Assembly: GCA_021776415.1 (NCBI GenBank)
Contig: JAJFFY010000007.1
Location: 62,001-126,000 of the forward strand
Reading direction: 5' to 3'
Source: Hyphococcus sp.
GTDB lineage: Bacteria > Pseudomonadota > Alphaproteobacteria > Caulobacterales > Parvularculaceae
Length of the DNA stretch: 64,000 bases
The notes beneath the pieces were generated by a model. It saw nothing but the letters and a program-made list of their open reading frames with translations. It was not told where the DNA came from and searched no databases. Positions 1 through 64,000 of this stretch are shown here, piece by piece. Numbering within the stretch: the stretch's first letter is position 1; each line of letters begins with the position of its first letter. The position numbers were made by a program, and so were the translations under genes.

Positions 1-1
1 C

Positions 2-1033
2 GATCTGCAGCGCCGAATCGGTAAAATTATCATCGCGCGCCGACGGGATAAAAGTCCCGTGACCGCACTAGATATTGGCGCTGACGGTGCGATGGCGGTG
101 CTCTTGAAAGATGCGCTGCAACCCAATCTTGTCCAGAGTATTGAGCATAACCTGGCATTTATTCACGGCGGACCGTTCGCGAATATTGCTCATGGTTGCA
201 ACTCCGTAATGGCGACGAACACAGCGTTGCTGCTTGCGGATGTGGTTGTTACCGAAGCAGGATTTGGTGCAGACTTAGGCGCTGAGAAATTTCTCGACAT
301 TAAATGTCGACAGTCCGGTCTGCGACCGGACGCGATAGTGCTCGTCGCCACCATACGGGCGTTGAAAATGCAGGGCGGCATCGCCAAGGGCGATCTTGGG
401 TCGCCAAACGCCAGCGCTATTGAGCGCGGCTCAGTCAATATCATCCGACATATCGATAATTTAAAAAAATATGGGGTGATACCGGTCGTTGCGATCAATC
501 ATTTCGTCAAGGATACCGACGAAGAAATCGCCGTACTGCAAAGCATTTGTGAGGAGCAGGGCGTACGGTTCGCGATTGCCAGACATTGGGCGGAGGGGGG
601 TGCGGGTGCTGTTACGCTTGCTGAGGCAGTTAGAGACCAGCTCGATTCCGGATCGCCTGAAGTAAACCTTCTTTATCCTGATGAAATGCCGCTGACCGAA
701 AAGATTGAAGCCGTTGCAACAAAGATCTATGGCGCGGCGGGAATATCTCTGAACGCGTCCGCAGCGCGAAGCGTCAAGGAGTTTGAAACGCTGGGCTATG
801 GCAATTTGCCGGTTTGTATCGCCAAAACCCAGTACAGCTTTTCGACGGACCAAAGCCTTCTCGGCGCGCCTTCAGGCCATACGCTAGAAGTGCGTGAGGT
901 GCGGCTATCAGCTGGCGCCGGATTTGTGGTGGCGGTGTGCGGTGATATCATGACCATGCCGGGCTTGCCGCGTAAGCCTGCAGCGTTAGAGATCGGTTTA
1001 GATGAGAATGGTGAAATTGTTGGCCTCACCTAA
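2..1033 (+). CDS. fhs: Formate-tetrahydrofolate ligase, C-terminal part (5' end outside window)
   Basis: Catalyses ATP-dependent formation of 10-formyl-tetrahydrofolate from formate and THF in cytosolic one-carbon metabolism. The frame is open from base 2, so the gene enters from the left. About 343 residues are present, against about 555 in the family. Recognisable family segments are [24 protein letters not shown] and, near the end, [10 protein letters not shown]. The N-terminal P-loop part lies outside the window. A GTG at 59 is internal and not a real start. The gene is convergent with the GGDEF gene, and no clear terminator lies between them. The identification is secure; only completeness is unknown. 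Confidence 0.95.
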
Positions 1034-1085
1034 TCGAGTTTGCCCCCTGAGCTACAGGAAAGCACAATCAGTATTTATTTCGGGC

Positions 1086-2111
1086 TTAAGAAACGACGCA
1101 GTCGCGCCCTTGTTCTTTTGCCTTACTCATTGCGGCGTCGGCAGCTCTGATCAGCTCGTCTGGGGATTCTGAATTTTGTGATTCGACAACACCAAACGAC
1201 ATGGTCATGCGCCCGAGATTATCATTGGTCGTCTTGTTGACCAGCTTTCTTTTACCGATAGAAACCCGAATGTTGTCCGCGAATGCAGCGGCGTCGGAAA
1301 GAGTTTTGTTGGGTAGCGCAAGCACAAACTCATTTCCGCCATAACGCGCAAAAAGGTCTTGACTCTTGACGTTTTCTCGAAGGACATGGCCAACTAGCTT
1401 TAACACTTGATCCCCAATTTGGTGGCCCCACTTGTCATTAAATTTCCTGAAGTGATCGATGTCAGCTACGATAAAGCACAGAGGTTTTTTTTCTGTGCGC
1501 ATAGCTGCTAGCAATTTTGGGGCAACAGTATCAAAATAGCGGCGGTTATGTAATTTTGTAAGCGGGTCGGTGTTGGCGTCGGAAACGACTTTTCCAATCG
1601 ATTGCTGCAAGGAAGAAATTTGAGCTATCGCACGCGCTAAATTTTCTTCAAGCTTGCTATTTTGCTCAATAGCTTTTTGCGCAGCCCCAACTAGGGATGA
1701 AAAAACCTCTTCTACTTCAGAATCGCGATCAATAGAGGCGTCAGCTTTTTGAGACAGGCCGGACAAGTCTTCGCGAAACTCTTTTGCTGATGAGCCAAAC
1801 GTGACTGCAAGTTCTTTTAACGTATTAGTTTCTTGCAACATGTCGCCAGCAAAATGCTCAACTCTTTTTGTAGACTGAGAGATTTCGAAATATTTCTCAT
1901 GCATATCCTTCAGAAAATATTCATCGACCTGCTTTTGAGAATTTATTCTATTTTCGATCTCTAGAGCGAGATCGTAATTCTTTTTTTCTAGATAGGAAAA
2001 CCATACTTGGTAAAATGGCGGCATGGGGGGGATGTCCATTTTCGCCATTTCTTGCATTGCCGTGCTACCGATACGATGGGGTTCGCACGCCATGTTTGAT
2101 TTTTCACTCAT
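1086..2111 (-). CDS. GGDEF-domain protein with degenerate active site (GGNEF)
   Basis: 341 residues. The N-terminal ~170 residues are a helical and partly coiled-coil region without a named sensor domain. The C-terminal ~165 residues are a GGDEF domain of the type that makes cyclic di-GMP. The signature is GGNEF (residues 258-262), with Asn at the position normally Asp or Glu that serves metal binding and catalysis. The inhibitory I-site RxxD is also altered, to KSQD. The metal-binding segment VADIDHFRKFND is intact. The ATG at 2111 was chosen because upstream codons look non-coding. Beside a flagellar island, a role in motility control is plausible. It may be a weak cyclase or an inactive GTP/c-di-GMP sensor; I cannot tell which. 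Confidence 0.85.
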   Translation of the reverse strand: MSEKSNMACEPHRIGSTAMQEMAKMDIPPMPPFYQVWFSYLEKKNYDLALEIENRINSQKQVDEYFLKDMHEKYFEISQSTKRVEHFAGDMLQETNTLKELAVTFGSSAKEFREDLSGLSQKADASIDRDSEVEEVFSSLVGAAQKAIEQNSKLEENLARAIAQISSLQQSIGKVVSDANTDPLTKLHNRRYFDTVAPKLLAAMRTEKKPLCFIVADIDHFRKFNDKWGHQIGDQVLKLVGHVLRENVKSQDLFARYGGNEFVLALPNKTLSDAAAFADNIRVSIGKRKLVNKTTNDNLGRMTMSFGVVESQNSESPDELIRAADAAMSKAKEQGRDCVVS

Positions 2112-2142
2112 CCGGCCACCCGCAATTGATGTCAACAGAAAA

Positions 2143-2157
2143 TTAACTCCAGTATAA
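2143..2157 (-). promoter_or_regulatory. Near-consensus CtrA-type box upstream of the GGDEF gene
   Basis: On the plus strand this reads TTAA, 7 bases, ATAA. On the gene's strand it is TTAT-N7-TTAA, seven of eight core bases of the CtrA pattern. It lies about 32 bases upstream of the chosen start of the GGDEF gene. A single near-match in AT-rich sequence is weak evidence, though a perfect box lies about 200 bases away. Confidence 0.25.
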
Positions 2158-2359
2158 GCGCATTGCGATTGATTTATTCTTAATCCAGGCTGGCTCAATA
2201 CCCAGCGCAATACCTATTGCACTGTAGTTTTTATGAATAGACTGGTGCTGAAATTCACCTGAGTAATACTTGAGATGAAGTTGGAAAGTATGTGTTGCCG
2301 CAAAATTATGACGCTGATGTGGTTATTCGCGTTATTGGTGTGTTATTGATTTAATACAA

Positions 2360-2375
2360 TTAACAGCTGATTAAC
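2360..2375 (+). promoter_or_regulatory. Perfect CtrA-type box TTAA-N7-TTAAC
   Basis: TTAA at 2360-2363 and TTAAC at 2371-2375 are separated by exactly seven bases (CAGCTGA). This matches the published CtrA recognition pattern of Caulobacter. A further TTAA lies just upstream at 2351. The box is about 80-90 bases upstream of the XRE regulator gene and in the same intergenic space as the GGDEF gene, so it could serve either. CtrA controls early flagellar genes in Caulobacterales, which fits the location at the edge of a flagellar island. Confidence 0.55.
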
Positions 2376-2453
2376 CTATTCAACCTAGCTAATTAGACAT
2401 TGGCATTCTCTCCAAATATTTGAGGGCATGTTGGCAAAAAACGGGGCAAAATC

Positions 2454-2828
2454 TTGGCTCACCAAATGAAGGCGTCACAGCAAAACATCGTTGACTTGTA
2501 TGTTGGGCGCCGGTTGAAGCTATTGCGTAATCAAAAATATATCTCACAAAAGGAACTTGCCGGACGGTTAGGGGTAACTTTTCAACAAATTCAGAAATAC
2601 GAAAAGGGGCTTAACCGCCTGCCGGCAAGCCGCATGCTGGCGATTTGCTTTTCATTAGACATCACCCCAAATGATTTATTTCGTGACCTCCTGTCGAAGG
2701 AATTTCCACCCAGGGAGAGTATAAGTTACACGGACCAAGAAATGGAACTTATAGAAACGCTACGACTGTTGGCGCCGCCACTGAAGCGTCAGGTGCGAAA
2801 AATTGTTGGAACCTTGGCAAGCCAATAG
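2454..2828 (+). CDS. XRE-family helix-turn-helix transcriptional regulator
   Basis: 124 residues, cytoplasmic DNA-binding protein. The HTH occupies roughly residues 15-70, with SQKELAGRLGVTFQQIQKYEKG as two short helices around the turn, followed by an ~45-residue helical tail. This is the common ~130-residue alphaproteobacterial XRE type marked by TFQQIQKYE. The start is uncertain. The TTG at 2454 has a GGGG eight bases upstream, while the in-frame ATG at 2466 has no obvious ribosome site. The gene stands alone between the GGDEF gene and the flagellar island, preceded by a perfect CtrA-type box. A role as a motility or cell-cycle regulator is inference. Confidence 0.85.
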   Translation: MAHQMKASQQNIVDLYVGRRLKLLRNQKYISQKELAGRLGVTFQQIQKYEKGLNRLPASRMLAICFSLDITPNDLFRDLLSKEFPPRESISYTDQEMELIETLRLLAPPLKRQVRKIVGTLASQ

Positions 2829-2897
2829 CCTAGTCGCTGAGCGGCTATAGATATGGCCGGTTGTTTCGCGGCCGAAGGTTTTTCTCATTCATGGGGT

Positions 2898-3329
2898 TCA
2901 AAGGTTGGCTTGCTGGCTAAATTTTACCAGAATAGATTGCTCGCTTTGTCGTTCTTCCTTGGTATTTCTTTGCTGTCGCGCCACTCGTTTGAGGTTGTTG
3001 GTGGTTTTGGCCCAAGCGAGTTCGCGCTGCAGGGCGTGTTGGAGGTTTGTACGAGCAGATTGGATCGCCAGCTTAAAACTTTCAGCAGTTGCGAATTTTC
3101 GGTTTGCTGCTTCGTTAAGCTGCGCTCTATATCTTTGAAAATGCGACAACTCAACTGCTGTGGGGTGTAAGGCTTCATGCAGGGCGCTCTCGTTCGCGAG
3201 AAACCTTAGGCGTCTTGCCTCATCGAAAAATAGTTTTTGCTGATTTATAATTTTGGCGTATCGCATTTTTTCGATCTGAGTTTTTGTTTGCAAGAGGCCA
3301 CCGAGTTTTATTACTTCCTTATGCTTCAT
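2898..3329 (-). CDS. FliJ-like coiled-coil protein (candidate flagellar export stalk/chaperone)
   Basis: 143 residues, highly charged, almost entirely predicted helix with long heptad-like stretches and no signal peptide or membrane segment. Length and character fit FliJ (about 147 residues), the coiled-coil rotor-like partner of the FliI ATPase, but similarity is not strong enough to name it. Its start overlaps the flhB stop as ATGA (3326-3329), so it is the last gene of the fliE-fliQ-flhA-fliR-flhB run. No other FliJ candidate is seen, and fliI is encoded separately without a fliJ behind it. Best reading: a diverged FliJ. Alternative: an unrelated flagellar accessory protein. Confidence 0.6.
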   Translation of the reverse strand: MKHKEVIKLGGLLQTKTQIEKMRYAKIINQQKLFFDEARRLRFLANESALHEALHPTAVELSHFQRYRAQLNEAANRKFATAESFKLAIQSARTNLQHALQRELAWAKTTNNLKRVARQQRNTKEERQSEQSILVKFSQQANL

Positions 3330-4423
3330 GGCTGCACCTCTCCACGACCTTTCTTGCGAAGCTCGTCCGCATAATGAATTGCTGCAGCCACGGCGGCGTA
3401 GTGTTCACGTTTAATATCTTTGCCAATGTCTACAAGCGCAAAAATTGAGCGCGCAGTTGGCGCATCTCGTCGTATCGGGACGCCGTGTTCCGCCGCGATC
3501 TGACGAATGCGTGCGGCAATTTCATCAACCCCTTTGGCGACGCACACCGGCGTTGCGCCTCTTTTGCGATCCCACTTAAGTGCTGTGGCGTAGTGCGTCG
3601 GATTGACGATTATTATATCGGCTTTAGGCACGTCCGCCATCATTCTGTTCATTGCTATCGCTTCGGCGCGCTGGCGCCGGGCGCCTTTAAGCGCTGGATC
3701 ACCTTCAATATCTTTATTTTCCTTCTTTACTTCCTGGAACGTCATCATCAGGCGTTTGCGATGTTGAAAATAACTCCAAGGCATATCGATAGCGGCAATC
3801 ACAACGGCAGTGGTGGTAATAAGGCCAAAGAAGAAGATCGCCTCATTATGGAGAAAATCTAATATCGACCTCGCTGGCAGGCCGGCAAGGGCCGGCAGCT
3901 GGAGAAATCGATCTTTAACCGCGAACAGAACAATGGCGAGTATAGCGCTTAGTTTTGCAAAGCGCTTAACAAACTCGGCTAAACCGTTTGTTCCATATTT
4001 TTGTTTTGCGTTGTCTAGCATGGAAATTCGAGAGAGTTTTGGTTTGATCTTTGATAGCGAAAACGCAAATGCTTGTTGCGCAAAAGCTGAGCATAGGGCT
4101 GCCAACGCTAAAATCGCCAACAGCGCCATCGCTGGAACGGACGCGCGGGCGATTAAGTCTCCCAGAGTTTCAGTGTTGTTGGATGAAAACAGTAGCGTGC
4201 TAATCTCTTCGGGTTTAGTGAAAAACGGCAACAGTGTTGAGTGCGTATGTGCCGCCATCCAACCAGCAACAACGATCAAGGATATAAAAAAGGCGATATA
4301 GGTAGCTGCGGAAGTCGCCTCCGACGAATAGGGGACATCGCCCTTTTCTCGCGATTGCCGCAGCTTTTGCGGTGTCGGGGCGTGTGACTTGTCCTCACCG
4401 CTGGGTTGTTCATTGTCGCTCAT
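3326..4423 (-). CDS. flhB: Flagellar type III export gate protein FlhB
   Basis: 365 residues. Inner-membrane substrate-specificity switch of the flagellar export apparatus. The N-terminus has the family's TPQKLRQSREKGDVPYS segment (about residues 17-33), then four membrane segments and a cytoplasmic domain. The self-cleavage motif NPTH is intact at residues 274-277. The ATG at 4423 overlaps the fliR stop (ATGA) and gives the expected N-terminus; an upstream in-frame extension is not family-like. The stop overlaps the start of the FliJ-like gene. FlhB switches export from rod/hook to filament proteins, together with FliK, which is encoded at 14.1 kb. Confidence 0.95.
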   Translation of the reverse strand: MSDNEQPSGEDKSHAPTPQKLRQSREKGDVPYSSEATSAATYIAFFISLIVVAGWMAAHTHSTLLPFFTKPEEISTLLFSSNNTETLGDLIARASVPAMALLAILALAALCSAFAQQAFAFSLSKIKPKLSRISMLDNAKQKYGTNGLAEFVKRFAKLSAILAIVLFAVKDRFLQLPALAGLPARSILDFLHNEAIFFFGLITTTAVVIAAIDMPWSYFQHRKRLMMTFQEVKKENKDIEGDPALKGARRQRAEAIAMNRMMADVPKADIIIVNPTHYATALKWDRKRGATPVCVAKGVDEIAARIRQIAAEHGVPIRRDAPTARSIFALVDIGKDIKREHYAAVAAAIHYADELRKKGRGEVQP

Positions 4424-5205
4424 TGGGCATAACCCATAAGCTCTCCAATGAGCTCGCCGACCAAATCGAGCCATATGCCAAGAAGCATAGGTGCGGTCAT
4501 GGCGAGCAGCATCATGCCGGCAAGGGTCACCGCAGGAATGCCGACAAAAGCGACCATCAATTGCGGCATGGCGCGGTTTGCGGCGCCGATAGCTAAATTA
4601 TACATAAATCCGAGAACGATGAAGGGTAGGGCAAGCGACAAGGCGGCGGAAAACGCAAATGCTGCTCGGTTCGCCGCCCATTGTCCGGTTTCGTTGCCAC
4701 CGGGGAAGGCGCCCACCGGAATGATTTCGTAAAAGACAACCAACACGCCGACAGCCTGAAAATGCAGGCCGGAAGAGACAGCAATCACAATAGCGGCGAA
4801 CATTAGCAAATTCGCGATCGGTGATTCTGGTTGAAATCCGAAATTGGATCCGAACAATTGCGCTAGCGACAAGCTCTGACTGGCGATGGCCCCAGCTGTC
4901 TGGATTGCAAAAACAGCGATACGAATGCTGAAACCGATCAATGCGCCGGAGACTGCTTCTGCCACAAGCATTGCGAAGGTCTGCGACAGGTTTGCAGGGG
5001 AGGTGAACCCACTCATTAGAACCGGGCTGATAACAAGGGTTATGGCCATGGCGACAGCCAGCCGCACTCGAACTGGCACGGCACGCTCGCCAAGACCGGG
5101 GAGAAAGAATGCAAGCGCGGACATTCTTGTAAATATCGCGGCCGCCAACATTATATTTTCAGTTGCAACGCCGCTGAGTAGGGTCAAGGATGAAAACGCT
5201 TCCAT
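4420..5205 (-). CDS. fliR: Flagellar export gate protein FliR
   Basis: 261 residues, strongly hydrophobic with about six membrane segments, including the conserved early segment RMSALAFFLPGLGERAVPVRVR (two short stretches around residues 27-48). Forms the export gate core with FliP and FliQ. The ATG at 5205 gives the usual family length and begins 10 bases after the flhA stop; an in-frame upstream extension lies inside flhA and was rejected. The stop overlaps the flhB start by four bases. Order flhA-fliR-flhB is common in Alphaproteobacteria. Confidence 0.93.
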   Translation of the reverse strand: MEAFSSLTLLSGVATENIMLAAAIFTRMSALAFFLPGLGERAVPVRVRLAVAMAITLVISPVLMSGFTSPANLSQTFAMLVAEAVSGALIGFSIRIAVFAIQTAGAIASQSLSLAQLFGSNFGFQPESPIANLLMFAAIVIAVSSGLHFQAVGVLVVFYEIIPVGAFPGGNETGQWAANRAAFAFSAALSLALPFIVLGFMYNLAIGAANRAMPQLMVAFVGIPAVTLAGMMLLAMTAPMLLGIWLDLVGELIGELMGYAQ

Positions 5206-5215
5206 AACGCTTGCC

Positions 5216-7354
5216 TTACGCGACGCCGAGAATTGACGGCCTCTCCGACGGGTCAATTTCTTCGTAGGATATGACTGGATTGCGAATGCCTTTTGCAGCG
5301 AGAACCGTCGTCAAAAAGCGTCTGCGTTTTGCACTCGTAACAATAGCAGGAAATACTCCGCCGGAGACGGCGCTCGAAATCTTTTCGCGAATAGAGGATG
5401 CAAGGCGGTTAAAGTCGTTTGGAGAAAGCGCAATATCCGCAACTCCATTTCCTTGTTCTGTCTCTTGCTTTTGAAACAGCTCTTCCCAGTCAGGCGCCAG
5501 TTGAATTAGCGGCAAGTAGCCATCCTCTCCGCGGAGTTTTGTTGTGAATTGAAATCCAATGCGTTGGCGGACATATTCTGTGATTTGCTCAGGCGAAGAC
5601 AGGACAGAGCGCCCCTCCGCAATCGCTTCCAGTATTACGGGCAGATTGCGGATCGATATGCGTTCTTCAAGCAATAACCTCAACACGGCCTGTATAAGGT
5701 CGAAGGGCGTTTGGTCGGTGATAAATTCATCGAGAATTTTTTGATTTGCCTCAGCCTTTGCCGGATCGGAAGTAGCAACAAACTCGTCAAGAACACGGCG
5801 GAGCGCGCGCCGGGTCATCAACCGTGCAAAATTTGACTTAATCACTTCGAGAAGGTGAGTGGCGGCTACTTCCACTGGCTCGATAACCGGCAGCCCCAGA
5901 ATAACGGCATCTTCCTGACGGTCGGCTGCAATCCACCGTGCGGGAGCGTTGTAAACCGGTTCTTTGACATCGCGGCCAGCGATATCCAACGGTACATCGT
6001 CTCGCGTAAGGACCATGACGCCTCTTGGGTCCAAAGTGCTTCGCGCAACTTCAACGCCATGTATACGGATCACATATTCATTTTCGCGTAGCGCCGTATT
6101 GTCGGTCAAACGGATTGCAGGAACAATGAATCCGAACTCGGCGGCGACATATTTCCGGATCTTCGCGATGCGTTTATCGAGCCCCACGTCGGAGTCCATA
6201 CAAAGCGGGATGATATCCGGTGCAAACTCGATATGAATTTCATCGAGGTCTAGAATGTCGCCAAGAGATTCTTGTTTTGGCAAGCCATCTGCGACCTCAT
6301 CTTCTGGTTCTGTTTTGCTATCAGCTGCGCGATGTTTTCGTTGATACGCAAAATACGCCGTGGCGCCTAAAATTAGAGCACACACCATAAAAGGTACAAA
6401 TGGCATACCTGGCAAGAGAGCGAACACACCAAGCATCACCGCGACAGTTGCAATGGCGGACGGATATTCGCCAAACTGATCAAAGAGTGCGCGATCAGCA
6501 GATCCATGAATACCGCCTTTTGATAGCAGAAGCGCTGCGGCTATAGATATGATGACTGAAGGAATCTGCGAGACCAGGCCGTCGCCTACGGTCAATATTG
6601 AATATGTTGTAATCGCATCGCCGAATGAAAGTTTATGCACGCCGATGCCTATTGCCAGACCAACAACGAGATTAAGAAGAGTGATTAACAGTCCGGCGAT
6701 AGCGTCGCCTTTTACGAATTTTGATGCGCCGTCCAGAGATCCGAAGAATGTCGTTTCTTCCTGCTCGTGTTTACGCCGCTGTTTTGCCTCTTCATGGCTT
6801 ATGGCGCCGGCCGCCATGTCAGAATCGATTGCAAGCTGTTTGCCTGGCATGCCATCGAGTGCGAACCGGGCCCCAACCTCAGCCATCCGCCCTGCGCCCT
6901 TGGTGATCACCATAAAATTGACGATCAACAGGACGACGAAGATGACTAGGCCCAAAAATACATTGCCGCCCATGATGAACATCGCAAATCCACGAATAAC
7001 ACCGCCAGCAGCATCAATACCGGTATGGCCTTGGCCGATAATAAGTTTTGTCGATGAAATATTCAGCGACAGTCGCAGCAAAAGCGAGCCTAGCAGGATT
7101 GTCGGGAACGAGGAGAAGTCCAGCGGACGCTCAATGAAAAGTGTGATTGTTAGGATTAGAAAGGCCAATGCAAATGATATGGTCAGTCCAACATCGACGA
7201 CCCATGCGGGTGCAGGTAGGACCATCATCACAATGATGATCATCAACGCGATAGCGAGCATTACGGTCGGCTGGAAAAAAACGCGTATATTATTTCCCAC
7301 GGCTACCCACACTATAAAACATAAACGCGCTACCTTGTCGGCTCTTGGCTGCAC
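5216..7354 (-). CDS. flhA: Flagellar export gate protein FlhA
   Basis: Up to 712 residues. Eight N-terminal membrane segments are followed by a large cytoplasmic domain that forms the nonameric docking ring for chaperone-substrate complexes. The conserved FHIPEP-family loop ITKGAGRMAEVGARFALDGMPG and the downstream AIDSDMAAG are clear. The start is uncertain: the GTG at 7354 gives a basic, unconserved leader, and an internal GTG near 7300 begins closer to the first membrane segment. It follows fliQ by about 38 bases and precedes fliR. Confidence 0.95.
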   Translation of the reverse strand: MQPRADKVARLCFIVWVAVGNNIRVFFQPTVMLAIALMIIIVMMVLPAPAWVVDVGLTISFALAFLILTITLFIERPLDFSSFPTILLGSLLLRLSLNISSTKLIIGQGHTGIDAAGGVIRGFAMFIMGGNVFLGLVIFVVLLIVNFMVITKGAGRMAEVGARFALDGMPGKQLAIDSDMAAGAISHEEAKQRRKHEQEETTFFGSLDGASKFVKGDAIAGLLITLLNLVVGLAIGIGVHKLSFGDAITTYSILTVGDGLVSQIPSVIISIAAALLLSKGGIHGSADRALFDQFGEYPSAIATVAVMLGVFALLPGMPFVPFMVCALILGATAYFAYQRKHRAADSKTEPEDEVADGLPKQESLGDILDLDEIHIEFAPDIIPLCMDSDVGLDKRIAKIRKYVAAEFGFIVPAIRLTDNTALRENEYVIRIHGVEVARSTLDPRGVMVLTRDDVPLDIAGRDVKEPVYNAPARWIAADRQEDAVILGLPVIEPVEVAATHLLEVIKSNFARLMTRRALRRVLDEFVATSDPAKAEANQKILDEFITDQTPFDLIQAVLRLLLEERISIRNLPVILEAIAEGRSVLSSPEQITEYVRQRIGFQFTTKLRGEDGYLPLIQLAPDWEELFQKQETEQGNGVADIALSPNDFNRLASSIREKISSAVSGGVFPAIVTSAKRRRFLTTVLAAKGIRNPVISYEEIDPSERPSILGVA

Positions 7355-7392
7355 CCATGAGTGCGCCGGTTAAGGGATGGTTTTGCATATCG

Positions 7393-7656
7393 TTAATTCG
7401 CGATGAATCTAACGACGCTCTCGTTGAATACAGAAAGCATCAGGTTGGCTGAAAAGCCGATACACATTGTAAATGCGATGAGCATGGCGACAAGTTTCGG
7501 AACGAAAGTCAGGGTCAGCTCCTGGATAGAGGTCAGCGCCTGGAAGAGGCCGATTACAATACCCACGACAAGCGCAGTAATGAGTAGTGGGGAGGCGATC
7601 CACACGCCTGCCCAAAGGTACTCTCTCAGTAGGCCAATAATTTCTGCGTCAGACAT
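7393..7656 (-). CDS. fliQ: Flagellar export gate protein FliQ
   Basis: 87 residues with two membrane helices, the normal FliQ size. The first helix is SPLLITALVVGIVIGLFQ, followed by the conserved ALTSIQELTLTFVPK stretch. Component of the FliP5-FliQ4-FliR1 gate in the inner membrane. It sits 20 bases after fliE and before flhA in the same operon. FliP is encoded 20 kb away behind fliN. Confidence 0.95.
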   Translation of the reverse strand: MSDAEIIGLLREYLWAGVWIASPLLITALVVGIVIGLFQALTSIQELTLTFVPKLVAMLIAFTMCIGFSANLMLSVFNESVVRFIAN

Positions 7657-7676
7657 TGTGAGGACCTGTGTGGTTG

Positions 7677-7985
7677 CTAAATCGGCATTCGCAGCAGTTC
7701 TTGATAGGCTTCGACAACACGGTTGCGCAGTGTTACTGCCGTTTCAACGGCAAGCTCAGCGGATGCGATCGCTTCGACTACGGAATGGGGGTCGGCCTTA
7801 CCGGTCATATATGCAGACGCGGCGCTTTCACTTTTCGCAACAGCACCGACCAAGTTCTCGGTGACAGATGAAAAGTTGAATTCCTCTTTGCCGTCTTTTG
7901 GCGTTGTTAGCTTTGCCCCTTCCGGGGTAAGGACTTTTTGTGCTGAACTGTAAGTCTTAAGTGCATTGAAGGCGCTGATATCCAT
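7677..7985 (-). CDS. fliE: Flagellar MS-ring/rod junction protein FliE
   Basis: 102 residues. The C-terminal half carries the family pattern: DPHSVVEAIASAELAVET, then a stretch ending in RNRVVEAYQELLRMPI. FliE joins the MS ring to the proximal rod and is among the first exported rod proteins. It lies 11 bases behind flgC in the flgB-flgC-fliE order seen across bacteria, followed by fliQ. Confidence 0.95.
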   Translation of the reverse strand: MDISAFNALKTYSSAQKVLTPEGAKLTTPKDGKEEFNFSSVTENLVGAVAKSESAASAYMTGKADPHSVVEAIASAELAVETAVTLRNRVVEAYQELLRMPI

Positions 7986-7996
7986 GACTGAGTTTC

Positions 7997-8389
7997 CTAC
8001 CTTCTGAGAATATCGAGCAAGCTCGAATACATTTGCCGGGCTTGCTGAAAAGTTGCGAGATTGGCTTCATAAGACCTGGATGCCTCGCGCCCATCCGCCA
8101 TTTCAACCATTAGATTGACGTTCGACATTTTTACAATGCCGTTTTCATCAGCCATAGGATGTGCGGGGTCGTATTTTTCCTGCAATTCTGAATTGTCGAG
8201 CGACATGCGACCAACGTCCACAAGATTCATATTCGTTTTGTTGTCGAATGCGTTGTTAAAAGAAATTAACTTGCGGTGGTATCCGGGCGTGTCGTTGTTC
8301 GCGATATTTTCGCTAACTACACGAATACGAAATCCTTGCGCACGCATTCCGCTCGCTGCCGCACTCATTGAATTTACAAAAGAGTTCAT
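7997..8389 (-). CDS. flgC: Flagellar proximal rod protein FlgC
   Basis: 130 residues, normal FlgC length. The N-terminal rod signature SMSAAASGMRAQGFRIRVVSENIANNDTPGY (two blocks around residues 7-38) and the C-terminal SYEANLATFQQARQMYSSLLDIL are typical. Exported rod subunit assembled on FliE with FlgB and FlgF. Nine bases separate it from flgB upstream; fliE follows. Confidence 0.95.
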   Translation of the reverse strand: MNSFVNSMSAAASGMRAQGFRIRVVSENIANNDTPGYHRKLISFNNAFDNKTNMNLVDVGRMSLDNSELQEKYDPAHPMADENGIVKMSNVNLMVEMADGREASRSYEANLATFQQARQMYSSLLDILRR

Positions 8390-8397
8390 AACAGCCT

Positions 8398-8784
8398 CTA
8401 CGCTCTTCCTCTGACGGCTATTCTCAAAATGTCGATCGATTTTTTATAGATCAGCGTTGCCGTCTCATGATCGCCCTGCGCTTCGATAGAGCGCATCATC
8501 TGATCCTCAAGTGAGACGTTGTTCCCGTTCGGCGATTCCATGCCGGGTGTATCAATCTGGTTGACGCGCCAGGGCGGCTCGTTTCCAGAAATTGGCGAGT
8601 GATCACCCGTTTGATTAAATTGCTTAGCCATCCGCGAATAGGCCTCGGAAAATGGCTCGAGGTCTTTTGCACGGAAATTACTCGTATCGGCATTGGCGAT
8701 ATTTTCAGATATCAGCTGATGACGATCTGCGGCATGGCGCGCCAATGCCGAAGCGAGTTTCAAAATGTTTATGTTGTCAAGCAT
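8398..8784 (-). CDS. flgB: Flagellar proximal rod protein FlgB
   Basis: 128 residues. The N-terminal rod motif RHQLISENIANADTSNFRAKD (residues 22-42, two short blocks) and the C-terminal helix ending in the YKKSIDILRIAVRGR stretch match FlgB. First gene of the flgB-flgC-fliE-fliQ-flhA-fliR-flhB run, divergent from fliI. Only 31 bases separate the two annotated starts, so promoters must overlap coding sequence or fliI starts further in. Confidence 0.95.
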   Translation of the reverse strand: MLDNINILKLASALARHAADRHQLISENIANADTSNFRAKDLEPFSEAYSRMAKQFNQTGDHSPISGNEPPWRVNQIDTPGMESPNGNNVSLEDQMMRSIEAQGDHETATLIYKKSIDILRIAVRGRA

Positions 8785-8815
8785 TCTGCCGACGTCCTGT
8801 TAAGGATTACAGGTT

Positions 8816-10201
8816 ATGAAAATAAACTTCAAAGTTGAAAATAATCTTAATTGGTGTGTTAACCCTATGAACATGAAGTTTAATGATATCGTAAACGGCG
8901 TTGCCGCTGGGGCAAGCACGCATCAGCTATGGGGAAGTGTCGCCGCGATTGAGCGCGGTGTCATACATATCGCGGGTTTGCGTTCCTTGGCGCGCATTGG
9001 CGATCGTGTGGAGATCTTCGGGCGCATGTCATCGTTTGGTGAGATCATTGCGATCAGAGATGATGTTGTGTTGGCTATGCCGGATTCTTCCATGAACGGA
9101 ATGTCGCCCGGGGATCGAGCCTATCTTCATGCAAGTAAAGAGGTGCGGCCGAGCAATGCATGGGTCGGCAATGTAATGAATTGCGACGGAGTATTTGCAG
9201 ACGGGCGACCGACGCCTCAGGGCGAGCGTGCGATGATGTTAAATCCGCTTGGGCCATCGATAACGGTGCGGCGAGGGTTGGGTGAACGCTTGAATACGCG
9301 GATGGCGCCGTTCGACACCTTTCTACCGATCTGCAAAGGACAGAGGATTGGCCTGTTTGCCGGGTCCGGCGTTGGAAAGTCCATGCTGGTTGGACAATTG
9401 GCCAAGGGCGTGGAGGCCGATATTGTCATCGTTGCGTTAATCGGTGAGCGCAGCCGAGAGGTGCGTGAATTTGTTAAGGAAACACTCGGAGAAGAAGGTC
9501 TCGCGCGCGCGGTAGTTTTTGCATCTACCTGCGAAGAACCGGCGCCGTCAAAAAGGCGATGCGCACTGATGGCGATCACAGCAGCAGAGTATTTTCGAGA
9601 CCAGGGTCTGCATGTCCTTTTGTTGTTTGATTCGATTACCCGGTTTGCGGATGCGCATCGCGAAATTGCGCTTACCGCTGGTGAAACGCCTTCCTTGCGT
9701 GCTTATCCGCCTTCGACATTCCGAGCTATCGCTTCGCTTGCTGAACGCACGGGGCCAGGCTCTCTCGGTACAGGCGATATAACCGCAATTTTCAGCGTGC
9801 TGGTCGCCGGTTCTGATATGGATGAACCGGTTGCCGATATGGTGCGCAGCATTCTTGACGGGCACGTTGTGCTCGACCGGGAAATATCCGAACGCGGTCG
9901 CTTCCCTGCGATCGATGTTCGGCGCAGTGTTTCACGGTCGCTGCCGAAAGCGGCGTCTGACAATGAAAACGCTCTGCTGATCGAAGCAAGGAGGCTGATT
10001 TCGGCTTATGATGATGCGTCTGCGATGATACAAACCGGTTTATATGCGACAGGCTCAGATCCGGTTATCGATCGCGCCATTGATGTTTGGCCGCGACTGG
10101 AAGCCTTTATCTCTGACAAGGCTGAATCGTGTGAGGCAAGTTTTGAAAAATTAAAAACCGCATTAACGCCGCAGCTGTGTGAAAGCGGATCAGATTTGTG
10201 A
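8816..10201 (+). CDS. fliI: Flagellum-specific export ATPase FliI
   Basis: 461 residues; cytoplasmic hexameric ATPase that unfolds and feeds substrates to the export gate. Walker A is GLFAGSGVGKSM (about residues 180-191), Walker B is LLLFDSITR, and EYFRDQG is the export-ATPase family segment. The ATG at 8816 has AAGGA nine bases upstream. The family N-terminus aligns better from the ATGs at 8867 or 8873, which lack a ribosome site but have TTAA-N8-TTAAC just upstream, so the start is not settled. It ends 12 bases inside the convergent DUF1217 gene. No FliJ gene follows it, unlike many species. Confidence 0.95.
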   Translation: MKINFKVENNLNWCVNPMNMKFNDIVNGVAAGASTHQLWGSVAAIERGVIHIAGLRSLARIGDRVEIFGRMSSFGEIIAIRDDVVLAMPDSSMNGMSPGDRAYLHASKEVRPSNAWVGNVMNCDGVFADGRPTPQGERAMMLNPLGPSITVRRGLGERLNTRMAPFDTFLPICKGQRIGLFAGSGVGKSMLVGQLAKGVEADIVIVALIGERSREVREFVKETLGEEGLARAVVFASTCEEPAPSKRRCALMAITAAEYFRDQGLHVLLLFDSITRFADAHREIALTAGETPSLRAYPPSTFRAIASLAERTGPGSLGTGDITAIFSVLVAGSDMDEPVADMVRSILDGHVVLDREISERGRFPAIDVRRSVSRSLPKAASDNENALLIEARRLISAYDDASAMIQTGLYATGSDPVIDRAIDVWPRLEAFISDKAESCEASFEKLKTALTPQLCESGSDL

Positions 10202-11032
10202 AAGCAGCAAATTTTCAATTGCACCGGCGCCGAGGCTAGGGCCCTGGAGGAGCATTAACGCTCCATATCCCGGTGTCGCGGGGCTGGGGCCGCTCTCTAC
10301 TTGCCGCATAAGAAAGAAACGGCGTAGAACTTCGTCGACTACTTCCGGGTCGTCAAACTGAGCTGGGTCTGACGAGCCCAGTATGCTTATAGCCCGATCT
10401 GCAAAAATTTCCTGCTGACGGTCAATACTGAGTTGGGCGACGGATGGCCCAATATTGAGGGCAGTCGCCAGCAATTCTCGCAACGGCTGCTGGCCCATGA
10501 TTTGAAACCAGGCGGTCTTTTCAGTTGTATCCGGGTCCAACAGGGTTGGAATTTCTCGTCTGAAATTCAGTGCGAGGCGCATATCATTGTCGCCTTCCCC
10601 AACCGCGCGATCAAATTCTCGAACTTTAAAACGCGCAATCATATCCTCACGGAAGGATTCAAGCAGAACACTCGAGCCACCCTGGATATTACCATAGCCG
10701 AATGCTTCCGACAGCGCCTTAAACCGTGGCTCGTTAAATCGGTTGGCGAAGGCGTCTGATTTTTCAGTACCTTCGTCGAGGATTTTTTCAATAAAGGCTT
10801 TTTTATTAATCTCATCGCCAAGGCCAAAGGCGCCAAGGGCGACGGTTAGCAATCGGCGATCATTGACGAGGTCTTTTGCAGTCAGAGCTTTGCTGATGTT
10901 TTCGCGAAAATAATCGATATCACGCTTTATAACTGGCGAGCGTTCAAAAACTTCACGTTGACGGGCCTCCGTCCTCTCAAGTACGAGCCAGCCAGGTAGG
11001 CCACCTATCCCAGCCGTCGGCTGAAAGAGCAC
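10190..11032 (-). CDS. DUF1217-type flagellar accessory protein
   Basis: 280 residues, no signal peptide, mostly helical. Segments such as RDIDYFRENISKALTAKDLV and YGNIQGGSS resemble the DUF1217 proteins found in flagellar clusters of Rhizobiales, Rhodobacterales and relatives. A biochemical role is not established to my knowledge. The start touches the flbT stop (shared base 11032), so it is the last gene of the flagellin-regulatory set flaF-flbT. The 3' end overlaps convergent fliI. Confidence 0.75.
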   Translation of the reverse strand: MLFQPTAGIGGLPGWLVLERTEARQREVFERSPVIKRDIDYFRENISKALTAKDLVNDRRLLTVALGAFGLGDEINKKAFIEKILDEGTEKSDAFANRFNEPRFKALSEAFGYGNIQGGSSVLLESFREDMIARFKVREFDRAVGEGDNDMRLALNFRREIPTLLDPDTTEKTAWFQIMGQQPLRELLATALNIGPSVAQLSIDRQQEIFADRAISILGSSDPAQFDDPEVVDEVLRRFFLMRQVESGPSPATPGYGALMLLQGPSLGAGAIENLLLSQI

Positions 11033-11472
11033 TACGCCTCACTTTCGCCAAAATGGCGTAGTTCATTGGCGCGAGCGATGAGGAGTAGTTTTTCCTCGTG
11101 TGGGAAAAGCGACTTTAAGGAGCGCATCACTTGATAGTATGCTTTATTGTTTAAATGTTTTTGCCCTTGATCAACTATATCGCGGCACTCTTTTTCCGGT
11201 AGCGCATCATACAGTGCGCGCAGGCCACCGAGCAGTTCTGTCGCGCCCTTGTCCGGCTCGAGGTCACCTGTCACGATCAGTTGCGCCACATAATAAAGTC
11301 GTTTTACCGGTGTTGTTGCCTCATTGGGATGCAGCGCATCGCGCAACCTTAGCAAATTGGCGTCATGGGATTTGATGCGTAATTTCGCGCGCTTCTCGCC
11401 GTTTTCCAGTACAACGCCGTTCACTAAAAACTTCTCGTGAGGCCGTAGCCGTATGACCAACCCACCAGTCAT
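11032..11472 (-). CDS. flbT: Flagellin biosynthesis repressor FlbT
   Basis: 146 residues. The N-terminus GGLVIRLRPHEKFLVNGVVLEN and the internal LYYVAQLIVTGD are characteristic of FlbT. In Caulobacter, FlbT acts after transcription on flagellin mRNA and holds back flagellin synthesis until the hook is complete. It shares base 11472 with flaF and precedes the DUF1217 gene. Position directly behind the flagellin gene fits this role. Confidence 0.93.
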   Translation of the reverse strand: MTGGLVIRLRPHEKFLVNGVVLENGEKRAKLRIKSHDANLLRLRDALHPNEATTPVKRLYYVAQLIVTGDLEPDKGATELLGGLRALYDALPEKECRDIVDQGQKHLNNKAYYQVMRSLKSLFPHEEKLLLIARANELRHFGESEA

Positions 11473-11855
11473 TAATCAGGAATTTCTGTTGGGGGCTGCG
11501 TACGTAATCCGCGCATGACCATCGTGTTCACCTCAATAAGAATTCCTAATTCACCTTCGCCAGCATAAATTTTAGAGGTATGGTGTCGTGTAAATTCCGC
11601 GAGGTGAAAGAGGTTTGATCGCAACTGAGTAGGTAATTTATTGTTCTCGTTAGCAACTTCAACAGCAAGAATAGACCAGAGCTTCATATTTTTGTTGAGT
11701 GCAGCCGCCCTCTTTGCATGGTAATCTGGAGCGCCAGTGCGTATGTTTGAAAGATCTCGCGTGATGCGGGCAAAGATCTGATATTCCATGCCGCTGTCAC
11801 TGTTTATTGTTTTTGTGGAAGCCTCATAGCCATTTTGTGCGAAAGATGTTGCCAT
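11472..11855 (-). CDS. flaF: Flagellin biosynthesis/secretion regulator FlaF
   Basis: 127 residues. The family pattern is present: an NGYEAS-like N-terminus, ARITRDLSNIRTGAPDYHAKRAAALNKN (two blocks) and a central LWSILAVEVANENNKLP. FlaF is needed for flagellin secretion or expression in alphaproteobacteria and works opposite FlbT. It starts about 80 bases after the flagellin stop; a strong terminator hairpin lies in that gap, so flaF-flbT is probably only partly co-transcribed with flagellin. Confidence 0.9.
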   Translation of the reverse strand: MATSFAQNGYEASTKTINSDSGMEYQIFARITRDLSNIRTGAPDYHAKRAAALNKNMKLWSILAVEVANENNKLPTQLRSNLFHLAEFTRHHTSKIYAGEGELGILIEVNTMVMRGLRTQPPTEIPD

Positions 11856-11902
11856 CGTTACTGCCTTGATCCTTTTGATCTGTCATTTGTGGTTGATGGA
11901 AA

Positions 11903-11928
11903 ACAGGAGCAGGCGAACCTGCTCCTGT
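11903..11928 (-). terminator. Intrinsic terminator behind the flagellin gene
   Basis: Perfect 11-bp stem (arms 11903-11913 and 11918-11928) closed by a four-base loop that reads UUCG on the minus-strand transcript, followed by UUUUCC. It lies 10 bases past the flagellin stop, giving a very stable mRNA 3' end. Confidence 0.85.
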
Positions 11929-11937
11929 ATCAAAAAC

Positions 11938-13092
11938 TTACTGGAATAAGCCCAGGAGAACTTGCGGACGCTGGTTTGCAATCGCAAGGGTCTGGATGCC
12001 GAGCTGTTGTTGCACTTGCAGAGACTGCAAACGCGCGGACGCTTCTTCCATATTGGTGTCGGTTAGCGCGCCGATACCCAGTTTCATTGAGTCCGACAAG
12101 GTCGTGATGAACTCATTTTGAATATCAATGCGTTTTTGAGCGGAACCAAAGGAGGCGGCCGCATCAATGCCGACTTGGATAAAGCCTTCAATTGCGGAAA
12201 GTGCAGACGCTGCACCAGCCGACGTCGTAACATCAATGTTTCCGACAGCCGCGAGGCCGGAAGTGCTTGAATCGTCAACAGATGATCCAAGATCAACAGC
12301 GGCTGTGCCAGAGTTAGTGAATGTAATAGTATCAGCCGCAGCGGAAACGGCGACGTCGGTGATGCTGCTACCGATAACACCGGCCAGGCCGGCGGCAACT
12401 TCATTCACGCCATCACCCGAACGTGCGACATAGTAATACGTGTCTGCGCCATTGGTGACATTGTAGGTTTCACCTTCAATAACGGTGCCGGCAATGACAG
12501 CAGTAGCGGTCGTCGGCGTGGTTGATCCATCGAGCATCGCGGCAGGATCTGTAATCGTGCCTGTGGCCGTTATAGCCGTGCCGCCAGTGACTGAAATGTC
12601 GTCTCTGCTGACTGAGATGTGTGAAGCTGTCACGGTGCCGTCGGCGGCGCGGTCAAGAGACGCCAGGATGCTGACGGAGCCAGTGCCGGAAAGCAGATTC
12701 AATCCGTTAAACTGAGCGGCGCCGACAATGGAATCAATTTGCTCAGAGAGCTGTGTAACATCTGTCTGGATTTTCGCTCTATCAACATTATCTTCTTGAG
12801 CGGCGACAACCAGGTTTTTCATCTCTTGGAGAAGGCTTGTGACTTGTTCGGCCGCGCCTCGAGCAACAGCAACAGTTGAAGCGCCGAGGTTAAGCGAGTC
12901 AGAAATAGCCTCAAAGCTGTCAACGTCTGACTGCATGACGGTTGCAACCGCCCAAATCGAAGCGTTGTCGCGAGCGTTAGAAACACTCTTACCGGTTGAG
13001 ATTTGTTGTTGAACCATGTTAAGGTTCTTGTTGATTTGACGCAAAGTGGTAAGCGCAATCAGTGAACTTTCGTTCGTAAGCAAACTAGACAT
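11938..13092 (-). CDS. Flagellin
   Basis: 384 residues. The N-terminal D0/D1 region (about 1-145) contains the flagellin pattern INKNLNMVQQQISTGKSVSNARDNAS (two blocks) and the C-terminal ~95 residues carry the matching helix ending in IANQRPQVLLGLFQ. The middle ~145 residues are Ala/Thr/Gly/Val-rich and variable, as expected for surface-exposed domains. It is the only flagellin in the window. A good ribosome site (AAAGGAA) precedes the ATG. It is flanked by its regulators flaF/flbT downstream and flgN upstream. No FliS gene is present, consistent with alphaproteobacteria. Confidence 0.95.
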   Translation of the reverse strand: MSSLLTNESSLIALTTLRQINKNLNMVQQQISTGKSVSNARDNASIWAVATVMQSDVDSFEAISDSLNLGASTVAVARGAAEQVTSLLQEMKNLVVAAQEDNVDRAKIQTDVTQLSEQIDSIVGAAQFNGLNLLSGTGSVSILASLDRAADGTVTASHISVSRDDISVTGGTAITATGTITDPAAMLDGSTTPTTATAVIAGTVIEGETYNVTNGADTYYYVARSGDGVNEVAAGLAGVIGSSITDVAVSAAADTITFTNSGTAAVDLGSSVDDSSTSGLAAVGNIDVTTSAGAASALSAIEGFIQVGIDAAASFGSAQKRIDIQNEFITTLSDSMKLGIGALTDTNMEEASARLQSLQVQQQLGIQTLAIANQRPQVLLGLFQ

Positions 13093-13124
13093 TTTCTACG
13101 TTCCTTTACAAAATCGTTTGTGCT

Positions 13125-13151
13125 TTATGCACATGTGCAAATCCCATTTTA
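13125..13151 (-). promoter_or_regulatory. Sigma-28-like promoter upstream of flagellin
   Basis: On the minus strand, TAAA (13148-13151) is followed after exactly 15 bases by GTGCATAA (13125-13132), five of eight matches to the -10 of FliA-type promoters. Predicted transcription would start about 26 bases before the flagellin ATG. No good sigma-54 -24/-12 pair was found here. Tentative. Confidence 0.35.
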
Positions 13152-13262
13152 GGCTTTGCCATATTATTTGGGGCCAGCATCATTCTAACGGTAGTGGAAC
13201 GCATTCTGCCTATCCCACGACAAACACTTCGGGTTGTCATTTATAGTAATACAACCCACGGG

Positions 13263-13278
13263 ATAAATTTTGGTTAAC
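13263..13278 (-). promoter_or_regulatory. Near-consensus CtrA-type box between flgN and flagellin
   Basis: ATAA-N7-TTAAC, one mismatch from TTAA-N7-TTAAC, about 170 bases upstream of the flagellin start and just past the flgN stop. Read as a possible CtrA site only because of the perfect box at 2360; it could be chance. Confidence 0.25.
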
Positions 13279-13283
13279 CGCAA

Positions 13284-13670
13284 TTATGCAATTTTCCGAC
13301 GTGTAATACTGGCGTCTTGTGTGCGTAATTTGTCGCCATCATACGTATACGTTCCAACCATACTGTCGGCAGATTTTATGGCTGTAATACGTGCTTGCGC
13401 CGCCGTTACACCGTATTTTGCCGATTTCAGTAAGGTTTCGTTTTCAATTGCCAATTTCTGTACGCGGTTAATGTCGGCAGCGAATTGTGTGAGGGCGACA
13501 TTGTTGTTCAAGCTTGAAATATGAGCGTCCAACAGCTTCAAATGATATGTTTTTGCGTTGGAAATTTTCGATAATTGCGAATAGGATCCGGAAAGAAGTT
13601 GTTCCTTTTCATACTCTAAAATCTTGGCGAGTTGCAAAATGGTTTCATCAAGCGGCAGTGTCTGTTTCAT
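13284..13670 (-). CDS. flgN: FlgN-like export chaperone for hook-associated proteins
   Basis: 128 residues, helical and coiled-coil throughout, without signal peptide. Length, the regular helix pattern and the C-terminal YTYDGDKL segment resemble FlgN-type chaperones that bind FlgK and FlgL in the cytoplasm and deliver them to FliI/FlhA. Its start lies 23 bases inside the preceding flgJ-like gene, which indicates translational coupling. The name rests on context and general form rather than on a strong motif. Confidence 0.65.
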   Translation of the reverse strand: MKQTLPLDETILQLAKILEYEKEQLLSGSYSQLSKISNAKTYHLKLLDAHISSLNNNVALTQFAADINRVQKLAIENETLLKSAKYGVTAAQARITAIKSADSMVGTYTYDGDKLRTQDASITRRKIA

Positions 13671-13959
13671 TTAAGCCCTCCTTCTTCAGGAGTTGTTCGT
13701 AAATATTTTCGGCGAGTCCGAAGCCACCGTTGTCCACGATCTTGCCTGCGTATTGCTCGAGCAATAATGATGAATAGGCTTCCCCGCCAAAACCGCCTTG
13801 GCTGCTGATTGCTTTTTCCAGGCCGCTATATTTCAACATCTGAGCTATAAAAACAGATTCAAATTCACGCGCCTGCTCAAGAATTTGCGCTTTCCTCTCC
13901 GGAATCGAGGACGCTGTTGGCTTTGCTGTCGGCGCTATTATTAGTTCTGTGTTTACCAT
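13648..13959 (-). CDS. flgJ: Rod-binding protein, FlgJ N-terminal domain only (CheL-like)
   Basis: 103 residues from the ATG at 13959. The rod-binding domain is clear: REFESVFIAQMLKYSG followed by GGEAYSSLLLEQYAGKIVDNGGFGLAENIY (two blocks). It lacks the muramidase domain of enterobacterial FlgJ, as usual in Alphaproteobacteria, where such proteins are often called CheL. It should act as a rod-assembly scaffold in the periplasm. The longer frame upstream of the chosen ATG looks non-coding. Divergent from fliK with 104 bases between starts; overlaps flgN. Confidence 0.85.
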   Translation of the reverse strand: MVNTELIIAPTAKPTASSIPERKAQILEQAREFESVFIAQMLKYSGLEKAISSQGGFGGEAYSSLLLEQYAGKIVDNGGFGLAENIYEQLLKKEGLNETDTAA

Positions 13960-14063
13960 CTCGTGGCCTGTGAGTTGATTAGTTAACAAAATTACACGCA
14001 AAGAGTTAGTAACCAATTTGTGCCATGTTCTGACTAACAAATATTTTACGAGATGACGGGTTC

Positions 14064-15434
14064 ATGGAAGTAGCGTTAAATATCGGCGTCCAGCTGGGTG
14101 GGGTTGTGCGAAAAGAAGCCAACCAGCTGTCCAACGGGGCATTGTTAGGCCGTCAGAATGAGAAATATGAAGGCGCTCCGGGGCAAGACGGAGAGGAGAA
14201 GGATTTTCTCACCGTGATATTGGACCGATCTACGCCAACCAAGGATGAAGCAGTAGGGGGCGCATCTACGCCAGACGATCCAGACTCGTTTCCGCTTAAG
14301 TTGCAATTCGGAAGTCCAACGGCGCTGAAGATTGATAACACCGAAAGTAAATCAGGCGAACCGCAGCCCCAAACTGTCGCCTTCGCTGCAATCCATGATA
14401 ATGGTATTGATCCGCGTGGCCGGCAATCTGGCGCCTCATCGCTGTTGGTGAGTCATGACGCAGAAATTAAATTGCATGGACCGCAACTCCGTACCCCGGC
14501 GTCAGTCGTGCTCGACAGTGCTGATAGTGAAGCGTTGATCATTAGCGATAACGACCAGGTTGAGCTCGCGCCGAGCGTTGGCTTGATAGCAGCAAACCGA
14601 TCCGCAACGGATGACCAACCACAAGCTCGCCGGCCATCTCAGTCTGAGGCCAAGGCGGAGATCGTGGAAGGAACTCAGAGGGTGCTGACGCTAAAAGGTC
14701 CGCCAATTGTGCTCGGTGGACTATCACAATCGATCTTGCCGGATACTGAAAATCCAAAAGCTGAAGAGATTCGCCCAACAGAAAAGCAGACACAACAGCC
14801 CGCTACGTTCAACGATTTACCGCGCGCAACATTGTCACGACAAGCCGCTCTATATTCCTCGGCGTCGACAGGTGATACTGTTACTCAGGTGTTGATTGCC
14901 AATAGTGGTGAGGTGGCCATCAGTGATTTTGACCTCGACATGGCGGTGGATTTCATCTCTGGAAAGCGATTAATCGGTCAAGCGGCTTCGATTCCACAAG
15001 CCTTAACAAGTTCGACAGCGACACCGGCGCCGGTGCCGCTCGTCGGAGCGACGGCGCAGATTATTGCCGCAATTAAAGCAAGTAGGTTCTCCGATACGAT
15101 TGAAATTCGATTGGACCCGCCTGAGCTAGGGCGCGTGAAAATCGAATTCGCTATGGAAACTATGGATTCGGTAAGAGCAATATTGTCCGCAGAACGAGGA
15201 GAGACCCTTGATCATATGCGGAAAAATATTGGCGAACTTGCAGCGCAATTAAAAGACGCTGGTTTTAAATCGATGGAGTTCGAGTTCGCTAAAAATAGCG
15301 AGCATGAATTTTCAACAGGAAGCGCCGCACAGGAAGCACCGGACAAAGATGGTGGCGGTTTGTCGTCTCTAGGGCAGGGAGAGATTGTATATTTATCAAT
15401 ACGATCGGATGCCCAGCTCGATTTGCTTGCATAA
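14064..15434 (+). CDS. fliK: Flagellar hook-length control protein FliK
   Basis: 456 residues. The N-terminal two thirds are low-complexity, polar and poorly conserved. The C-terminal domain (about 345-420) has the FliK pattern, with TIEIRLDPPELGRVKIEF and a following Leu-rich helix with REN/MRKNIGELAAQLKDAGF-like spacing. FliK measures hook length and triggers FlhB to switch export. It starts the short plus-strand pair fliK-flgD, with flgD 33 bases downstream. Confidence 0.9.
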   Translation: MEVALNIGVQLGGVVRKEANQLSNGALLGRQNEKYEGAPGQDGEEKDFLTVILDRSTPTKDEAVGGASTPDDPDSFPLKLQFGSPTALKIDNTESKSGEPQPQTVAFAAIHDNGIDPRGRQSGASSLLVSHDAEIKLHGPQLRTPASVVLDSADSEALIISDNDQVELAPSVGLIAANRSATDDQPQARRPSQSEAKAEIVEGTQRVLTLKGPPIVLGGLSQSILPDTENPKAEEIRPTEKQTQQPATFNDLPRATLSRQAALYSSASTGDTVTQVLIANSGEVAISDFDLDMAVDFISGKRLIGQAASIPQALTSSTATPAPVPLVGATAQIIAAIKASRFSDTIEIRLDPPELGRVKIEFAMETMDSVRAILSAERGETLDHMRKNIGELAAQLKDAGFKSMEFEFAKNSEHEFSTGSAAQEAPDKDGGGLSSLGQGEIVYLSIRSDAQLDLLA

Positions 15435-15466
15435 ATTGGCGTTCTGGCCAGAAGGAGTGAACCAAG

Positions 15467-16171
15467 ATGGAAATCAACGATACCTCGCTAAGTGGTAACA
15501 GTGGGATTCCGCCCGTAACGCGGGAGCCTGAAACCTCAATAGCGTCAGCGGCATCCGATTTTGATACTTTTTTGAAACTTCTGACTGCTCAATTGCGTAA
15601 TCAGGACCCGTTAAGTCCGATAGATTCAACTCAGTTCGTTGAGCAGTTGGCGAGCTTTTCCGCAGTTGAGCAACAAATTGAAACCAACAAGAGGCTAGAG
15701 ACTCTGGCTGAAAATATGGCTGTTTCCGGCCTCGATGGCGCCACTCAGTGGGTCGGAAAGCAGGTCGAAGCAGTTAGTAATGCGGCGCGGTTTCAGGGGG
15801 ATCCGCTGAATTTTGTAATCCCTAAAAGTAATGTTGGCGAGTCAACCGAGATCGTGATCTCTGATGTTGGCGGTAAAGTCGTATACAGTGAGCAGACCGA
15901 TAATCAGAGGCGGCAGTTTTCTTGGAAGGGTGAAGATAATAATGGCGGTGCAGTTCAGAATGGCGACTATGTCATTTCAGTGAATCGCATGACCGACGGC
16001 GAAGTTGTTGAAGTTTCTTCTGCGCTGTCTTTATCGAGAGTTATGGAAGCGCGCTTGGAAGGATCAGACGTGAAGCTGGTCTTGAGCAATGGGGGCCTGA
16101 TTAAGCCCGGTGAAATTACTGCGGTGCTAGAAGATAGCTTGACGCAGGACGCAACGGCCAAAGATTTATAG
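15467..16171 (+). CDS. flgD: Hook-capping protein FlgD
   Basis: 234 residues. The N-terminus has the FlgD core FLKLLTAQLRNQDPLSPID and STQFVEQLASFSAVEQQ. The C-terminal part has the FlgD Ig/tudor-like region with FSWKGEDNNGGAVQNGDY. The protein caps the growing hook and is removed when FlgK arrives. Good ribosome site (AGAAGGAG) before the ATG. It lies behind fliK, which controls the same process. The stop overlaps the end of the convergent fliL-like gene by 6 bases. Confidence 0.95.
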   Translation: MEINDTSLSGNSGIPPVTREPETSIASAASDFDTFLKLLTAQLRNQDPLSPIDSTQFVEQLASFSAVEQQIETNKRLETLAENMAVSGLDGATQWVGKQVEAVSNAARFQGDPLNFVIPKSNVGESTEIVISDVGGKVVYSEQTDNQRRQFSWKGEDNNGGAVQNGDYVISVNRMTDGEVVEVSSALSLSRVMEARLEGSDVKLVLSNGGLIKPGEITAVLEDSLTQDATAKDL

Positions 16172-16762
16172 GTCTTGCCGGGCAAAATTGAGAATCAACA
16201 CGCCAGTAACATCGTCCCCTAATATAGATTGCGCGGAGGCGAAAAGAGCCGCGCGAATATCTTCCATATTGTCCGGTTGTAATAGGTGTTTGTTGAAAGC
16301 GCCCTCATTGGACAAGCGCAAAAGCGAACTCAATATAGCATCGCGAAGTTTTGGCTCTTGCAAATAAACGTTTTCGTTTGCTGATGCGCTTAGCTCCAGA
16401 TTAATGTCTAATGCGACGAGCGACCCGACGCCGTTCTGCCTTATCACAGGAATAATAAATTGCCGGCTGAATTTCATATAGTTTGAATCGTTGCTGTCAC
16501 TAGCGCCGCCGCTACCATGGCCGCCCTTTGTCTCTCCATGCCCTGATGCTGATTCCTTTTTCTTCTTCTTTTTCTTTTTTTCGCTCTTTTGTTTTCCAGC
16601 ATCTTCATCAGCGTCATGCGATACATCGCTAGCTACTTCTATCTCGTGCGAACTTTCTTCCACAGCTGACGTGTCGGCGCCGGGGGATCTGAGTGAAAGA
16701 CCAAGCGCAACACCGCCTGCAACGGCTACGATTTGTAATATGATTGCAATAATTTTTATCAT
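16166..16762 (-). CDS. Second FliL-family protein with poly-lysine linker
   Basis: 198 residues: an N-terminal membrane helix (residues 2-24), an acidic and then lysine-rich linker with eight consecutive Lys, a Gly/His/Ser stretch, and a C-terminal FliL-like periplasmic domain (about 95-198) ending LILNFARQDL. FliL proteins form rings around the stator. This one is distinct from the better FliL at 23.9 kb, so the genome has two. ATGA overlap with flgH upstream places it as last gene of flgF-flgG-flgA-flgH. The Lys tract is encoded by an A/G-only run prone to slippage. Confidence 0.75.
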   Translation of the reverse strand: MIKIIAIILQIVAVAGGVALGLSLRSPGADTSAVEESSHEIEVASDVSHDADEDAGKQKSEKKKKKKKKESASGHGETKGGHGSGGASDSNDSNYMKFSRQFIIPVIRQNGVGSLVALDINLELSASANENVYLQEPKLRDAILSSLLRLSNEGAFNKHLLQPDNMEDIRAALFASAQSILGDDVTGVLILNFARQDL

Positions 16763-17526
16763 GGTTCCTCAGACGGTAATACGGCGTCTAAACTCTTCTG
16801 GCCGTAGCGCGGTTGTTGTATGTCACTGATAACGCCGCGACCGCCATAAATTATACGTGCATCGGCTATTTTTTCGTAGGTAATCGTGTTGCGTCTGGAG
16901 ATATCTTCGGGACGAATAATCCCCGTGACTTGCAATTCACGCAATTCATGGTTCACACGCACTTCCTGGCTTCCTGCAATGAGCATGTGGCCATTGGGAA
17001 GCACTTGAGCCACTGTTGCCGCAACCTGGAGCGTAATTTTTTCTTCACGCTTGATGTTTCCATTGCCACTATTTGAAGACGAGGATGTTGCATCGATCGC
17101 GGGGTCGAGTGTTGCATTATTTGGCAGGACCTCACTCGCAAGACCTGCCAATCCAAAGAAGTTTGGAACGGACAGGCCCTCTGATGCGTCGCGCGTGCGG
17201 TTTGTACGATTTTTTAGCTCCGCCTCTTCGTCAATTTCGATGACGACTGTGAGAATGTCACCGAGCGTACGGGCGCGGCGGTCGCCGAACAAGGATGCCG
17301 GGCCATTATGCCAAAGAGATCCGGCGGATGCCGGCGCTGTCTGTTTTGGCGCTGCACTATGGGCAAGCGCCATGCGGTCAGTAGATACGGGTGGCAGCGG
17401 GTTACGTGGAGCGCCGGGTGGTGACATGCTTGGGGCGGATGCGAGGTAATCCAATCGGCCAATGCTGCATCCTTCCAGCACAAGTATAGCTCCGGAAAGA
17501 GCCAAAAAGGTGCGAATATTTTTCAT
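16759..17526 (-). CDS. flgH: Flagellar L-ring lipoprotein FlgH
   Basis: 255 residues. The signal peptide ends in a lipobox (LEGCSIG, Cys about 20). The conserved SLWHNGPASLFGDRRARTLGDILTV region (two blocks) and the C-terminal GIIRPEDISRRNTI stretch are diagnostic. FlgH forms the outer-membrane bushing around the rod. ATGA overlaps with flgA upstream and the FliL-like gene downstream indicate coupled translation. Confidence 0.95.
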   Translation of the reverse strand: MKNIRTFLALSGAILVLEGCSIGRLDYLASAPSMSPPGAPRNPLPPVSTDRMALAHSAAPKQTAPASAGSLWHNGPASLFGDRRARTLGDILTVVIEIDEEAELKNRTNRTRDASEGLSVPNFFGLAGLASEVLPNNATLDPAIDATSSSSNSGNGNIKREEKITLQVAATVAQVLPNGHMLIAGSQEVRVNHELRELQVTGIIRPEDISRRNTITYEKIADARIIYGGRGVISDIQQPRYGQKSLDAVLPSEEP

Positions 17527-17942
17527 AGCTGCGCCTTTACGCTGTCTGTACCAGTGATGACTACGGTTACGATGCGCTTGGAGGTCAGGTTCATAACCCG
17601 AACGCGATCACCCAGGCCGCCTTTATCAAGCGCGCGGCCCTCCGCCGAAATTTTCATTGGGCCTTTGATATACTCCATCTGGACGATAGCATTTCGTTTT
17701 ATGAGCGTCGGTGTGCGCAGGGTGACCGTATCAATGGCCTGTCCTTTATAGAGTGTACGCGTCGTCTCCATTCCAATGATATCAACAGCACGCCGCAAAG
17801 CTTCGTGATTATTGGGCGTCACGATATCAGTGGCAGAAAGAATGGACCCCGCACGGATAATTTTGGAAGCTAGAAGTTCTTCCGCAGTAGCGGTCGTGTT
17901 GGCAAGTATTGATGCGGCTATCAGACCGGCAAATTTATTCAT
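17523..17942 (-). CDS. flgA: P-ring assembly chaperone FlgA
   Basis: 139 residues: signal peptide (about 1-21, ending TATAEE), then a SAF-type domain with RTLYKGQAIDTVTL and the FlgA C-terminal pattern GGLGDRVRVMNLTSKRIV. FlgA is a periplasmic chaperone for the P-ring protein FlgI, encoded at 29.3 kb. It is shorter than enterobacterial FlgA (about 219), as is usual for alphaproteobacteria. Four bases lie between the flgG stop and its start; it overlaps flgH. Confidence 0.9.
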   Translation of the reverse strand: MNKFAGLIAASILANTTATAEELLASKIIRAGSILSATDIVTPNNHEALRRAVDIIGMETTRTLYKGQAIDTVTLRTPTLIKRNAIVQMEYIKGPMKISAEGRALDKGGLGDRVRVMNLTSKRIVTVVITGTDSVKAQL

Positions 17943-17946
17943 GATA

Positions 17947-18732
17947 TCACCTGATTTGTGTTGTGGCGCCCATCATCTGGTCGGCCGCCGATAATACTTT
18001 TGAATTCAATTCATAGCCGCGCTGGGCTTCGATAAGCGCGGCAATTTGCTGGACAACATCGACATTGGATTCTTCAAGATGGCCTTGCCGCAACGTACCT
18101 CGACCATCCAGCCCCGGTAGACCAGGCAGGGGAGTGCCGGAGGCAGCCGTTTCTTGAAATAAGTTGCCCCCGAGCGGCTCCAGCCCTTTTTCATTAGAGA
18201 ACACTACGAGATTGATTGTACCGACAAGCTGACTGGCTGTTTGACCGGCAAATTGCACCGAGACTTCCCCTTCCGGATTAATGGTAATCTGACGCGCATC
18301 TGGGGGAATCGTAATGTTCCCAGCGATAGGGAAGCCGTCGGCGTTAACGATCACGCCTTCAGCGGATCGCTTTAAGGCGCCGTCTCGTGTGTAAGCTAAG
18401 CTGCCTGACGGCAATGTTATTTCGATGAAGCCTTTGCCTTCGATGGCGATATCTAGGTCACCGCCAGTGTTTTTTAACGCTCCTTGAGATGTATCAACCG
18501 AGATTGATGTGGTCTTAACGCCAAGGCCAAGCTGTACACCTTCGGGGACGATGTCGCCGGTAGCGGATGAAGATGCGCCGGCTGCGCGTACGATTTGATA
18601 ATGCAAGTCGGAAAATTCTGCACGCCGCGTGGAATAAGCGGTGGTGTTCATGTTGGCGAGGTTATTGGAGATTACTTCAACACGAGTTTGTTGAGCGTCC
18701 ATTCCCGTCGCAGCGATACTTAATGCGCGCAT
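17947..18732 (-). CDS. flgG: Flagellar distal rod protein FlgG
   Basis: 261 residues, normal for FlgG. The N-terminal ALSIAATGMDAQQTRVEVISNNLANMNT motif (two blocks) and the C-terminal NVDVVQQIAALIEAQRGYELNSKVL are characteristic, with the YTRDGALKRSAEG signature in the middle. Forms the distal rod that crosses the P and L rings. Preceded by flgF and followed closely by flgA and flgH, the classical rod/ring order. Confidence 0.97.
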   Translation of the reverse strand: MRALSIAATGMDAQQTRVEVISNNLANMNTTAYSTRRAEFSDLHYQIVRAAGASSSATGDIVPEGVQLGLGVKTTSISVDTSQGALKNTGGDLDIAIEGKGFIEITLPSGSLAYTRDGALKRSAEGVIVNADGFPIAGNITIPPDARQITINPEGEVSVQFAGQTASQLVGTINLVVFSNEKGLEPLGGNLFQETAASGTPLPGLPGLDGRGTLRQGHLEESNVDVVQQIAALIEAQRGYELNSKVLSAADQMMGATTQIR

Positions 18733-18768
18733 GAGATTAGCCCTTTCCTTTTTCTAGATTCCATTTCA

Positions 18769-19485
18769 TCACGACTGCCCTAGCGCTCGAATGGTGCGCG
18801 TGATGCGCTCACCATCATTGTCAGAAAACTTTTTGCTTGCTTCGTATGTGCGCTGGACCTCAATCAATCGAGCGAGCTCTTCAACGGCGCTGACGTTTGA
18901 GCCTTCAAGAGAAAATTGGTGTACGCGTGTGTCTAGGGCTGGCTGGTATCCGTTTTCAGCCAGGAATTGGTTTTGCCCCACACGGACGAGAAACGCCGGG
19001 TCGGCTGTGACAATGCCCAGTTTGCCGACAATTTGTGCACCAACATTAATGACGCCATCGGCAGTAACAGAAATTTTGCCGCCGCCTGGCGGAATGACGA
19101 GCGCGCCCCCACTTTCATCCAGCACCCGCGCCCCGCTTGAAGAAACCAGCTCGCCTTGCGCATTTAACGAAAACGCGCCGTCCCGCGTAAGGCGTTCGCC
19201 TTGAGGAGCTTCGACAAGAAAAAATCCGTCGCCTTCGATCGCAACATCAAGGGGGTTGTTTGTTCTCGTGATATCGCCGGCGTTTAGGTCAACATAACGC
19301 CGGGTCATGGTCGCAATGGAAAGGCTCGGGTCGCCGTTTTGCAACGCTTTGACATGCTCGGCGAACATGTTGGCCTCGCGGCGGTAACCGTTAGTGTTAA
19401 TGTTCGCAATATTGTTTGCCACGGTGTTTAGCTCACGCATGAGCCCCGATTGTCGCGACAGGCCGATGTACCCTGCGTTATCCAT
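18769..19485 (-). CDS. flgF: Flagellar proximal rod protein FlgF
   Basis: 238 residues. The N-terminus SGLMRELNTVANNIANINTNGYRRE (two blocks) is typical of FlgF, as are the internal LTRDGAFSLNAQGELV and the C-terminal AVEELARLIEVQRTYE. Exported rod subunit between FlgB/FlgC and FlgG. Its start overlaps the end of the large periplasmic protein gene by 8 bases, so rod gene translation follows that gene. Confidence 0.95.
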   Translation of the reverse strand: MDNAGYIGLSRQSGLMRELNTVANNIANINTNGYRREANMFAEHVKALQNGDPSLSIATMTRRYVDLNAGDITRTNNPLDVAIEGDGFFLVEAPQGERLTRDGAFSLNAQGELVSSSGARVLDESGGALVIPPGGGKISVTADGVINVGAQIVGKLGIVTADPAFLVRVGQNQFLAENGYQPALDTRVHQFSLEGSNVSAVEELARLIEVQRTYEASKKFSDNDGERITRTIRALGQS

Positions 19486-21724
19486 TTTCCAATAACTCCT
19501 GATACGCTAGAATTTCTTGAGTGACGTCGCCAACAATTTGTCTACTTTTTTCAAGTGCGGTACCGGCGTCTCCGATTGAGAATAGGCTTTGAAGGCCATC
19601 CCTGATAACGGACGAATTTTTTGATAGAACAGCATCAGCCGCTGCCGGCAAAGCGGTATCGCCACTCATATAGGCCGATAGTGCAAACTGGATGGCTGCA
19701 TTGCTGTCAATAGAATTGGGGTCCATGCTTTTGAATCCCACAGTCGCATTTTGCCACGCTTTTGCCAGCCAACCCGCGCGTGCGGTCATAGCCGCTCTGG
19801 TGATATCATCATTTAGCGCTACTGCAGAGGCGAGGGCGGTGTGATATTCATTTCTTTCGATATTAGCTTTAACCAGAATTTGCCCAAAAGCTAAATCAGT
19901 CGTATACGGAGCAGAGATAACTATTGCTTCATTTGTCGCGCCAGCGGCCAAGGCGGCGGAAGCAGTTGCCAGAATGTAGTCCTTGCTCGGATTTTTGGGG
20001 CCATTCTCCAGGATTTCGAAAGCCAGGTTAGGCAATCCAAAACCGAAGGCGGCGTCGGCAATCTGGCTGCGCAATTCAATTTCCGAGACGCCAACCCGCA
20101 ACCAGTCACGGTGGTCAAGAAATGCATCCAACGCGGAAATTTTTGATTGCCGACCCTGCTCAAGGATTGCTTTTTTTAAAATTGGGATCGCAGTTGTTCG
20201 CGCTTGCTCGACCAAGGTGGGAGATTTTGAGGCCTCGTTTCCAAGTAACATTAACGCCGCTTCAGTATTGCCGATTTGCGCCCACGCGATGGCTTCAGAA
20301 AATGCCGCCTTTGAAGACCCGGCGAGTTTGGCCAACGCGCCGATGTCTTCTCTAAAACCTTCATGAGGCTCACGACGCTTTTGCGCATAGGAGTCTGCAA
20401 GCGCAAGCAATGCGTCGTCGGACGCATTTGAGTTTTCGGCAGCGATTTCGAGCAGCGCTGTCCTTGCGGCTTCCGCGTCGCCATTGACGTCGGTGAGGCG
20501 TGCTTGAACATATTCAAGTTCGGGTCCAAGCGTTTCTTGTCCCGCGCTTGCGATATCATACAACTCTTGGCCCTCTTGCCAGGCTTCTGCTGTGATCATT
20601 TTCATCGCCAGGCGCGTGGCGATGAGTGTTTTAAGCCGCGGTGGGAGGTGTTCGACGGCGCCGCTAGATCTCCTATAGGCGTCAACTGACTGGATAGGCG
20701 CCATAGCGGCCGCCTGCCACAAAGCATGATCGCCTTGGCAATTTTGTGCATGCATCAACTGGTTGTCGCTTGCAATCGGACGTTCGGCGATGGCCCTGGC
20801 GATATCTGCGCGATAGGACTTGCCTTCACCATAGTCTTTTAGGAGAGACAAGGCTTCCTCGCCAAAGCCAACAGAAATGAATCCCGCGGCAAGTTGGTGC
20901 AGAAGTTTAACCTCATCATCGCCAGATGCATCTGCGAGCAGCATCTGAAAGTTTGCTATCTCGACAAGCGGTTCGGCGTCGAATGCTTTGCCGTCGATAC
21001 GGAGCGCAGCGTCCGGAAGGCATCGAGATTTAGTTGCTTGCAGCGCGACTGTGGTAGCTTCCTTTTTCGGTGAGCTGGATGGCGTTCTTACTGTTTCCTG
21101 TTCGGGTGTGGAATTTACAGAGGGCGTATCTTGAGCTACTAGCTGGGTAGGAGCGCCGATACCCTCTAATGCTGCGCCATTGTCAGTGATCGTAATCAAT
21201 CCTTCGTCCGCAGCCTTTTTCAGCAGCGCTACCATCCGGTTATGAGCTTGTTCCACCGAGATCCGGTCATCTAGAGTCAGTAATTTTTCTTTGGCGCCTA
21301 GCTCTTGCGCGTTGTTGGTCTTATTTTCGCTTGTGCGAGGTTGCGAGGCGACCCTTCCGGAATCGACGATATCGACAACGAATTTTTTATTAGCAAGAAG
21401 AGATGAGCGCACTTCGCAATCACAGTTTATGGTCAGTTCAACCATGCTACCGCCAGCGGTTCGAATTTGCTTTGCGCTCAAGATTCTGAACGCCTTTCGC
21501 TGATCGTTAACTTCCCGTAGGTCCAGTAGCGCAGACGCATCGAGATTTTTTATGCGCACCAGTCTGCCGGTTTGCTCGACCTCGATTTTGTTGGAGTTGC
21601 TGGCGATTACAATGCGGGAGTAATCTTTATGCTCACCAGCAGAAACACGTATAATTTTGTCTGCTCCATGGGCGGGAGCAATCATCATCACTGCGTAAAA
21701 TATAATAATCCAGATACGCATCAT
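19478..21724 (-). CDS. Large secreted helical-repeat protein in flagellar operon, function unknown
   Basis: 748 residues. Signal peptide (about 1-20, ending in HGA). Residues 22-125 form a beta-rich region resembling an AMIN-type domain (DYSRIVIASNSNKIEV, FVVDIVDSG). After a polar linker, residues ~230-748 are Ala/Leu-rich helical hairpins suggesting a TPR-like alpha-solenoid. No catalytic motif seen. It overlaps motA by ATGA and flgF by 8 bases, so it is made with stator and rod proteins. A periplasmic scaffold for stator or ring assembly is a reasonable guess from place alone. I cannot assign a family name. Confidence 0.7.
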   Translation of the reverse strand: MMRIWIIIFYAVMMIAPAHGADKIIRVSAGEHKDYSRIVIASNSNKIEVEQTGRLVRIKNLDASALLDLREVNDQRKAFRILSAKQIRTAGGSMVELTINCDCEVRSSLLANKKFVVDIVDSGRVASQPRTSENKTNNAQELGAKEKLLTLDDRISVEQAHNRMVALLKKAADEGLITITDNGAALEGIGAPTQLVAQDTPSVNSTPEQETVRTPSSSPKKEATTVALQATKSRCLPDAALRIDGKAFDAEPLVEIANFQMLLADASGDDEVKLLHQLAAGFISVGFGEEALSLLKDYGEGKSYRADIARAIAERPIASDNQLMHAQNCQGDHALWQAAAMAPIQSVDAYRRSSGAVEHLPPRLKTLIATRLAMKMITAEAWQEGQELYDIASAGQETLGPELEYVQARLTDVNGDAEAARTALLEIAAENSNASDDALLALADSYAQKRREPHEGFREDIGALAKLAGSSKAAFSEAIAWAQIGNTEAALMLLGNEASKSPTLVEQARTTAIPILKKAILEQGRQSKISALDAFLDHRDWLRVGVSEIELRSQIADAAFGFGLPNLAFEILENGPKNPSKDYILATASAALAAGATNEAIVISAPYTTDLAFGQILVKANIERNEYHTALASAVALNDDITRAAMTARAGWLAKAWQNATVGFKSMDPNSIDSNAAIQFALSAYMSGDTALPAAADAVLSKNSSVIRDGLQSLFSIGDAGTALEKSRQIVGDVTQEILAYQELLENG

Positions 21725-22587
21725 GCGGCCTTTTGAACTTGACGCAATGCGTCTTCAACGTCGGTGAAACTTGGCCTCAGGCTCTTTGGAGCGTTGCGGC
21801 GTGCAACTTCGATGCAGAGCTGGGGTGTGTGTTTGTGAAGGTTTGCAACAAGCGCTTCACGGATTAGATTATAAAACTGCTGTTCTTCATCGCGGATGGC
21901 CTTTACTTTGTCGCTAAACGGACCAACCAGACCGTAGGCGAGGAAAACACCGAGAAATGTACCGACAAGAGCGCCGCCGATCAGCTGCCCCAGCACTTCC
22001 GGCGGCTTATCGATCGATGCCATAGTTTTGATAACGCCAAGAACCGCTGCAACAATGCCCAATGCCGGCAATCCATCGGCCATCTTCTGCAGCGCATGTG
22101 CGCCGTGGAGGTTATCATGATGAAGCGACTCAAGTTGCTTTTCGAGCAACTCCTCCACTTGGTGAGGGTTATCAAAATTCATGATCATGGAGCGGATGGT
22201 GTCGCAAATCATTTCTATTGCGGTGCCATCTTTGGCTATTTTTGGGTATTGTTTGAAAACGGTGGAGTCTTCCGGGTTTTCAATATGACTTTCTATTTCT
22301 ACCGGACTTTCTCGTGCAATGCGCACAAGCGAGAACATTAGGCAAAGAAGATCCTGGTAATCCTGTTTCTTCCAGGTAGGGCCGGTGAAAACCTTAACCA
22401 GGTCACCCCCAGTATGTTTGATCGTTGAGAAACTATTTCCTACCAGGAAGGCGCCAATAGCCGCGCCACCGATGATCATCATCTCGTAGGGAAGGGAGTG
22501 CAGAATAATGCTCATCTTCCCGCCGGCGAGAAGATAACCGCCGAATACCATGGCCACGGTAATAATGATGCCGAGAATCGAACCCAT
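21721..22587 (-). CDS. motA: Flagellar motor stator protein MotA
   Basis: 288 residues, four membrane segments. Conserved features include the cytoplasmic loop LVRIARESPVEIESHIENP (two blocks) and the third and fourth helices with GLPALGIVAAVLGVIKTM and GALVGTFLGVFLAYGLVGP. MotA forms the proton channel stator with MotB, which is encoded separately at 34.3 kb. Its stop overlaps the start of the 748-residue protein gene as ATGA. A 90-base gap separates it from motE upstream. Confidence 0.97.
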   Translation of the reverse strand: MGSILGIIITVAMVFGGYLLAGGKMSIILHSLPYEMMIIGGAAIGAFLVGNSFSTIKHTGGDLVKVFTGPTWKKQDYQDLLCLMFSLVRIARESPVEIESHIENPEDSTVFKQYPKIAKDGTAIEMICDTIRSMIMNFDNPHQVEELLEKQLESLHHDNLHGAHALQKMADGLPALGIVAAVLGVIKTMASIDKPPEVLGQLIGGALVGTFLGVFLAYGLVGPFSDKVKAIRDEEQQFYNLIREALVANLHKHTPQLCIEVARRNAPKSLRPSFTDVEDALRQVQKAA

Positions 22588-22677
22588 TAATTCACACCCT
22601 TCTGGCGTTCAAGCGTATAGTACGCGCCATTGGTGTATAAAGATTTATGATTAATGAGGCGTAAAATACGCCAGTGG

Positions 22678-23331
22678 TTATTTGTTGTGAACCGCTGCGT
22701 TGCGACTTGCGATGATCATGCTTGTCTGATACGCTTTGTCCGTACTCATATTAGTTAGAATGAGTGCGGCGCTTTCACTATTCATTTCTGTAAGAAACCC
22801 TGCGGCAAAAGTTGGGTCCATTTTGTTAAAAATCTCTCCGGCCTTCTTGGGTTTCATTTGTTCGTACATTTTTGAAAGCAGCGCAATATCCTGCTCTGCC
22901 GCTTCATCTGCAAAGGCGACCAGGCTTGAGAGGGCGTCCTTGTTTTTCTGCAGTTCTGTGATGCGCTCTTCAACTCTTTTTTCGATAATTTCAAGTACGC
23001 GAATTCGGTCCTCCACGCGGACTGTTCTTGCATCGAGAGCTTCTGAACGCTCTCTTATTGCCCCCAATAACGCATCTGTTTGTGCTGCATTGCGTGATGT
23101 TGGGATAGTTTGGGCGTGGCTTTGCGTTTGTTCGGTTTTGCTGGCTTCAACTTTATTTGTAGGTGTTGCGGCCTCGGGTTCGGCGCTGTGTTCGCTATTT
23201 GTGTCTTGTATTTTGGGCTTTGACGATTCGGTTTCTGGCCGACTCAACGCGGCATCAGCAACGCCTATGACGCGGCCGGCAAACGATGCGGCAAATATAG
23301 CGCCAATAATCAACAGCGGATGTGGCTTCAC
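22678..23331 (-). CDS. motE: MotE-like flagellar chaperone/stator-associated protein
   Basis: 217 residues: N-terminal membrane anchor or signal (about 7-25), polar linker, coiled coil (about 90-150), and a C-terminal domain with MKPKKAGEIFNKMDP and AALILTNMSTDKAYQ, the MgtE-N/MotE-type pattern. In Rhizobiales MotE is a periplasmic protein required for motility through MotC. The start overlaps the DUF6468-like gene by ATGA; motA follows. Family is clear in form; exact partner is inference. Confidence 0.75.
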   Translation of the reverse strand: MKPHPLLIIGAIFAASFAGRVIGVADAALSRPETESSKPKIQDTNSEHSAEPEAATPTNKVEASKTEQTQSHAQTIPTSRNAAQTDALLGAIRERSEALDARTVRVEDRIRVLEIIEKRVEERITELQKNKDALSSLVAFADEAAEQDIALLSKMYEQMKPKKAGEIFNKMDPTFAAGFLTEMNSESAALILTNMSTDKAYQTSMIIASRNAAVHNK

Positions 23332-23885
23332 GCGACTTCTCCCTGAGCGACTTGCGGTTCTTCATCAGCGACGAAGGTGAGTTCTACTACGCCCTCTTCA
23401 CTAACCTCAGGGGTGTTTTTGTCAGCAGCGGTTTCGCCCGCTGTATCAGTTGTTACCGTGGCTTTATCCGTAGCTGGTGTAGCTGACGCCTTCTCCAAAG
23501 AACCGAGAAGTGCGTGCGCTGCGGTGCGCGCGCTATCGATGTGAGGGGAGAGTGTTTCAATCAGGTGCTTTGTCGCGGTTTCAGTTTCTTCTACTGCACG
23601 CTCGCTGATCTCCTGGATCTGGCTAGCGAGCATTTGTAGCTCGGGAATTTTGTTGCTGGCGTCTTCTAACAATGCTTCCAGTTTCACAGAGTCAGTCGCG
23701 GCCTGATTTTTGGTGTTGGCCATCGCGGTTTGCATATCGTCAGCTGACTGCGAGAGCGCTGCGATGCCGGTATGAATACCATCTTTTGTGCTCGTGAGCG
23801 CCTTTATACGCGTGTTGAGCACCCAGCAGTAAAAACATGCCGCGCCGGAGGCGGCGAGTAACAGAAAGTCTACGATAAGGGACAT
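23328..23885 (-). CDS. Membrane-anchored coiled-coil protein, DUF6468-like
   Basis: 185 residues: one N-terminal membrane helix (about 4-24), then a long coiled coil (about 30-135) and an acidic, Thr/Ala-rich tail. Proteins of this form between fliL and motE in alphaproteobacterial flagellar clusters are, to my recollection, annotated DUF6468; I could not verify this. It lies 10 bases after fliL and overlaps motE by ATGA. Probably an inner-membrane accessory of the stator or C ring. Confidence 0.6.
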   Translation of the reverse strand: MSLIVDFLLLAASGAACFYCWVLNTRIKALTSTKDGIHTGIAALSQSADDMQTAMANTKNQAATDSVKLEALLEDASNKIPELQMLASQIQEISERAVEETETATKHLIETLSPHIDSARTAAHALLGSLEKASATPATDKATVTTDTAGETAADKNTPEVSEEGVVELTFVADEEPQVAQGEVA

Positions 23886-23895
23886 TAGGGTGCTC

Positions 23896-24411
23896 CTAAC
23901 TGAGGATAAAGTCTGTGATTAGGACATTTGCAACCGCGCCAGCGGGCGCGACGACCTGCAGCCGCCTTAGGATTTGTGCGCGGAGTCGGGTCGTTGCGGA
24001 TGGCTCCACCAGATCGGCCTCTTCTACGGCGCGGAGATAAGTATTGAGAACGTCGCGGAATTTTGGCTTGAGATGCTCAACAGTGCTCAGGTCGCCCTCT
24101 GATGTTTCCAGGCTAATAGAAATCTTAAGATATCGTGATGTCGCGTTAGGACCTAAGGTGATGATCAGGGGTTCGAGATTAACGAATGCGATCTCTTGGT
24201 AATGTTTTGTTTGCTTTTCGTGGAGGTTTTCCACAACTGCTGGGGTCTCACATTTATCGCCAGCAACAGGGACAATAAATGCAACACCTGCAGCGATAGC
24301 GCCCAAACCCAGCGCAGCAGCCATGCTGAACGCAAGTGTTTTAAACAAAGACGGCTTTGCTGGCGCCTCTTCTTCGGGCGCATCCAAGTCTATGTCGTCT
24401 TTATCGGTCAT
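23896..24411 (-). CDS. fliL: Flagellar basal body-associated protein FliL
   Basis: 171 residues: short acidic cytoplasmic head, membrane helix (about 21-45) and a periplasmic domain with FVNLEPLIITLGPNATSRYLKISISLE (two blocks), the standard FliL pattern. Supports stator function at the basal body. The ATG at 24411 gives MTDKDD; an in-frame TTG at 24420 is possible. First gene of fliL-DUF6468-motE, divergent from fliF with about 140 bases between. A second, longer FliL-like protein is encoded at 16.2 kb. Confidence 0.9.
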   Translation of the reverse strand: MTDKDDIDLDAPEEEAPAKPSLFKTLAFSMAAALGLGAIAAGVAFIVPVAGDKCETPAVVENLHEKQTKHYQEIAFVNLEPLIITLGPNATSRYLKISISLETSEGDLSTVEHLKPKFRDVLNTYLRAVEEADLVEPSATTRLRAQILRRLQVVAPAGAVANVLITDFILS

Positions 24412-24552
24412 TTTTCCCAATCAGCTCAAAAATAAGCTCGCAGCGCCTTTCGCGTCTGCTCTTTGTAACCTCCTCTTAATGATCAAATGGTAAACAATAA
24501 TACGCGTATTGAGCGCATCGTGTTGTAATTCGCGTTAAGGGTTGGTGAGAGA

Positions 24553-26097
24553 ATGCAAGGATTCATTTCGGTCTGGAACGGGTTGACGGCTGGCAAGCGG
24601 CTGCTTCTTCTTATTGTAGTCCCCGCGACGATGTTTGCATTTTCAATGCTTGCCCGTACGGCGTCGACGCCCAGCATGACTTTACTATATAGCGGTCTTG
24701 ACTCCAGTTCGGCCGGCGAAGTGGTTGCGGCACTTGAACGGCTGGATGTGCGCACGGACGTCCGCGGTGACTCGATATATGTGCCTGCCGACAAGCGAGA
24801 TTCGGTGCGTATGAGCCTTGCCCGCGAAGGGCTGCCTCAACAAGGGCAGGCTGGATACGAGTTGCTTGAAAGCTTGAACGGTTTTTCCACTACATCAGAT
24901 CTGTTTGACGTTACCTATTGGCGCGCTGTTGAGGGCGAATTGGCGCGGACGATTGTCGCGACGCCAGGGATTAAGTCTGCACGCGTGCACATTGCGCAAG
25001 GACGCGGCGGCGCCTTTTCACGCAACGCTCCAGAATCAAAGGCTGTTGTCACTGTTACGATGGGACGCGGCAACTTAAGCGTCGGACAGGCCCAGGCCAT
25101 TCGCTTTCTTGTTTCTTCTTCGGTGCCCGCCCTGTCTGCGGAGCGGGTGGCCGTTTTGGATTCAGACCGGGGGGTTGTTTTAAGTCCCGGCAGCATCAAT
25201 CAGATTGAGGGCGGCCAGTCGGGCGCTGCAGGTCGCGAGCGTAAATTGGAAGCTGGCGTTCTAAACCTGCTTGAAGCGCGCGTTGGCGCTGGCAACGTGC
25301 GTGTGCAAATCGCCGTTGAGATCGACCGTGAGCGCGAGGCGATTACCGAGCGGGTCATTGATCCCGCTGGTCGGGTCATGTCCGGAAAAGAAACTACGGA
25401 AGTAACGGAAACAACTTCTGGCGCCAATAGCGGTGCAGTAACGGTTGCAAGCAATTTACCGGAAGGTGATGCAAGCGGCGGCGGATCTCAGTCGAGTTCC
25501 GAAAGAACCCAAACCGACGAGACCGTTACTTATGATCTGTCAGAAATTCGCCGTGAGCGCGAAAAGCTGCCAGGGTCAATAAAACGTCTAAGCGTTGCGG
25601 TTCTGGTGAATGAAGTTTCTACAGAAGAGCAAGCTGGTGGCGCCGCACCAACACCGCGAACCGAAGAAGAATTGGCGGCGCTTAAAGAGCTGGTCGCCAT
25701 GGCGGTCGGGATTGATGAGGCACGCGGCGATACGCTGACTGTTCACAGCATGCCATTTAAGCAGATTACGAATGATGGTGTGGTTGTTGAACAAGACGCG
25801 GTCGCTGACTTTATTGACCGTAATTTGATGACGGTTATTCAAATCGGGATTTTGTCTATCGTAACGCTGATCCTCGGCCTGTTTGTAGTCAAGCCGTTAT
25901 TAACAGCCAGTGCTGCGTCATCGGCGGCAGCACCGGCGTTGTCCGCGACTCCAGCGCAGATGGACACGCTTGCGGCCGCGCCGGCGCCGCCGGGGTCTGA
26001 CGCAATTGAGGCATTAAAGAGTTTAGCAAGCGATAAAACCGATGAAACTGCAGGTTTAATTCAGTCATGGCTGGATGAAACGGAGGACGCGGCATGA
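24553..26097 (+). CDS. fliF: Flagellar MS-ring protein FliF
   Basis: 514 residues. Two membrane helices (about 19-38 and 430-450) flank a large periplasmic region with the FliF pattern TLYSGLDSSSAGEVVAALE (ring-building motif) and ARVHIAQGRGGAFSRN. The C-terminal tail contains the FliG-binding segment. A GAGAGA ribosome site precedes the ATG. FliF starts the operon fliF-fliH-fliN-fliP-fliG and overlaps fliH by ATGA. The basal body is nucleated by this protein, so the 140-base gap before it should hold an early flagellar promoter; I could not identify a clear one. Confidence 0.96.
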   Translation: MQGFISVWNGLTAGKRLLLLIVVPATMFAFSMLARTASTPSMTLLYSGLDSSSAGEVVAALERLDVRTDVRGDSIYVPADKRDSVRMSLAREGLPQQGQAGYELLESLNGFSTTSDLFDVTYWRAVEGELARTIVATPGIKSARVHIAQGRGGAFSRNAPESKAVVTVTMGRGNLSVGQAQAIRFLVSSSVPALSAERVAVLDSDRGVVLSPGSINQIEGGQSGAAGRERKLEAGVLNLLEARVGAGNVRVQIAVEIDREREAITERVIDPAGRVMSGKETTEVTETTSGANSGAVTVASNLPEGDASGGGSQSSSERTQTDETVTYDLSEIRREREKLPGSIKRLSVAVLVNEVSTEEQAGGAAPTPRTEEELAALKELVAMAVGIDEARGDTLTVHSMPFKQITNDGVVVEQDAVADFIDRNLMTVIQIGILSIVTLILGLFVVKPLLTASAASSAAAPALSATPAQMDTLAAAPAPPGSDAIEALKSLASDKTDETAGLIQSWLDETEDAA

Positions 26098-26693
26098 CAG
26101 CCTTGAATGTAGTTCTCGAACGTTTCGATGACGCGGAAAAAGCGCTATCCGAAATGCCCCGCGGCGGCGGCAACGATGCGCGGGCCCAACAACAACACGC
26201 CGCTGCCTATGCGGAAGGCTATGCTGCAGGCGAGGCAGCCGCGACGGCTAAATCCCAGCCGCAGGTGGATTTTTTGAAGTCAGTTGCTGAGGCTTTGGAA
26301 AATAAAGTCGTCAATTTTCAAAGCCAGGCTGACGCCAGCCTTTGCGATGGCCTTGCAGCGATACTTAGCAAAGCCTTTCCTGTTCTGTCTGAAAAAGGCT
26401 TTGCGGTGGAAGCGGCGAGCGTGCTTGCGCAAACCCAGATCGGAAGCGCAGACTTTTCCATTACCGTCAAAGCGGCGCCTGATCGTATCGAATTGTTGCG
26501 CGACGCTGTTGCCGGCTTTGGTGAGGACGCGCGCATTGCGGCAGAGGAGGACGCCGGGCTATCCGGCGCAAAGGTTGTAGCCGAGTGGGAAAATGGTGGC
26601 ATGGAATTCGACACAAATAGGGTGATTGAACAATGCTTAGCGGCATTAGAAAAAGCGGCGCAACAGTTAAGGGACGGAAATGACAATGAGTGA
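26094..26693 (+). CDS. fliH: Flagellar export ATPase regulator FliH
   Basis: 199 residues. An Ala/Gln-rich N-terminal part with HAAAYAEGYAAGEAAATAKS, followed by coiled coil and a C-terminal domain with DARIAAEEDAGLSGAKVVAEWENGGMEFD (two blocks), is typical of the FliH/SctL family. FliH dimers hold FliI at the C ring through FliN, which is encoded next. ATGA overlap with fliF and a 14-base overlap with fliN. Confidence 0.85.
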   Translation: MTALNVVLERFDDAEKALSEMPRGGGNDARAQQQHAAAYAEGYAAGEAAATAKSQPQVDFLKSVAEALENKVVNFQSQADASLCDGLAAILSKAFPVLSEKGFAVEAASVLAQTQIGSADFSITVKAAPDRIELLRDAVAGFGEDARIAAEEDAGLSGAKVVAEWENGGMEFDTNRVIEQCLAALEKAAQQLRDGNDNE

Positions 26694-27072
26694 AGAGCCA
26701 AAAGTAGAAGATACAGAAAATTCTAACGCTAGCGACGATGTTGTTCTGGATATGGCGGAGAACAGCGATGGCGAGGCGCCGGTTTTAGAGCGACGCGACG
26801 AATCCGATAGCAACGGCCTAAAGCGGGCTATTTTTGATGTTCCGATTGAAGTTGTCGTGTCAGTTGGCAGGGCTCGTCCGCTGATTGGCGACCTTTTAGC
26901 GATGGGCCGCAACCACCTACTTCCAATAGACGCTTCAATTGAAGACCCGGTGGAATTGCTTGTTAAAGATCGTGTGATTGCACGGGGCGAACTGACACAG
27001 GTTCCCGAAACTGAAGGGCAGCTTGGTATACGGCTTACGGAAGTTGTGAATATTTCCGCTTTGTCTGAATAA
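26680..27072 (+). CDS. fliN: Flagellar C-ring switch protein FliN
   Basis: 130 residues. An acidic ~45-residue head precedes a SpoA domain (about 48-125) with IFDVPIEVVVSVGRAR, PVELLVKDRVIARGEL and LGIRLTEVV. Forms the lower C ring and docks FliH. Two in-frame ATGs at 26680 and 26686; the second has better spacing from the GGACGGAA ribosome site. Overlaps fliH. No fliO is found between it and fliP, where that gene usually sits. Confidence 0.93.
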   Translation: MTMSEEPKVEDTENSNASDDVVLDMAENSDGEAPVLERRDESDSNGLKRAIFDVPIEVVVSVGRARPLIGDLLAMGRNHLLPIDASIEDPVELLVKDRVIARGELTQVPETEGQLGIRLTEVVNISALSE

Positions 27073-27083
27073 CGGGCTTATTG

Positions 27084-27812
27084 ATGAAATTCTTACTAGC
27101 GCTCATCGTTGGTCTACTATCTATCGGCGCAGCGGATCCGGCTGTCGCGCAGATCGCACCTGTCGATGTTGTTGTGCCGGAGGGAGCCTTAAGCGCGCGC
27201 GTCATCCAGCTATTTCTCCTAGTCACGGTATTAAGCCTGGCGCCGGGGATTGCGATGATGGTGACGTGTTTGCCGTTCATGGTGATCGTCTTTTCGATCT
27301 TAAGGCAAGCGATCGGGTTACAACAATCACCGCCCAATATGCTGATCATGAGCTTGGCGTTATTTTTGACGTATTTTGTAATGGAACCGGTTTTCACCGA
27401 GGCGTGGAGCGCTGGCATTCAACCCTTAATGGATGGCGACATCACGCAAAATCAGGCCTTTGAGCGCGTATTGGCGCCGTTCAGAGAATTCATGGAGGGT
27501 CGCGTTTCACCGGTCGCCATCGAAAGCCTGAGCGATGCGGTTGCTCGGCCCAACGTAGATGGGGAAACGCCGATATCGATACTGGTGCCGGCGTTCATGT
27601 TGTCCGAAATACAGCATGCATTTCAAATTGGATTTGTAATTTTCTTACCATTCCTGATTATTGATCTGATTGTAGCATCGGTGCTGATGGCGATGGGTAT
27701 GATGATGGTTCCACCGGCAATAGTATCGCTTCCGTTTAAGCTGGCGTTTTTTGTTTTGGCGAACGGATGGGTTGAAATTTCGAGTGCAGTTGTGAAGGGA
27801 TATGGTGCATGA
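27084..27812 (+). CDS. fliP: Flagellar export gate protein FliP
   Basis: 242 residues. Signal peptide (about 1-22), then the FliP core with LAPGIAMMVTCLPFMVIVFSILRQA (two blocks), ALFLTYFVM and the C-terminal MGMMMVPPAIVSLPFKLAFFVLANGW (two blocks). The ATG at 27084 is preferred to the TTG directly before it. Builds the gate core with FliQ and FliR, which are encoded 20 kb away on the other strand. The stop overlaps the fliG start by ATGA. Confidence 0.95.
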   Translation: MKFLLALIVGLLSIGAADPAVAQIAPVDVVVPEGALSARVIQLFLLVTVLSLAPGIAMMVTCLPFMVIVFSILRQAIGLQQSPPNMLIMSLALFLTYFVMEPVFTEAWSAGIQPLMDGDITQNQAFERVLAPFREFMEGRVSPVAIESLSDAVARPNVDGETPISILVPAFMLSEIQHAFQIGFVIFLPFLIIDLIVASVLMAMGMMMVPPAIVSLPFKLAFFVLANGWVEISSAVVKGYGA

Positions 27813-28960
27813 CAACGCCTAGTGCAAAAAACAGCTCTGGCCTTCCGATGGCTTTGCAACCGGGGCGCAATACGCCAATGCGCACCGGTGGTGAGCCTGA
27901 TCGAAATGTGAAACTGATTCTAACGCCACCACAAAAAGCTGCGCTTGTCATCACTGCGCTGGGCCCAAGTGCTGCGGGGCCCATCATGGAGCGCATCAGC
28001 GACGATCACTTACGCGCATTTACTCGCGCTTATGCGCATTTACAGTCAGTGCCAAAGGCTGCTTTGCAAGGCGTTGTGGTTGAGTTTGTTTCGCAACTTA
28101 GCACGGTGAATGATGAAATTACCGGCGGTATTGAAAATACCCGTGAACTCCTCGGTCAGTTTTTTGATGAGGATGGTATTACCCGGTTGATGGATGGGCT
28201 TGACGAGCCGGATGGGGAGAGTGTCTGGAAAAAACTTGAGCAGGCGAGTGACGAGGATTTCGCCGAATATCTTTCGAGCCAGAAGCCGCAACTTGTAGCG
28301 GTGGTTCTGTCGAAGCTCGGCGCAGAACAAGCATCCAGAATCCTTGATCAGTTTGAAACGGATGTAGCCAGTAAAGTAATCTTGTGCCTTTCAAAACCGC
28401 TGGACGTTAATGAAAGTACGTTGCAAATTCTTAGCGACACAATCGAACGCAACTTTCTGTCGCCAATGAAGACTACAGCTGGAAAATCTCATGATCCCGG
28501 AGATATGATTGGCGCGATGATGAACAATATTATGTCGGACAAACGTGAAGAACTGCTCGCGTTCATTTCAAAATCTGCGCCGGATATCCTGCAAAGCGTG
28601 AAAAAATCAATGCTGACCTTTTCGGATATTGCGACGCGTGTACCACCAAAAGCCATACCGATGGCGATAAAAGAAGTTGAGCTGGACGACCTTCTGCAGG
28701 CCGTAAAATACGGCAAAGAAAATGCACCAGCGTCCTCGGAATTTATATTGGGCAACATATCGCAACGTATGGCGGCCCAATATCAAGAACAGATGGAAGA
28801 GCTGAAGCCGATCACACCGAAGGAAGCGGAGGCTGCACAGTCCTCGTTTATGGCTGTGATTCGAGCGCTCGCAGCGGCGGGTGAAATTGATCTTATTGAG
28901 CCTGTGTCTGAAGAAGAACAAGCCGAAGGTGCTGTGGCTGCAGAAGCAGACGAAGCATAG
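27809..28960 (+). CDS. fliG: Flagellar motor switch protein FliG
   Basis: 383 residues, longer than the usual ~335 because of an N-terminal ~35-residue polar extension and an acidic tail. The middle-domain EHPQ motif reads QKPQ (SQKPQLVAVVLSKL), and the C-terminal torque helix region is present (VELDDLLQAVKYG, FILGNISQRMAAQ). FliG joins FliF to FliM/FliN and meets MotA. It is last in fliF-fliH-fliN-fliP-fliG, coupled to fliP by ATGA. The placement of fliG after fliP rather than next to fliF is unusual. Confidence 0.93.
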   Translation: MTTPSAKNSSGLPMALQPGRNTPMRTGGEPDRNVKLILTPPQKAALVITALGPSAAGPIMERISDDHLRAFTRAYAHLQSVPKAALQGVVVEFVSQLSTVNDEITGGIENTRELLGQFFDEDGITRLMDGLDEPDGESVWKKLEQASDEDFAEYLSSQKPQLVAVVLSKLGAEQASRILDQFETDVASKVILCLSKPLDVNESTLQILSDTIERNFLSPMKTTAGKSHDPGDMIGAMMNNIMSDKREELLAFISKSAPDILQSVKKSMLTFSDIATRVPPKAIPMAIKEVELDDLLQAVKYGKENAPASSEFILGNISQRMAAQYQEQMEELKPITPKEAEAAQSSFMAVIRALAAAGEIDLIEPVSEEEQAEGAVAAEADEA

Positions 28961-29263
28961 CGCACAGCCTGCTTGGTTGTGTGACCATAGTCCTAATATT
29001 AGCAGCGCCGATCTGCAACTCATATTGGTTGCTGTGCCGGTTGGAAATTTATGTAAGTGTCGGTAAATGAATGCTGCGATAGCATCTTTGTATTATTCTT
29101 TTTGCCATAAGGCTATTTTGAAGGGCAGTGCTTTACTTTCTACCTAAGCATACGATTTTTAACCAAATAAATCCATCTTGAGACTCAAAACGTTCGTAAC
29201 ATGCATGCGAAGACTAGAACAGAGTATGTCTGCCACGAAGATGGTTGTTGAGGGCGTGCGGGC
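28961..29263. other. Intergenic region between convergent fliG and flgI
   Basis: 303 bases between two convergent operon ends. A short imperfect hairpin (CACAGCC/GGTTGTG) lies just after the fliG stop but lacks a following T-run. A TTAACC half-site occurs near 29160. No convincing small gene was found. Confidence 0.5.
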
Positions 29264-30367
29264 TTATTGTGTAACTAGCTCAGCGTGGAGGGCGCCTGCC
29301 GCCTTGATTGATTTTAATATATCAATCATCTCCCTCGGACTTACGCCCAAAGCATTGAGCCCGTCCACGAGATCGGCGAGGGTCATGTTTTCTTCAATGA
29401 GGGCAACGCGCCGATCTCCCGCATCATCAATTTGGATATCAGTGCGCGGTACGACTATGGTGTCGCCATTGCGTGAGAACGGATTAGGTTGTGAGACACC
29501 AGGCGTTTCTCTGATGCGAATGGATAGATTTCCTTGAGCAACCGCGACGCTGGAAATGCGGACCCCTGCGCCCAGTACAATTGTTCCTGAACGCTGGTCG
29601 ACGACAATTCTGGCTTTTTGTGCTGGGCTGATCTCAAAATTCTCGATTGCGCTCATCAGGTGGGCCGGAGAACTAAATTGTGTATCAAGCTTTATATCAA
29701 CGGCTGCGGAATCGAGCATGGCGGCGATCGGTTTGCCAACACCGGCATTTATCGCTTTTTCAATTCTTATAGCTGTTGTAAAATCAGGCGCCCTAAGCGC
29801 AAGACGGATGCTGTTTAAGTCATTAAAATCAAATGCTAGTTCACGCTCTACCCGGGCGCCGTTTGGTATTGTGCCAGAGGTCGGAACACCTTCGGTGACC
29901 GATGCGGCCTCTCCTGAGGCAGCAAACCCACTGACAAGAACCGGCCCTTGTGCAACAGCATAAATTAGCCCGTCCGCAGCGTTCAGCGGCGTCATGATCA
30001 AAGTGCCGCCGAGTAGATTGCTCGCATCGCCGATCGCCGAGATTGTTACATCAATCTGTGTGCCGGCGCGCGCAAATGGCGGCAATGTTCCGGTGACAAG
30101 CACGGCGGCCACGTTTTTGGGCCGAAATTTCTCGCCCTGCACGTTCACGCCAAGCCTTTCTAGCAAGCTCGACAGTGCTTCCTCAGCATAAGGGATGTTG
30201 CGCAAACCGTCGCCGGTTCCATCAAGCCCGACGACGAGGCCGTATCCAACTAGGTCGTTGCCCCGAACACCTTCAACTTCCACAAGATCTTTCAGTTTGA
30301 CGCCAGCGGAGGCGGCGTTAACGAAAAACAGGAAAAAACTACAAAAGGACAGGAAAAAGAATCGCAT
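29264..30367 (-). CDS. flgI: Flagellar P-ring protein FlgI
   Basis: 367 residues. Signal peptide (about 1-20), then the FlgI opening VKLKDLVEVEGVRGNDLVGYGLVVGLDGTGD (two blocks) and family segments NVAAVLVTGTLPPFARAG and FSRNGDTIVVPRTDI. Forms the periplasmic ring around the rod with FlgA's help. It is the last gene of the motB-flgE-flgK-flgL-flgI run; six bases separate it from flgL. Confidence 0.97.
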   Translation of the reverse strand: MRFFFLSFCSFFLFFVNAASAGVKLKDLVEVEGVRGNDLVGYGLVVGLDGTGDGLRNIPYAEEALSSLLERLGVNVQGEKFRPKNVAAVLVTGTLPPFARAGTQIDVTISAIGDASNLLGGTLIMTPLNAADGLIYAVAQGPVLVSGFAASGEAASVTEGVPTSGTIPNGARVERELAFDFNDLNSIRLALRAPDFTTAIRIEKAINAGVGKPIAAMLDSAAVDIKLDTQFSSPAHLMSAIENFEISPAQKARIVVDQRSGTIVLGAGVRISSVAVAQGNLSIRIRETPGVSQPNPFSRNGDTIVVPRTDIQIDDAGDRRVALIEENMTLADLVDGLNALGVSPREMIDILKSIKAAGALHAELVTQ

Positions 30368-30373
30368 GTTATA

Positions 30374-31372
30374 TCACCTGATAAAATCGGCAATTGTCAG
30401 TCGCGCCAAGCGTGCTGTCAGCAGATAAGAAGCCTCAAGCTGACTTTCGAGAAGTTGTAACTCCGAAGCTGCCTCAAATTGATCTCTGCCCGTCATTTCA
30501 TTAAACAGGCTGGTCAAGATCGTCTCTTCCGCTTCGTGACGTGATATGGCGGCGCCAATTCTGGCCTGGCCGACGCCGATGACGGCCCGTAGATCCGTGA
30601 TCGACGTATCAGCGCGGAGTGCTGTCGTGGCGCCGTAATCTACAATACCGGATTTGTCGGCGAATGTTGCCGAGCCATGAGTCGCGATGGCGGCGAGGCC
30701 GCGAATCAGATCTTTAATTGGTTGGTCGGCCGCCGTAGCCGACACGTCTACCCTAATCCCCGGCGAGGTTTCGACGGCGGGCGCTTTATTGAGGCCGCCC
30801 TGATAAATTGTTGTTGCATACCCGCCAGCTGGGTCATTGAAGTAAAAATCAAGTTGTGCTTGAGCGTCGGCGGTATCTGTCGCGCCCGCCATGATCGCAT
30901 CGATGTCAGCAAGTAGCTGTTCGGGGGCGGCAAGGGGTGGCCGATCGGTTATATCTCCGCCAAACAAAGCGCGCCCGCCTTCGGCTGTGTTAAGGGCGCT
31001 GAAAATACTTGAAATAGTGCCGCGCGCATCGAAAGCGAGCGTTTCAAGCGCCTGAAGGTCATTGCGTCCCGATGCGCCTAGAGTTTCTGTTCCAATCCGC
31101 ACTGCGTCGACGCCGAGCAAGGCCAGCGCTGATTGAGTTCTTTGTGAACGATTTTGCCCGAGAGCGAGAAGGCTTTGGAAGGATTTGGCGTCGTTAATCG
31201 CTTTATTCAAAACATGTGCGCCGCCGATATCGCCGCTCATTGCCGCAGTGATGTCTTCACGCCTGCCTGTTGTGGCTTCAGTGCGTGTTACATCCGCGCG
31301 AATTTTGATATCGGACACAATGCTAGAAAGCCGTGAAAATGATAAGATAGTTGGAACACTGATACCGCTCAT
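30374..31372 (-). CDS. flgL: Hook-filament junction protein FlgL
   Basis: 332 residues. Flagellin-like N- and C-terminal helices, with TRTEATTGRREDI near residue 30-45 and a C-terminal ASELQLLESQLEASYLLTARLARLTIADFI. Exported junction protein that links FlgK to the filament. Its start abuts the flgK stop. Divergence from enterobacterial FlgL is large, but context between flgK and flgI settles the name. Confidence 0.88.
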   Translation of the reverse strand: MSGISVPTILSFSRLSSIVSDIKIRADVTRTEATTGRREDITAAMSGDIGGAHVLNKAINDAKSFQSLLALGQNRSQRTQSALALLGVDAVRIGTETLGASGRNDLQALETLAFDARGTISSIFSALNTAEGGRALFGGDITDRPPLAAPEQLLADIDAIMAGATDTADAQAQLDFYFNDPAGGYATTIYQGGLNKAPAVETSPGIRVDVSATAADQPIKDLIRGLAAIATHGSATFADKSGIVDYGATTALRADTSITDLRAVIGVGQARIGAAISRHEAEETILTSLFNEMTGRDQFEAASELQLLESQLEASYLLTARLARLTIADFIR

Positions 31373-32830
31373 CTACAACTCCATCAGTCTACGCATCATA
31401 TCATCAGCGGCTTGAATGACCCTTGCATTTGCAGAGTATGCCTGTTCAATCAAAAGCAGCTGTTGAAGTTCAAAGTCAGTATCAACAGCGGTCACGGTCT
31501 GCTCTGCCTCGGTGAGCAACCTGGAACGCGCTGCAGTTGAGGCCAGTTGCGATTCGGCTGAAATACGTGAGCGGCCGACTGAAGATGTGACCTCTGCAGC
31601 TGCGCCCACCGCTGACAGCGAACCACTTAATCCAGTGCCGGGCGGCGGCGCCCTCAATGCGGTTAAGGAATCCAGTAGTGTGAGGATGATTGTGGCGCTG
31701 CCAGACGCACCAGGCACGGTTGCGCCAATACCATCTCTAAGCCGCCACGCAGCGCCACCCTGATCCGGATCGACAGCCGCGTTAATAGAAATACGCGCCG
31801 ACAAACCCGTCTCAAGAGCTGGATTGAAGGCTGCGCCAGCATCCGTAAACAGGCCGGGATCACCTGGCGACAATGTCGGGTCTATACCCTCAAACCGTTC
31901 AATAACATCGCGCGCCAGGGCGTCTATCTGCATTTGAAATTCTGGCGCTATCTCGTCGCGTACAGTAAACAAGCCGGCAAGGGCGCCTTGTGTAACTTCA
32001 AATGCGCCGCCTCCATTTGGCGTTAAGTCAGCGCCGTCAAGTGTCAAGCCTGATAGCGTACCATTAGCGAGCGTCATTCCTGGCCCGATATTGTTTGTTG
32101 GTGTGAAAACTAACTGGCGCGCGCTTCCGGAAAGGAGGAAAGTACCCTCATTAGTTATAAGATCGATCTTGCCGCTCGCCTGACGAACTTCTTTCACCGG
32201 AATAATTTCTGAGATCTGATCGATTAAAATTTTGCGCTGATCTTCAAGGCCTGTCACATCCTGGCGTCCGGTGCTGGCAGTGCTGATCGCCAAGTTCAGT
32301 TTTTCGATTTCCTTTAGCGCGCCATTTACAAAACCTACCCTGCTGGCAATTTCAGCATCCGCATTCTGCCTGGTTGAAACTACATCGTTTGCCAATTGGT
32401 GAAATGTTGATGTTAGCGCATTCGCGGAATCAAGCACCTGGGCTTGAAGTGGACGTGACTCGGGCGTTTGCGAAAGCGACCGTAAGGAAGATTCAAAATT
32501 TTGATATTGCGTAAAAAGGCTAAAAGCATCGCCAGGCTCCCCCAAGGCGCTATTAAAGGAGGCATAAGTTCCTGCGACGGTTTGCTCGCGGATGAGAGTG
32601 CTATCAGCGAGGCGGCGATTGCTCGTGAGCGCATGATCAACCGCCCGAGTAACACCATCGAAACTCACGCCTGCACCTGCGCCAGCAAGCACATTTGAGC
32701 TGACTTGAGCTGTGCGTTTAGAAAAGCCAGGCGTCAATGCATTGGCGACATTATCTGAAACAATGCCAGCACGCCTTGAGGCGACCGCAAGGCCGGAATT
32801 TGCATTCGCTAGAGCTGATGAAATGCTCAT
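31373..32830 (-). CDS. flgK: Hook-associated protein FlgK
   Basis: 485 residues. The N-terminal SALANANSGLAVASRRAGIVSDNVANALTPGF (two blocks) and the C-terminal LLLIEQAYSANARVIQAADDMMRRLME identify FlgK. First hook-filament junction layer. It is 35 bases after flgE and directly followed by flgL. Shorter than enterobacterial FlgK (~545), mainly in the variable middle part. Confidence 0.93.
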   Translation of the reverse strand: MSISSALANANSGLAVASRRAGIVSDNVANALTPGFSKRTAQVSSNVLAGAGAGVSFDGVTRAVDHALTSNRRLADSTLIREQTVAGTYASFNSALGEPGDAFSLFTQYQNFESSLRSLSQTPESRPLQAQVLDSANALTSTFHQLANDVVSTRQNADAEIASRVGFVNGALKEIEKLNLAISTASTGRQDVTGLEDQRKILIDQISEIIPVKEVRQASGKIDLITNEGTFLLSGSARQLVFTPTNNIGPGMTLANGTLSGLTLDGADLTPNGGGAFEVTQGALAGLFTVRDEIAPEFQMQIDALARDVIERFEGIDPTLSPGDPGLFTDAGAAFNPALETGLSARISINAAVDPDQGGAAWRLRDGIGATVPGASGSATIILTLLDSLTALRAPPPGTGLSGSLSAVGAAAEVTSSVGRSRISAESQLASTAARSRLLTEAEQTVTAVDTDFELQQLLLIEQAYSANARVIQAADDMMRRLMEL

Positions 32831-32865
32831 AACCTACTACTCATTCTGAGTTTTGCAGCTTCGAG

Positions 32866-34170
32866 TTACCTAATCAGGTTCGTCGTCTCCTGCAGCATTT
32901 CGTCTACAGTCTGGATAATTTTGGCGTTAGACGAATATGCGCGTTGGGTTTTAATGAGGTCGGTTAATTCACCAGCGATGTCAGTTGTTGATTCTGCCAG
33001 AGAGAATCCAACCGTGGTGCCGACCGGTCCGGTGTTAGCGTCCCATAAGTAGAAGTCGCCGCTCGCTTGGGATACTCCAAAAGTCTGGTTGTCGAATGCT
33101 TTCAACCCATTGATGTTTGGAACATCCGCTATCGGAATCTGGTAGATAGTGCGGCGGAAACCGTTATCATAGATACCCTCAATGCGGCCGTCTTCAGTGA
33201 TTTCAAGTGTGTTTAGGTTGCCGACTGGCGCACCGTTAGCCCGCACGCCAACCGGTGAGAAGTTTGAAGACAACTGAGTGAGCGGCCCGCCAGCCCCTGG
33301 GGCGCCAATATCAATATCAAGCGCTCCGCTTCCGGTTGTCACAGTAACAAGTCCGGTTGCCGGATCATAGGCGGCGCCAACGCCTGGTGTGACGCTTAGA
33401 ATAGAACCGCCGCTTCCCAGCGTGTCATCGAAAGTGACGTCCAACGTAGCGATTGGCGTGGCAGGATTACCTGCCAGGTCAGTGATTGATATTGTCCATG
33501 CATTACTAGAACCAGTTCCTGGCACTTGTGGCGCAAAGCTGAGATTTAGTGTTTGAGTGCTGCCAAGGTTATCAAAATATTCAATCGGAAGATCAAGGGC
33601 GATGCCGCTTGCACCGGCCTGGGTTTCCGTAGCCGGAATATTAAGACCAAGCTCAATTTGTGTTGTCGGCACGGCGATAAACTGGTTTGCGGTTACCTGA
33701 ACCGGCTCCAGTCCTGTGGAGCTGGTGCGGGTAGGAACGCTTACTGTGCCATCGGGAGCGGCGGGCCAACCCATAAGAAAATTACCGCTTAGCGTACGGA
33801 GAAGACCATTTTCATCAGGCGCAAAGGAGCCTGTTGATGTGAAAAACAATGGTCTGTCGCCGGTTGTAGAAGTCGCTCCGGTGAGGTTGGTGACCGGAAG
33901 CAGGCCACGTCCAGAAACCGATATATCTGTGCTGTTGCTTGTGGATATCAGCGCGCCTTGGGCTGAAACATCTTTAAAGGTTGCTACACGAACGCCGCCC
34001 GCGGAAAACTGGCCGGCGCCTTGTTGCAGAACCAAACTGGAGAATTCTGTGTCCGCACGCTTATAGCCAAATGTCGCGGAGTTTGCGATATTGTCTGATA
34101 TTGTGGCCAGCTTTGTGGCGTTGGCCGCCAGGCCGCTGACGCCGGCGTTCAGAGAAGATGAAAGACCCAT
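32866..34170 (-). CDS. flgE: Flagellar hook protein FlgE
   Basis: 434 residues. The N-terminal SSSLNAGVSGLAANATKLATISDNIANSATFGYKR motif (two blocks) and the C-terminal ELTDLIKTQRAYSSNAKIIQTVDEML are diagnostic. The middle is Gly/Thr-rich with surface domains. Builds the universal joint; length is set by FliK and FlgD. It follows motB after 92 bases that contain a possible sigma-28-like promoter. Confidence 0.96.
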   Translation of the reverse strand: MGLSSSLNAGVSGLAANATKLATISDNIANSATFGYKRADTEFSSLVLQQGAGQFSAGGVRVATFKDVSAQGALISTSNSTDISVSGRGLLPVTNLTGATSTTGDRPLFFTSTGSFAPDENGLLRTLSGNFLMGWPAAPDGTVSVPTRTSSTGLEPVQVTANQFIAVPTTQIELGLNIPATETQAGASGIALDLPIEYFDNLGSTQTLNLSFAPQVPGTGSSNAWTISITDLAGNPATPIATLDVTFDDTLGSGGSILSVTPGVGAAYDPATGLVTVTTGSGALDIDIGAPGAGGPLTQLSSNFSPVGVRANGAPVGNLNTLEITEDGRIEGIYDNGFRRTIYQIPIADVPNINGLKAFDNQTFGVSQASGDFYLWDANTGPVGTTVGFSLAESTTDIAGELTDLIKTQRAYSSNAKIIQTVDEMLQETTNLIR

Positions 34171-34215
34171 AACTACAACTCACATTTGCATTTTTGTTAA
34201 CCAAGTTCCTCCGGA

Positions 34216-34242
34216 CTATCGGTCAATGTCCTTAAAATTTTC
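34216..34242 (-). promoter_or_regulatory. Possible sigma-28-like promoter upstream of flgE
   Basis: On the minus strand GAAA (34239-34242) is followed after 15 bases by ACCGATAG (34216-34223), six of eight matches to the FliA -10. It lies about 45-70 bases before the flgE ATG. Hook genes are more often sigma-54 dependent in this class, so the call is tentative. Confidence 0.25.
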
Positions 34243-34262
34243 ATAATCGGGTCAGCAGGTAA

Positions 34263-35084
34263 TTATGATTTGAGTATCGTGATAGATATTCTTCGGTTTT
34301 GTGGCGCAAACCGATCCTCAACCAATGGCTCGCTATTGGCTTTGCCGGCGACTTCATTGACTTGTGTCAATGGCAATCCGGCGGCGATCATTAAGCGCCG
34401 CGCCGCATGCGCGCGGTCGGTTGAAAGTTCCCAATTTGTGTAGTTACGCCCGCTAGAATAAGGAAGACCATCAGTATGCCCGACAATGGAAATCTTGTTT
34501 TCTACTAATGACAGGCTTTTTGCGACAACCTCCAAAAGTAGCACCATTATGGGGGAGGCGTTTGTCGAGCCGACGTTAAATAGTGGGGTGTCGTTTGTGT
34601 CCGCGAGTTCAATTACAAGCCCTTCGGGCGTTACGCGTAACTGAATATGGTTAGCTAAACCCTGGGTTTCATCGCCGCCGATCTGACTGAGAAGGTCTTC
34701 CTCAACAGCTTCCAATGCTGCTTGTTGAGCATTCTGGATGCGGGTTTCTTCTTCCTTTAATACTTCACTCGCCGACTGGTTGTCATTTTTTTTGGGTTCG
34801 GTGCTGGCGTTCGATTCGGCTTTTGCGGAGAAAATGGTGGCGCCCTCTAAAAGGTCAGTGCCGCCGCCAGATATTGGACTTACGGGGATAGAGGGATTAA
34901 AATAGTCCGCGAGCCCTTTGCGCTGGTCTTCCGTTGTTGCGTTGAGCAGCCACATGAGCAAAAAAAAGGCCATCATCGCCGTTACAAAATCGGCATAGGC
35001 CACCTTCCAAGCGCCGCCATGGTGACCCTCGGCGGCAACTTTCTTCACTCTCTTGATGATTATTGTTGGCTCGGAGCTACTCAC
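34263..35084 (-). CDS. motB: Flagellar motor stator protein MotB
   Basis: 273 residues. One membrane helix with the proton-carrying Asp at residue 32 (VAYADFVTAMMAFFLLMWLL). The C-terminal OmpA-like peptidoglycan-binding domain contains ISIVGHTDGLPY and the NRRISI end. The Glu/Gln-rich linker (about 105-150) may be the plug region. Partner of MotA at 21.7 kb. First gene of motB-flgE-flgK-flgL-flgI, divergent from fliM. Confidence 0.96.
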   Translation of the reverse strand: MSSSEPTIIIKRVKKVAAEGHHGGAWKVAYADFVTAMMAFFLLMWLLNATTEDQRKGLADYFNPSIPVSPISGGGTDLLEGATIFSAKAESNASTEPKKNDNQSASEVLKEEETRIQNAQQAALEAVEEDLLSQIGGDETQGLANHIQLRVTPEGLVIELADTNDTPLFNVGSTNASPIMVLLLEVVAKSLSLVENKISIVGHTDGLPYSSGRNYTNWELSTDRAHAARRLMIAAGLPLTQVNEVAGKANSEPLVEDRFAPQNRRISITILKS

Positions 35085-35138
35085 AGGATGCCGGGATCGG
35101 TTACGCTACAAAGGAGCGATAATTTAGCCAACTGCGTG

Positions 35139-35154
35139 TTAATTTCGAGCTAAC
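35139..35154. promoter_or_regulatory. Near-consensus CtrA-type box between motB and fliM
   Basis: TTAA (35139-35142), seven bases, CTAAC (35150-35154): one mismatch from TTAA-N7-TTAAC. It sits between the divergent motB and fliM genes, 95-110 bases upstream of fliM, and could control either direction. Confidence 0.35.
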
Positions 35155-35248
35155 ACCAACACCGGGAAAAGCCGTTAAGGTTAGCAAAATATAAACAAAT
35201 TCACCGCTAAGTCTGGGCTCCTCGAGACGTTAAAAAAGGTTACTGCGA

Positions 35249-36172
35249 ATGACGCAGAAGCAGGCCGCGACGCTGACAAAAAAGATCGAAAGTGCGAGTA
35301 TAGATATTTCAATTTTTCCTCGCCTAGAGAGGCTTGCGTTTGAGCTTGCGGAGGCATGCGTCACTACGGCTTCAGACGCAACCAAAACGCCCGCCCAGCT
35401 TGTAAAAATGGATGCCTGCATGGCGGACGGCAGACTAGCATTGGGGAATTTGCAAGAGGGTGCTCCGCTTTATGGCGCGGTCGTGGCGGGTACGGGCCAG
35501 GCCATTTTTGTGGCGTTGGCGCCGGGCTTTACAGCATCGCTAAGTGAAAGTTTGTTGGGCGGTATTTTTACGCCTCCGGAAGAAGGCGCCCGTCCGACGG
35601 ATCTTGATATTGCTTTGGCAAGGCCGACGATCGATAGTTTTTTGGCGCCACTATGCGCAATTCCTCCCGAAGATGCGGGCGTCCGTCATGAAGGCATGCT
35701 TCATCCGGTAGAAGTGACCGACATGGAAGCGGAAATGGTATCTAGCCAGCATGACGCTACATATATCAACCTATCATTTGATCTGAGTTTTGAAGAAACA
35801 TTGGCCTCAGACGCCGTCACTATGCATTTGCCGGCTGATTTTCTGGAGTGTCGTGGCCTGTTAACGACAGTCCGTAAACGTATCGTTGTTGACGGTGAGA
35901 ATTCGCGTTGGCGTAAGGAAATGGAAGCCAATATCGACCAAAGCAATATCGAACTTGAGATTGTTCTTGATCGATATAAGGCGACTTTATCTGATCTATC
36001 CAAACTCGAGATTGGTCAGGTTATTCCCCTTACCAACAAGGCGGATCACTCGCTTGATATTACAATGGCGACAAGCGCCGGGCGATGCTCAATAGGCGTT
36101 GGTCGGCTAGGGGCAGTCGGAAAGTCGAAAGCGGTGAAGATAAGTTCATTGCAGGACCCCGTCTTACTCTGA
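35249..36172 (+). CDS. fliM: Divergent flagellar motor switch protein FliM
   Basis: 307 residues. Middle CheC/X-like domain (about 30-205) and a C-terminal SpoA domain (about 225-300: NIELEIVLDRYKATLSDLSKLEIGQVIPL as two blocks). The N-terminus lacks the EIDALL-type helix that binds CheY-P in most bacteria. The GGxG loop that contacts FliG reads GGIF at residues 104-107. Good ribosome site (AAAAAAGG). Stands alone opposite motB. The assignment rests on the SpoA domain, size and absence of another FliM; its divergence is a real feature rather than truncation. Confidence 0.8.
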   Translation: MTQKQAATLTKKIESASIDISIFPRLERLAFELAEACVTTASDATKTPAQLVKMDACMADGRLALGNLQEGAPLYGAVVAGTGQAIFVALAPGFTASLSESLLGGIFTPPEEGARPTDLDIALARPTIDSFLAPLCAIPPEDAGVRHEGMLHPVEVTDMEAEMVSSQHDATYINLSFDLSFEETLASDAVTMHLPADFLECRGLLTTVRKRIVVDGENSRWRKEMEANIDQSNIELEIVLDRYKATLSDLSKLEIGQVIPLTNKADHSLDITMATSAGRCSIGVGRLGAVGKSKAVKISSLQDPVLL

Positions 36173-36372
36173 CCGTTTCGACAGCAATAGCATTGAAGCT
36201 CTACGGTGGGCCGCTGAAAAATATCGTACGGTGGTCTATAAACTTTGTTAACCAGTTTACACCATTTTAGCTATTCGTTTACTAGGCCGCCTAGAATGGG
36301 CGGTGCTGCGAGCGTCGAAATTTTTGTGTTTTATAAAATAGCGCGGCCTCAAAATCGAGGAAGAACTCTGAA

Positions 36373-36732
36373 ATGTCTGCAATACATAAGCATATCGAAA
36401 CTAACCTCTCCGGGGAGCATACGCGCACCGACGACGAGGGCTCGAATGTGCAATGTCTCTTCGAAGAAGCGGCGCCATTCATTCAGCAGCTTAATATTGT
36501 AGCAGAAACAGAATCCTCAACAGAAATTGAAGATAGCGGCATTGCACTGGAGCGATTGAGCATACTCAGTGATGAGATTGCAAAATACCCATCCGATAGC
36601 ATGAAGGAAATTGCGCTAAAGGTGGCGCTTTATCGGGCGATAGCGCCAGAATCCTCACAACATCAAGAGCCATTGACAACGGATGAGCGCCTGCTGGGCT
36701 CCATCATGAGCGACATTGAAAAAATTTCGTGA
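36373..36732 (+). CDS. Small acidic protein of unknown function
   Basis: 119 residues, acidic, no signal peptide or membrane segment, mostly predicted helix after a polar N-terminus. A GAAGAA purine tract precedes the ATG. I recognise no family. It follows fliM by 200 bases in the same direction, at the end of the flagellar island. A flagellar or regulatory accessory role is possible from place only. The end of the frame matches a codon pattern similar to neighbours, which supports it being real. Confidence 0.5.
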   Translation: MSAIHKHIETNLSGEHTRTDDEGSNVQCLFEEAAPFIQQLNIVAETESSTEIEDSGIALERLSILSDEIAKYPSDSMKEIALKVALYRAIAPESSQHQEPLTTDERLLGSIMSDIEKIS

Positions 36733-37157
36733 ATAAACCAAACTGATGCGTTGCAGTCGGCCTTGCGGAGTGTCGTCGCGGAATTTGCCTTGGGCCTTTT
36801 GTCCGGGTCGTTCCGTTTTCTGGAATCGACTTAGCCTTACCCGAATCTTGAACCTGCGCCCGGTTGTAGATTTGCCGCGTTTCATTCACGATATTGACTG
36901 TTACATCATACAGAATAACTCAGTCGCAAGGAATTGATTGCGATTTTCACACAATCTTATAAAAGATCTAGCTCGCCGGGTTGCGAGCGCCGTTGCTGTC
37001 GATGATCCCGTATAGAACAGTACGAATATGGGTATTTGGCGGTGACGCTCCACTACCGGTTCTTTTAGGCGCCTGCTGGCGCCGTTGTGTGGGTAGAGTG
37101 ATTTGCGTTAGACTTAATTTCTTTCGGTTCATATAATTAGCGGAGCGGGTTTGCCGG
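36733..37157. other. Intergenic region between flagellar island and pyrimidine operon
   Basis: 425 bases. Short frames on the minus strand (36655-36889 and 36968-37180) look like chance or decayed sequence and are not called. A GGCGCC-TGCT-GGCGCC hairpin lies near 37068-37083 without a T-run. The promoter of the pyrimidine operon must lie here, but no distinct motif was recognised. Confidence 0.5.
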
Positions 37158-38513
37158 GTGAAGCATTTCAAACTTACCACCGATAATTCACGATTGAGTT
37201 CGCGCGATATCGCCGAGAATTTTGACGACCTTCATCCGGCGCTGGATGGCGCTCAAGCCATCGTTGAGGCTGCCCGATGCATTTATTGCTATGACGCCCC
37301 ATGTATGAATGCCTGTCCGACGCGCATCGACATTCCGAAATTCATACATCAGATTCGATCCGGCAATCTTGACGGTTCTGCGCAAACTATCCTGTCAGAA
37401 AATATCATGGGCGGCGCCTGTGCGCGCGCTTGTCCGACGGAAGTTTTGTGTGAAGAAGTTTGTGTTGTTCACCATACGGAGGGTGCGCCGGTGAAGATCG
37501 GTGAATTACAACGTCATGCCGTCGACCATATCATGATGAAAGGTGGTTCTCACCCGTTTTCGCGTGCGCCATTGTCAGGTTGCAAACTGGCGGTAATCGG
37601 CGCCGGACCGGCGGGGCTCTCCTTTGCCCATCGTGCTGCTATGCTTGGCCATGATGTGGTTGTCTTTGAGGCAAAGCCGGAGGCCGGAGGACTTAATGAA
37701 TATGGTCTTGCCGGTTACAAGATGGCGAATGATTTTGCTCAAGCTGAAGTTGAGTTTCTTCTCGCCATAGGCGGAATTAACATTGAGCACGGTAAAGTGC
37801 TTGACGACAATCTTTTGCTTGATGATCTTCGCGGCGCCTATGATGCGGTGTTCATTGGCGCCGGGCTGGCCACAGCGCGAGGCCTTGGCGTTGATGGCGA
37901 AAATCTTGCCGGGGTTGGTGACGCGCTTGAGTTTATCGAAAATATTCGCGTGGCGGCGGACAAATCAAGCGTTCAGGTTGGCGACGATGTTGTGGTTATC
38001 GGCGGCGGCAACACTGCCATTGATGCGGCCGTGCAAGCCAAATGCCTCGGTGCGTGCAATGTCACTCTGGTTTACCGGCGCGGGCCGGACGCCATGACCG
38101 CTACCCAGTGGGAGCGCGATCTTGCCACGGCAAACGGTGTCGTCGTGCACTATTGGGCGTCGCCCGAGGCATTTTCGGGTGGCGCAAAGGTTGAACGCGC
38201 GGTATTTTCTGCAATGCGCATCGATGATGGTAAGTTGACGCCGAGTGGCGATAGCTTTGAGCTACCTGCCGATATGGTGTTGAAGGCGATTGGCCAGACT
38301 TTGAACAGCGACATATTTGGCGAGATGAAGCTTGACGGCGGCAAGATTGCCGTTGATGCGCAATATCAAACCTCGCTACCTGGCGTTTATGCTGGCGGCG
38401 ACTGCGTAAAGTCTGGTGAAGATCTGACTGTGCAGGCTGTCGAAGATGGCAAGCAAGCGGCGATTGCAGCGGACATCATGCTGCGTGCAAAACTGAAGGG
38501 AGCAGCCGAATGA
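37158..38513 (+). CDS. preT: NAD-dependent dihydropyrimidine dehydrogenase subunit PreT
   Basis: 451 residues, starting with GTG. The N-terminal region has Cys clusters for two [4Fe-4S] centres (CIYCYDAPCMNACP; GGACARACPTEVLCEEVC). Two nucleotide-binding folds follow (VIGAGPAGLSFAHRAA near 145 and VVIGGGNTAIDAA near 278) for FAD and NAD(P)H. Related to the small subunit of glutamate synthase. Transfers electrons to PreA for reduction of uracil and thymine. ATGA overlap with preA. First gene of the operon. Confidence 0.93.
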   Translation: MKHFKLTTDNSRLSSRDIAENFDDLHPALDGAQAIVEAARCIYCYDAPCMNACPTRIDIPKFIHQIRSGNLDGSAQTILSENIMGGACARACPTEVLCEEVCVVHHTEGAPVKIGELQRHAVDHIMMKGGSHPFSRAPLSGCKLAVIGAGPAGLSFAHRAAMLGHDVVVFEAKPEAGGLNEYGLAGYKMANDFAQAEVEFLLAIGGINIEHGKVLDDNLLLDDLRGAYDAVFIGAGLATARGLGVDGENLAGVGDALEFIENIRVAADKSSVQVGDDVVVIGGGNTAIDAAVQAKCLGACNVTLVYRRGPDAMTATQWERDLATANGVVVHYWASPEAFSGGAKVERAVFSAMRIDDGKLTPSGDSFELPADMVLKAIGQTLNSDIFGEMKLDGGKIAVDAQYQTSLPGVYAGGDCVKSGEDLTVQAVEDGKQAAIAADIMLRAKLKGAAE

Positions 38514-39787
38514 GTGATCTTGGTTGCATCATTGGCGGCGTTGAAAGTATCAATCCGTTCTGGCTAGCCTCAGCGCCGCCGTCGGACAAGAAGTATAATG
38601 TCGAGCGTGCGTTTAAGGCCGGCTGGGGCGGTGCGGTCTGGAAAACTCTCGGCGTCGATCCGCCCGTTGTCAATGTCACCGGCCGATACGGTGTACACAG
38701 AACACAGGATCGGCGAATTATAGGCATCAACAATATTGAGCTGATTTCCGATCGGCCATTGGACGTTAACCTTCGCGAAATGGAAGAGATGCGCCGGGAA
38801 TGGCCCGACCGGGTGATTATCGGCTCGATTATGGCGCCGATGGATGAGCAGGCATGGAAATCGCTGGCGATCAAGGTCGCCAATAGTGGCGTGCAGGGGA
38901 TCGAGCTTAATCTCGGCTGCCCCCATGGCATGTGCGAGCGCGGTATGGGCTCTGCGGTGGGCCAGGATCCGGAATTTGTCGAGCAAACTACGCGCTGGGT
39001 GCGCGAGGTTGTCGATATCCCGGTGTTCACCAAGCTGACGCCGAATGTCACCGACATTATTGTTCCTGCGGCCGCAGCCAAAGCTGGCGGCGCCCATGCG
39101 GTGTCGCTGATCAATACGGTGAACTCCGTCATTGGTATTGATCTCGATACTATGGCGCCAACGCCAACGGTTGATGGTCGCGGCACCCATGGCGGCTATT
39201 GCGGCGAGGCAGTTAAGCCCATCGCGCTGCATATGACGGCAGAGATTGCGCGGCAGCCGGAAACCCAAGGCCTCGAAATATCAGCCATTGGCGGGATCAC
39301 TACTTGGCGTGATGCGGCGGAATTTATCGCCCTTGGCGCAGGCGCGGTGCAGGTCTGCACGGCGGCGATGCTGTATGGTTTTCGCATTGTTGAGGATATG
39401 AATGAGGGGCTCGGCGCGTTTATGCGCGATAAGGGTTTTCGCTCGATAGCCGATTTCAAAGGCAAAGCCATGGCGCAGACGGTCGACTGGAATGAACTTA
39501 ACATCAACCATGATTTAAAAGCGCGGATCGACGATGAGGCTTGCATCGAATGCGGGCGATGCTTCATTGCCTGTGAAGACACCGCACATCAGGCGATCCG
39601 CATTGATGCGAAAACCGATGGCGGCCGCAAATTTACAGTGATTGACGATGAATGCGTCGGCTGCAATCTTTGCATGCATGTGTGCCCGGTCAAAGGCTGC
39701 ATCACCATGGAAGCGGTCGATACCGACCGGCCTTATCTCACCTGGCCGGAACATCCGAAAAACCCGCTGCGCAAAGTGGCTGAGTAA
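38510..39787 (+). CDS. preA: NAD-dependent dihydropyrimidine dehydrogenase catalytic subunit PreA
   Basis: 425 residues. A dihydroorotate-dehydrogenase-like FMN barrel with the catalytic Cys137 in ELNLGCPHG and the conserved KLTPNVTDI and INTVNS segments. The C-terminal ferredoxin-like part (about 340-400) carries CIECGRCFIAC and CVGCNLCMHVCP for two [4Fe-4S] clusters. Reduces uracil/thymine to the dihydro forms, the first step of the reductive pathway. Coupled to preT (ATGA) and followed by the downstream pathway genes. Confidence 0.95.
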   Translation: MSDLGCIIGGVESINPFWLASAPPSDKKYNVERAFKAGWGGAVWKTLGVDPPVVNVTGRYGVHRTQDRRIIGINNIELISDRPLDVNLREMEEMRREWPDRVIIGSIMAPMDEQAWKSLAIKVANSGVQGIELNLGCPHGMCERGMGSAVGQDPEFVEQTTRWVREVVDIPVFTKLTPNVTDIIVPAAAAKAGGAHAVSLINTVNSVIGIDLDTMAPTPTVDGRGTHGGYCGEAVKPIALHMTAEIARQPETQGLEISAIGGITTWRDAAEFIALGAGAVQVCTAAMLYGFRIVEDMNEGLGAFMRDKGFRSIADFKGKAMAQTVDWNELNINHDLKARIDDEACIECGRCFIACEDTAHQAIRIDAKTDGGRKFTVIDDECVGCNLCMHVCPVKGCITMEAVDTDRPYLTWPEHPKNPLRKVAE

Positions 39788-39813
39788 AACTATAATAAGG
39801 ACAGACGGCGCGG

Positions 39814-41307
39814 ATGAAACGAATTGGACATATTATTGGCGGTGATGGGATCGCCGAGGGCGATGTAACGAGCCCGGTGTTTAATCCCGCAACGGGCCAG
39901 CAGAGCGGCGAGGTTTTGCTTGGCGGGGCGGATGAGGTTGCGCTGGCGGTGAACGCCGCCAAAGTCGCCTTGCCTGATTGGTCGGCGATGCCTCCGGCCA
40001 AACGTGCTGGTGTCATGTTTGGTTTGCGCGAAGTTATGAAGGCGCGCAGTGATGAGATTGCTGAAACCATCAGCGCAGAGCACGGCAAGACCCATGATGA
40101 TGCGCTGGGTGAGGTGACGCGCGCTTTGGAAGTTGTTGAATTCGCCAGCGGCATTCCGCATTTGTTAAAGGGAGATTTTTCCAGCGCTGTCGCCGGCGGC
40201 GTCGATACCCATGCAGTGCGCGAGCCGCTTGGCGTTGTTGCGGGTGTCACGCCGTTTAATTTCCCGTCAATGGTGCCCCTGTGGATGATCCCGATGGCGT
40301 TGGCCTGCGGCAATACATTTGTTTTAAAACCATCAGAGAAAAACCCGTCATCGGCCAATCTCATTCACGACATGTTCACCGAAGCGGGCCTCCCCGCAGG
40401 GGTTTTAAATGTCGTTCACGGCGCCAAGGCGGCGGTTGACGCTGTGCTTGACCATCCGGATATCGCAGCGGTTAGCTTTGTCGGCTCAACCCCGGTGGCG
40501 GCATATGTCTATAGCCGGGGCTGCACGGCCGGAAAGCGTGTGCAAGCGCTCGGCGGTGCGAAGAACCATATGATTATTATGCCTGACGCCGACCTGGATC
40601 AGGCGAGCGATGCGTTGCTCGGCGCCGGCTTTGGCTCCGCCGGCGAGCGTTGCATGGCGATTTCTGTTGCGGTGCCGGTGGGGGAGGAAACCGCTGAGCG
40701 GTTGGTAGAAAAACTCGGCCCCCGCGTGCGTGCGCTCAAAATCGGTCCGAGTACGGATGGCGAGGCGGAGATGGGCCCGCTGATTACCGAGGCGCATCGC
40801 GACCGAATTGCGCAACTGATTGGCGCTGGCGAAAACGAAGGCGCGAAGATTGCCGTTGATGGACGCGGCCTGACATTGCAAGGCTATGAAGGCGGCTATT
40901 GGCTCGGCGGATCCTTGATTGATCATGTCAGGCCTGGCATGCGGGTCTATGACGAGGAGATCTTCGGCCCCGTCCTGTCGGTCGTCCGCGCGGCTGATTA
41001 TGGCGCCGCGATTGAGCTCATCGACAACAATCCGTACGCCAACGGCACGGCGATCTTTACCCGTGACGGCGATGCTGCACGTGATTTTACATCGCGCATC
41101 AAGGTTGGCATGGTCGGCGTTAATGTCCCGATCCCGGTGCCGGTTGGCTATCACAGCTTTGGCGGCTGGAAGCAGTCGATCTTTGGCGGTCACGGCATTT
41201 ACGGCCCCGAAGCGATCCATTTTTATACCCGCCTCAAAACCGTCACCACGCGCTGGCCGACCGGTATTCGTGCGGGCGCTGAGTTTAAATTTCCGACTAT
41301 GAATTAG
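39814..41307 (+). CDS. mmsA: CoA-acylating malonate/methylmalonate-semialdehyde dehydrogenase
   Basis: 497 residues, aldehyde dehydrogenase fold. Catalytic Cys280 in GSAGERC. At the position where most ALDHs have a general-base Glu there is Asn (GGAKNH, residue 251), the hallmark of the CoA-dependent MmsA/IolA group. Also GVTPFNFPSM and FVGSTPV. In this operon it should convert malonate semialdehyde (from beta-alanine) or methylmalonate semialdehyde (from thymine) to acetyl- or propionyl-CoA. The transaminase that would form the semialdehyde is not in the window. Confidence 0.92.
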   Translation: MKRIGHIIGGDGIAEGDVTSPVFNPATGQQSGEVLLGGADEVALAVNAAKVALPDWSAMPPAKRAGVMFGLREVMKARSDEIAETISAEHGKTHDDALGEVTRALEVVEFASGIPHLLKGDFSSAVAGGVDTHAVREPLGVVAGVTPFNFPSMVPLWMIPMALACGNTFVLKPSEKNPSSANLIHDMFTEAGLPAGVLNVVHGAKAAVDAVLDHPDIAAVSFVGSTPVAAYVYSRGCTAGKRVQALGGAKNHMIIMPDADLDQASDALLGAGFGSAGERCMAISVAVPVGEETAERLVEKLGPRVRALKIGPSTDGEAEMGPLITEAHRDRIAQLIGAGENEGAKIAVDGRGLTLQGYEGGYWLGGSLIDHVRPGMRVYDEEIFGPVLSVVRAADYGAAIELIDNNPYANGTAIFTRDGDAARDFTSRIKVGMVGVNVPIPVPVGYHSFGGWKQSIFGGHGIYGPEAIHFYTRLKTVTTRWPTGIRAGAEFKFPTMN

Positions 41308-41319
41308 GAGACCAATACT

Positions 41320-42189
41320 ATGACCACTCTGCGCGGCGGCCTTATCCAGATGGGCCTGAAAGGCTCAACCAACGACACGCCGGAAAACATTCGTCAGGCT
41401 ATGATTGATGCGCATATTCCGTTGATCGAAAAGGCCGGCCAGGAAGGCGTTCAGGTCTTGTGTTTTCAAGAGGTGTTCACACAGCCCTATTTCTGCCCCA
41501 GCCAGGACGTCAAATGGTATGAGGCGGCGGAGTATATTCCCGATGGCCCGACCACCAAATTGATGCAGGATTACGCAAAAAAATTCAGCATGGTGATTGT
41601 CGTTCCGATCTATGAACGCACTAATGTGGCGGGCGTTTATTACAACACTGCCGCGGTGATCGACGCTGACGGATCCTATCTAGGAAAATATCGCAAGACG
41701 CATATTCCGCAGGTCAAAGGCTTTTGGGAAAAATTCTTCTTCAAACCCGGCGCCTCCAACTGGCCAGTGTTCAACACCGCTTATTGTAAGCTCGGGGTTT
41801 ATATCTGCTACGACCGACACTTCCCTGAAGGCTGGCGGGCTTTGGCGCTGAACGGTGCTGAATATATCGTCAATCCGTCTGCGACTGTGGCGGGGCTTTC
41901 GGAATATCTGTGGAAGCTTGAACAGCCGGCGTCAGCCGTCGCTAATGGTTGTTGGATCGGCGCCATCAATCGCATCGGTGTCGAGAAGCCCTGGAATATA
42001 GGCGAATTTTATGGCCAAAGCTATTTCGTCAATCCTCGTGGAGAGATTGAGGCTGAGGCCAGCCGCGACCAGGACGAGCTTATTGTTCATGACATGAATA
42101 TGGATATGGTGCGCGAAGTGCGCGATCTGTGGCAGTTCTTCCGTGATCGGCGCCCGGATACTTATGGACCACTTGTGGTAAGCGAATAG
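41320..42189 (+). CDS. Beta-ureidopropionase (N-carbamoyl-beta-alanine amidohydrolase)
   Basis: 289 residues, nitrilase superfamily. The triad is visible: Glu51 (CFQEVF), Lys126 (KYRKTHIP) and Cys163 (YICYDRHFPE). The close context and segments such as QVKGFWEKFFFKPG fit the beta-ureidopropionase branch. It splits N-carbamoyl-beta-alanine to beta-alanine, CO2 and ammonia, the third step of reductive pyrimidine breakdown. It sits 12 bases after the semialdehyde dehydrogenase gene. Confidence 0.92.
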   Translation: MTTLRGGLIQMGLKGSTNDTPENIRQAMIDAHIPLIEKAGQEGVQVLCFQEVFTQPYFCPSQDVKWYEAAEYIPDGPTTKLMQDYAKKFSMVIVVPIYERTNVAGVYYNTAAVIDADGSYLGKYRKTHIPQVKGFWEKFFFKPGASNWPVFNTAYCKLGVYICYDRHFPEGWRALALNGAEYIVNPSATVAGLSEYLWKLEQPASAVANGCWIGAINRIGVEKPWNIGEFYGQSYFVNPRGEIEAEASRDQDELIVHDMNMDMVREVRDLWQFFRDRRPDTYGPLVVSE

Positions 42190-42225
42190 CGGCTCGCAGA
42201 TACTAACAAAAAGGCGGATCCGCCC

Positions 42226-45160
<2,935 letters not shown>

Positions 45161-45181
45161 GGCTATCGAAAAAGCCGCGCC

Positions 45182-46420
45182 CTAAAAATACCGCGTTAAA
45201 CGGAATGTCAGGAAGTCATCGTCGCGAAAAGAATTGGCGAGGTTGACTGGATCGACATTGAAAAATAACCGGCTTTCTAGTTCCGCGGTCCAGTTCTGGC
45301 CGAGGCGGCGTTCGGCCTCGATAAACATCGAAAGCGAGCTATCGTCGGCGTCAACAGAGACACCAGCCAGCATGGAGGTGTCTTGCGTATCATTGAAGGC
45401 AAGGCGCCCGCCTGCAAATACGTCATTTTGGAAAGCTGTAAACGGGGCTTCAGAGGTTAGTCCAAATGTTTCTGTGACAAATCCATCATCGCGGTCATCA
45501 TAGAGATATTCGGCCAATAGTCCCAAGTCCCATGATTTTTCGAAAATCTGGTAGATGGTGTATTCAAATCCTGCGACGCCAGCGAAAAATGTTTTGCCTT
45601 GTCCACCGCGGACAATCGCCTCGCCCTTCCATAACCATGCGCCAGCCGTATACTGAACATCCAAACTTCCCTGGGTAATGCGGTCATAGACTGGGAGAAG
45701 CTCGCCGCCTGTTGGCGCAATCACAAATCGGGGCTCGCGCGAGGTTCCGTGAAAGGCTGACACGCCGACATCCCAATTACCAAAGAAATTGGAATAGCGC
45801 ACAGCATAATCCACTGCGCCGCGCCGTGCGTTGCGTTCAAAGATCGGGTTTTCTGTGTCGATCGGCAAAGCAAACCGCAGCCGTCCATCGGGCCCGGGAA
45901 AGGTTCGGGTGCGAAACCCAGGCAGGACAAACAGATCCAGCTGCCCCCAGTCTTTCAACAGCGAGAGCTTGACCATCGGCTGGCCAAGCTTGTCCTCTTC
46001 GTCGATGTCCTCAACGCCATCGGTCTGGTTGATGATATCGACGAGATGGCGCGATTCAACCGTGCCCCAAAAAACCTTTGCGGCGCCGATAAGCAATGTC
46101 CAGTCACTATCGCTGACATAGCGATAGTATCCTTCACGCAGATCCACATGGCTGCGGCTGTCGTCCTGCGCGTCAAGGCGGCCAAAGGGAATGATGACGA
46201 TCTGGTGCTTGTCATCATCGCTTTTCCAACGCAGATCGGTTTGCAAGATTAGCGACGGCTGCCAGTGTTCGAATTGGTCAGGAAACTGGGCGCTTTGCGG
46301 GAAATAACGGACCTCGCCTGCAATCTCGCCGTCAAACTCCCATTCGCCAGCGCTCGCCCCGCCCGAGGCTGCCAGGGCTGCGCATGTCAACGCCGCAACA
46401 ATGTTCAGGCCCTGCCGCAT
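45182..46420 (-). CDS. Outer-membrane beta-barrel protein linked to RND exporter
   Basis: 412 residues. Signal peptide (about 1-24, ending ASA) followed by alternating polar/hydrophobic strands rich in Trp, Tyr and Asp, and a C-terminal aromatic residue in RLTRYF, the mark of BAM-assembled barrels. No Cys after the signal and no enzymatic motif. It lies 25 bases after the LolA-like gene, itself overlapping the RND gene, so the three form an envelope transport operon. Exact family not recognised. Confidence 0.75.
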   Translation of the reverse strand: MRQGLNIVAALTCAALAASGGASAGEWEFDGEIAGEVRYFPQSAQFPDQFEHWQPSLILQTDLRWKSDDDKHQIVIIPFGRLDAQDDSRSHVDLREGYYRYVSDSDWTLLIGAAKVFWGTVESRHLVDIINQTDGVEDIDEEDKLGQPMVKLSLLKDWGQLDLFVLPGFRTRTFPGPDGRLRFALPIDTENPIFERNARRGAVDYAVRYSNFFGNWDVGVSAFHGTSREPRFVIAPTGGELLPVYDRITQGSLDVQYTAGAWLWKGEAIVRGGQGKTFFAGVAGFEYTIYQIFEKSWDLGLLAEYLYDDRDDGFVTETFGLTSEAPFTAFQNDVFAGGRLAFNDTQDTSMLAGVSVDADDSSLSMFIEAERRLGQNWTAELESRLFFNVDPVNLANSFRDDDFLTFRLTRYF

Positions 46421-46445
46421 AATTTACTTCCTATCAGGTTTGCGA

Positions 46446-47306
46446 CTATCGAATGCGCTGCAATACGCCTTTCACGAAATCACCCTCGTCAAGTCCGGTT
46501 TTGAATTGAAACTCGGAATAGATAAGGTCGGTTTCCTTGTTGGTCTTATGATTGACCATGGCGAGTTTATGCGCCCGCCAAATACCGTCATACTCCCGGT
46601 AGTCGGACAGAGTGAGTGTCTTCAGCAGGCCGCCGCGGCGATCATAAAACTCGATCTTGCGCGCCTGATAGATATCCTGATCGATCCAGGATATCTGTTT
46701 AGTATAACCAGATTTCTCATAGCGAGGAAACCGATCGACGACATCCATCATCATGCCATCAACATCCTCTTCGCCGACATAGGCATAAGTGAATTTATTT
46801 AGCTCAGTGAGTGTGAAATCCTCAAACGCAAACTCAGAACCAACAAACGGTCCTGATTTATTTGCAGAAGAAATGCGCTTTACGCGCTTCAATGCCGGTA
46901 GAAACAACCATTGATCATCCGGATCAAGGATTTTCGCGTGCGACAAGAGCGCAGTACCTTCAACATCGCGGGGCGAATTAAAAATCACCAGAGATTTATC
47001 GCCAACGGTCTCGTTTTCTTTCTCCAGCGTTGAAAATGATAGGCTACGCTCCGATGTCTGGCCGGCGGCGTTGCGCAACACCATGCTTGCTTCCACCTTA
47101 CTGTCGCCGAAGCCGGCATCGCTACGATCGCTGCGCGCAGCTATTTCATAACCCTTTATAGATTCTGGCGTATCTCCTCTTGCCATGAGGTCGTCAGCAT
47201 GTGTGGGCTGATCTTGCGCAGATGCAGGCAGTGAGAAGAACGAGGCGCCAAGTAGTGTGACAGCTAGCGCCGCCTTAAGTGCGGACATCGAAAGAGTGTT
47301 GGACAT
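46446..47306 (-). CDS. Outer-membrane lipoprotein-sorting (LolA-like) protein
   Basis: 286 residues. Signal peptide (about 1-30, ending ASAQ). The mature part follows the LolA-like pattern often encoded beside MMPL/RND exporters: SLVIFNSPRDVEGTALLSH, DDQWLFLPALKRVKRISS and FEDFTLTELNKFTYAY. Presumably a periplasmic carrier of a hydrophobic molecule between the RND pump and outer membrane. The start overlaps the RND gene by 32 bases (or 14 from the next ATG). Confidence 0.85.
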   Translation of the reverse strand: MSNTLSMSALKAALAVTLLGASFFSLPASAQDQPTHADDLMARGDTPESIKGYEIAARSDRSDAGFGDSKVEASMVLRNAAGQTSERSLSFSTLEKENETVGDKSLVIFNSPRDVEGTALLSHAKILDPDDQWLFLPALKRVKRISSANKSGPFVGSEFAFEDFTLTELNKFTYAYVGEEDVDGMMMDVVDRFPRYEKSGYTKQISWIDQDIYQARKIEFYDRRGGLLKTLTLSDYREYDGIWRAHKLAMVNHKTNKETDLIYSEFQFKTGLDEGDFVKGVLQRIR

Positions 47307-49653
47307 ATTCGTCTCCTTTCACGTCAATTGTTTCGCCAGAAAACCGCGCCAGTAATAGCAGCAGCGTCGGCAGAAAGAGAAAATCAAGGATCAGCGCGAA
47401 ACCAATTGTCAATGAGGTTAGCATCCCCATCTCCTCATTGATCTTAAACGCCGAAAGCGTCAGCACCAAGAAGCCTGTGCCAAGGATTACCGTATTGACA
47501 ATGATCGCCACCCCAACAGTTTCAAACGCATAACGGATCGAGTCGGCTGAGGACAAACCTTTGTCTCGGCGCGCGCGCATGTATTTTGCAAGAAAATGCA
47601 CAGTATCGTCGATGACAATCCCCATAGAGATCGCAGCGATGGCGGCGACTGAGAATCCGACCTCGCCCACCAGGATCGCCCAGGCGCCAAATGCAGAGAG
47701 GATTGGCAGCGCGTTTGGCACCAGACTGATTAAACCCATGCCAACGCTGCGCAACGCCAAAATCATAATGATCGCAATGGCGATTATGGCGATAGACGTG
47801 CCTGCGACCATGCTTTCAACATTGCGCTGGGCGATGAAAGTGAACATCACCTGTGGACCGGTCGCTGATGTTTTTATTTCGGGCGCATTATCCTCAAACC
47901 ATTTCTCAGACTGCTTGAGGAATTCACGCACCCGTTTTGTGGTCACGCGGCCGTCTAGCGTTGCGGTGACGCGTGTCGCGGATTTGTCGATATTGATGCG
48001 GTCGTTGAGATCAAGCCCATAAGGAAGCGACAATTCGTAAAGTAACAGATATTGAGCGGCCAGCTCGCGTTCGTCTGGCAGTCGGTAAAACGCTGGATCA
48101 TCAGCATTTAAGTTTTTGTTTAGCCGCTTCATGATGTCGGTGATAGAATAGACATGGGTTACATCCGGCTGAGCTCTCAACCACTCTGTGTAGGCTTCAA
48201 TCTTTTGTAAAAAACCTGGTTCATTAACACCGCCAGGCTCATTGGCCGGAACCGAATACTCAATTGGATAGAAACCAAAATATTCTATTACCAAATCACT
48301 CTCGGCGCGAAATTCGATGCGTGGTGCAAAATATTCCCTCCATTGATCACTGAGTTCAATCGTCGGGATAAACGAGATCAACGCGGCTGCGCTAATTCCG
48401 ATAATGAGGAGGAGAGCTCGAAACCGTCCGATCACGAAATTGGCAAAACCCAGCATTACCTGGTTGCGTGTTTGTCCTGCAGCGCGCGATTCTACGCGAA
48501 TTGGAGCCAGGCTTAAGAGGGCGGGAAGTAACGTGATGGACAAAAACCAGGCGGCGAAAATGCCGACGGCTGTAATAGTTCCTAAATCTTGAAACGGCGG
48601 CGAGTCAGAAAAGCGGAGCGACAGAAATCCGACAACAGTGGTTATTGATGTCACGCCAATCGGCAGGAAATTGATGCGCATGGCCTCGACGATAGCTGCG
48701 TGTTTTTTTAGCCCATCGCGCATCGCAGCGCGCATTGAAATCAGGATATGAATTGAATCTGCGATTGCCAATGTCAGGATAATCACTGGTGCGCTGGGGC
48801 TTGGGCCAGCGAGTTTTATGCCGATATAGCCGGCAAAGCCCATAGCGATCATTGTTGATAGAATGATGATTGTGAGGGTTGCGGCGGTAGCTGAAATAGA
48901 CCGAACGCTGATTGCGGTCAGGACGAGCACTACCAGAAACATTAATGGCACTAACGTGGCTAGGTCATCACTTACAGCTTCGGCAAAGGCGTTGTTCAGC
49001 ATCGAGGTGCCGGTGAGGTAGACATCGAGATTGGGAAATTTTTCCTTGATCATATCTCTTGTAGTGCGCGCCACAGCGACCGCTTCGGGCACTTCGGTCA
49101 ATGCTTTTTCAGGATATTGAAGAACCACATTGACGGCGGTTACTTTTCCGTCAGTGGTAATGAGCTGGTTGCGCAGGAGCGGTTCGGCGAGCGCAATATC
49201 GCGTTTTTCGATGAGCTCCTCAGGCGTCAGGTTGCGGGCGTCATTGATCAGATCCTCGACGATCAAATCGTCTTCAACCGCATAAGTATATTGGAAATTA
49301 CTGAGCGAATCGACGCGCAGCGCATAAGGGATTTGCCAACCTTCTTCGGTTAGAAGCTCAACTGCGGCCAGCGTGTCGTTTGTAAATGCCCCGCTCCCGT
49401 CCTTTGTTTTAAGTACAAACAGGAATGTATCGCTTTTTGTGTAAGTGCTTTGAAACTCTTCAAACGCCTGTAATTCAGGGTTTTGTTTAGAAAAGAACGC
49501 GCGGTAATTGTTAGAAAATTCAAGTTGTGATGCATATGAACCAATGGCAACCGCACCCGCAACACTGGCTGCAATAACGATCCATCGCAGTTTGATCATC
49601 CATCGCGCCAGCTCGCTGGCAAAAGTATCCAGCAGTTTATTAGATGCAGCCAT
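47275..49653 (-). CDS. RND superfamily exporter (MMPL type)
   Basis: 792 residues. Twelve membrane segments in two SSD-like halves (first helix about 27-47; central bundles about 230-385 and 620-770) with two periplasmic loops. Segments such as VPLMFLVVLVLTAISVRSISA and GIVIDDTVHFLAKYMR are typical of the MMPL/hydrophobe exporter group, which moves lipids or hydrophobic compounds rather than acting as a tripartite drug pump. A TetR gene lies 51 bases upstream; the LolA-like and barrel genes follow. Confidence 0.92.
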   Translation of the reverse strand: MAASNKLLDTFASELARWMIKLRWIVIAASVAGAVAIGSYASQLEFSNNYRAFFSKQNPELQAFEEFQSTYTKSDTFLFVLKTKDGSGAFTNDTLAAVELLTEEGWQIPYALRVDSLSNFQYTYAVEDDLIVEDLINDARNLTPEELIEKRDIALAEPLLRNQLITTDGKVTAVNVVLQYPEKALTEVPEAVAVARTTRDMIKEKFPNLDVYLTGTSMLNNAFAEAVSDDLATLVPLMFLVVLVLTAISVRSISATAATLTIIILSTMIAMGFAGYIGIKLAGPSPSAPVIILTLAIADSIHILISMRAAMRDGLKKHAAIVEAMRINFLPIGVTSITTVVGFLSLRFSDSPPFQDLGTITAVGIFAAWFLSITLLPALLSLAPIRVESRAAGQTRNQVMLGFANFVIGRFRALLLIIGISAAALISFIPTIELSDQWREYFAPRIEFRAESDLVIEYFGFYPIEYSVPANEPGGVNEPGFLQKIEAYTEWLRAQPDVTHVYSITDIMKRLNKNLNADDPAFYRLPDERELAAQYLLLYELSLPYGLDLNDRINIDKSATRVTATLDGRVTTKRVREFLKQSEKWFEDNAPEIKTSATGPQVMFTFIAQRNVESMVAGTSIAIIAIAIIMILALRSVGMGLISLVPNALPILSAFGAWAILVGEVGFSVAAIAAISMGIVIDDTVHFLAKYMRARRDKGLSSADSIRYAFETVGVAIIVNTVILGTGFLVLTLSAFKINEEMGMLTSLTIGFALILDFLFLPTLLLLLARFSGETIDVKGDEYVQHSFDVRT

Positions 49654-49704
49654 GGTTTACTCCTATAACGACGCCTCAGCATCTATCGCGACGCAGTCCG
49701 CGTA

Positions 49705-50373
49705 TTAATTCGATACCTGTTTGACGGTTGTAGCTTTTTGATTTCGGCGCATGGAGCGCTGGTTATGGGCGCCACTCTCGCGTCTCAAGAGGCGTAGGCA
49801 CGTATTGAATAAAGTTAGCAGTTCATCCTTGCCGGCGCCGTTGCGCGCCATAGCCCCGACGCCAAGCATGTTAGCGATCAGTAGTGCAGCGCCTTCCTTC
49901 GGCGTAATGGATGGGTTTAGCTCGCCTCGCTCTTTAGCTTGCATCAACGCCATCTCATCGGCGTTACGTATCTCTTCGAGATAGCTGAGCACGCGCTTCG
50001 ATACGGCTTTGTCATAACGCCCGACTTCCGCTGCGACATCGCACATGAGGCATCCGGCTCCACGGTCCGTCATTTCAGTGATGCAGTATTCGGAGACTTC
50101 GCGTATTGCCGCCATCGGTCCGCCTTGCGGATCGCTCAAGGCCGTAAGGAACAAATTTTTGCGCTCACTGAAATAGCTTTCCAGTACAGCTAAAAAGAGC
50201 TCCAGCTTGCCCCCGAAAGCATTATAGAGCGCATATCTGTTCAGACCGGTCGCGCAAACCACATCCTCAATCGAAGTTTCATCGTAACCTTGACGCCAAA
50301 ACAGCTCTTTGGCTGCGTTAATGGGGACGATTAAAGTTGGTTCTCTTAGCGCGATATCGGCTTGTGGGGTCAT
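49705..50373 (-). CDS. TetR/AcrR-family transcriptional regulator
   Basis: 222 residues. The N-terminal HTH (about 30-62) reads TSIEDVVCATGLNRYALYNAFGG (two blocks); the rest is a helical ligand domain with an SYFSERKNLFLTAL stretch. It is the first gene before the RND-LolA-barrel genes on the same strand, and inverted/direct repeats just upstream of its start are likely its operator. It may repress the whole set until a hydrophobic ligand binds. Confidence 0.92.
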   Translation of the reverse strand: MTPQADIALREPTLIVPINAAKELFWRQGYDETSIEDVVCATGLNRYALYNAFGGKLELFLAVLESYFSERKNLFLTALSDPQGGPMAAIREVSEYCITEMTDRGAGCLMCDVAAEVGRYDKAVSKRVLSYLEEIRNADEMALMQAKERGELNPSITPKEGAALLIANMLGVGAMARNGAGKDELLTLFNTCLRLLRRESGAHNQRSMRRNQKATTVKQVSN

Positions 50374-50390
50374 AGGGTATATCCAGAATG

Positions 50391-50424
50391 GTCAGTCTGA
50401 CTTAGAATGCCTATTCTGACTAAG
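50391..50424 (-). promoter_or_regulatory. Probable TetR operator
   Basis: Perfect palindrome GTCAG-T-CTGAC at 50391-50401, then AGAAT-GCCT-ATTCT, and a direct repeat TCTGACTTAG/TCTGACTAAG spaced 19 bases start to start. It begins 18 bases before the TetR start codon, the usual place for autorepression. Confidence 0.55.
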
Positions 50425-50815
50425 CAAGCCCTGAGTTGAAAAAATAAATATACCAATAAAATCAGTGGCTTGCTGTGTTAGGCAAGTGGTGCACTGCTTT
50501 TTGGGTATAGGTTTGCCCGGCCCGTAGCGGTGTGGAGGAGAACTGACCTGCATAAAGAAATTGCTCAGTGTGAGGATAGGTTATGTGGTTGGCGTGGTAT
50601 TTCTCCCGCGTTAAGACGGGCGACACAGAGTATTGTGAGCAGATGGGTTTCGGGAAATGAACACCATGCGGAAAATTGACCGCATGATTGATCATATTTT
50701 TTCTTTTCGGCGGTGGCCGTCTTTTTGAGTATCCTCGCGCATGGCGCCACCGTGGCGCCGTTTCCCAGTCGATATGGTGAACCAGCGCTGCTGGTTGATG
50801 GCTGCTGAGGCTGAG
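50425..50815. other. Intergenic region with several inverted repeats
   Basis: About 390 bases with no supported gene. Perfect inverted repeats: CATGCGG/CCGCATG (50665-50686), GGCGCCA-CCG-TGGCGCC (50743-50759) and AACCAGC-GCT-GCTGGTT (50780-50796). The last two lie just past the stop of the 265-residue protein gene and may end its transcript, but neither has a proper T-run. Confidence 0.5.
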
Positions 50816-51613
50816 TTAAATGCGTGTATAAGCATTAGCGTTAGCGCGAAACTGCAGCATGTCGCCGACCTGAACGATTTCACCTTCCGCCTCAACCGGA
50901 TCCGCGACCAAGGGCAGAATACCCATCGGCATCGGGCCGCCATCGGCCGTCGTCATTAGCAAAACAGATTCAGCGCCGTCCCTCGTCCGCACCCAGAGGC
51001 TTGGCGGTATGCCGCCGCGGATGCAAAGGCTGGCGCAGGCTTTATGGGTCTTGCCGCGGCCGGGGCGCATAACCCCGAAAAAACATTTCGAATCCATGAT
51101 CGCGCCCGTAAGCCGGGCGGCCCCCAAAGATTTCACTGGCGGGCTGACAACAGCGGCGGCCAGTTCCATTTTTGCCGGCGTGAGCCAGTCGTCGAGAAAT
51201 GGCGGCACTTCCAGCATTTGGCGCTGCTTACGCTGAATAAGGACGCCGCGCGCCGTGACCGGGCTGCCGCGCTGGTCGTTCAGCTGCAGTGCAGAGGTGC
51301 ATTTGCCCTGCGCGACGACCAACACCGTGCGAACGCCGCCGGGCGCTGTCTGGTCGATGATGCGTATCATCGGATAGGGATCCGTGATCAACGTGCCGGA
51401 AATCTCATGGCTCGCGCCGGTCAGCCAGGCGCCGGCGCCGGGATCGTCAAGTTCACTGGCGATCAGCCAGGCGGCGCCGCCAGCCCCGGCAAGGCCGAGT
51501 GGCAGAGCGCCAAGAAGGAAACGGCGATCGACGGTGGGCGCCTCGGCCCAACCGACAAACATCTCGTCGGGATTTTTCGGCTCAGGACCGATCACGCCTT
51601 TGGGCAGGCTCAT
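50816..51613 (-). CDS. Membrane-anchored Cys-motif protein of redox module, unknown function
   Basis: 265 residues. A single membrane segment (about 31-51) preceded by DRRFLLG, which resembles but does not match a Tat signal. The exported part has two beta-rich regions (about 68-135 and 165-265). The second opens with a striking motif, TGAIMDSKC, then PGRGKTHKACASLC and GGIPP: Cys177, His190, Cys193 and Cys197. These could bind metal, haem or an iron-sulphur centre. The start overlaps the stop of the Rieske gene as ATGA. No family name known to me. Confidence 0.75.
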   Translation of the reverse strand: MSLPKGVIGPEPKNPDEMFVGWAEAPTVDRRFLLGALPLGLAGAGGAAWLIASELDDPGAGAWLTGASHEISGTLITDPYPMIRIIDQTAPGGVRTVLVVAQGKCTSALQLNDQRGSPVTARGVLIQRKQRQMLEVPPFLDDWLTPAKMELAAAVVSPPVKSLGAARLTGAIMDSKCFFGVMRPGRGKTHKACASLCIRGGIPPSLWVRTRDGAESVLLMTTADGGPMPMGILPLVADPVEAEGEIVQVGDMLQFRANANAYTRI

Positions 51614-52677
51614 GTCGCAACACTTTCTTGTTCGGGGATGATGGCAGGTTCCGTGCGCGTGCCCGGCGGGTTTGGTTTTGGGTCGACTAACACGCGGCCG
51701 GCCTCGATTTTGACATTGTAGGTGGCAATTTTTTCCGTGAAGGGCGGCGGCGATACGCCGTCATCGGGCCGGTATTGCCATCCGTGCCAAGGGCAGGTGA
51801 TGCAGCCATCGATAACCCGCCCCTCACCCAACGGTCCGTTCTGATGGCGGCAGGCATTGGTGACGGCCGAGATTTTGTTATCGTAGCGGAACACCGCAAC
51901 ACGGTCGCCTTTCGGCAGCGGCGCAATAACCGCGCGCATGTTTGGAATATCGTCCGGCGCACCGATTTCAATCCAGCCCTTTGCCTTCAGAGATTTCATG
52001 CCGTTGTCCGCACGCCATTCGCGATACCCGGTATAAAGATGAAGCGCTGATATGGAGATGAAAGTGACCGCCGTCATGATAGGATAAATTACTGACTTCT
52101 CGGTCATCAAGGCGCCAAGGACGATATGAAAAACCAGCAACACATAAGCCGGGTAGACCAGCATATGCAGCGCTTTCCAGGCCGGGGCGGAGAGGTTGTT
52201 CAGCCAGAAGTCATGGCTTGTTGCAGCCATCACAAAAAGAATGAGGAAGGCGGCAAAACCCAGCACTTCAAACGGGAAGCCGGGAATGGAATCATAGAGC
52301 GGGTTACTGACAAACAGCGACACCAGCGGATTGAGCGGTCCGCTGCTGTGATACCACAACAGCGCCAATCCGAAATGCGCGGAGGCGACGATAAACGTCA
52401 TCACGCCGAGATGGCGCCGGTTATAGAGCATGGGTGAAAACCGCGGCGATATCCGCGCTAATGGGCCAACCGCCAAAATAACCGTGAGCAATGTAAACGT
52501 GGCGACGCCAAGGGCGCGAATCATCAAGACCACCGGATCAGCAGTGTGGCCGGTCGGCTGGATTTGAAGCCCGACCACCATGAAAACGCCGATAAACACC
52601 ACCACCACAATGACCGTATAGAGATCATATACGATTTTGTTCTTATTCCATTGTATGGCCTTGTATTGATGGCCCAT
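51610..52677 (-). CDS. Ferric-reductase-like membrane protein fused to a Rieske [2Fe-2S] domain
   Basis: 355 residues. Residues ~15-215 form six or seven membrane helices of the ferric reductase/MsrQ type with candidate haem ligands His89, His101, His171 and His184. Residues ~235-340 are a Rieske domain with Cys276-x-His278 and Cys295-x-x-His298 (CRH, CPWH). It should move electrons across the membrane between haem and a [2Fe-2S] centre; donor and acceptor are unknown. ATGA overlaps on both sides tie it to the 53-residue and 265-residue proteins. Confidence 0.88.
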   Translation of the reverse strand: MGHQYKAIQWNKNKIVYDLYTVIVVVVFIGVFMVVGLQIQPTGHTADPVVLMIRALGVATFTLLTVILAVGPLARISPRFSPMLYNRRHLGVMTFIVASAHFGLALLWYHSSGPLNPLVSLFVSNPLYDSIPGFPFEVLGFAAFLILFVMAATSHDFWLNNLSAPAWKALHMLVYPAYVLLVFHIVLGALMTEKSVIYPIMTAVTFISISALHLYTGYREWRADNGMKSLKAKGWIEIGAPDDIPNMRAVIAPLPKGDRVAVFRYDNKISAVTNACRHQNGPLGEGRVIDGCITCPWHGWQYRPDDGVSPPPFTEKIATYNVKIEAGRVLVDPKPNPPGTRTEPAIIPEQESVAT

Positions 52678-52838
52678 CAGGGTTGTCCCGTTGTATCTGG
52701 GAGATTATGGATCGCAGCAGGGAGGTCCGTATAAGGGATTTGCGGGCGCTGGCTCCACGATATGACGGCGCCGATGATGGCGACGGGCGTTACAATCAGC
52801 CAGAACAGGAAATGCACGCGCCGGTGAGGGCGTTTCAT
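52677..52838 (-). CDS. 53-residue single-pass membrane protein of redox module
   Basis: A small gene that is easy to miss. The N-terminus MKRPHRRVHFLFWLIV is basic, followed by a helix to about residue 28 and a Pro-rich tail ending GQP. It overlaps the stop of the 82-residue gene (ATGA, 52835-52838) and the start of the Rieske gene (ATGA, 52674-52677), which strongly supports translation. Predicted single membrane helix with His residues at 5 and 9 near the cytoplasmic side. Perhaps a small subunit that stabilises the reductase complex; function unknown. Confidence 0.75.
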   Translation of the reverse strand: MKRPHRRVHFLFWLIVTPVAIIGAVISWSQRPQIPYTDLPAAIHNLPDTTGQP

Positions 52839-53083
52839 GATGCGCTCCCGCCTGGTGGGTTAACATCAGGCTGGTTGATTTTTTTCAAGGAAAAAAATCG
52901 CAAGATGATATATGGCCATAACGCGACACATCCGAGAAAAACCATTGGCCTGAAAAACGGGCTGGCGCCTTTGGCGGCGTGGTCAATGCGCGAGACCCCG
53001 AAACCAAGAAATAAAATTGCGACAACGATCCCCGCGCCGAAATAGATGCCGAGGCAAGCAACGACTGTTTCTGCGAGCGCCAT
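52835..53083 (-). CDS. 82-residue two-helix membrane protein of redox module
   Basis: From the ATG at 53083 (an upstream in-frame start adds 14 unconserved residues). Two membrane helices (about 5-29 and 46-62) joined by a loop with VSRIDHAAKG, and a short basic C-terminal tail. First gene of a four-gene run with ATGA overlaps; GGGAG lies 13 bases before the start. Probably an inner-membrane partner of the ferric-reductase/Rieske protein. Family not recognised. Confidence 0.75.
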   Translation of the reverse strand: MALAETVVACLGIYFGAGIVVAILFLGFGVSRIDHAAKGASPFFRPMVFLGCVALWPYIILRFFSLKKINQPDVNPPGGSAS

Positions 53084-53393
53084 GTTACTGTGCGCTCCCT
53101 GGGTGCGAGACGACAAGGGCGCCAAGTCTCATATGGGAAATGAAAAGCAGTGTTTTTAGCATCAATTTTCTCGCCTTTCATCGCCCTGCAGGCGGCCTCA
53201 TCTGATTATGGTTTGCACCACCCTATTTGTTCCGCTCAAAATTGCAAAACACGATTGCGATAACAGCTGCAAGCCAGCTATCGGATGAGATTGATCTGAC
53301 GTTGAAAGCTATACTTTCCAGAATTTTCGGCAAGGGCCAGTTTCGGGCATAGATACTGGCGCGCTACAAGGATCCGCAACGAGGAGAACACCG
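53084..53393. other. Intergenic region upstream of the redox module
   Basis: 310 bases between the start of the redox module and a small plus-strand gene. It should contain promoters in both directions. No clear operator, RNA gene or reading frame was recognised. Confidence 0.5.
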
Positions 53394-53522
53394 ATGAGCG
53401 ATGCGACGCTGGAAAATATTCAGCGAAATTTGCTGCCACTCGAGGACAGGGTAAAATCGGTAATGGTCGGAAGGCTCTGGCCGCTGGTGGAAGTGCTGCT
53501 CACCGACGCAGAGTTGGTGTAG
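53394..53522 (+). CDS. 42-residue orphan ORF with strong ribosome site
   Basis: The ATG is preceded by GAGGAGAA six bases upstream, a near-ideal ribosome site. The 42-residue product is amphipathic helical (EDRVKSVMVGRLWPLVEVLL), without membrane segment or signal. It ends 9 bases before the stop of the convergent TonB receptor gene. It could be a true small protein or the remnant of a longer gene cut off by rearrangement. No similarity recognised. Confidence 0.4.
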   Translation: MSDATLENIQRNLLPLEDRVKSVMVGRLWPLVEVLLTDAELV

Positions 53523-53531
53523 GGACAAAGA

Positions 53532-56500
53532 TTAGAAGTTTACACGCGTTGAGAACGAATATCGGCGGCCAATTACATCGTAGAAAGTTATCGGCCTGTT
53601 ATTAAGCCGAGAAAAAACGGATAGTGGCGGATCTTTATCAAATATGTTTTCGACACCAAATTGCAAATAGATGCTATTATTCAATTCCATCCGAAGGCTG
53701 GTATCTAGATAGGAAACAGCGGGAACTCTTACTTCGGGTGTGCCGGAGCCGGCCGTCATTACCTTGCCGCGACGGTTGAATAGAAATGCAAGACTTATAG
53801 GTCCTCGATCAATTCCTGCAGAAACGAGACTTTGATGGCGCGGAAAGTTAAACTGCCCGTCCAGTTGTGCAACATCACCATGTTGGTCGATGAGCGCCAC
53901 ACGATCAGTATAGGTATGTAAGGCGTTAATCCAGAGGCGATCAAACAAGGCCCCTGATTCCGGCTTCAGAGCGTAGTGCGCTTCAATATCTAGTCCTTGC
54001 CAATTCGTCGCGCCGACATTTCTGGCAGTTTGTTCAGTAGATATGATTTGCTGAGTGATTGGATCACGCCTTATGCGGGGGTTGCCCGTAAGCGGATTAA
54101 GTCCGCAACTGTCATCGGACAAGTCGGCACTGAGAAAACATTCAAGCACTAGGTCGTTTCCGGTAAATGTAATTTGATTTGAAATTTGATATGCGAGCCA
54201 CGTTGCTGTGATGTCCATTTTCCCCGGTATCAAGGTAATGAGTTCAGTCGGTCTAACAGTGGTGCTCACTCCGTAAAATTTCACTTTCTCTGGCGATAGC
54301 TCCGGGTTGCCAAAAGTAGTAACCTGCGCAAGTGTGTTGTCTTGCATGAAGCCGCTGTCTACGCCAAGCGGCGTGTCACTCATGCAATTTTCAGAAATTG
54401 TTGGCGGAGGTGAATCAAGATCATTACCACAAGGGTCGAACACCGGAAACCCGGTGGTTGGGGATACCGCGAACAACTCGACGATACTTGGTGCGCGATG
54501 ACCGAGATGTCGAAAAACTGAGAACTCCACCACATCGTTCGGCCGCCAAGTTGCATTGGTTTCAAAATTGGTAAAACTATTGTACACGGATGATCTGGAC
54601 AGTCTAAAATCGGTAGAGATCTCTAGTGCTCCAATCCAACTGGGCGAGTCTAGTAAGGGAATGTCTATATTACCGTAGAAGTCATTTTTAAATAATACGC
54701 CTCTGGCCGCGGGAGTATTGTCGGTGCCAATCAGTATGATATCCGGTCTAGAGCTTGCATTGGTTTTCATCAATGAATGCTCAAAATCTGCGCCGACTTG
54801 AAGGGTGATGTCATTTGTTAGTATGCCGGTCAGTGATTTGTTGACTGAAATTGAGACCTCATGTCTTTCAAGGATGTATTTGGAATTAACTGGCGGCGAT
54901 CGCACAAATTGTTTTGCCTGGCTTGATGTTCCGGAAAGTGCAAAGAAATCGATTGGCGCGCAGCCAGGCGTTGCCGCGCAAATGTTTGGTTGTAGTGCTG
55001 TGGCCACATTTGCTCCATTCACCCTGTTGCGAATTGTCCAATCGGCTTGAGTTTTGCCAAAGCGATACGACAGCGCATATCGTTCCTTTTCGTTTCTAGA
55101 GAATTCTGCGCCAATGATGAGGTCAAGATAGTATCTGTTAATCTTGTCGCGCCGCGGGCCAAGCTCCACATAGCGACGATCAAGAACAACAGATTGCACA
55201 GGGCCGCTAAAATTATCCTGCACCAGGTCAAGCACCGATTGGGGTAGTGTCGGGTTCGTAAACGGTATTGCGACTGCGCTACCAGTTGTCAGATCAGGGC
55301 CCCGCCTGCGTGAGGCTGGAGTGGGGGCGAGTTGCAGTTCAGTTGCAATTAATCCTGCTTGGATATCCGCATAAAGACGCAGCGAGTTTGAAGGGTTAGC
55401 CGAGCCGGACATATAGCCCATGAATCGATTGAGTTCTGGAACAAGCGCAGTTTGGTCAATAGCATTAAACAATTGGTCGGACGAGCTGATAAACGGCGAA
55501 ACCGTTCCGTCCTGGTTTGGAACAAACGCGCCGCCCCCGGGGAATTGCGCAAACGATCCATCATTCAAGACGACGCCCTGGATTCGTCCTGTTTCAGTAA
55601 AGCTGCTTGGGATGGCGTCCTCGCTCGTGAACGGCCTGTCGGCCCCTAAAAGCCCGGTGCTTTGTGCAATGTATGCGCCGATAGTAAGGTTAGCGCTATT
55701 TTGTAAGAGGTCCTTTCCGCCAACAAAATGCAGCGACAGCTGTTCACGATCGCCAAAATCTGAAACTCCGTAATGTGCTCCGGCTTCGGCGCCTTTTAGG
55801 TTTGAACGCAGGACAAAATTCACCGCCCCGACTGTCGCGCCGCTTCCATGCCGCGCGCTAGCGGGCGTGGTTTGTATTTCCACGCGCTCGAGAAATGGTG
55901 TTGCGAAACGATTGAGGTCAACGCCAAAAGCAGGATCTGGCTCACTAAATGTTGGGGTGACGGGGCGGCCATTGACGAGCACCATGCTGCGGTTTGGCCC
56001 CAGTCCGCGCATATCTAAGAAGCTGACGCCAGCTAGAGCGCCATTTAGAACGGTATTTGTTGGCGTGATGGAAGCGAGCGTCTGAGGTAGATCAAAGATT
56101 GCACGATCAGGTGTTGCGGCGTTGAAGTAGGTTAAATATCGCTCGTCCAGCTCGAATATTTTTCCTGAACTGACAGGGGAAACTTTTACTGCGGATGATG
56201 AAGTGACAATAATTACATCATTAAACGGCCTGGCCTCTTCGGGTCGCGCGTTTATCTTCGATACATCCGTATTCTGAATGACTGTAATAACGAAAGTTTT
56301 TTTAGAAATCTTTTTTAGTTGCAGGTCTGCATCGGCGAGATATTCTGTAAGTGTTTCTGCAAGCTCCGTGGAGTTTATTATTGGTTTAATTTTTTTCCCT
56401 GTTACCACCCGACTATCAAATATAAACGACCAGCCAAACTGGCGGTGAATTTCATTAAGAACGGTTTCTAGAGGAAATTTTCCGTCGGTTGTGGCCTGCC

Positions 56501-56624
56501 CCGGGTAAGTGCTCGCAATGTCAGCTTCAGAGGTCTGAATGCGGTTTTCTGCATGCGCGACACAAAGAGAGATTGTAATTGCGGCAGCAGCGGAGGAAAA
56601 TAAAATTACGCGGAGGCTGCGCAT
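53532..56624 (-). CDS. TonB-dependent receptor with N-terminal STN signalling domain
   Basis: 1030 residues. Signal peptide (about 1-25), STN domain (about 45-120: LETVLNEIHRQFGWSFIFDS), plug (about 140-275 with VSFLDMRGLGPNRSMVLVNGRP) and a 22-strand barrel ending in FSTRVNF. STN receptors signal substrate binding to FecR. It follows fecR directly, which completes a sigma/anti-sigma/receptor module. The long extracellular loops suggest a sizeable substrate, such as a siderophore or oligosaccharide; nothing in the sequence names it. Confidence 0.93.
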   Translation of the reverse strand: MRSLRVILFSSAAAAITISLCVAHAENRIQTSEADIASTYPGQATTDGKFPLETVLNEIHRQFGWSFIFDSRVVTGKKIKPIINSTELAETLTEYLADADLQLKKISKKTFVITVIQNTDVSKINARPEEARPFNDVIIVTSSSAVKVSPVSSGKIFELDERYLTYFNAATPDRAIFDLPQTLASITPTNTVLNGALAGVSFLDMRGLGPNRSMVLVNGRPVTPTFSEPDPAFGVDLNRFATPFLERVEIQTTPASARHGSGATVGAVNFVLRSNLKGAEAGAHYGVSDFGDREQLSLHFVGGKDLLQNSANLTIGAYIAQSTGLLGADRPFTSEDAIPSSFTETGRIQGVVLNDGSFAQFPGGGAFVPNQDGTVSPFISSSDQLFNAIDQTALVPELNRFMGYMSGSANPSNSLRLYADIQAGLIATELQLAPTPASRRRGPDLTTGSAVAIPFTNPTLPQSVLDLVQDNFSGPVQSVVLDRRYVELGPRRDKINRYYLDLIIGAEFSRNEKERYALSYRFGKTQADWTIRNRVNGANVATALQPNICAATPGCAPIDFFALSGTSSQAKQFVRSPPVNSKYILERHEVSISVNKSLTGILTNDITLQVGADFEHSLMKTNASSRPDIILIGTDNTPAARGVLFKNDFYGNIDIPLLDSPSWIGALEISTDFRLSRSSVYNSFTNFETNATWRPNDVVEFSVFRHLGHRAPSIVELFAVSPTTGFPVFDPCGNDLDSPPPTISENCMSDTPLGVDSGFMQDNTLAQVTTFGNPELSPEKVKFYGVSTTVRPTELITLIPGKMDITATWLAYQISNQITFTGNDLVLECFLSADLSDDSCGLNPLTGNPRIRRDPITQQIISTEQTARNVGATNWQGLDIEAHYALKPESGALFDRLWINALHTYTDRVALIDQHGDVAQLDGQFNFPRHQSLVSAGIDRGPISLAFLFNRRGKVMTAGSGTPEVRVPAVSYLDTSLRMELNNSIYLQFGVENIFDKDPPLSVFSRLNNRPITFYDVIGRRYSFSTRVNF

Positions 56625-57605
56625 TTACTCATCCTTTTTGGACAAAATAAATGTGCCATTTTCAATCTCGTTGTTAAGATCGAAGATTAACGTGATCGCA
56701 TCGATTGCGGCTGCTTGATCTGTTATGTCAAATTCGCCGGTCACAGGAAGCATTGAAAGTGATGCATCGCGCAGAATAATTTTTCTGTTAAAGTACCGGT
56801 TAAGCTCGTCCACGACTTGATGAAGGGGAGCTTGCGCGAAGCGCAGCTTTCCAGCTGTCCACGCAAGAACATCAATTGGATCAAATGGCGTGATGGCGCC
56901 GGCATCGCCATTGCTATCGACATGTATGCTATCGCCTTTACCGAGTGTTCGCATCTGGCCGGAGATGGGCTTGACCTGAACCGTTCCAGCAACAACGAAT
57001 ATCTCTGTATCCTTCTTTGATGCCAGGACGTTAAATGTTGTCCCGGTTACAATGATTTCAACTGCGGGCAATTCAACAATGAACGGCTTGGCCTCATTGC
57101 GCTCGACATTAAATATTGCCTCGCCTTCTTCGAAGCTTATGACCCGGTTGGAGCGAGTGTACTCAACCGCCAAAGTTGTGGCGGTGTTCATATTAATGCT
57201 GCTGCCGTCGTTAAGGCTGACGGAACGGATTTCGCCAACCGCTGTCGCATAGATTTGAGGTTGCGGGCGGGGCGAATAATTGAAAAATATTGTTGCCGAC
57301 AGGGTAAGAAAAGCGAACGCTATTGAGGCGGCGAGCGCGGGCATTTTCCATGCCGCTGCTTTTTGCGCCTCTAAATGCAGCTCGTCTTCAAACATATCAG
57401 ACAAAATCGATTGCGCCGCGGCGTCGGTGTGGGTTAACGCATCTTCTATACGTTTAAAGGCGAGGCGGTTAGCTTCGGACGATTCCAGCCACTGAGCATA
57501 AGTTGCTCGTTCATCAGCCGTCATCGCTCCGGACATATGCTTTGCATGCCAAAAAGCTGCTTCTTCTGACGAGCGTGCGAACCCGTATGAAATAACATTA
57601 TTCAT
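56625..57605 (-). CDS. FecR-type anti-sigma/sigma-regulator protein
   Basis: 326 residues. Cytoplasmic DUF4880-like head (about 10-60: AAFWHAKHMSGAMTADERATYAQWL in two blocks), one membrane helix (about 92-110), a FecR domain (about 120-215: EIRSVSLNDGSSINMNTATTLAVEY in two blocks) and a C-terminal STN-like domain (about 250-320). Relays receptor occupancy to the ECF sigma factor. It overlaps the sigma gene by 8 bases and abuts the receptor gene. Confidence 0.93.
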   Translation of the reverse strand: MNNVISYGFARSSEEAAFWHAKHMSGAMTADERATYAQWLESSEANRLAFKRIEDALTHTDAAAQSILSDMFEDELHLEAQKAAAWKMPALAASIAFAFLTLSATIFFNYSPRPQPQIYATAVGEIRSVSLNDGSSINMNTATTLAVEYTRSNRVISFEEGEAIFNVERNEAKPFIVELPAVEIIVTGTTFNVLASKKDTEIFVVAGTVQVKPISGQMRTLGKGDSIHVDSNGDAGAITPFDPIDVLAWTAGKLRFAQAPLHQVVDELNRYFNRKIILRDASLSMLPVTGEFDITDQAAAIDAITLIFDLNNEIENGTFILSKKDE

Positions 57606-58233
57606 TTGCGGTCACTTTTTTTCGTTGTGGGTGACCCGTATGCCGACTGACGGTTTTTTGTATTGGCGGGGCTTGTTCCAGTGCGTCACGCAGAAGCTTC
57701 AATGCGGCGATGATATATTTCTCAACGCTGCTTTCCGACACTTTCATAGCAGCGGCTATTTCTCTGTAGTTCATATTTTCGAAACGGCTCATGATGAACG
57801 CCCGCCGAATGCGGTCAGGCAGTTGCTTGATGGCGGCAATACCGGTTTTTAGGTCCTGTTTTGCGGCTGTGATTTGTTCGGGAGAAGGAGCGTCGGACGC
57901 AAGATTTTCAATCTTATTGAGGTCATTGTCGTCATCTGCTCGGGGCGTCATGCGCTCAATAAAGCGCATGCGATGCCGGGCCCGAAATTCATTTGCGGCA
58001 AGGTTCGCTGCAGTTTTGAAAATCAACGCTTGCGGGTTATCAATTTCGTTGTGTTCGGCATAGCGCCAAATGCGCAGATAGGCGCTTTGGGCAATATCTC
58101 GCGCCGCCTCCCGGTCTCCGATTTTTTTCGTTAACCACTGCACCAGCATGCGGTCGTGCTTGCGAATAGCGCGATCAACCAGCTTATCACGGGCAACGTC
58201 TGAGTGCTTGCGAGAGTTATCGTCCAGCGCCAT
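57598..58233 (-). CDS. FecI-type ECF RNA polymerase sigma factor
   Basis: 211 residues. Region 2 with DREAARDIAQSAYLRIWR (about 40-57) and region 4 with YREIAAAMKVSESSVEKYI (about 158-176) are clear. A basic C-terminal tail follows. Expected to transcribe the receptor gene when FecR is relieved by the loaded receptor. First gene of the sigma-fecR-receptor operon, preceded by a structured 341-base region. Confidence 0.93.
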   Translation of the reverse strand: MALDDNSRKHSDVARDKLVDRAIRKHDRMLVQWLTKKIGDREAARDIAQSAYLRIWRYAEHNEIDNPQALIFKTAANLAANEFRARHRMRFIERMTPRADDDNDLNKIENLASDAPSPEQITAAKQDLKTGIAAIKQLPDRIRRAFIMSRFENMNYREIAAAMKVSESSVEKYIIAALKLLRDALEQAPPIQKTVSRHTGHPQRKKVTANE

Positions 58234-58574
58234 TTGTACTCCAGTATCTCGCGGGGCACGCTAATTGTGCCTAACAAGACAAACCCCTAACCTTTTGCCT
58301 CAGGAAATTTTGAGGGGTTCTCAATTCCTGGTGTCAAAAGACTCGGGACTCCGATGGCGCGTCTATCGGTTGTTCCTCCGGTTTGGTCGGGGCGCGTCCC
58401 TCGCGCCTCGACCATGTATCGACCGTAACGCATTTTCCCCACGCCCGCAACGGCGGTTCGTTTGAGGTGTGACTTCTGGGGCACAGACAGGCTGGTTAAC
58501 CATCGGTTTCATATCGAGAGCCCCAGAGACTGGGCGGTCGGCTGATAGCGGCGCTGGGCGGCAGGTGGCTTGGT
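58234..58574. other. Structured intergenic region with three inverted repeats
   Basis: 341 bases without a supported gene. Contains a 13-bp stem with five-base loop (arms 58384-58396 and 58402-58414, one G-T pair), an 8-bp outer pair TCTGGGGC/GCCCCAGA (58475-58482 and 58520-58527) enclosing TGGTTAACCA, and a nested AACCCCT/AGGGGTT repeat near 58284-58318 close to the sigma factor gene. It may contain the 3' end of the crp-like transcript, a leader of the sigma gene or a small RNA. Confidence 0.5.
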
Positions 58575-59279
58575 TTATGCGCTGCCTTCGCTGATGTCGC
58601 TTAATATCTCCTCACGCAGAATGATAATCCGGTCATCGCGGCGTGCGACGGTATTTTCCGCCTCCCAGGCGCGCAATTGGCGGTTAACGCTTTCTCGCAA
58701 GAGCCCCGCATGAGCGCCTAGTGTCGATTGCGATAGCGGCAGGTCGATGATGACGCCGTCATCTGTTTGGACGCCGTTTGACCGCGCCAGGCGCAGAAGA
58801 GTCCGTGCAAGTCGCGGCGCGGCGGCTAGCAGTGCTGCGTCCTCTACCATTTCTGAGGTCGAGCGAAGGCGTTTGCAGAGGATCTCGATAATTTTAAGCG
58901 CCGTTGACGGATTATTCTCCAGAACGTTCATGAATGCGCTGCGGGTCAATTCCAGAACCCGCGAGGGCTCAATGGCTTGTGCCGATGCGCTGCGTGCGCC
59001 GCCGTCCAGCACCGTGAGCTCGCCGATCACATCGCCGGGCCCCATAAACGCCAGTACGCATTCTTTTCCGTTAGCAGCAAGTGAGGTGATTTTAATTTGC
59101 CCGGAAAGCACCATCAATAAGCTGCCACCCGGATCGCCTTCATGAAAAATTAAAGCGCGGCTTTTGTATATTTTGGGTTTGGCGGCGCGCAGTAAATTAT
59201 CAAACGTGGCGTCATCCAGCTCGCGAAAAAGTGAGTTCTTTTTTAATTCCCATTTAAGGCTATCGTTGAGGCCACTCAT
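58575..59279 (-). CDS. Crp/Fnr-family transcriptional regulator
   Basis: 234 residues. Cyclic-nucleotide-binding-like barrel (about 20-130) with GDVIGELTVLDGGARSASA, a dimer helix and a C-terminal HTH (about 165-210: LPLSQSTLGAHAGLLRESVNRQL in two blocks). No N-terminal Cys cluster, so it is not an oxygen-sensing FNR. The effector is unknown. Stands alone between the envelope genes and the FecI module. Confidence 0.92.
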   Translation of the reverse strand: MSGLNDSLKWELKKNSLFRELDDATFDNLLRAAKPKIYKSRALIFHEGDPGGSLLMVLSGQIKITSLAANGKECVLAFMGPGDVIGELTVLDGGARSASAQAIEPSRVLELTRSAFMNVLENNPSTALKIIEILCKRLRSTSEMVEDAALLAAAPRLARTLLRLARSNGVQTDDGVIIDLPLSQSTLGAHAGLLRESVNRQLRAWEAENTVARRDDRIIILREEILSDISEGSA

Positions 59280-59337
59280 ATGGGTTTCTTATTCTATTGA
59301 TACGGACTATGGCAATAGCGTTGGAAAGCTTGACCTC

Positions 59338-59379
59338 AAACAGCAACAAGGCCCGGAGAATATATCTCCAGACCTTGTT
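59338..59379 (-). terminator. Long hairpin terminator behind the 884-residue protein gene
   Basis: On the minus strand, arms of about 21-22 bases (59338-59356 and 59362-59379) pair almost fully with G-U pairs and a two-base bulge around a TATAT loop. It ends about 20 bases past the stop. The pairing is better on the minus strand than on the plus strand. A strong T-run is lacking, so it may also stabilise the mRNA end. Confidence 0.6.
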
Positions 59380-59399
59380 TCGCTGTTTTGATGTTGCTC

Positions 59400-62054
59400 C
59401 TAGTTGCCTTCGGGCGCTGCGGCTTGACTGCTGGTGGCGGCTTCGAATTCAGCTGACGAGCCATAGTCCCGCGCCGAGCCGCCTTGAGGAGTGATCATTA
59501 GCGTCGGCGGGGCGACCTGGATCATTTTTCCACCATTGTATGAACCGGGGACCACCAGCGCTGGCGTCTCGGTCCGGGTTTGTATCTGGGCGCCATAGCC
59601 GCGCTGAGGCGCTTCAAGATTACGCAACGGTGCTATCGGGTGCGCTGTTCCGCAGGTCCGGCATTCTTTCTCCTCGACATCGTCAGAAGTGACGCCGCCG
59701 CGCGTGGTTAGTTGGTTACGCGAGGGCCCAACACCGAACGATCCCGGGAACCAGAGTTTGTCCTTGATGATCGGACCTTTGAAATTGCCTCCGAGACGTC
59801 CGTCATAGCCGTTTTCGAGCGCATTATCGCCCACAGGCGTATCGGTTGCCGGCAGATCTACTTCCTCTTGTCCACGGCCGCCTGACAAGGCGCCCGTATC
59901 CGAGGTCGTCGCCGGAACGTAGGCGGGGGTTTCATATTTGTCTTCGACTTTTGGCGTTACCGGCTGAGTGGTCTCGCGTTGCGTATTATAGTCATTGTAG
60001 CCAGCCGAAGTTTGACCATCGTCCTGGTCGCGCCGCGGCTCACGCTCAACATGGTTGACGGCGTCGCGCACAGCATCTTCAGCTTCACTGCCGTCAAAGC
60101 CGTACTGAGCCTTGAGCCGGCGATTCCGAGAAATCTTGTCGAAATCAGGATAGCCGTGGACTGGAGGATATCCGTCTCCATAGGGACCATATCCACCACT
60201 GTTGGACCCGCCGTTAAATGTCGGCGCGGTGACGCGTGCGTTCCGGAGCGCGTCGTCAAGCGAGCCGGCATTGGCATTTCCGGTGTTTCCCGGAAGCGAC
60301 AGCGAGGATTTATTCGACTCTTCGCAATCGCTGACTTTCATGTCTTTCAGCGCCCAATAGACTTTGTGAGCGACTTCCTGCTGGTTGCTCCAATACTCAT
60401 TTTGTGCGCGTGCATCGAGCAGAGCTTCATATTCAGGCCCGCGCGGGTTGGGTGTTGTGTTGTCGACGAACAGCATTTGACCAAGCGCAACCATGCGTTT
60501 GCCCCATTCGCTGCGATTGTGGGCGGCGACTTCCCGGGCGGTAGCCGCTATGGCGATCAGCGCTTGCAGCTCTTCCCAGGTGCAGACGATTTCGGGAACG
60601 TCCGGCAGATCATAAGCTTTGAGATCCGGTACAGGAATGTCGCCTGACAATTGACCAAAGCCAGGAATGAGACGACCGATTTCGGTTGCGCCGCCAACGC
60701 CTGAGCAATCTTCAACAACAATTGCTTTGGCTTTGGCTTCGATTGCTTCGGCCTGGGCTTTTATTTTCGCCCATTTAGCGGCCTCAAGGCGGGCTTCATT
60801 ACGGGCGCCTTCCATTTTAGTGATAGTCTCCGCCGTAACGCCGTCTTTGTGGTAGAGAAGGTCAAGATTACTGGCGATCTGATCGAGACGCGCGGTCCAC
60901 TGCGATACATTATATGCAGCTTTGGAAAGTTCCGTACTGGCCGCCATAACGAAGCTGTCTTTGACTTCCTGGAAGCAAGTTTTGGTGATGTTGACGTCGA
61001 TCAACTCCACATCTTTTAAAGAGATGTTGTCGACACCCTTATAAACTTCAGGAAATGCGGTCGCGCCGAGCATGCCGTCTAGCGACACAGCGCCCAGGCA
61101 ATCAACCACCGGGATGTTATCGACTTTGGCGCTTTCAGCATCAATCGTATCGACGACGCCTCTCCATTTGCGCATATCGGCGCGGGCTTTTTGAATGCTC
61201 GCCTCGAGTTTTTTCAAAGCGGCGTCATAGGCGCGCATTTGCGCGGTTTGATTATCCAGCGTGTCGCGATCGCCGGTTTTCGCCGCAGTGTCAGCAGCTT
61301 TATAGGCGTCGTTTTTCTTCTGTGCGACGCTGCTCTTTAGCTCTTTGAGGCGTTCAGAGAGTTCGCGAGCGGCAACCGCGTTTTTACGGGCGACCATGCG
61401 CAGCTCGTAAAGCATGTGCTTCAGGGCGCGCCGTTCGTCCTCATGACAAAATTGTTTCGGCAAAGTCGGGACTGTCACATCGGTATATTCCGCAGTCATG
61501 ACCACTTCGGTGAGCGGGTTATGCACCGCAAATGCTGGCTGGGTGGGTTGCGATGATGTCGAGCTCTGTCCGCATGGGCGTGTCGGCGCGGCTTTCAGCT
61601 CATTAACCTTTTTCCCCTTCGCGATGTTGATATCGCGCCTGAGATTGTTGAACGGCCGGAAGAAAGAACCGTCGATGATTGTACCGGTGCCGCCGGGAAT
61701 ATCGTGATCCAGCGTGGTGCGCGCCGCCTGGTTGCGGGTGATGGTGGCGATCAGAATGCGCCGGATGTTTGATACGCTACGCATTTCCTGCGCCGCTCTG
61801 TTGGACAGGTTCTGTAGCGCTGTTTCATCGGCTCTCTTGTCCTGGCGGTGTATCGGGTCGCAATAGGAGCCCTTGATATTGAAAGTATCAATTTGCGACT
61901 TGATTTGCGTCAGTGTGATCTCGTGTTGACGCAGCTGCGCCAGCCTTGCTGTGGCTCGGCTCGACGCGCTGTCCGCAAATGCGGGCGCGGTGCTGGCCGC
62001 AAGGACCAGCACTGAGAATATTGCGGTTGTAATTTTTCTGCTGAACGGTTTCAT
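59400..62054 (-). CDS. Large secreted protein with four Cys-bounded helical units, unknown function
   Basis: 884 residues from the ATG at 62054, which has GGAGG upstream; the longer in-frame start at 62126 is less likely. Signal peptide (1-27, ending AFA). Four segments each begin and end with one Cys: 65-161, 203-319, 360-450 and 491-577. Units 2-4 begin after a short V/P-rich strand (LPKQFC, NITKTC, VPEIVC) and end in V-x-DC or S-DC, with long charged helices between. The C-terminal ~300 residues are Gly/Pro/Asn-rich with one CxxC (CRTC). Probably periplasmic or surface exposed; disulphide bonds are likely. Located behind a csgG-like gene. Confidence 0.7.
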   Translation of the reverse strand: MKPFSRKITTAIFSVLVLAASTAPAFADSASSRATARLAQLRQHEITLTQIKSQIDTFNIKGSYCDPIHRQDKRADETALQNLSNRAAQEMRSVSNIRRILIATITRNQAARTTLDHDIPGGTGTIIDGSFFRPFNNLRRDINIAKGKKVNELKAAPTRPCGQSSTSSQPTQPAFAVHNPLTEVVMTAEYTDVTVPTLPKQFCHEDERRALKHMLYELRMVARKNAVAARELSERLKELKSSVAQKKNDAYKAADTAAKTGDRDTLDNQTAQMRAYDAALKKLEASIQKARADMRKWRGVVDTIDAESAKVDNIPVVDCLGAVSLDGMLGATAFPEVYKGVDNISLKDVELIDVNITKTCFQEVKDSFVMAASTELSKAAYNVSQWTARLDQIASNLDLLYHKDGVTAETITKMEGARNEARLEAAKWAKIKAQAEAIEAKAKAIVVEDCSGVGGATEIGRLIPGFGQLSGDIPVPDLKAYDLPDVPEIVCTWEELQALIAIAATAREVAAHNRSEWGKRMVALGQMLFVDNTTPNPRGPEYEALLDARAQNEYWSNQQEVAHKVYWALKDMKVSDCEESNKSSLSLPGNTGNANAGSLDDALRNARVTAPTFNGGSNSGGYGPYGDGYPPVHGYPDFDKISRNRRLKAQYGFDGSEAEDAVRDAVNHVEREPRRDQDDGQTSAGYNDYNTQRETTQPVTPKVEDKYETPAYVPATTSDTGALSGGRGQEEVDLPATDTPVGDNALENGYDGRLGGNFKGPIIKDKLWFPGSFGVGPSRNQLTTRGGVTSDDVEEKECRTCGTAHPIAPLRNLEAPQRGYGAQIQTRTETPALVVPGSYNGGKMIQVAPPTLMITPQGGSARDYGSSAEFEAATSSQAAAPEGN

Positions 62055-62155
62055 AGCAAAACCTCCGTATCGTGAGTTTGTTGATGTACGTTTGAATGTT
62101 TTCGGGTTGTGGGTGGTGGTAGTCATGGCGGGTGTTCCTTTTTGAAAAAAAGCAA

Positions 62156-62181
62156 CCGCCCGGAGCCGCAGCTCCGGGCGG
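62156..62181 (-). terminator. Intrinsic terminator behind the csgG-like gene
   Basis: Perfect 11-bp GC-rich stem (arms 62156-62166 and 62171-62181) with four-base loop, followed on the minus strand by TTGC and seven T (62145-62151). It starts 11 bases past the csgG-like stop. Confidence 0.88.
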
Positions 62182-62191
62182 CCCGGGGCTA

Positions 62192-63235
62192 TTACTCAGC
62201 CCCGGACGCTCCCCCAAGCTGGGCGAGTTGCGGGTTGGAATAGGTGAGGATGTCGCCGGCTTCCGGCGCTGTCATTGCGTTGAACGTGGCACGGGCGTAT
62301 TGTTCAGCGACACTTGCAATAACCGCGTTGCCGATTTCAACTTTTTCGATGCCGAGGGCGGCGCCGGTAATCGGGTCGATGATTTGTTCGACGATGCGAT
62401 AAATTTTCAGGCTGTCGCCAGGTTGCAATCCGGCATCGGCGCCGACATTGACGTAAAGCGTGTCGGCGCGGACCTGGGCCACATGGGCCGACCAGGAGCG
62501 GTTTTGCAAAGCCTGTGAGATACGCATGGAAGCTTCGGCGATGGCTTCGCGTGCAGCCTTGCCAAGCGGCGTGTTCTTGAAGGTGTTGGCGCCAACATTA
62601 TAGCCGCTCTTAGCAGCAGAGATGGCGATCGATTTGCTTTTGATTTTACGTTTGACTGAGAAACTCTCGACCACTTCGCCGGTGGTAGAATCAATCACCT
62701 GAAAATCGATCGAGATGCGGCCGGTGCGTGATTGCGGGCTGATGCCGCCAAGAACGCCGCCGACCGTGCCGCCGAGGGAAATCCCGCCGCCTTTTTCCGA
62801 GAGAGTGAAATCAGTCACCGAACCGCGCACCAGATATTGTGCGCCGAGCAGCTGACCGGGGGTTGCGGTCCGGGCGGCGGTAAGGCCGTTGGCGGAGAGC
62901 TGTTGCTCGTAGAGCGCGGCGTCGAGATGGCTGCGATTGGCGAGGCGGAACTGGTCGGTTTGCGAAAGTTCCGTTTCCAGCATCGCTGCGAGGCCGCCGC
63001 CGGCTTCCCATTCGCCATATTGGTAGAGGAATGAGCCGTTGGCGCTGAAGTCGATGACGGCGAGTGATTTTTTCGGGCCAAGGCGGACCTGCGAGGCTAC
63101 CGTTTCAATCGCCTCACCATCCTGATTGTGCTTGGCGGCGACCGGTGCGGTCATCATACCGGCCATCACAACAGCCATTGCGGCGCATGAGGCGGATTTA
63201 AAAAAGTTCGGTTTATTCAAAGTGTTAGTGGACAT
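62192..63235 (-). CDS. CsgG/HfaB-like envelope assembly protein
   Basis: 347 residues. Signal peptide (about 1-34, ending VAA) without a lipobox Cys at the cleavage site, unlike true CsgG. The domain includes LAVIDFSANG, LETELSQTDQFRLANRSHLDAAL (two blocks) and AQYLVRGSVTDF, as in CsgG-type proteins of curli or holdfast export. A C-terminal extension (about 255-330: YVNVGADAGLQPGDSLKIYRI in two blocks) is a small beta domain. A GGAGAGAAG site precedes the ATG. Probably a periplasmic or outer-membrane assembly factor for the 884-residue protein downstream. Confidence 0.82.
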   Translation of the reverse strand: MSTNTLNKPNFFKSASCAAMAVVMAGMMTAPVAAKHNQDGEAIETVASQVRLGPKKSLAVIDFSANGSFLYQYGEWEAGGGLAAMLETELSQTDQFRLANRSHLDAALYEQQLSANGLTAARTATPGQLLGAQYLVRGSVTDFTLSEKGGGISLGGTVGGVLGGISPQSRTGRISIDFQVIDSTTGEVVESFSVKRKIKSKSIAISAAKSGYNVGANTFKNTPLGKAAREAIAEASMRISQALQNRSWSAHVAQVRADTLYVNVGADAGLQPGDSLKIYRIVEQIIDPITGAALGIEKVEIGNAVIASVAEQYARATFNAMTAPEAGDILTYSNPQLAQLGGASGAE

Positions 63236-63460
63236 TTCTTCTCTCCGTTTGATTGGCGCCCTGGGGGGCGTCGTGAATTACCGGGAGAAGTTATGGGCGG
63301 GCGGAGAATTTGCCTGTGAGCCCGCGCACAGGGTTAACTGGTTTATGGAATTTAACCGTGATTTTAGGCCCTGGCGGCGGCGTGACGGGCCTTGGAGATG
63401 GCGCTATAGTTAATCTGAAGCGGAAACGCCGGCTCGTGGGCCGGTGTGGAGTTGGGCAAA

Positions 63461-64000
63461 ATGACCATATTTCGGTCGATCATCGCCGCCGGCCTGATGG
63501 CTGCGATCTCAAGCGGCGCGGGCGCGCAAGACCGCCCCATAGCGCTGGTTGAGCACGTCGATGTGCCGGGCGCAGCAGTGCAGCCATTCGATTATGTTTA
63601 CGCTGGCGACAAGATAGATTTGCGCCCCGGCGGAGAGTTGCGTCTGGCCTATTTTGACAAATGCATTGTCGAGACTTTCAGCGGCGGCGTGATCAAGCTG
63701 AAAGATGACGCGGTAAAAATCACCAAGGGCGGCTCGTCGATAAAACAGCCACGGGCCTGTCAGACGGCGGCGTTGTTGGTAACCGCTGATGCAAGGGAGG
63801 CTGGCGTTTCGGTCAAACGCGTCACGCCTTTTTCCGGCGAGGACTGGAAGGAAATTTCTGTTGCAGTGATGACGCCGCGCTTTATCTGGCCGCGCGATAA
63901 AAAGACTGATGGCGCCGCCTCTGTCAGTATCTACCTTCTTGAAGCTGAACCGGCGCAGCTGGTCTGGCAAGGCGATGCTGACGGCAATTATCTGATGTAT
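63461..64000 (+). CDS. Secreted protein, N-terminal part (3' end outside window)
   Basis: 180 codons open to the window edge from the ATG at 63461. Signal peptide (about 1-25, ending GAGA) followed by a beta-rich domain with YAGDKIDLRPGGELRLAYFDKC (two blocks) and a second Cys in PRACQT. Divergent from the csgG-like gene, 225 bases apart. No family recognised; proteins of this form often precede CHASE2 or caspase-like proteins in alphaproteobacteria, which cannot be checked here. Confidence 0.7.
   Translation, partial: MTIFRSIIAAGLMAAISSGAGAQDRPIALVEHVDVPGAAVQPFDYVYAGDKIDLRPGGELRLAYFDKCIVETFSGGVIKLKDDAVKITKGGSSIKQPRACQTAALLVTADAREAGVSVKRVTPFSGEDWKEISVAVMTPRFIWPRDKKTDGAASVSIYLLEAEPAQLVWQGDADGNYLMY

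Follow-up and report, generated by a model that had tools for sequence, protein, structure and literature searches.

Electron conduits of the FRD family, among them MsrQ, STEAP and NOX, take their electrons from flavin or NAD(P)H domains or from quinones. YedZ/MsrQ of the MsrPQ system, an FRD short form, possesses a haem b domain with three histidines and an arginine (PMC3591440) and passes electrons on to a partner in the periplasm, while Fre has been put forward as its separate donor on the cytosolic side (PMC5676040). Among the STEAP proteins, STEAP2-4 have an N-terminal NADPH domain (PMC3591440). The FRD-Rieske architecture is not new, since Zhang et al. in 2013 already included Rieske among the electron-transfer domains that occur in fusion with bacterial FRD (PMC3591440); the part of that paper concerned presents a domain combination, with no operon, accompanying membrane proteins or partner enzymes of the kind described below. 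Type 5 CISD proteins contain a CDGSH pair fused to the FMN domain of glutamate synthase (PMC3174974).

The window analysed here, a stretch of 64,000 nucleotides from Hyphococcus sp., contains four real and intact reading frames on the minus strand, namely g1 (52835..53083, 82 aa), g2 (52677..52838, 53 aa), g3 (51610..52677, 355 aa) and g4 (50816..51613, 265 aa), as an earlier note on this DNA had listed them with respect to coordinates, strand and lengths. The same note claimed four-base ATGA overlaps at all three junctions. Such overlaps were found between g1 and g2 (52835-52838) and between g3 and g4 (51610-51613), whereas g2 and g3 meet in TGATG with a single base in common (52677). Hydropathy analysis predicted two transmembrane segments in g1, one in g2, six in g3 and one in g4, in keeping with the description of g1 and g2 as two tiny membrane proteins; both are probably small membrane subunits, the former with a conserved WP and the latter with conserved R, H and W. 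Searches of g1, g2 and g4 against Pfam and NCBIfam gave no match at E<=1. The dN/dS values of g1, g2, g3 and g4 are 0.11, 0.18, 0.10 and 0.11 relative to the closest relative (L029), and 0.14, 0.39, 0.08 and 0.20 relative to L031. On both comparisons g2 is the least constrained of the four, and clear purifying selection still acts on g1, g3 and g4.

The central component is g3, in which the claimed fusion of a haem-binding reductase-like domain to a Rieske centre is recovered by Pfam as PF01794 (Ferric_reduct; residues 56-182, 5.5e-14, 52.7 bits against a cut-off of 28) and PF00355 (Rieske; residues 235-320, 2.6e-14, 53.3 bits against a cut-off of 20.3). Pfam detected neither an FAD nor an NAD(P)H domain, the Rieske domain being all that follows the haem domain. 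In an alignment of 14 sequences, 45-91% identical to the g3 of the window, the Rieske ligands C276, H278, C295 and H298 (CxH...CxxH) are invariant, as are H101, H171 and H184 of the haem pattern; R87/R88 lie near the fourth site, as in the short form. Compared with MsrQ, g3 has the additional C-terminal Rieske and three further invariant histidines, H89, H155 and H213. Its matches to the MsrQ equivalog NF003831 (8e-14, 51.6 bits, cut-off 130) and to MamZ NF040998 (49.6 bits, cut-off 650) remain below threshold. In a fold search with the g3 model, the membrane domain matched STEAP1/2/4 best (Z 16.4-16.9 over 190-198 residues), nearly tied with NOX5 (Z 15.7; 13.6-15.7 for NOX5 and NOX2 together), although in g3 the haem domain is followed by a C-terminal Rieske. 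The C-terminus matched ferredoxins of the BphA3/CarAc type (Z about 16 over about 104 residues). The fold and ligands are those of BphA3, CarAc and the naphthalene dioxygenase ferredoxin, but in g3 they are fused to a membrane haem domain, and no ring-hydroxylating oxygenase was seen among the module neighbours examined. The distribution of charges follows the positive-inside rule, most clearly in loop 2-3 and in the C-terminal linker. Because of the six helices and this positive linker, the Rieske domain is predicted to be cytoplasmic, which would distinguish it from the outer-face Rieske of cytochrome bc1-type subunits. An outer-face, Tat-exported arrangement, as in actinobacterial Rieske proteins (PMC5449189), was considered and rejected because the charge pattern and helix count point inward. 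Taken together, g3 is predicted to be a YedZ/STEAP/NOX-type haem domain joined to a cytoplasmic dioxygenase-type Rieske ferredoxin.

The last gene, g4, encodes a protein with an N-terminal transmembrane segment (residues 30-53) followed by two OB-like domains. The reported arrangement Cys177...His190-x2-Cys193-x3-Cys197 is present as described, and these four residues, together with M182, are invariant in 18 aligned sequences. The protein had been regarded as exported; a periplasmic Cys protein fits the data, but since its transmembrane segment is N-terminal it is probably anchored rather than freely exported. Pfam, NCBIfam and PDB profile searches assigned g4 to no sequence family: the PDB profile search returned three marginal matches (MalE1 twice at 0.06, superoxide reductase at 0.18), and the fold search found generic OB folds with a best Z of 7.1, from which no single family stands out; that a family is missing from these matches does not count against it. 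Short proteins related to the C-terminal domain of g4 have a SCO1/SenC gene nearby in 14 of 20 loci, a neighbourhood that hints at copper.

The co-occurrence check showed that g1-g4 are kept together in relatives. All four genes occur in order at 25 of the 28 places where g4 was found in close relatives; of the other three, two lie at the end of a contig and one has g1 and g2 fused; the ranges of g1 and g2 in this survey are approximate, since the g1 profile was partly built on reading frames in which both are joined. The order g3 before g4 holds in 18/18 further loci of the class and phylum. Matches to g4 were obtained in 27 of the 385 genomes of the class set (16 full-length, 11 short-form only) and in 11 of the 398 genomes of the phylum set, where the seven full-length ones all fall within the class and three are short-form only; a match outside the class (G747, 7e-5, with a stop) was left out of the count. 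For g3, a threshold of E<=1e-60 was applied. Conservation and domain content together support the earlier reading of a conserved haem and Rieske membrane redox unit with a periplasmic Cys protein. Profile and literature searches matched it to no characterised system, in line with the earlier remark that no described pathway is known to use this combination, and the open-licence literature yielded no description of the operon or of the Rieske-TPP and Rieske-GltS fusions discussed below.

These fusions are the most informative part of the evidence on the module. The first, RTPP, is a PoxB-like TPP enzyme with an N-terminal Rieske domain; among proteins of solved structure it is closest to PoxB of E. 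coli, a pyruvate:quinone oxidase (6e-62), and the alignment includes the RHE and GDG stretches. It stops at PoxB residue 527 of 572, with no RTPP sequence matching the C-terminal end, which in PoxB is the membrane-binding tail. The second, RGS, combines a Rieske domain with an FMN-containing, glutamate-synthase-like enzyme (glutamate synthase large-chain domain), the enzyme half being 67-71% identical to CDGSH-tagged versions. Relative to type 5 CISD proteins, Rieske replaces the CDGSH pair, and this swap tracks the membrane module. Eleven of 34 loci examined contain one or both genes within the module locus: both in L029, L033, L037, L044 (own genus), L096, L106 and L111, RTPP alone in L046, L047 and L114 (6.7 kb away), and RGS alone in L101. 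Neither was found near the module in the remaining 23. In close relatives the gene immediately upstream of g1, and on its strand, is RGS; in L029 a single base separates the RGS stop from g1. Two genomes of one genus (G273 and G437) carry a Rieske-FMN_red flavoprotein gene directly after g3, and in Rhizobium clusters the module occurs with a TPP enzyme without Rieske and with CoA transferase, OpgC and SDR genes.

In the window these neighbours have decayed. The 5' region of the divergent Rieske-TPP gene is a remnant at 53171..53470 (plus strand; blastn 69-73% to L029, L030 and L031), where tblastn fragments are interrupted by frame changes and a stop, the gene being intact in close relatives. 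A weak 54-bp match at 53111..53164 (minus strand; blastn to L031 only, E=3e-4) may be a small remnant of the RGS-like gene. After the module, close relatives carry an antiporter gene (PF00999 in L029), of which a 3'-end remnant survives at 50713..50784 (plus strand; 81% over 72 bp to L029 5915-5986). The genome has lost its module-linked RTPP and RGS, and a second RTPP-RGS-antiporter set is located on another contig (C68). Because the intervening genes decayed, a TonB receptor gene with FecR and sigma-factor genes now adjoins the module; these were rejected as functional partners, close relatives having other genes there, of which the window keeps remnants.

Across genomes, Rieske-only RTPP and RGS are almost confined to those with the module, and the CDGSH versions lie outside them. 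Among relatives, all 20 Rieske-only RGS and all 20 RTPP fall within the 24 g4 genomes; in the class, 8/10 RGS and 6/7 RTPP occur with the module. Of the CDGSH-tagged versions, 0/6 GltS-type and 0/5 TPP-type ones do so. All these are counts over genomes related by descent and hence not independent. At the family level the module accompanies RGS in 7/9 Rieske families versus 0/6 CDGSH families (p 0.007, two families being on both sides), and RTPP in 5/6 versus 0/4 (p 0.048). The exceptions, without g3, are G062 with a plain RTPP and G132 (67% complete) and G402 with RGS; conversely, 10 of the 18 class genomes with g3 gave no Rieske-type RGS match. The class search for RGS matched 62 of 385 genomes, of which 10 Rieske-type and 4 CDGSH-type were kept; nine of the former were seen from residues 1-6 and that of G402, cut by the contig, was counted. 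Left out were 48 genomes whose only matches are distant GltS-like proteins, at 35-42% identity, with alignments starting at residue 138 or beyond and N-termini unexamined. In relatives 22 of 60 genomes matched, 19 with a Rieske start and two of CDGSH type, and the contig-cut G019 was counted. The CDGSH domain was confirmed by Pfam in 3/6 GltS-type and 4/5 TPP-type proteins and by motif reading in the others. The RTPP class search covered 250 genomes, and so only part of the 18 with g3.

The reading we favour, at slightly short of an even chance, is that g1-g4 form an electron conduit linking cytosolic Rieske-tagged enzymes and the periplasm, with direction and acceptor inferred. The four proteins would make up one inner-membrane complex, perhaps at fixed ratio, with g1 and g2 as small structural subunits and the six-helix haem b domain of g3, of the YedZ/MsrQ-STEAP-NOX superfamily, as the conduit. 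Its dioxygenase-type cytoplasmic Rieske ferredoxin, placed where a flavin/NAD(P)H reductase domain would sit, would serve as a plug at which cytosolic enzymes with a Rieske of their own dock and exchange electrons; these would chiefly be RGS and RTPP, a putative 2-oxoacid oxidase that may reach the membrane through its Rieske domain instead of a PoxB-like tail. Electrons would most likely pass from RTPP by Rieske-Rieske contact to the haem b of g3 and on to the periplasmic C-M-H-C-C site of g4. Transfer to a periplasmic partner would resemble MsrQ, but the partner would be an anchored OB-fold Cys protein rather than a Moco enzyme, and two small subunits are added. Against this reading count the 23 loci with neither RTPP nor RGS near the module, the 10 class genomes that have g3 but no Rieske-type RGS match, the Rieske-free TPP enzyme of the Rhizobium clusters, the exceptions G062, G132 and G402, and the shared descent of the genomes. 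A more ambitious and rather doubtful extension is a modular wiring, in which the FRD-Rieske complex is a common socket, RTPP, RGS and the FMN_red flavoprotein have become its clients by gaining a Rieske plug, and the CDGSH-plugged homologues use another carrier; 2-oxoacid oxidation would then be coupled to a periplasmic Cu- or Fe-site protein without quinone or NADH.

The same components could work inward, from quinol or the periplasm through g4 and the g3 haem to the cytosolic Rieske and RGS, much as ferredoxin feeds Fd-GltS. MsrQ has been described as using the quinone pool (PMC11564096), and the position of RGS immediately upstream of g1, with its glutamate synthase large-chain domain, fits this direction. 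The PoxB-like RTPP, however, is an electron source by family and co-occurs equally well. Moreover, electron flow from quinol or haem b into an FMN enzyme of low potential is expected to be uphill unless energised. We regard inward flow as unlikely.

A periplasmic Cu or Fe reductase or metal-handling system, with g3 acting like STEAP/FRE and g4 as metal-binding partner, is distinctly unlikely. The proximity of the membrane fold to STEAP metalloreductases argues for it, though NOX5 is nearly tied, as do the SCO1/SenC genes near short g4 relatives and an RND permease recurring in 4/31 neighbourhoods (L051, L052, L106, L113); the one permease copy analysed scored better as a multidrug transporter (437 bits) than as CusA/CzcA (282), all below cut-off. 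The adjoining TonB, FecR and sigma-factor genes would also fit, but they owe their position to gene decay. The lack of FAD and NAD(P)H domains in g3 counts against a reductase, although STEAP1 lacks them too (PMC3591440).

Repair of oxidised periplasmic residues, with g3 in the role of MsrQ and either g4 or an MsrP-type enzyme encoded elsewhere as reductase, is improbable. The weak g3 match to MsrQ, the common three-His and Arg pattern and the presence of one PF00174 (Oxidored_molyb) protein in the window genome (84.99% complete) favour it. However, MsrQ lacks a Rieske domain, g4 is OB-like with no Moco fold, and that PF00174 protein, the sole one, is encoded on contig C80, whereas the module is on C57. 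A NOX-like superoxide generator is suggested by the fold match to NOX5 and NOX2 and is very improbable, as FAD and NAD(P)H domains are absent and g3 has three of the four canonical haem histidines, with Arg at the fourth.

If the conduit reading is correct, the module would represent an undescribed way of moving electrons of central metabolism across the membrane in some Alphaproteobacteria. It would also offer a testable case of plug-and-socket evolution, with Rieske present alongside the conduit and CDGSH in genomes lacking it, and would assign a role to several families that so far have none, namely g1, g2, g4, Rieske-TPP and Rieske-GltS.

The module consists of four intact genes on the minus strand, g1 (52835-53083, 82 aa), g2 (52677-52838, 53 aa), g3 (51610-52677, 355 aa) and g4 (50816-51613, 265 aa), with two, one, six and one transmembrane segments by hydropathy, respectively. 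The earlier note read all three junctions as 4-base ATGA overlaps; this holds for g1/g2 and g3/g4, but at g2/g3 (TGATG) a single base is common. No Pfam or NCBIfam model matched g1, g2 or g4 at E<=1. The dN/dS values relative to locus L029 are 0.10-0.18 across the module genes, and that of g2 climbs to 0.39 in comparison with L031.

The same gene order recurs across genomes: g1-g4 is complete in 25 of 28 places in the relatives set; of the other three, two are at contig ends and one has g1 and g2 fused. In this set g4 is present in 24 of 60 genomes, counting the host genome G000 (84.99% complete; the window lies on its contig C57), and g3 lies directly upstream of it in 27 of the 28 places, the remaining one being cut by a contig end. 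Within the class, g3 (E<=1e-60) was found in 18 of 385 genomes, 16 of which also carry full-length g4; in the phylum sample full-length g4 occurs in 7 of 398 genomes, every one within the class. The 18 class and phylum loci all contain g3 and g1, and in 14 of them g2 could be made out as a gene of its own. A distant copy of the module lies in locus L055, and g4 and g3 were matched on five Rhizobium plasmids, with the four-gene order in the three inspected.

In g3 a membrane domain resembling ferric reductases (PF01794, 5.5e-14) precedes a Rieske domain (PF00355, 2.6e-14), and the protein proved to be a member of the ferric-reductase domain (FRD) superfamily; FRD-Rieske pairing is already recorded as a domain architecture (PMC3591440). 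Assignment of the module to MsrPQ, NOX/FRE or bc1-type Rieske proteins failed in each case. An alignment of 14 sequences shows no variation in the Rieske ligands (C276, H278, C295 and H298) or in H89, H101, H155, H171, H184, H213 and R87/R88. Since H101, H171 and H184 plus Arg reproduce the three-His-plus-Arg pattern given for the YedZ/STEAP1 short form in PMC3591440, g3 likely binds one haem b; H89 might help to hold a second. In the AlphaFold2 model (pLDDT 81.6) the membrane domain matches STEAP1/2/4 (Z 16.4-16.9), with NOX5 almost level (15.7), and the C-terminus matches dioxygenase Rieske ferredoxins (Z about 16). Loop charges, clearest in loop 2-3 and the C-terminal linker, predict a cytoplasmic Rieske domain. 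The g3 system would operate like MsrQ/STEAP, with the Rieske domain as the contact.

In the g4 model (pLDDT 74.8) a helix at the N-terminus is followed by two OB-like domains, whose fold matches reach Z 7.1 at most, so low that shared arrangement alone could explain them. Across 18 aligned sequences D174, K176, C177, M182, H190, C193 and C197 are constant and C105 is variable; a twin Arg precedes the helix in 13, the Rhizobium sequences being without it. Small secreted-looking proteins with the motif WCY...M...AHHxCAxWCAxGGIP resemble the g4 C-terminal domain. Because an SCO1/SenC gene lies near these short relatives in 14 of 20 loci, with the locus that gave the query counted in (L082, L085-L087, L089, L092, L094, L095, L118-L120, L122-L124; identity Pfam-confirmed in two), copper would be a fair guess for the g4 ligand. 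Between the short relative and SCO1/SenC, L082, L086 and L092 have another small Cys protein (GNCxxNCGxGKRQLG); a Pfam scan of one protein of each kind gave no match.

In close relatives, a Rieske-glutamate synthase FMN domain protein (RGS) is encoded directly upstream of g1 on the same strand, a Rieske-PoxB-like TPP enzyme (RTPP) divergently, and a PF00999 antiporter after the module. RGS matches glutamate synthase large chains, and the closest solved relative of RTPP is E. coli PoxB (6e-62), the alignment ending at residue 527 of 572. One or both enzymes occur within the module locus in 11 of 34 loci, extending to other families (L096, L101, L106, L111), and neither in the other 23. Two genomes of one genus, G273 and G437, encode a Rieske-FMN_red protein after g3; g4 was not detected in either. 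Rhizobium clusters carry a TPP enzyme without Rieske, together with CoA-transferase, OpgC and SDR genes. Genes for a TPP enzyme, a class III CoA transferase, an OpgC-type protein and a TPR protein repeatedly adjoin the module in L056-L058, L097 and L098 (Rhizobium plasmids and one other family).

The association follows the Rieske domain. In the relatives set, all 20 genomes with Rieske-type RGS and all 20 with RTPP fall among the 24 g4 genomes; in the class, g3 occurs in 8 of 10 Rieske-type RGS genomes, compared with 18 of all 385 genomes (Fisher p 1.7e-10), and in 6 of 7 plain-RTPP genomes of a 250-genome sample. In six genomes the same glutamate-synthase-like enzyme has a CDGSH pair replacing Rieske, a combination known as type 5 CISD (PMC3174974), and in five RTPP has added CDGSH or CDGSH-Fer4_19-CDGSH domains; the module was found in none of these 11 cases. 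Pooled, it accompanies 27 of 29 Rieske versus 0 of 6 CDGSH forms for RGS, and 25 of 26 versus 0 of 5 for RTPP; by family, the contrasts are 7/9 versus 0/6 (p 0.007) and 5/6 versus 0/4 (p 0.048). Kinship among genomes weakens these statistics, but it is hard to read as coincidence that three distinct cytosolic redox enzymes share the membrane protein's plug. Counter-cases exist: 10 of the 18 class g3 genomes have no Rieske-type RGS match, and G062, G132 and G402 depart from the rule in the opposite direction. In L186 and L188-L191, from genomes without the module, TPP oxidase-like proteins are about 800-930 aa long and carry a stack of Fe-S domains (a CDGSH pair or CDGSH, Fer4_19, CDGSH, then Rieske).

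In the window, RTPP, RGS and the antiporter are absent from the module locus. An RTPP remnant (53171-53470) is 69-73% identical to the 5' region of RTPP in three relatives, an antiporter remnant (50713-50784) aligns to the antiporter end of L029, and 53111-53164 is possibly an RGS remnant; g1-g4 have outlasted their neighbours. Contig C68 of G000 retains a separate set, whose RTPP, RGS and antiporter share 63%, 70% and 37% identity, respectively, with the module-linked L029 copies. This antiporter-RGS-RTPP cassette (L065, 4809-10625) includes a 291-aa protein without a Pfam match, and a protein 31% identical to it follows RTPP in L187. TonB receptor, FecR and ECF-type sigma genes (53532-58233) adjoin the module only because the genes in between decayed. 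On the other side, at 45182-50373, lie genes for a TetR-like regulator, an MMPL/RND transporter, a LolA_like/DUF1329 protein and a beta-barrel-like protein (two assigned by domain scan, the others by sequence reading), of which TetR and RND are syntenic in L029. Reading of 37158-45160 suggests a probable reductive pyrimidine/hydantoin degradation cluster.

Searches of an open-licence literature library turned up neither the operon nor its partner enzymes nor the CDGSH/Rieske swap. G000 encodes one Oxidored_molyb (PF00174) protein (L195, C80:101314-101823), unlinked to the module, so an MsrP-like acceptor elsewhere in the genome is possible; this protein, and the absence of a linked partner from 23 of the 34 loci, slightly reduce confidence in the conduit reading that follows. 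The best explanation, to which we give slightly less than an even chance, is that the module would serve as an electron conduit between cytosolic Rieske-tagged enzymes and the periplasm, its direction and acceptor being what we infer.
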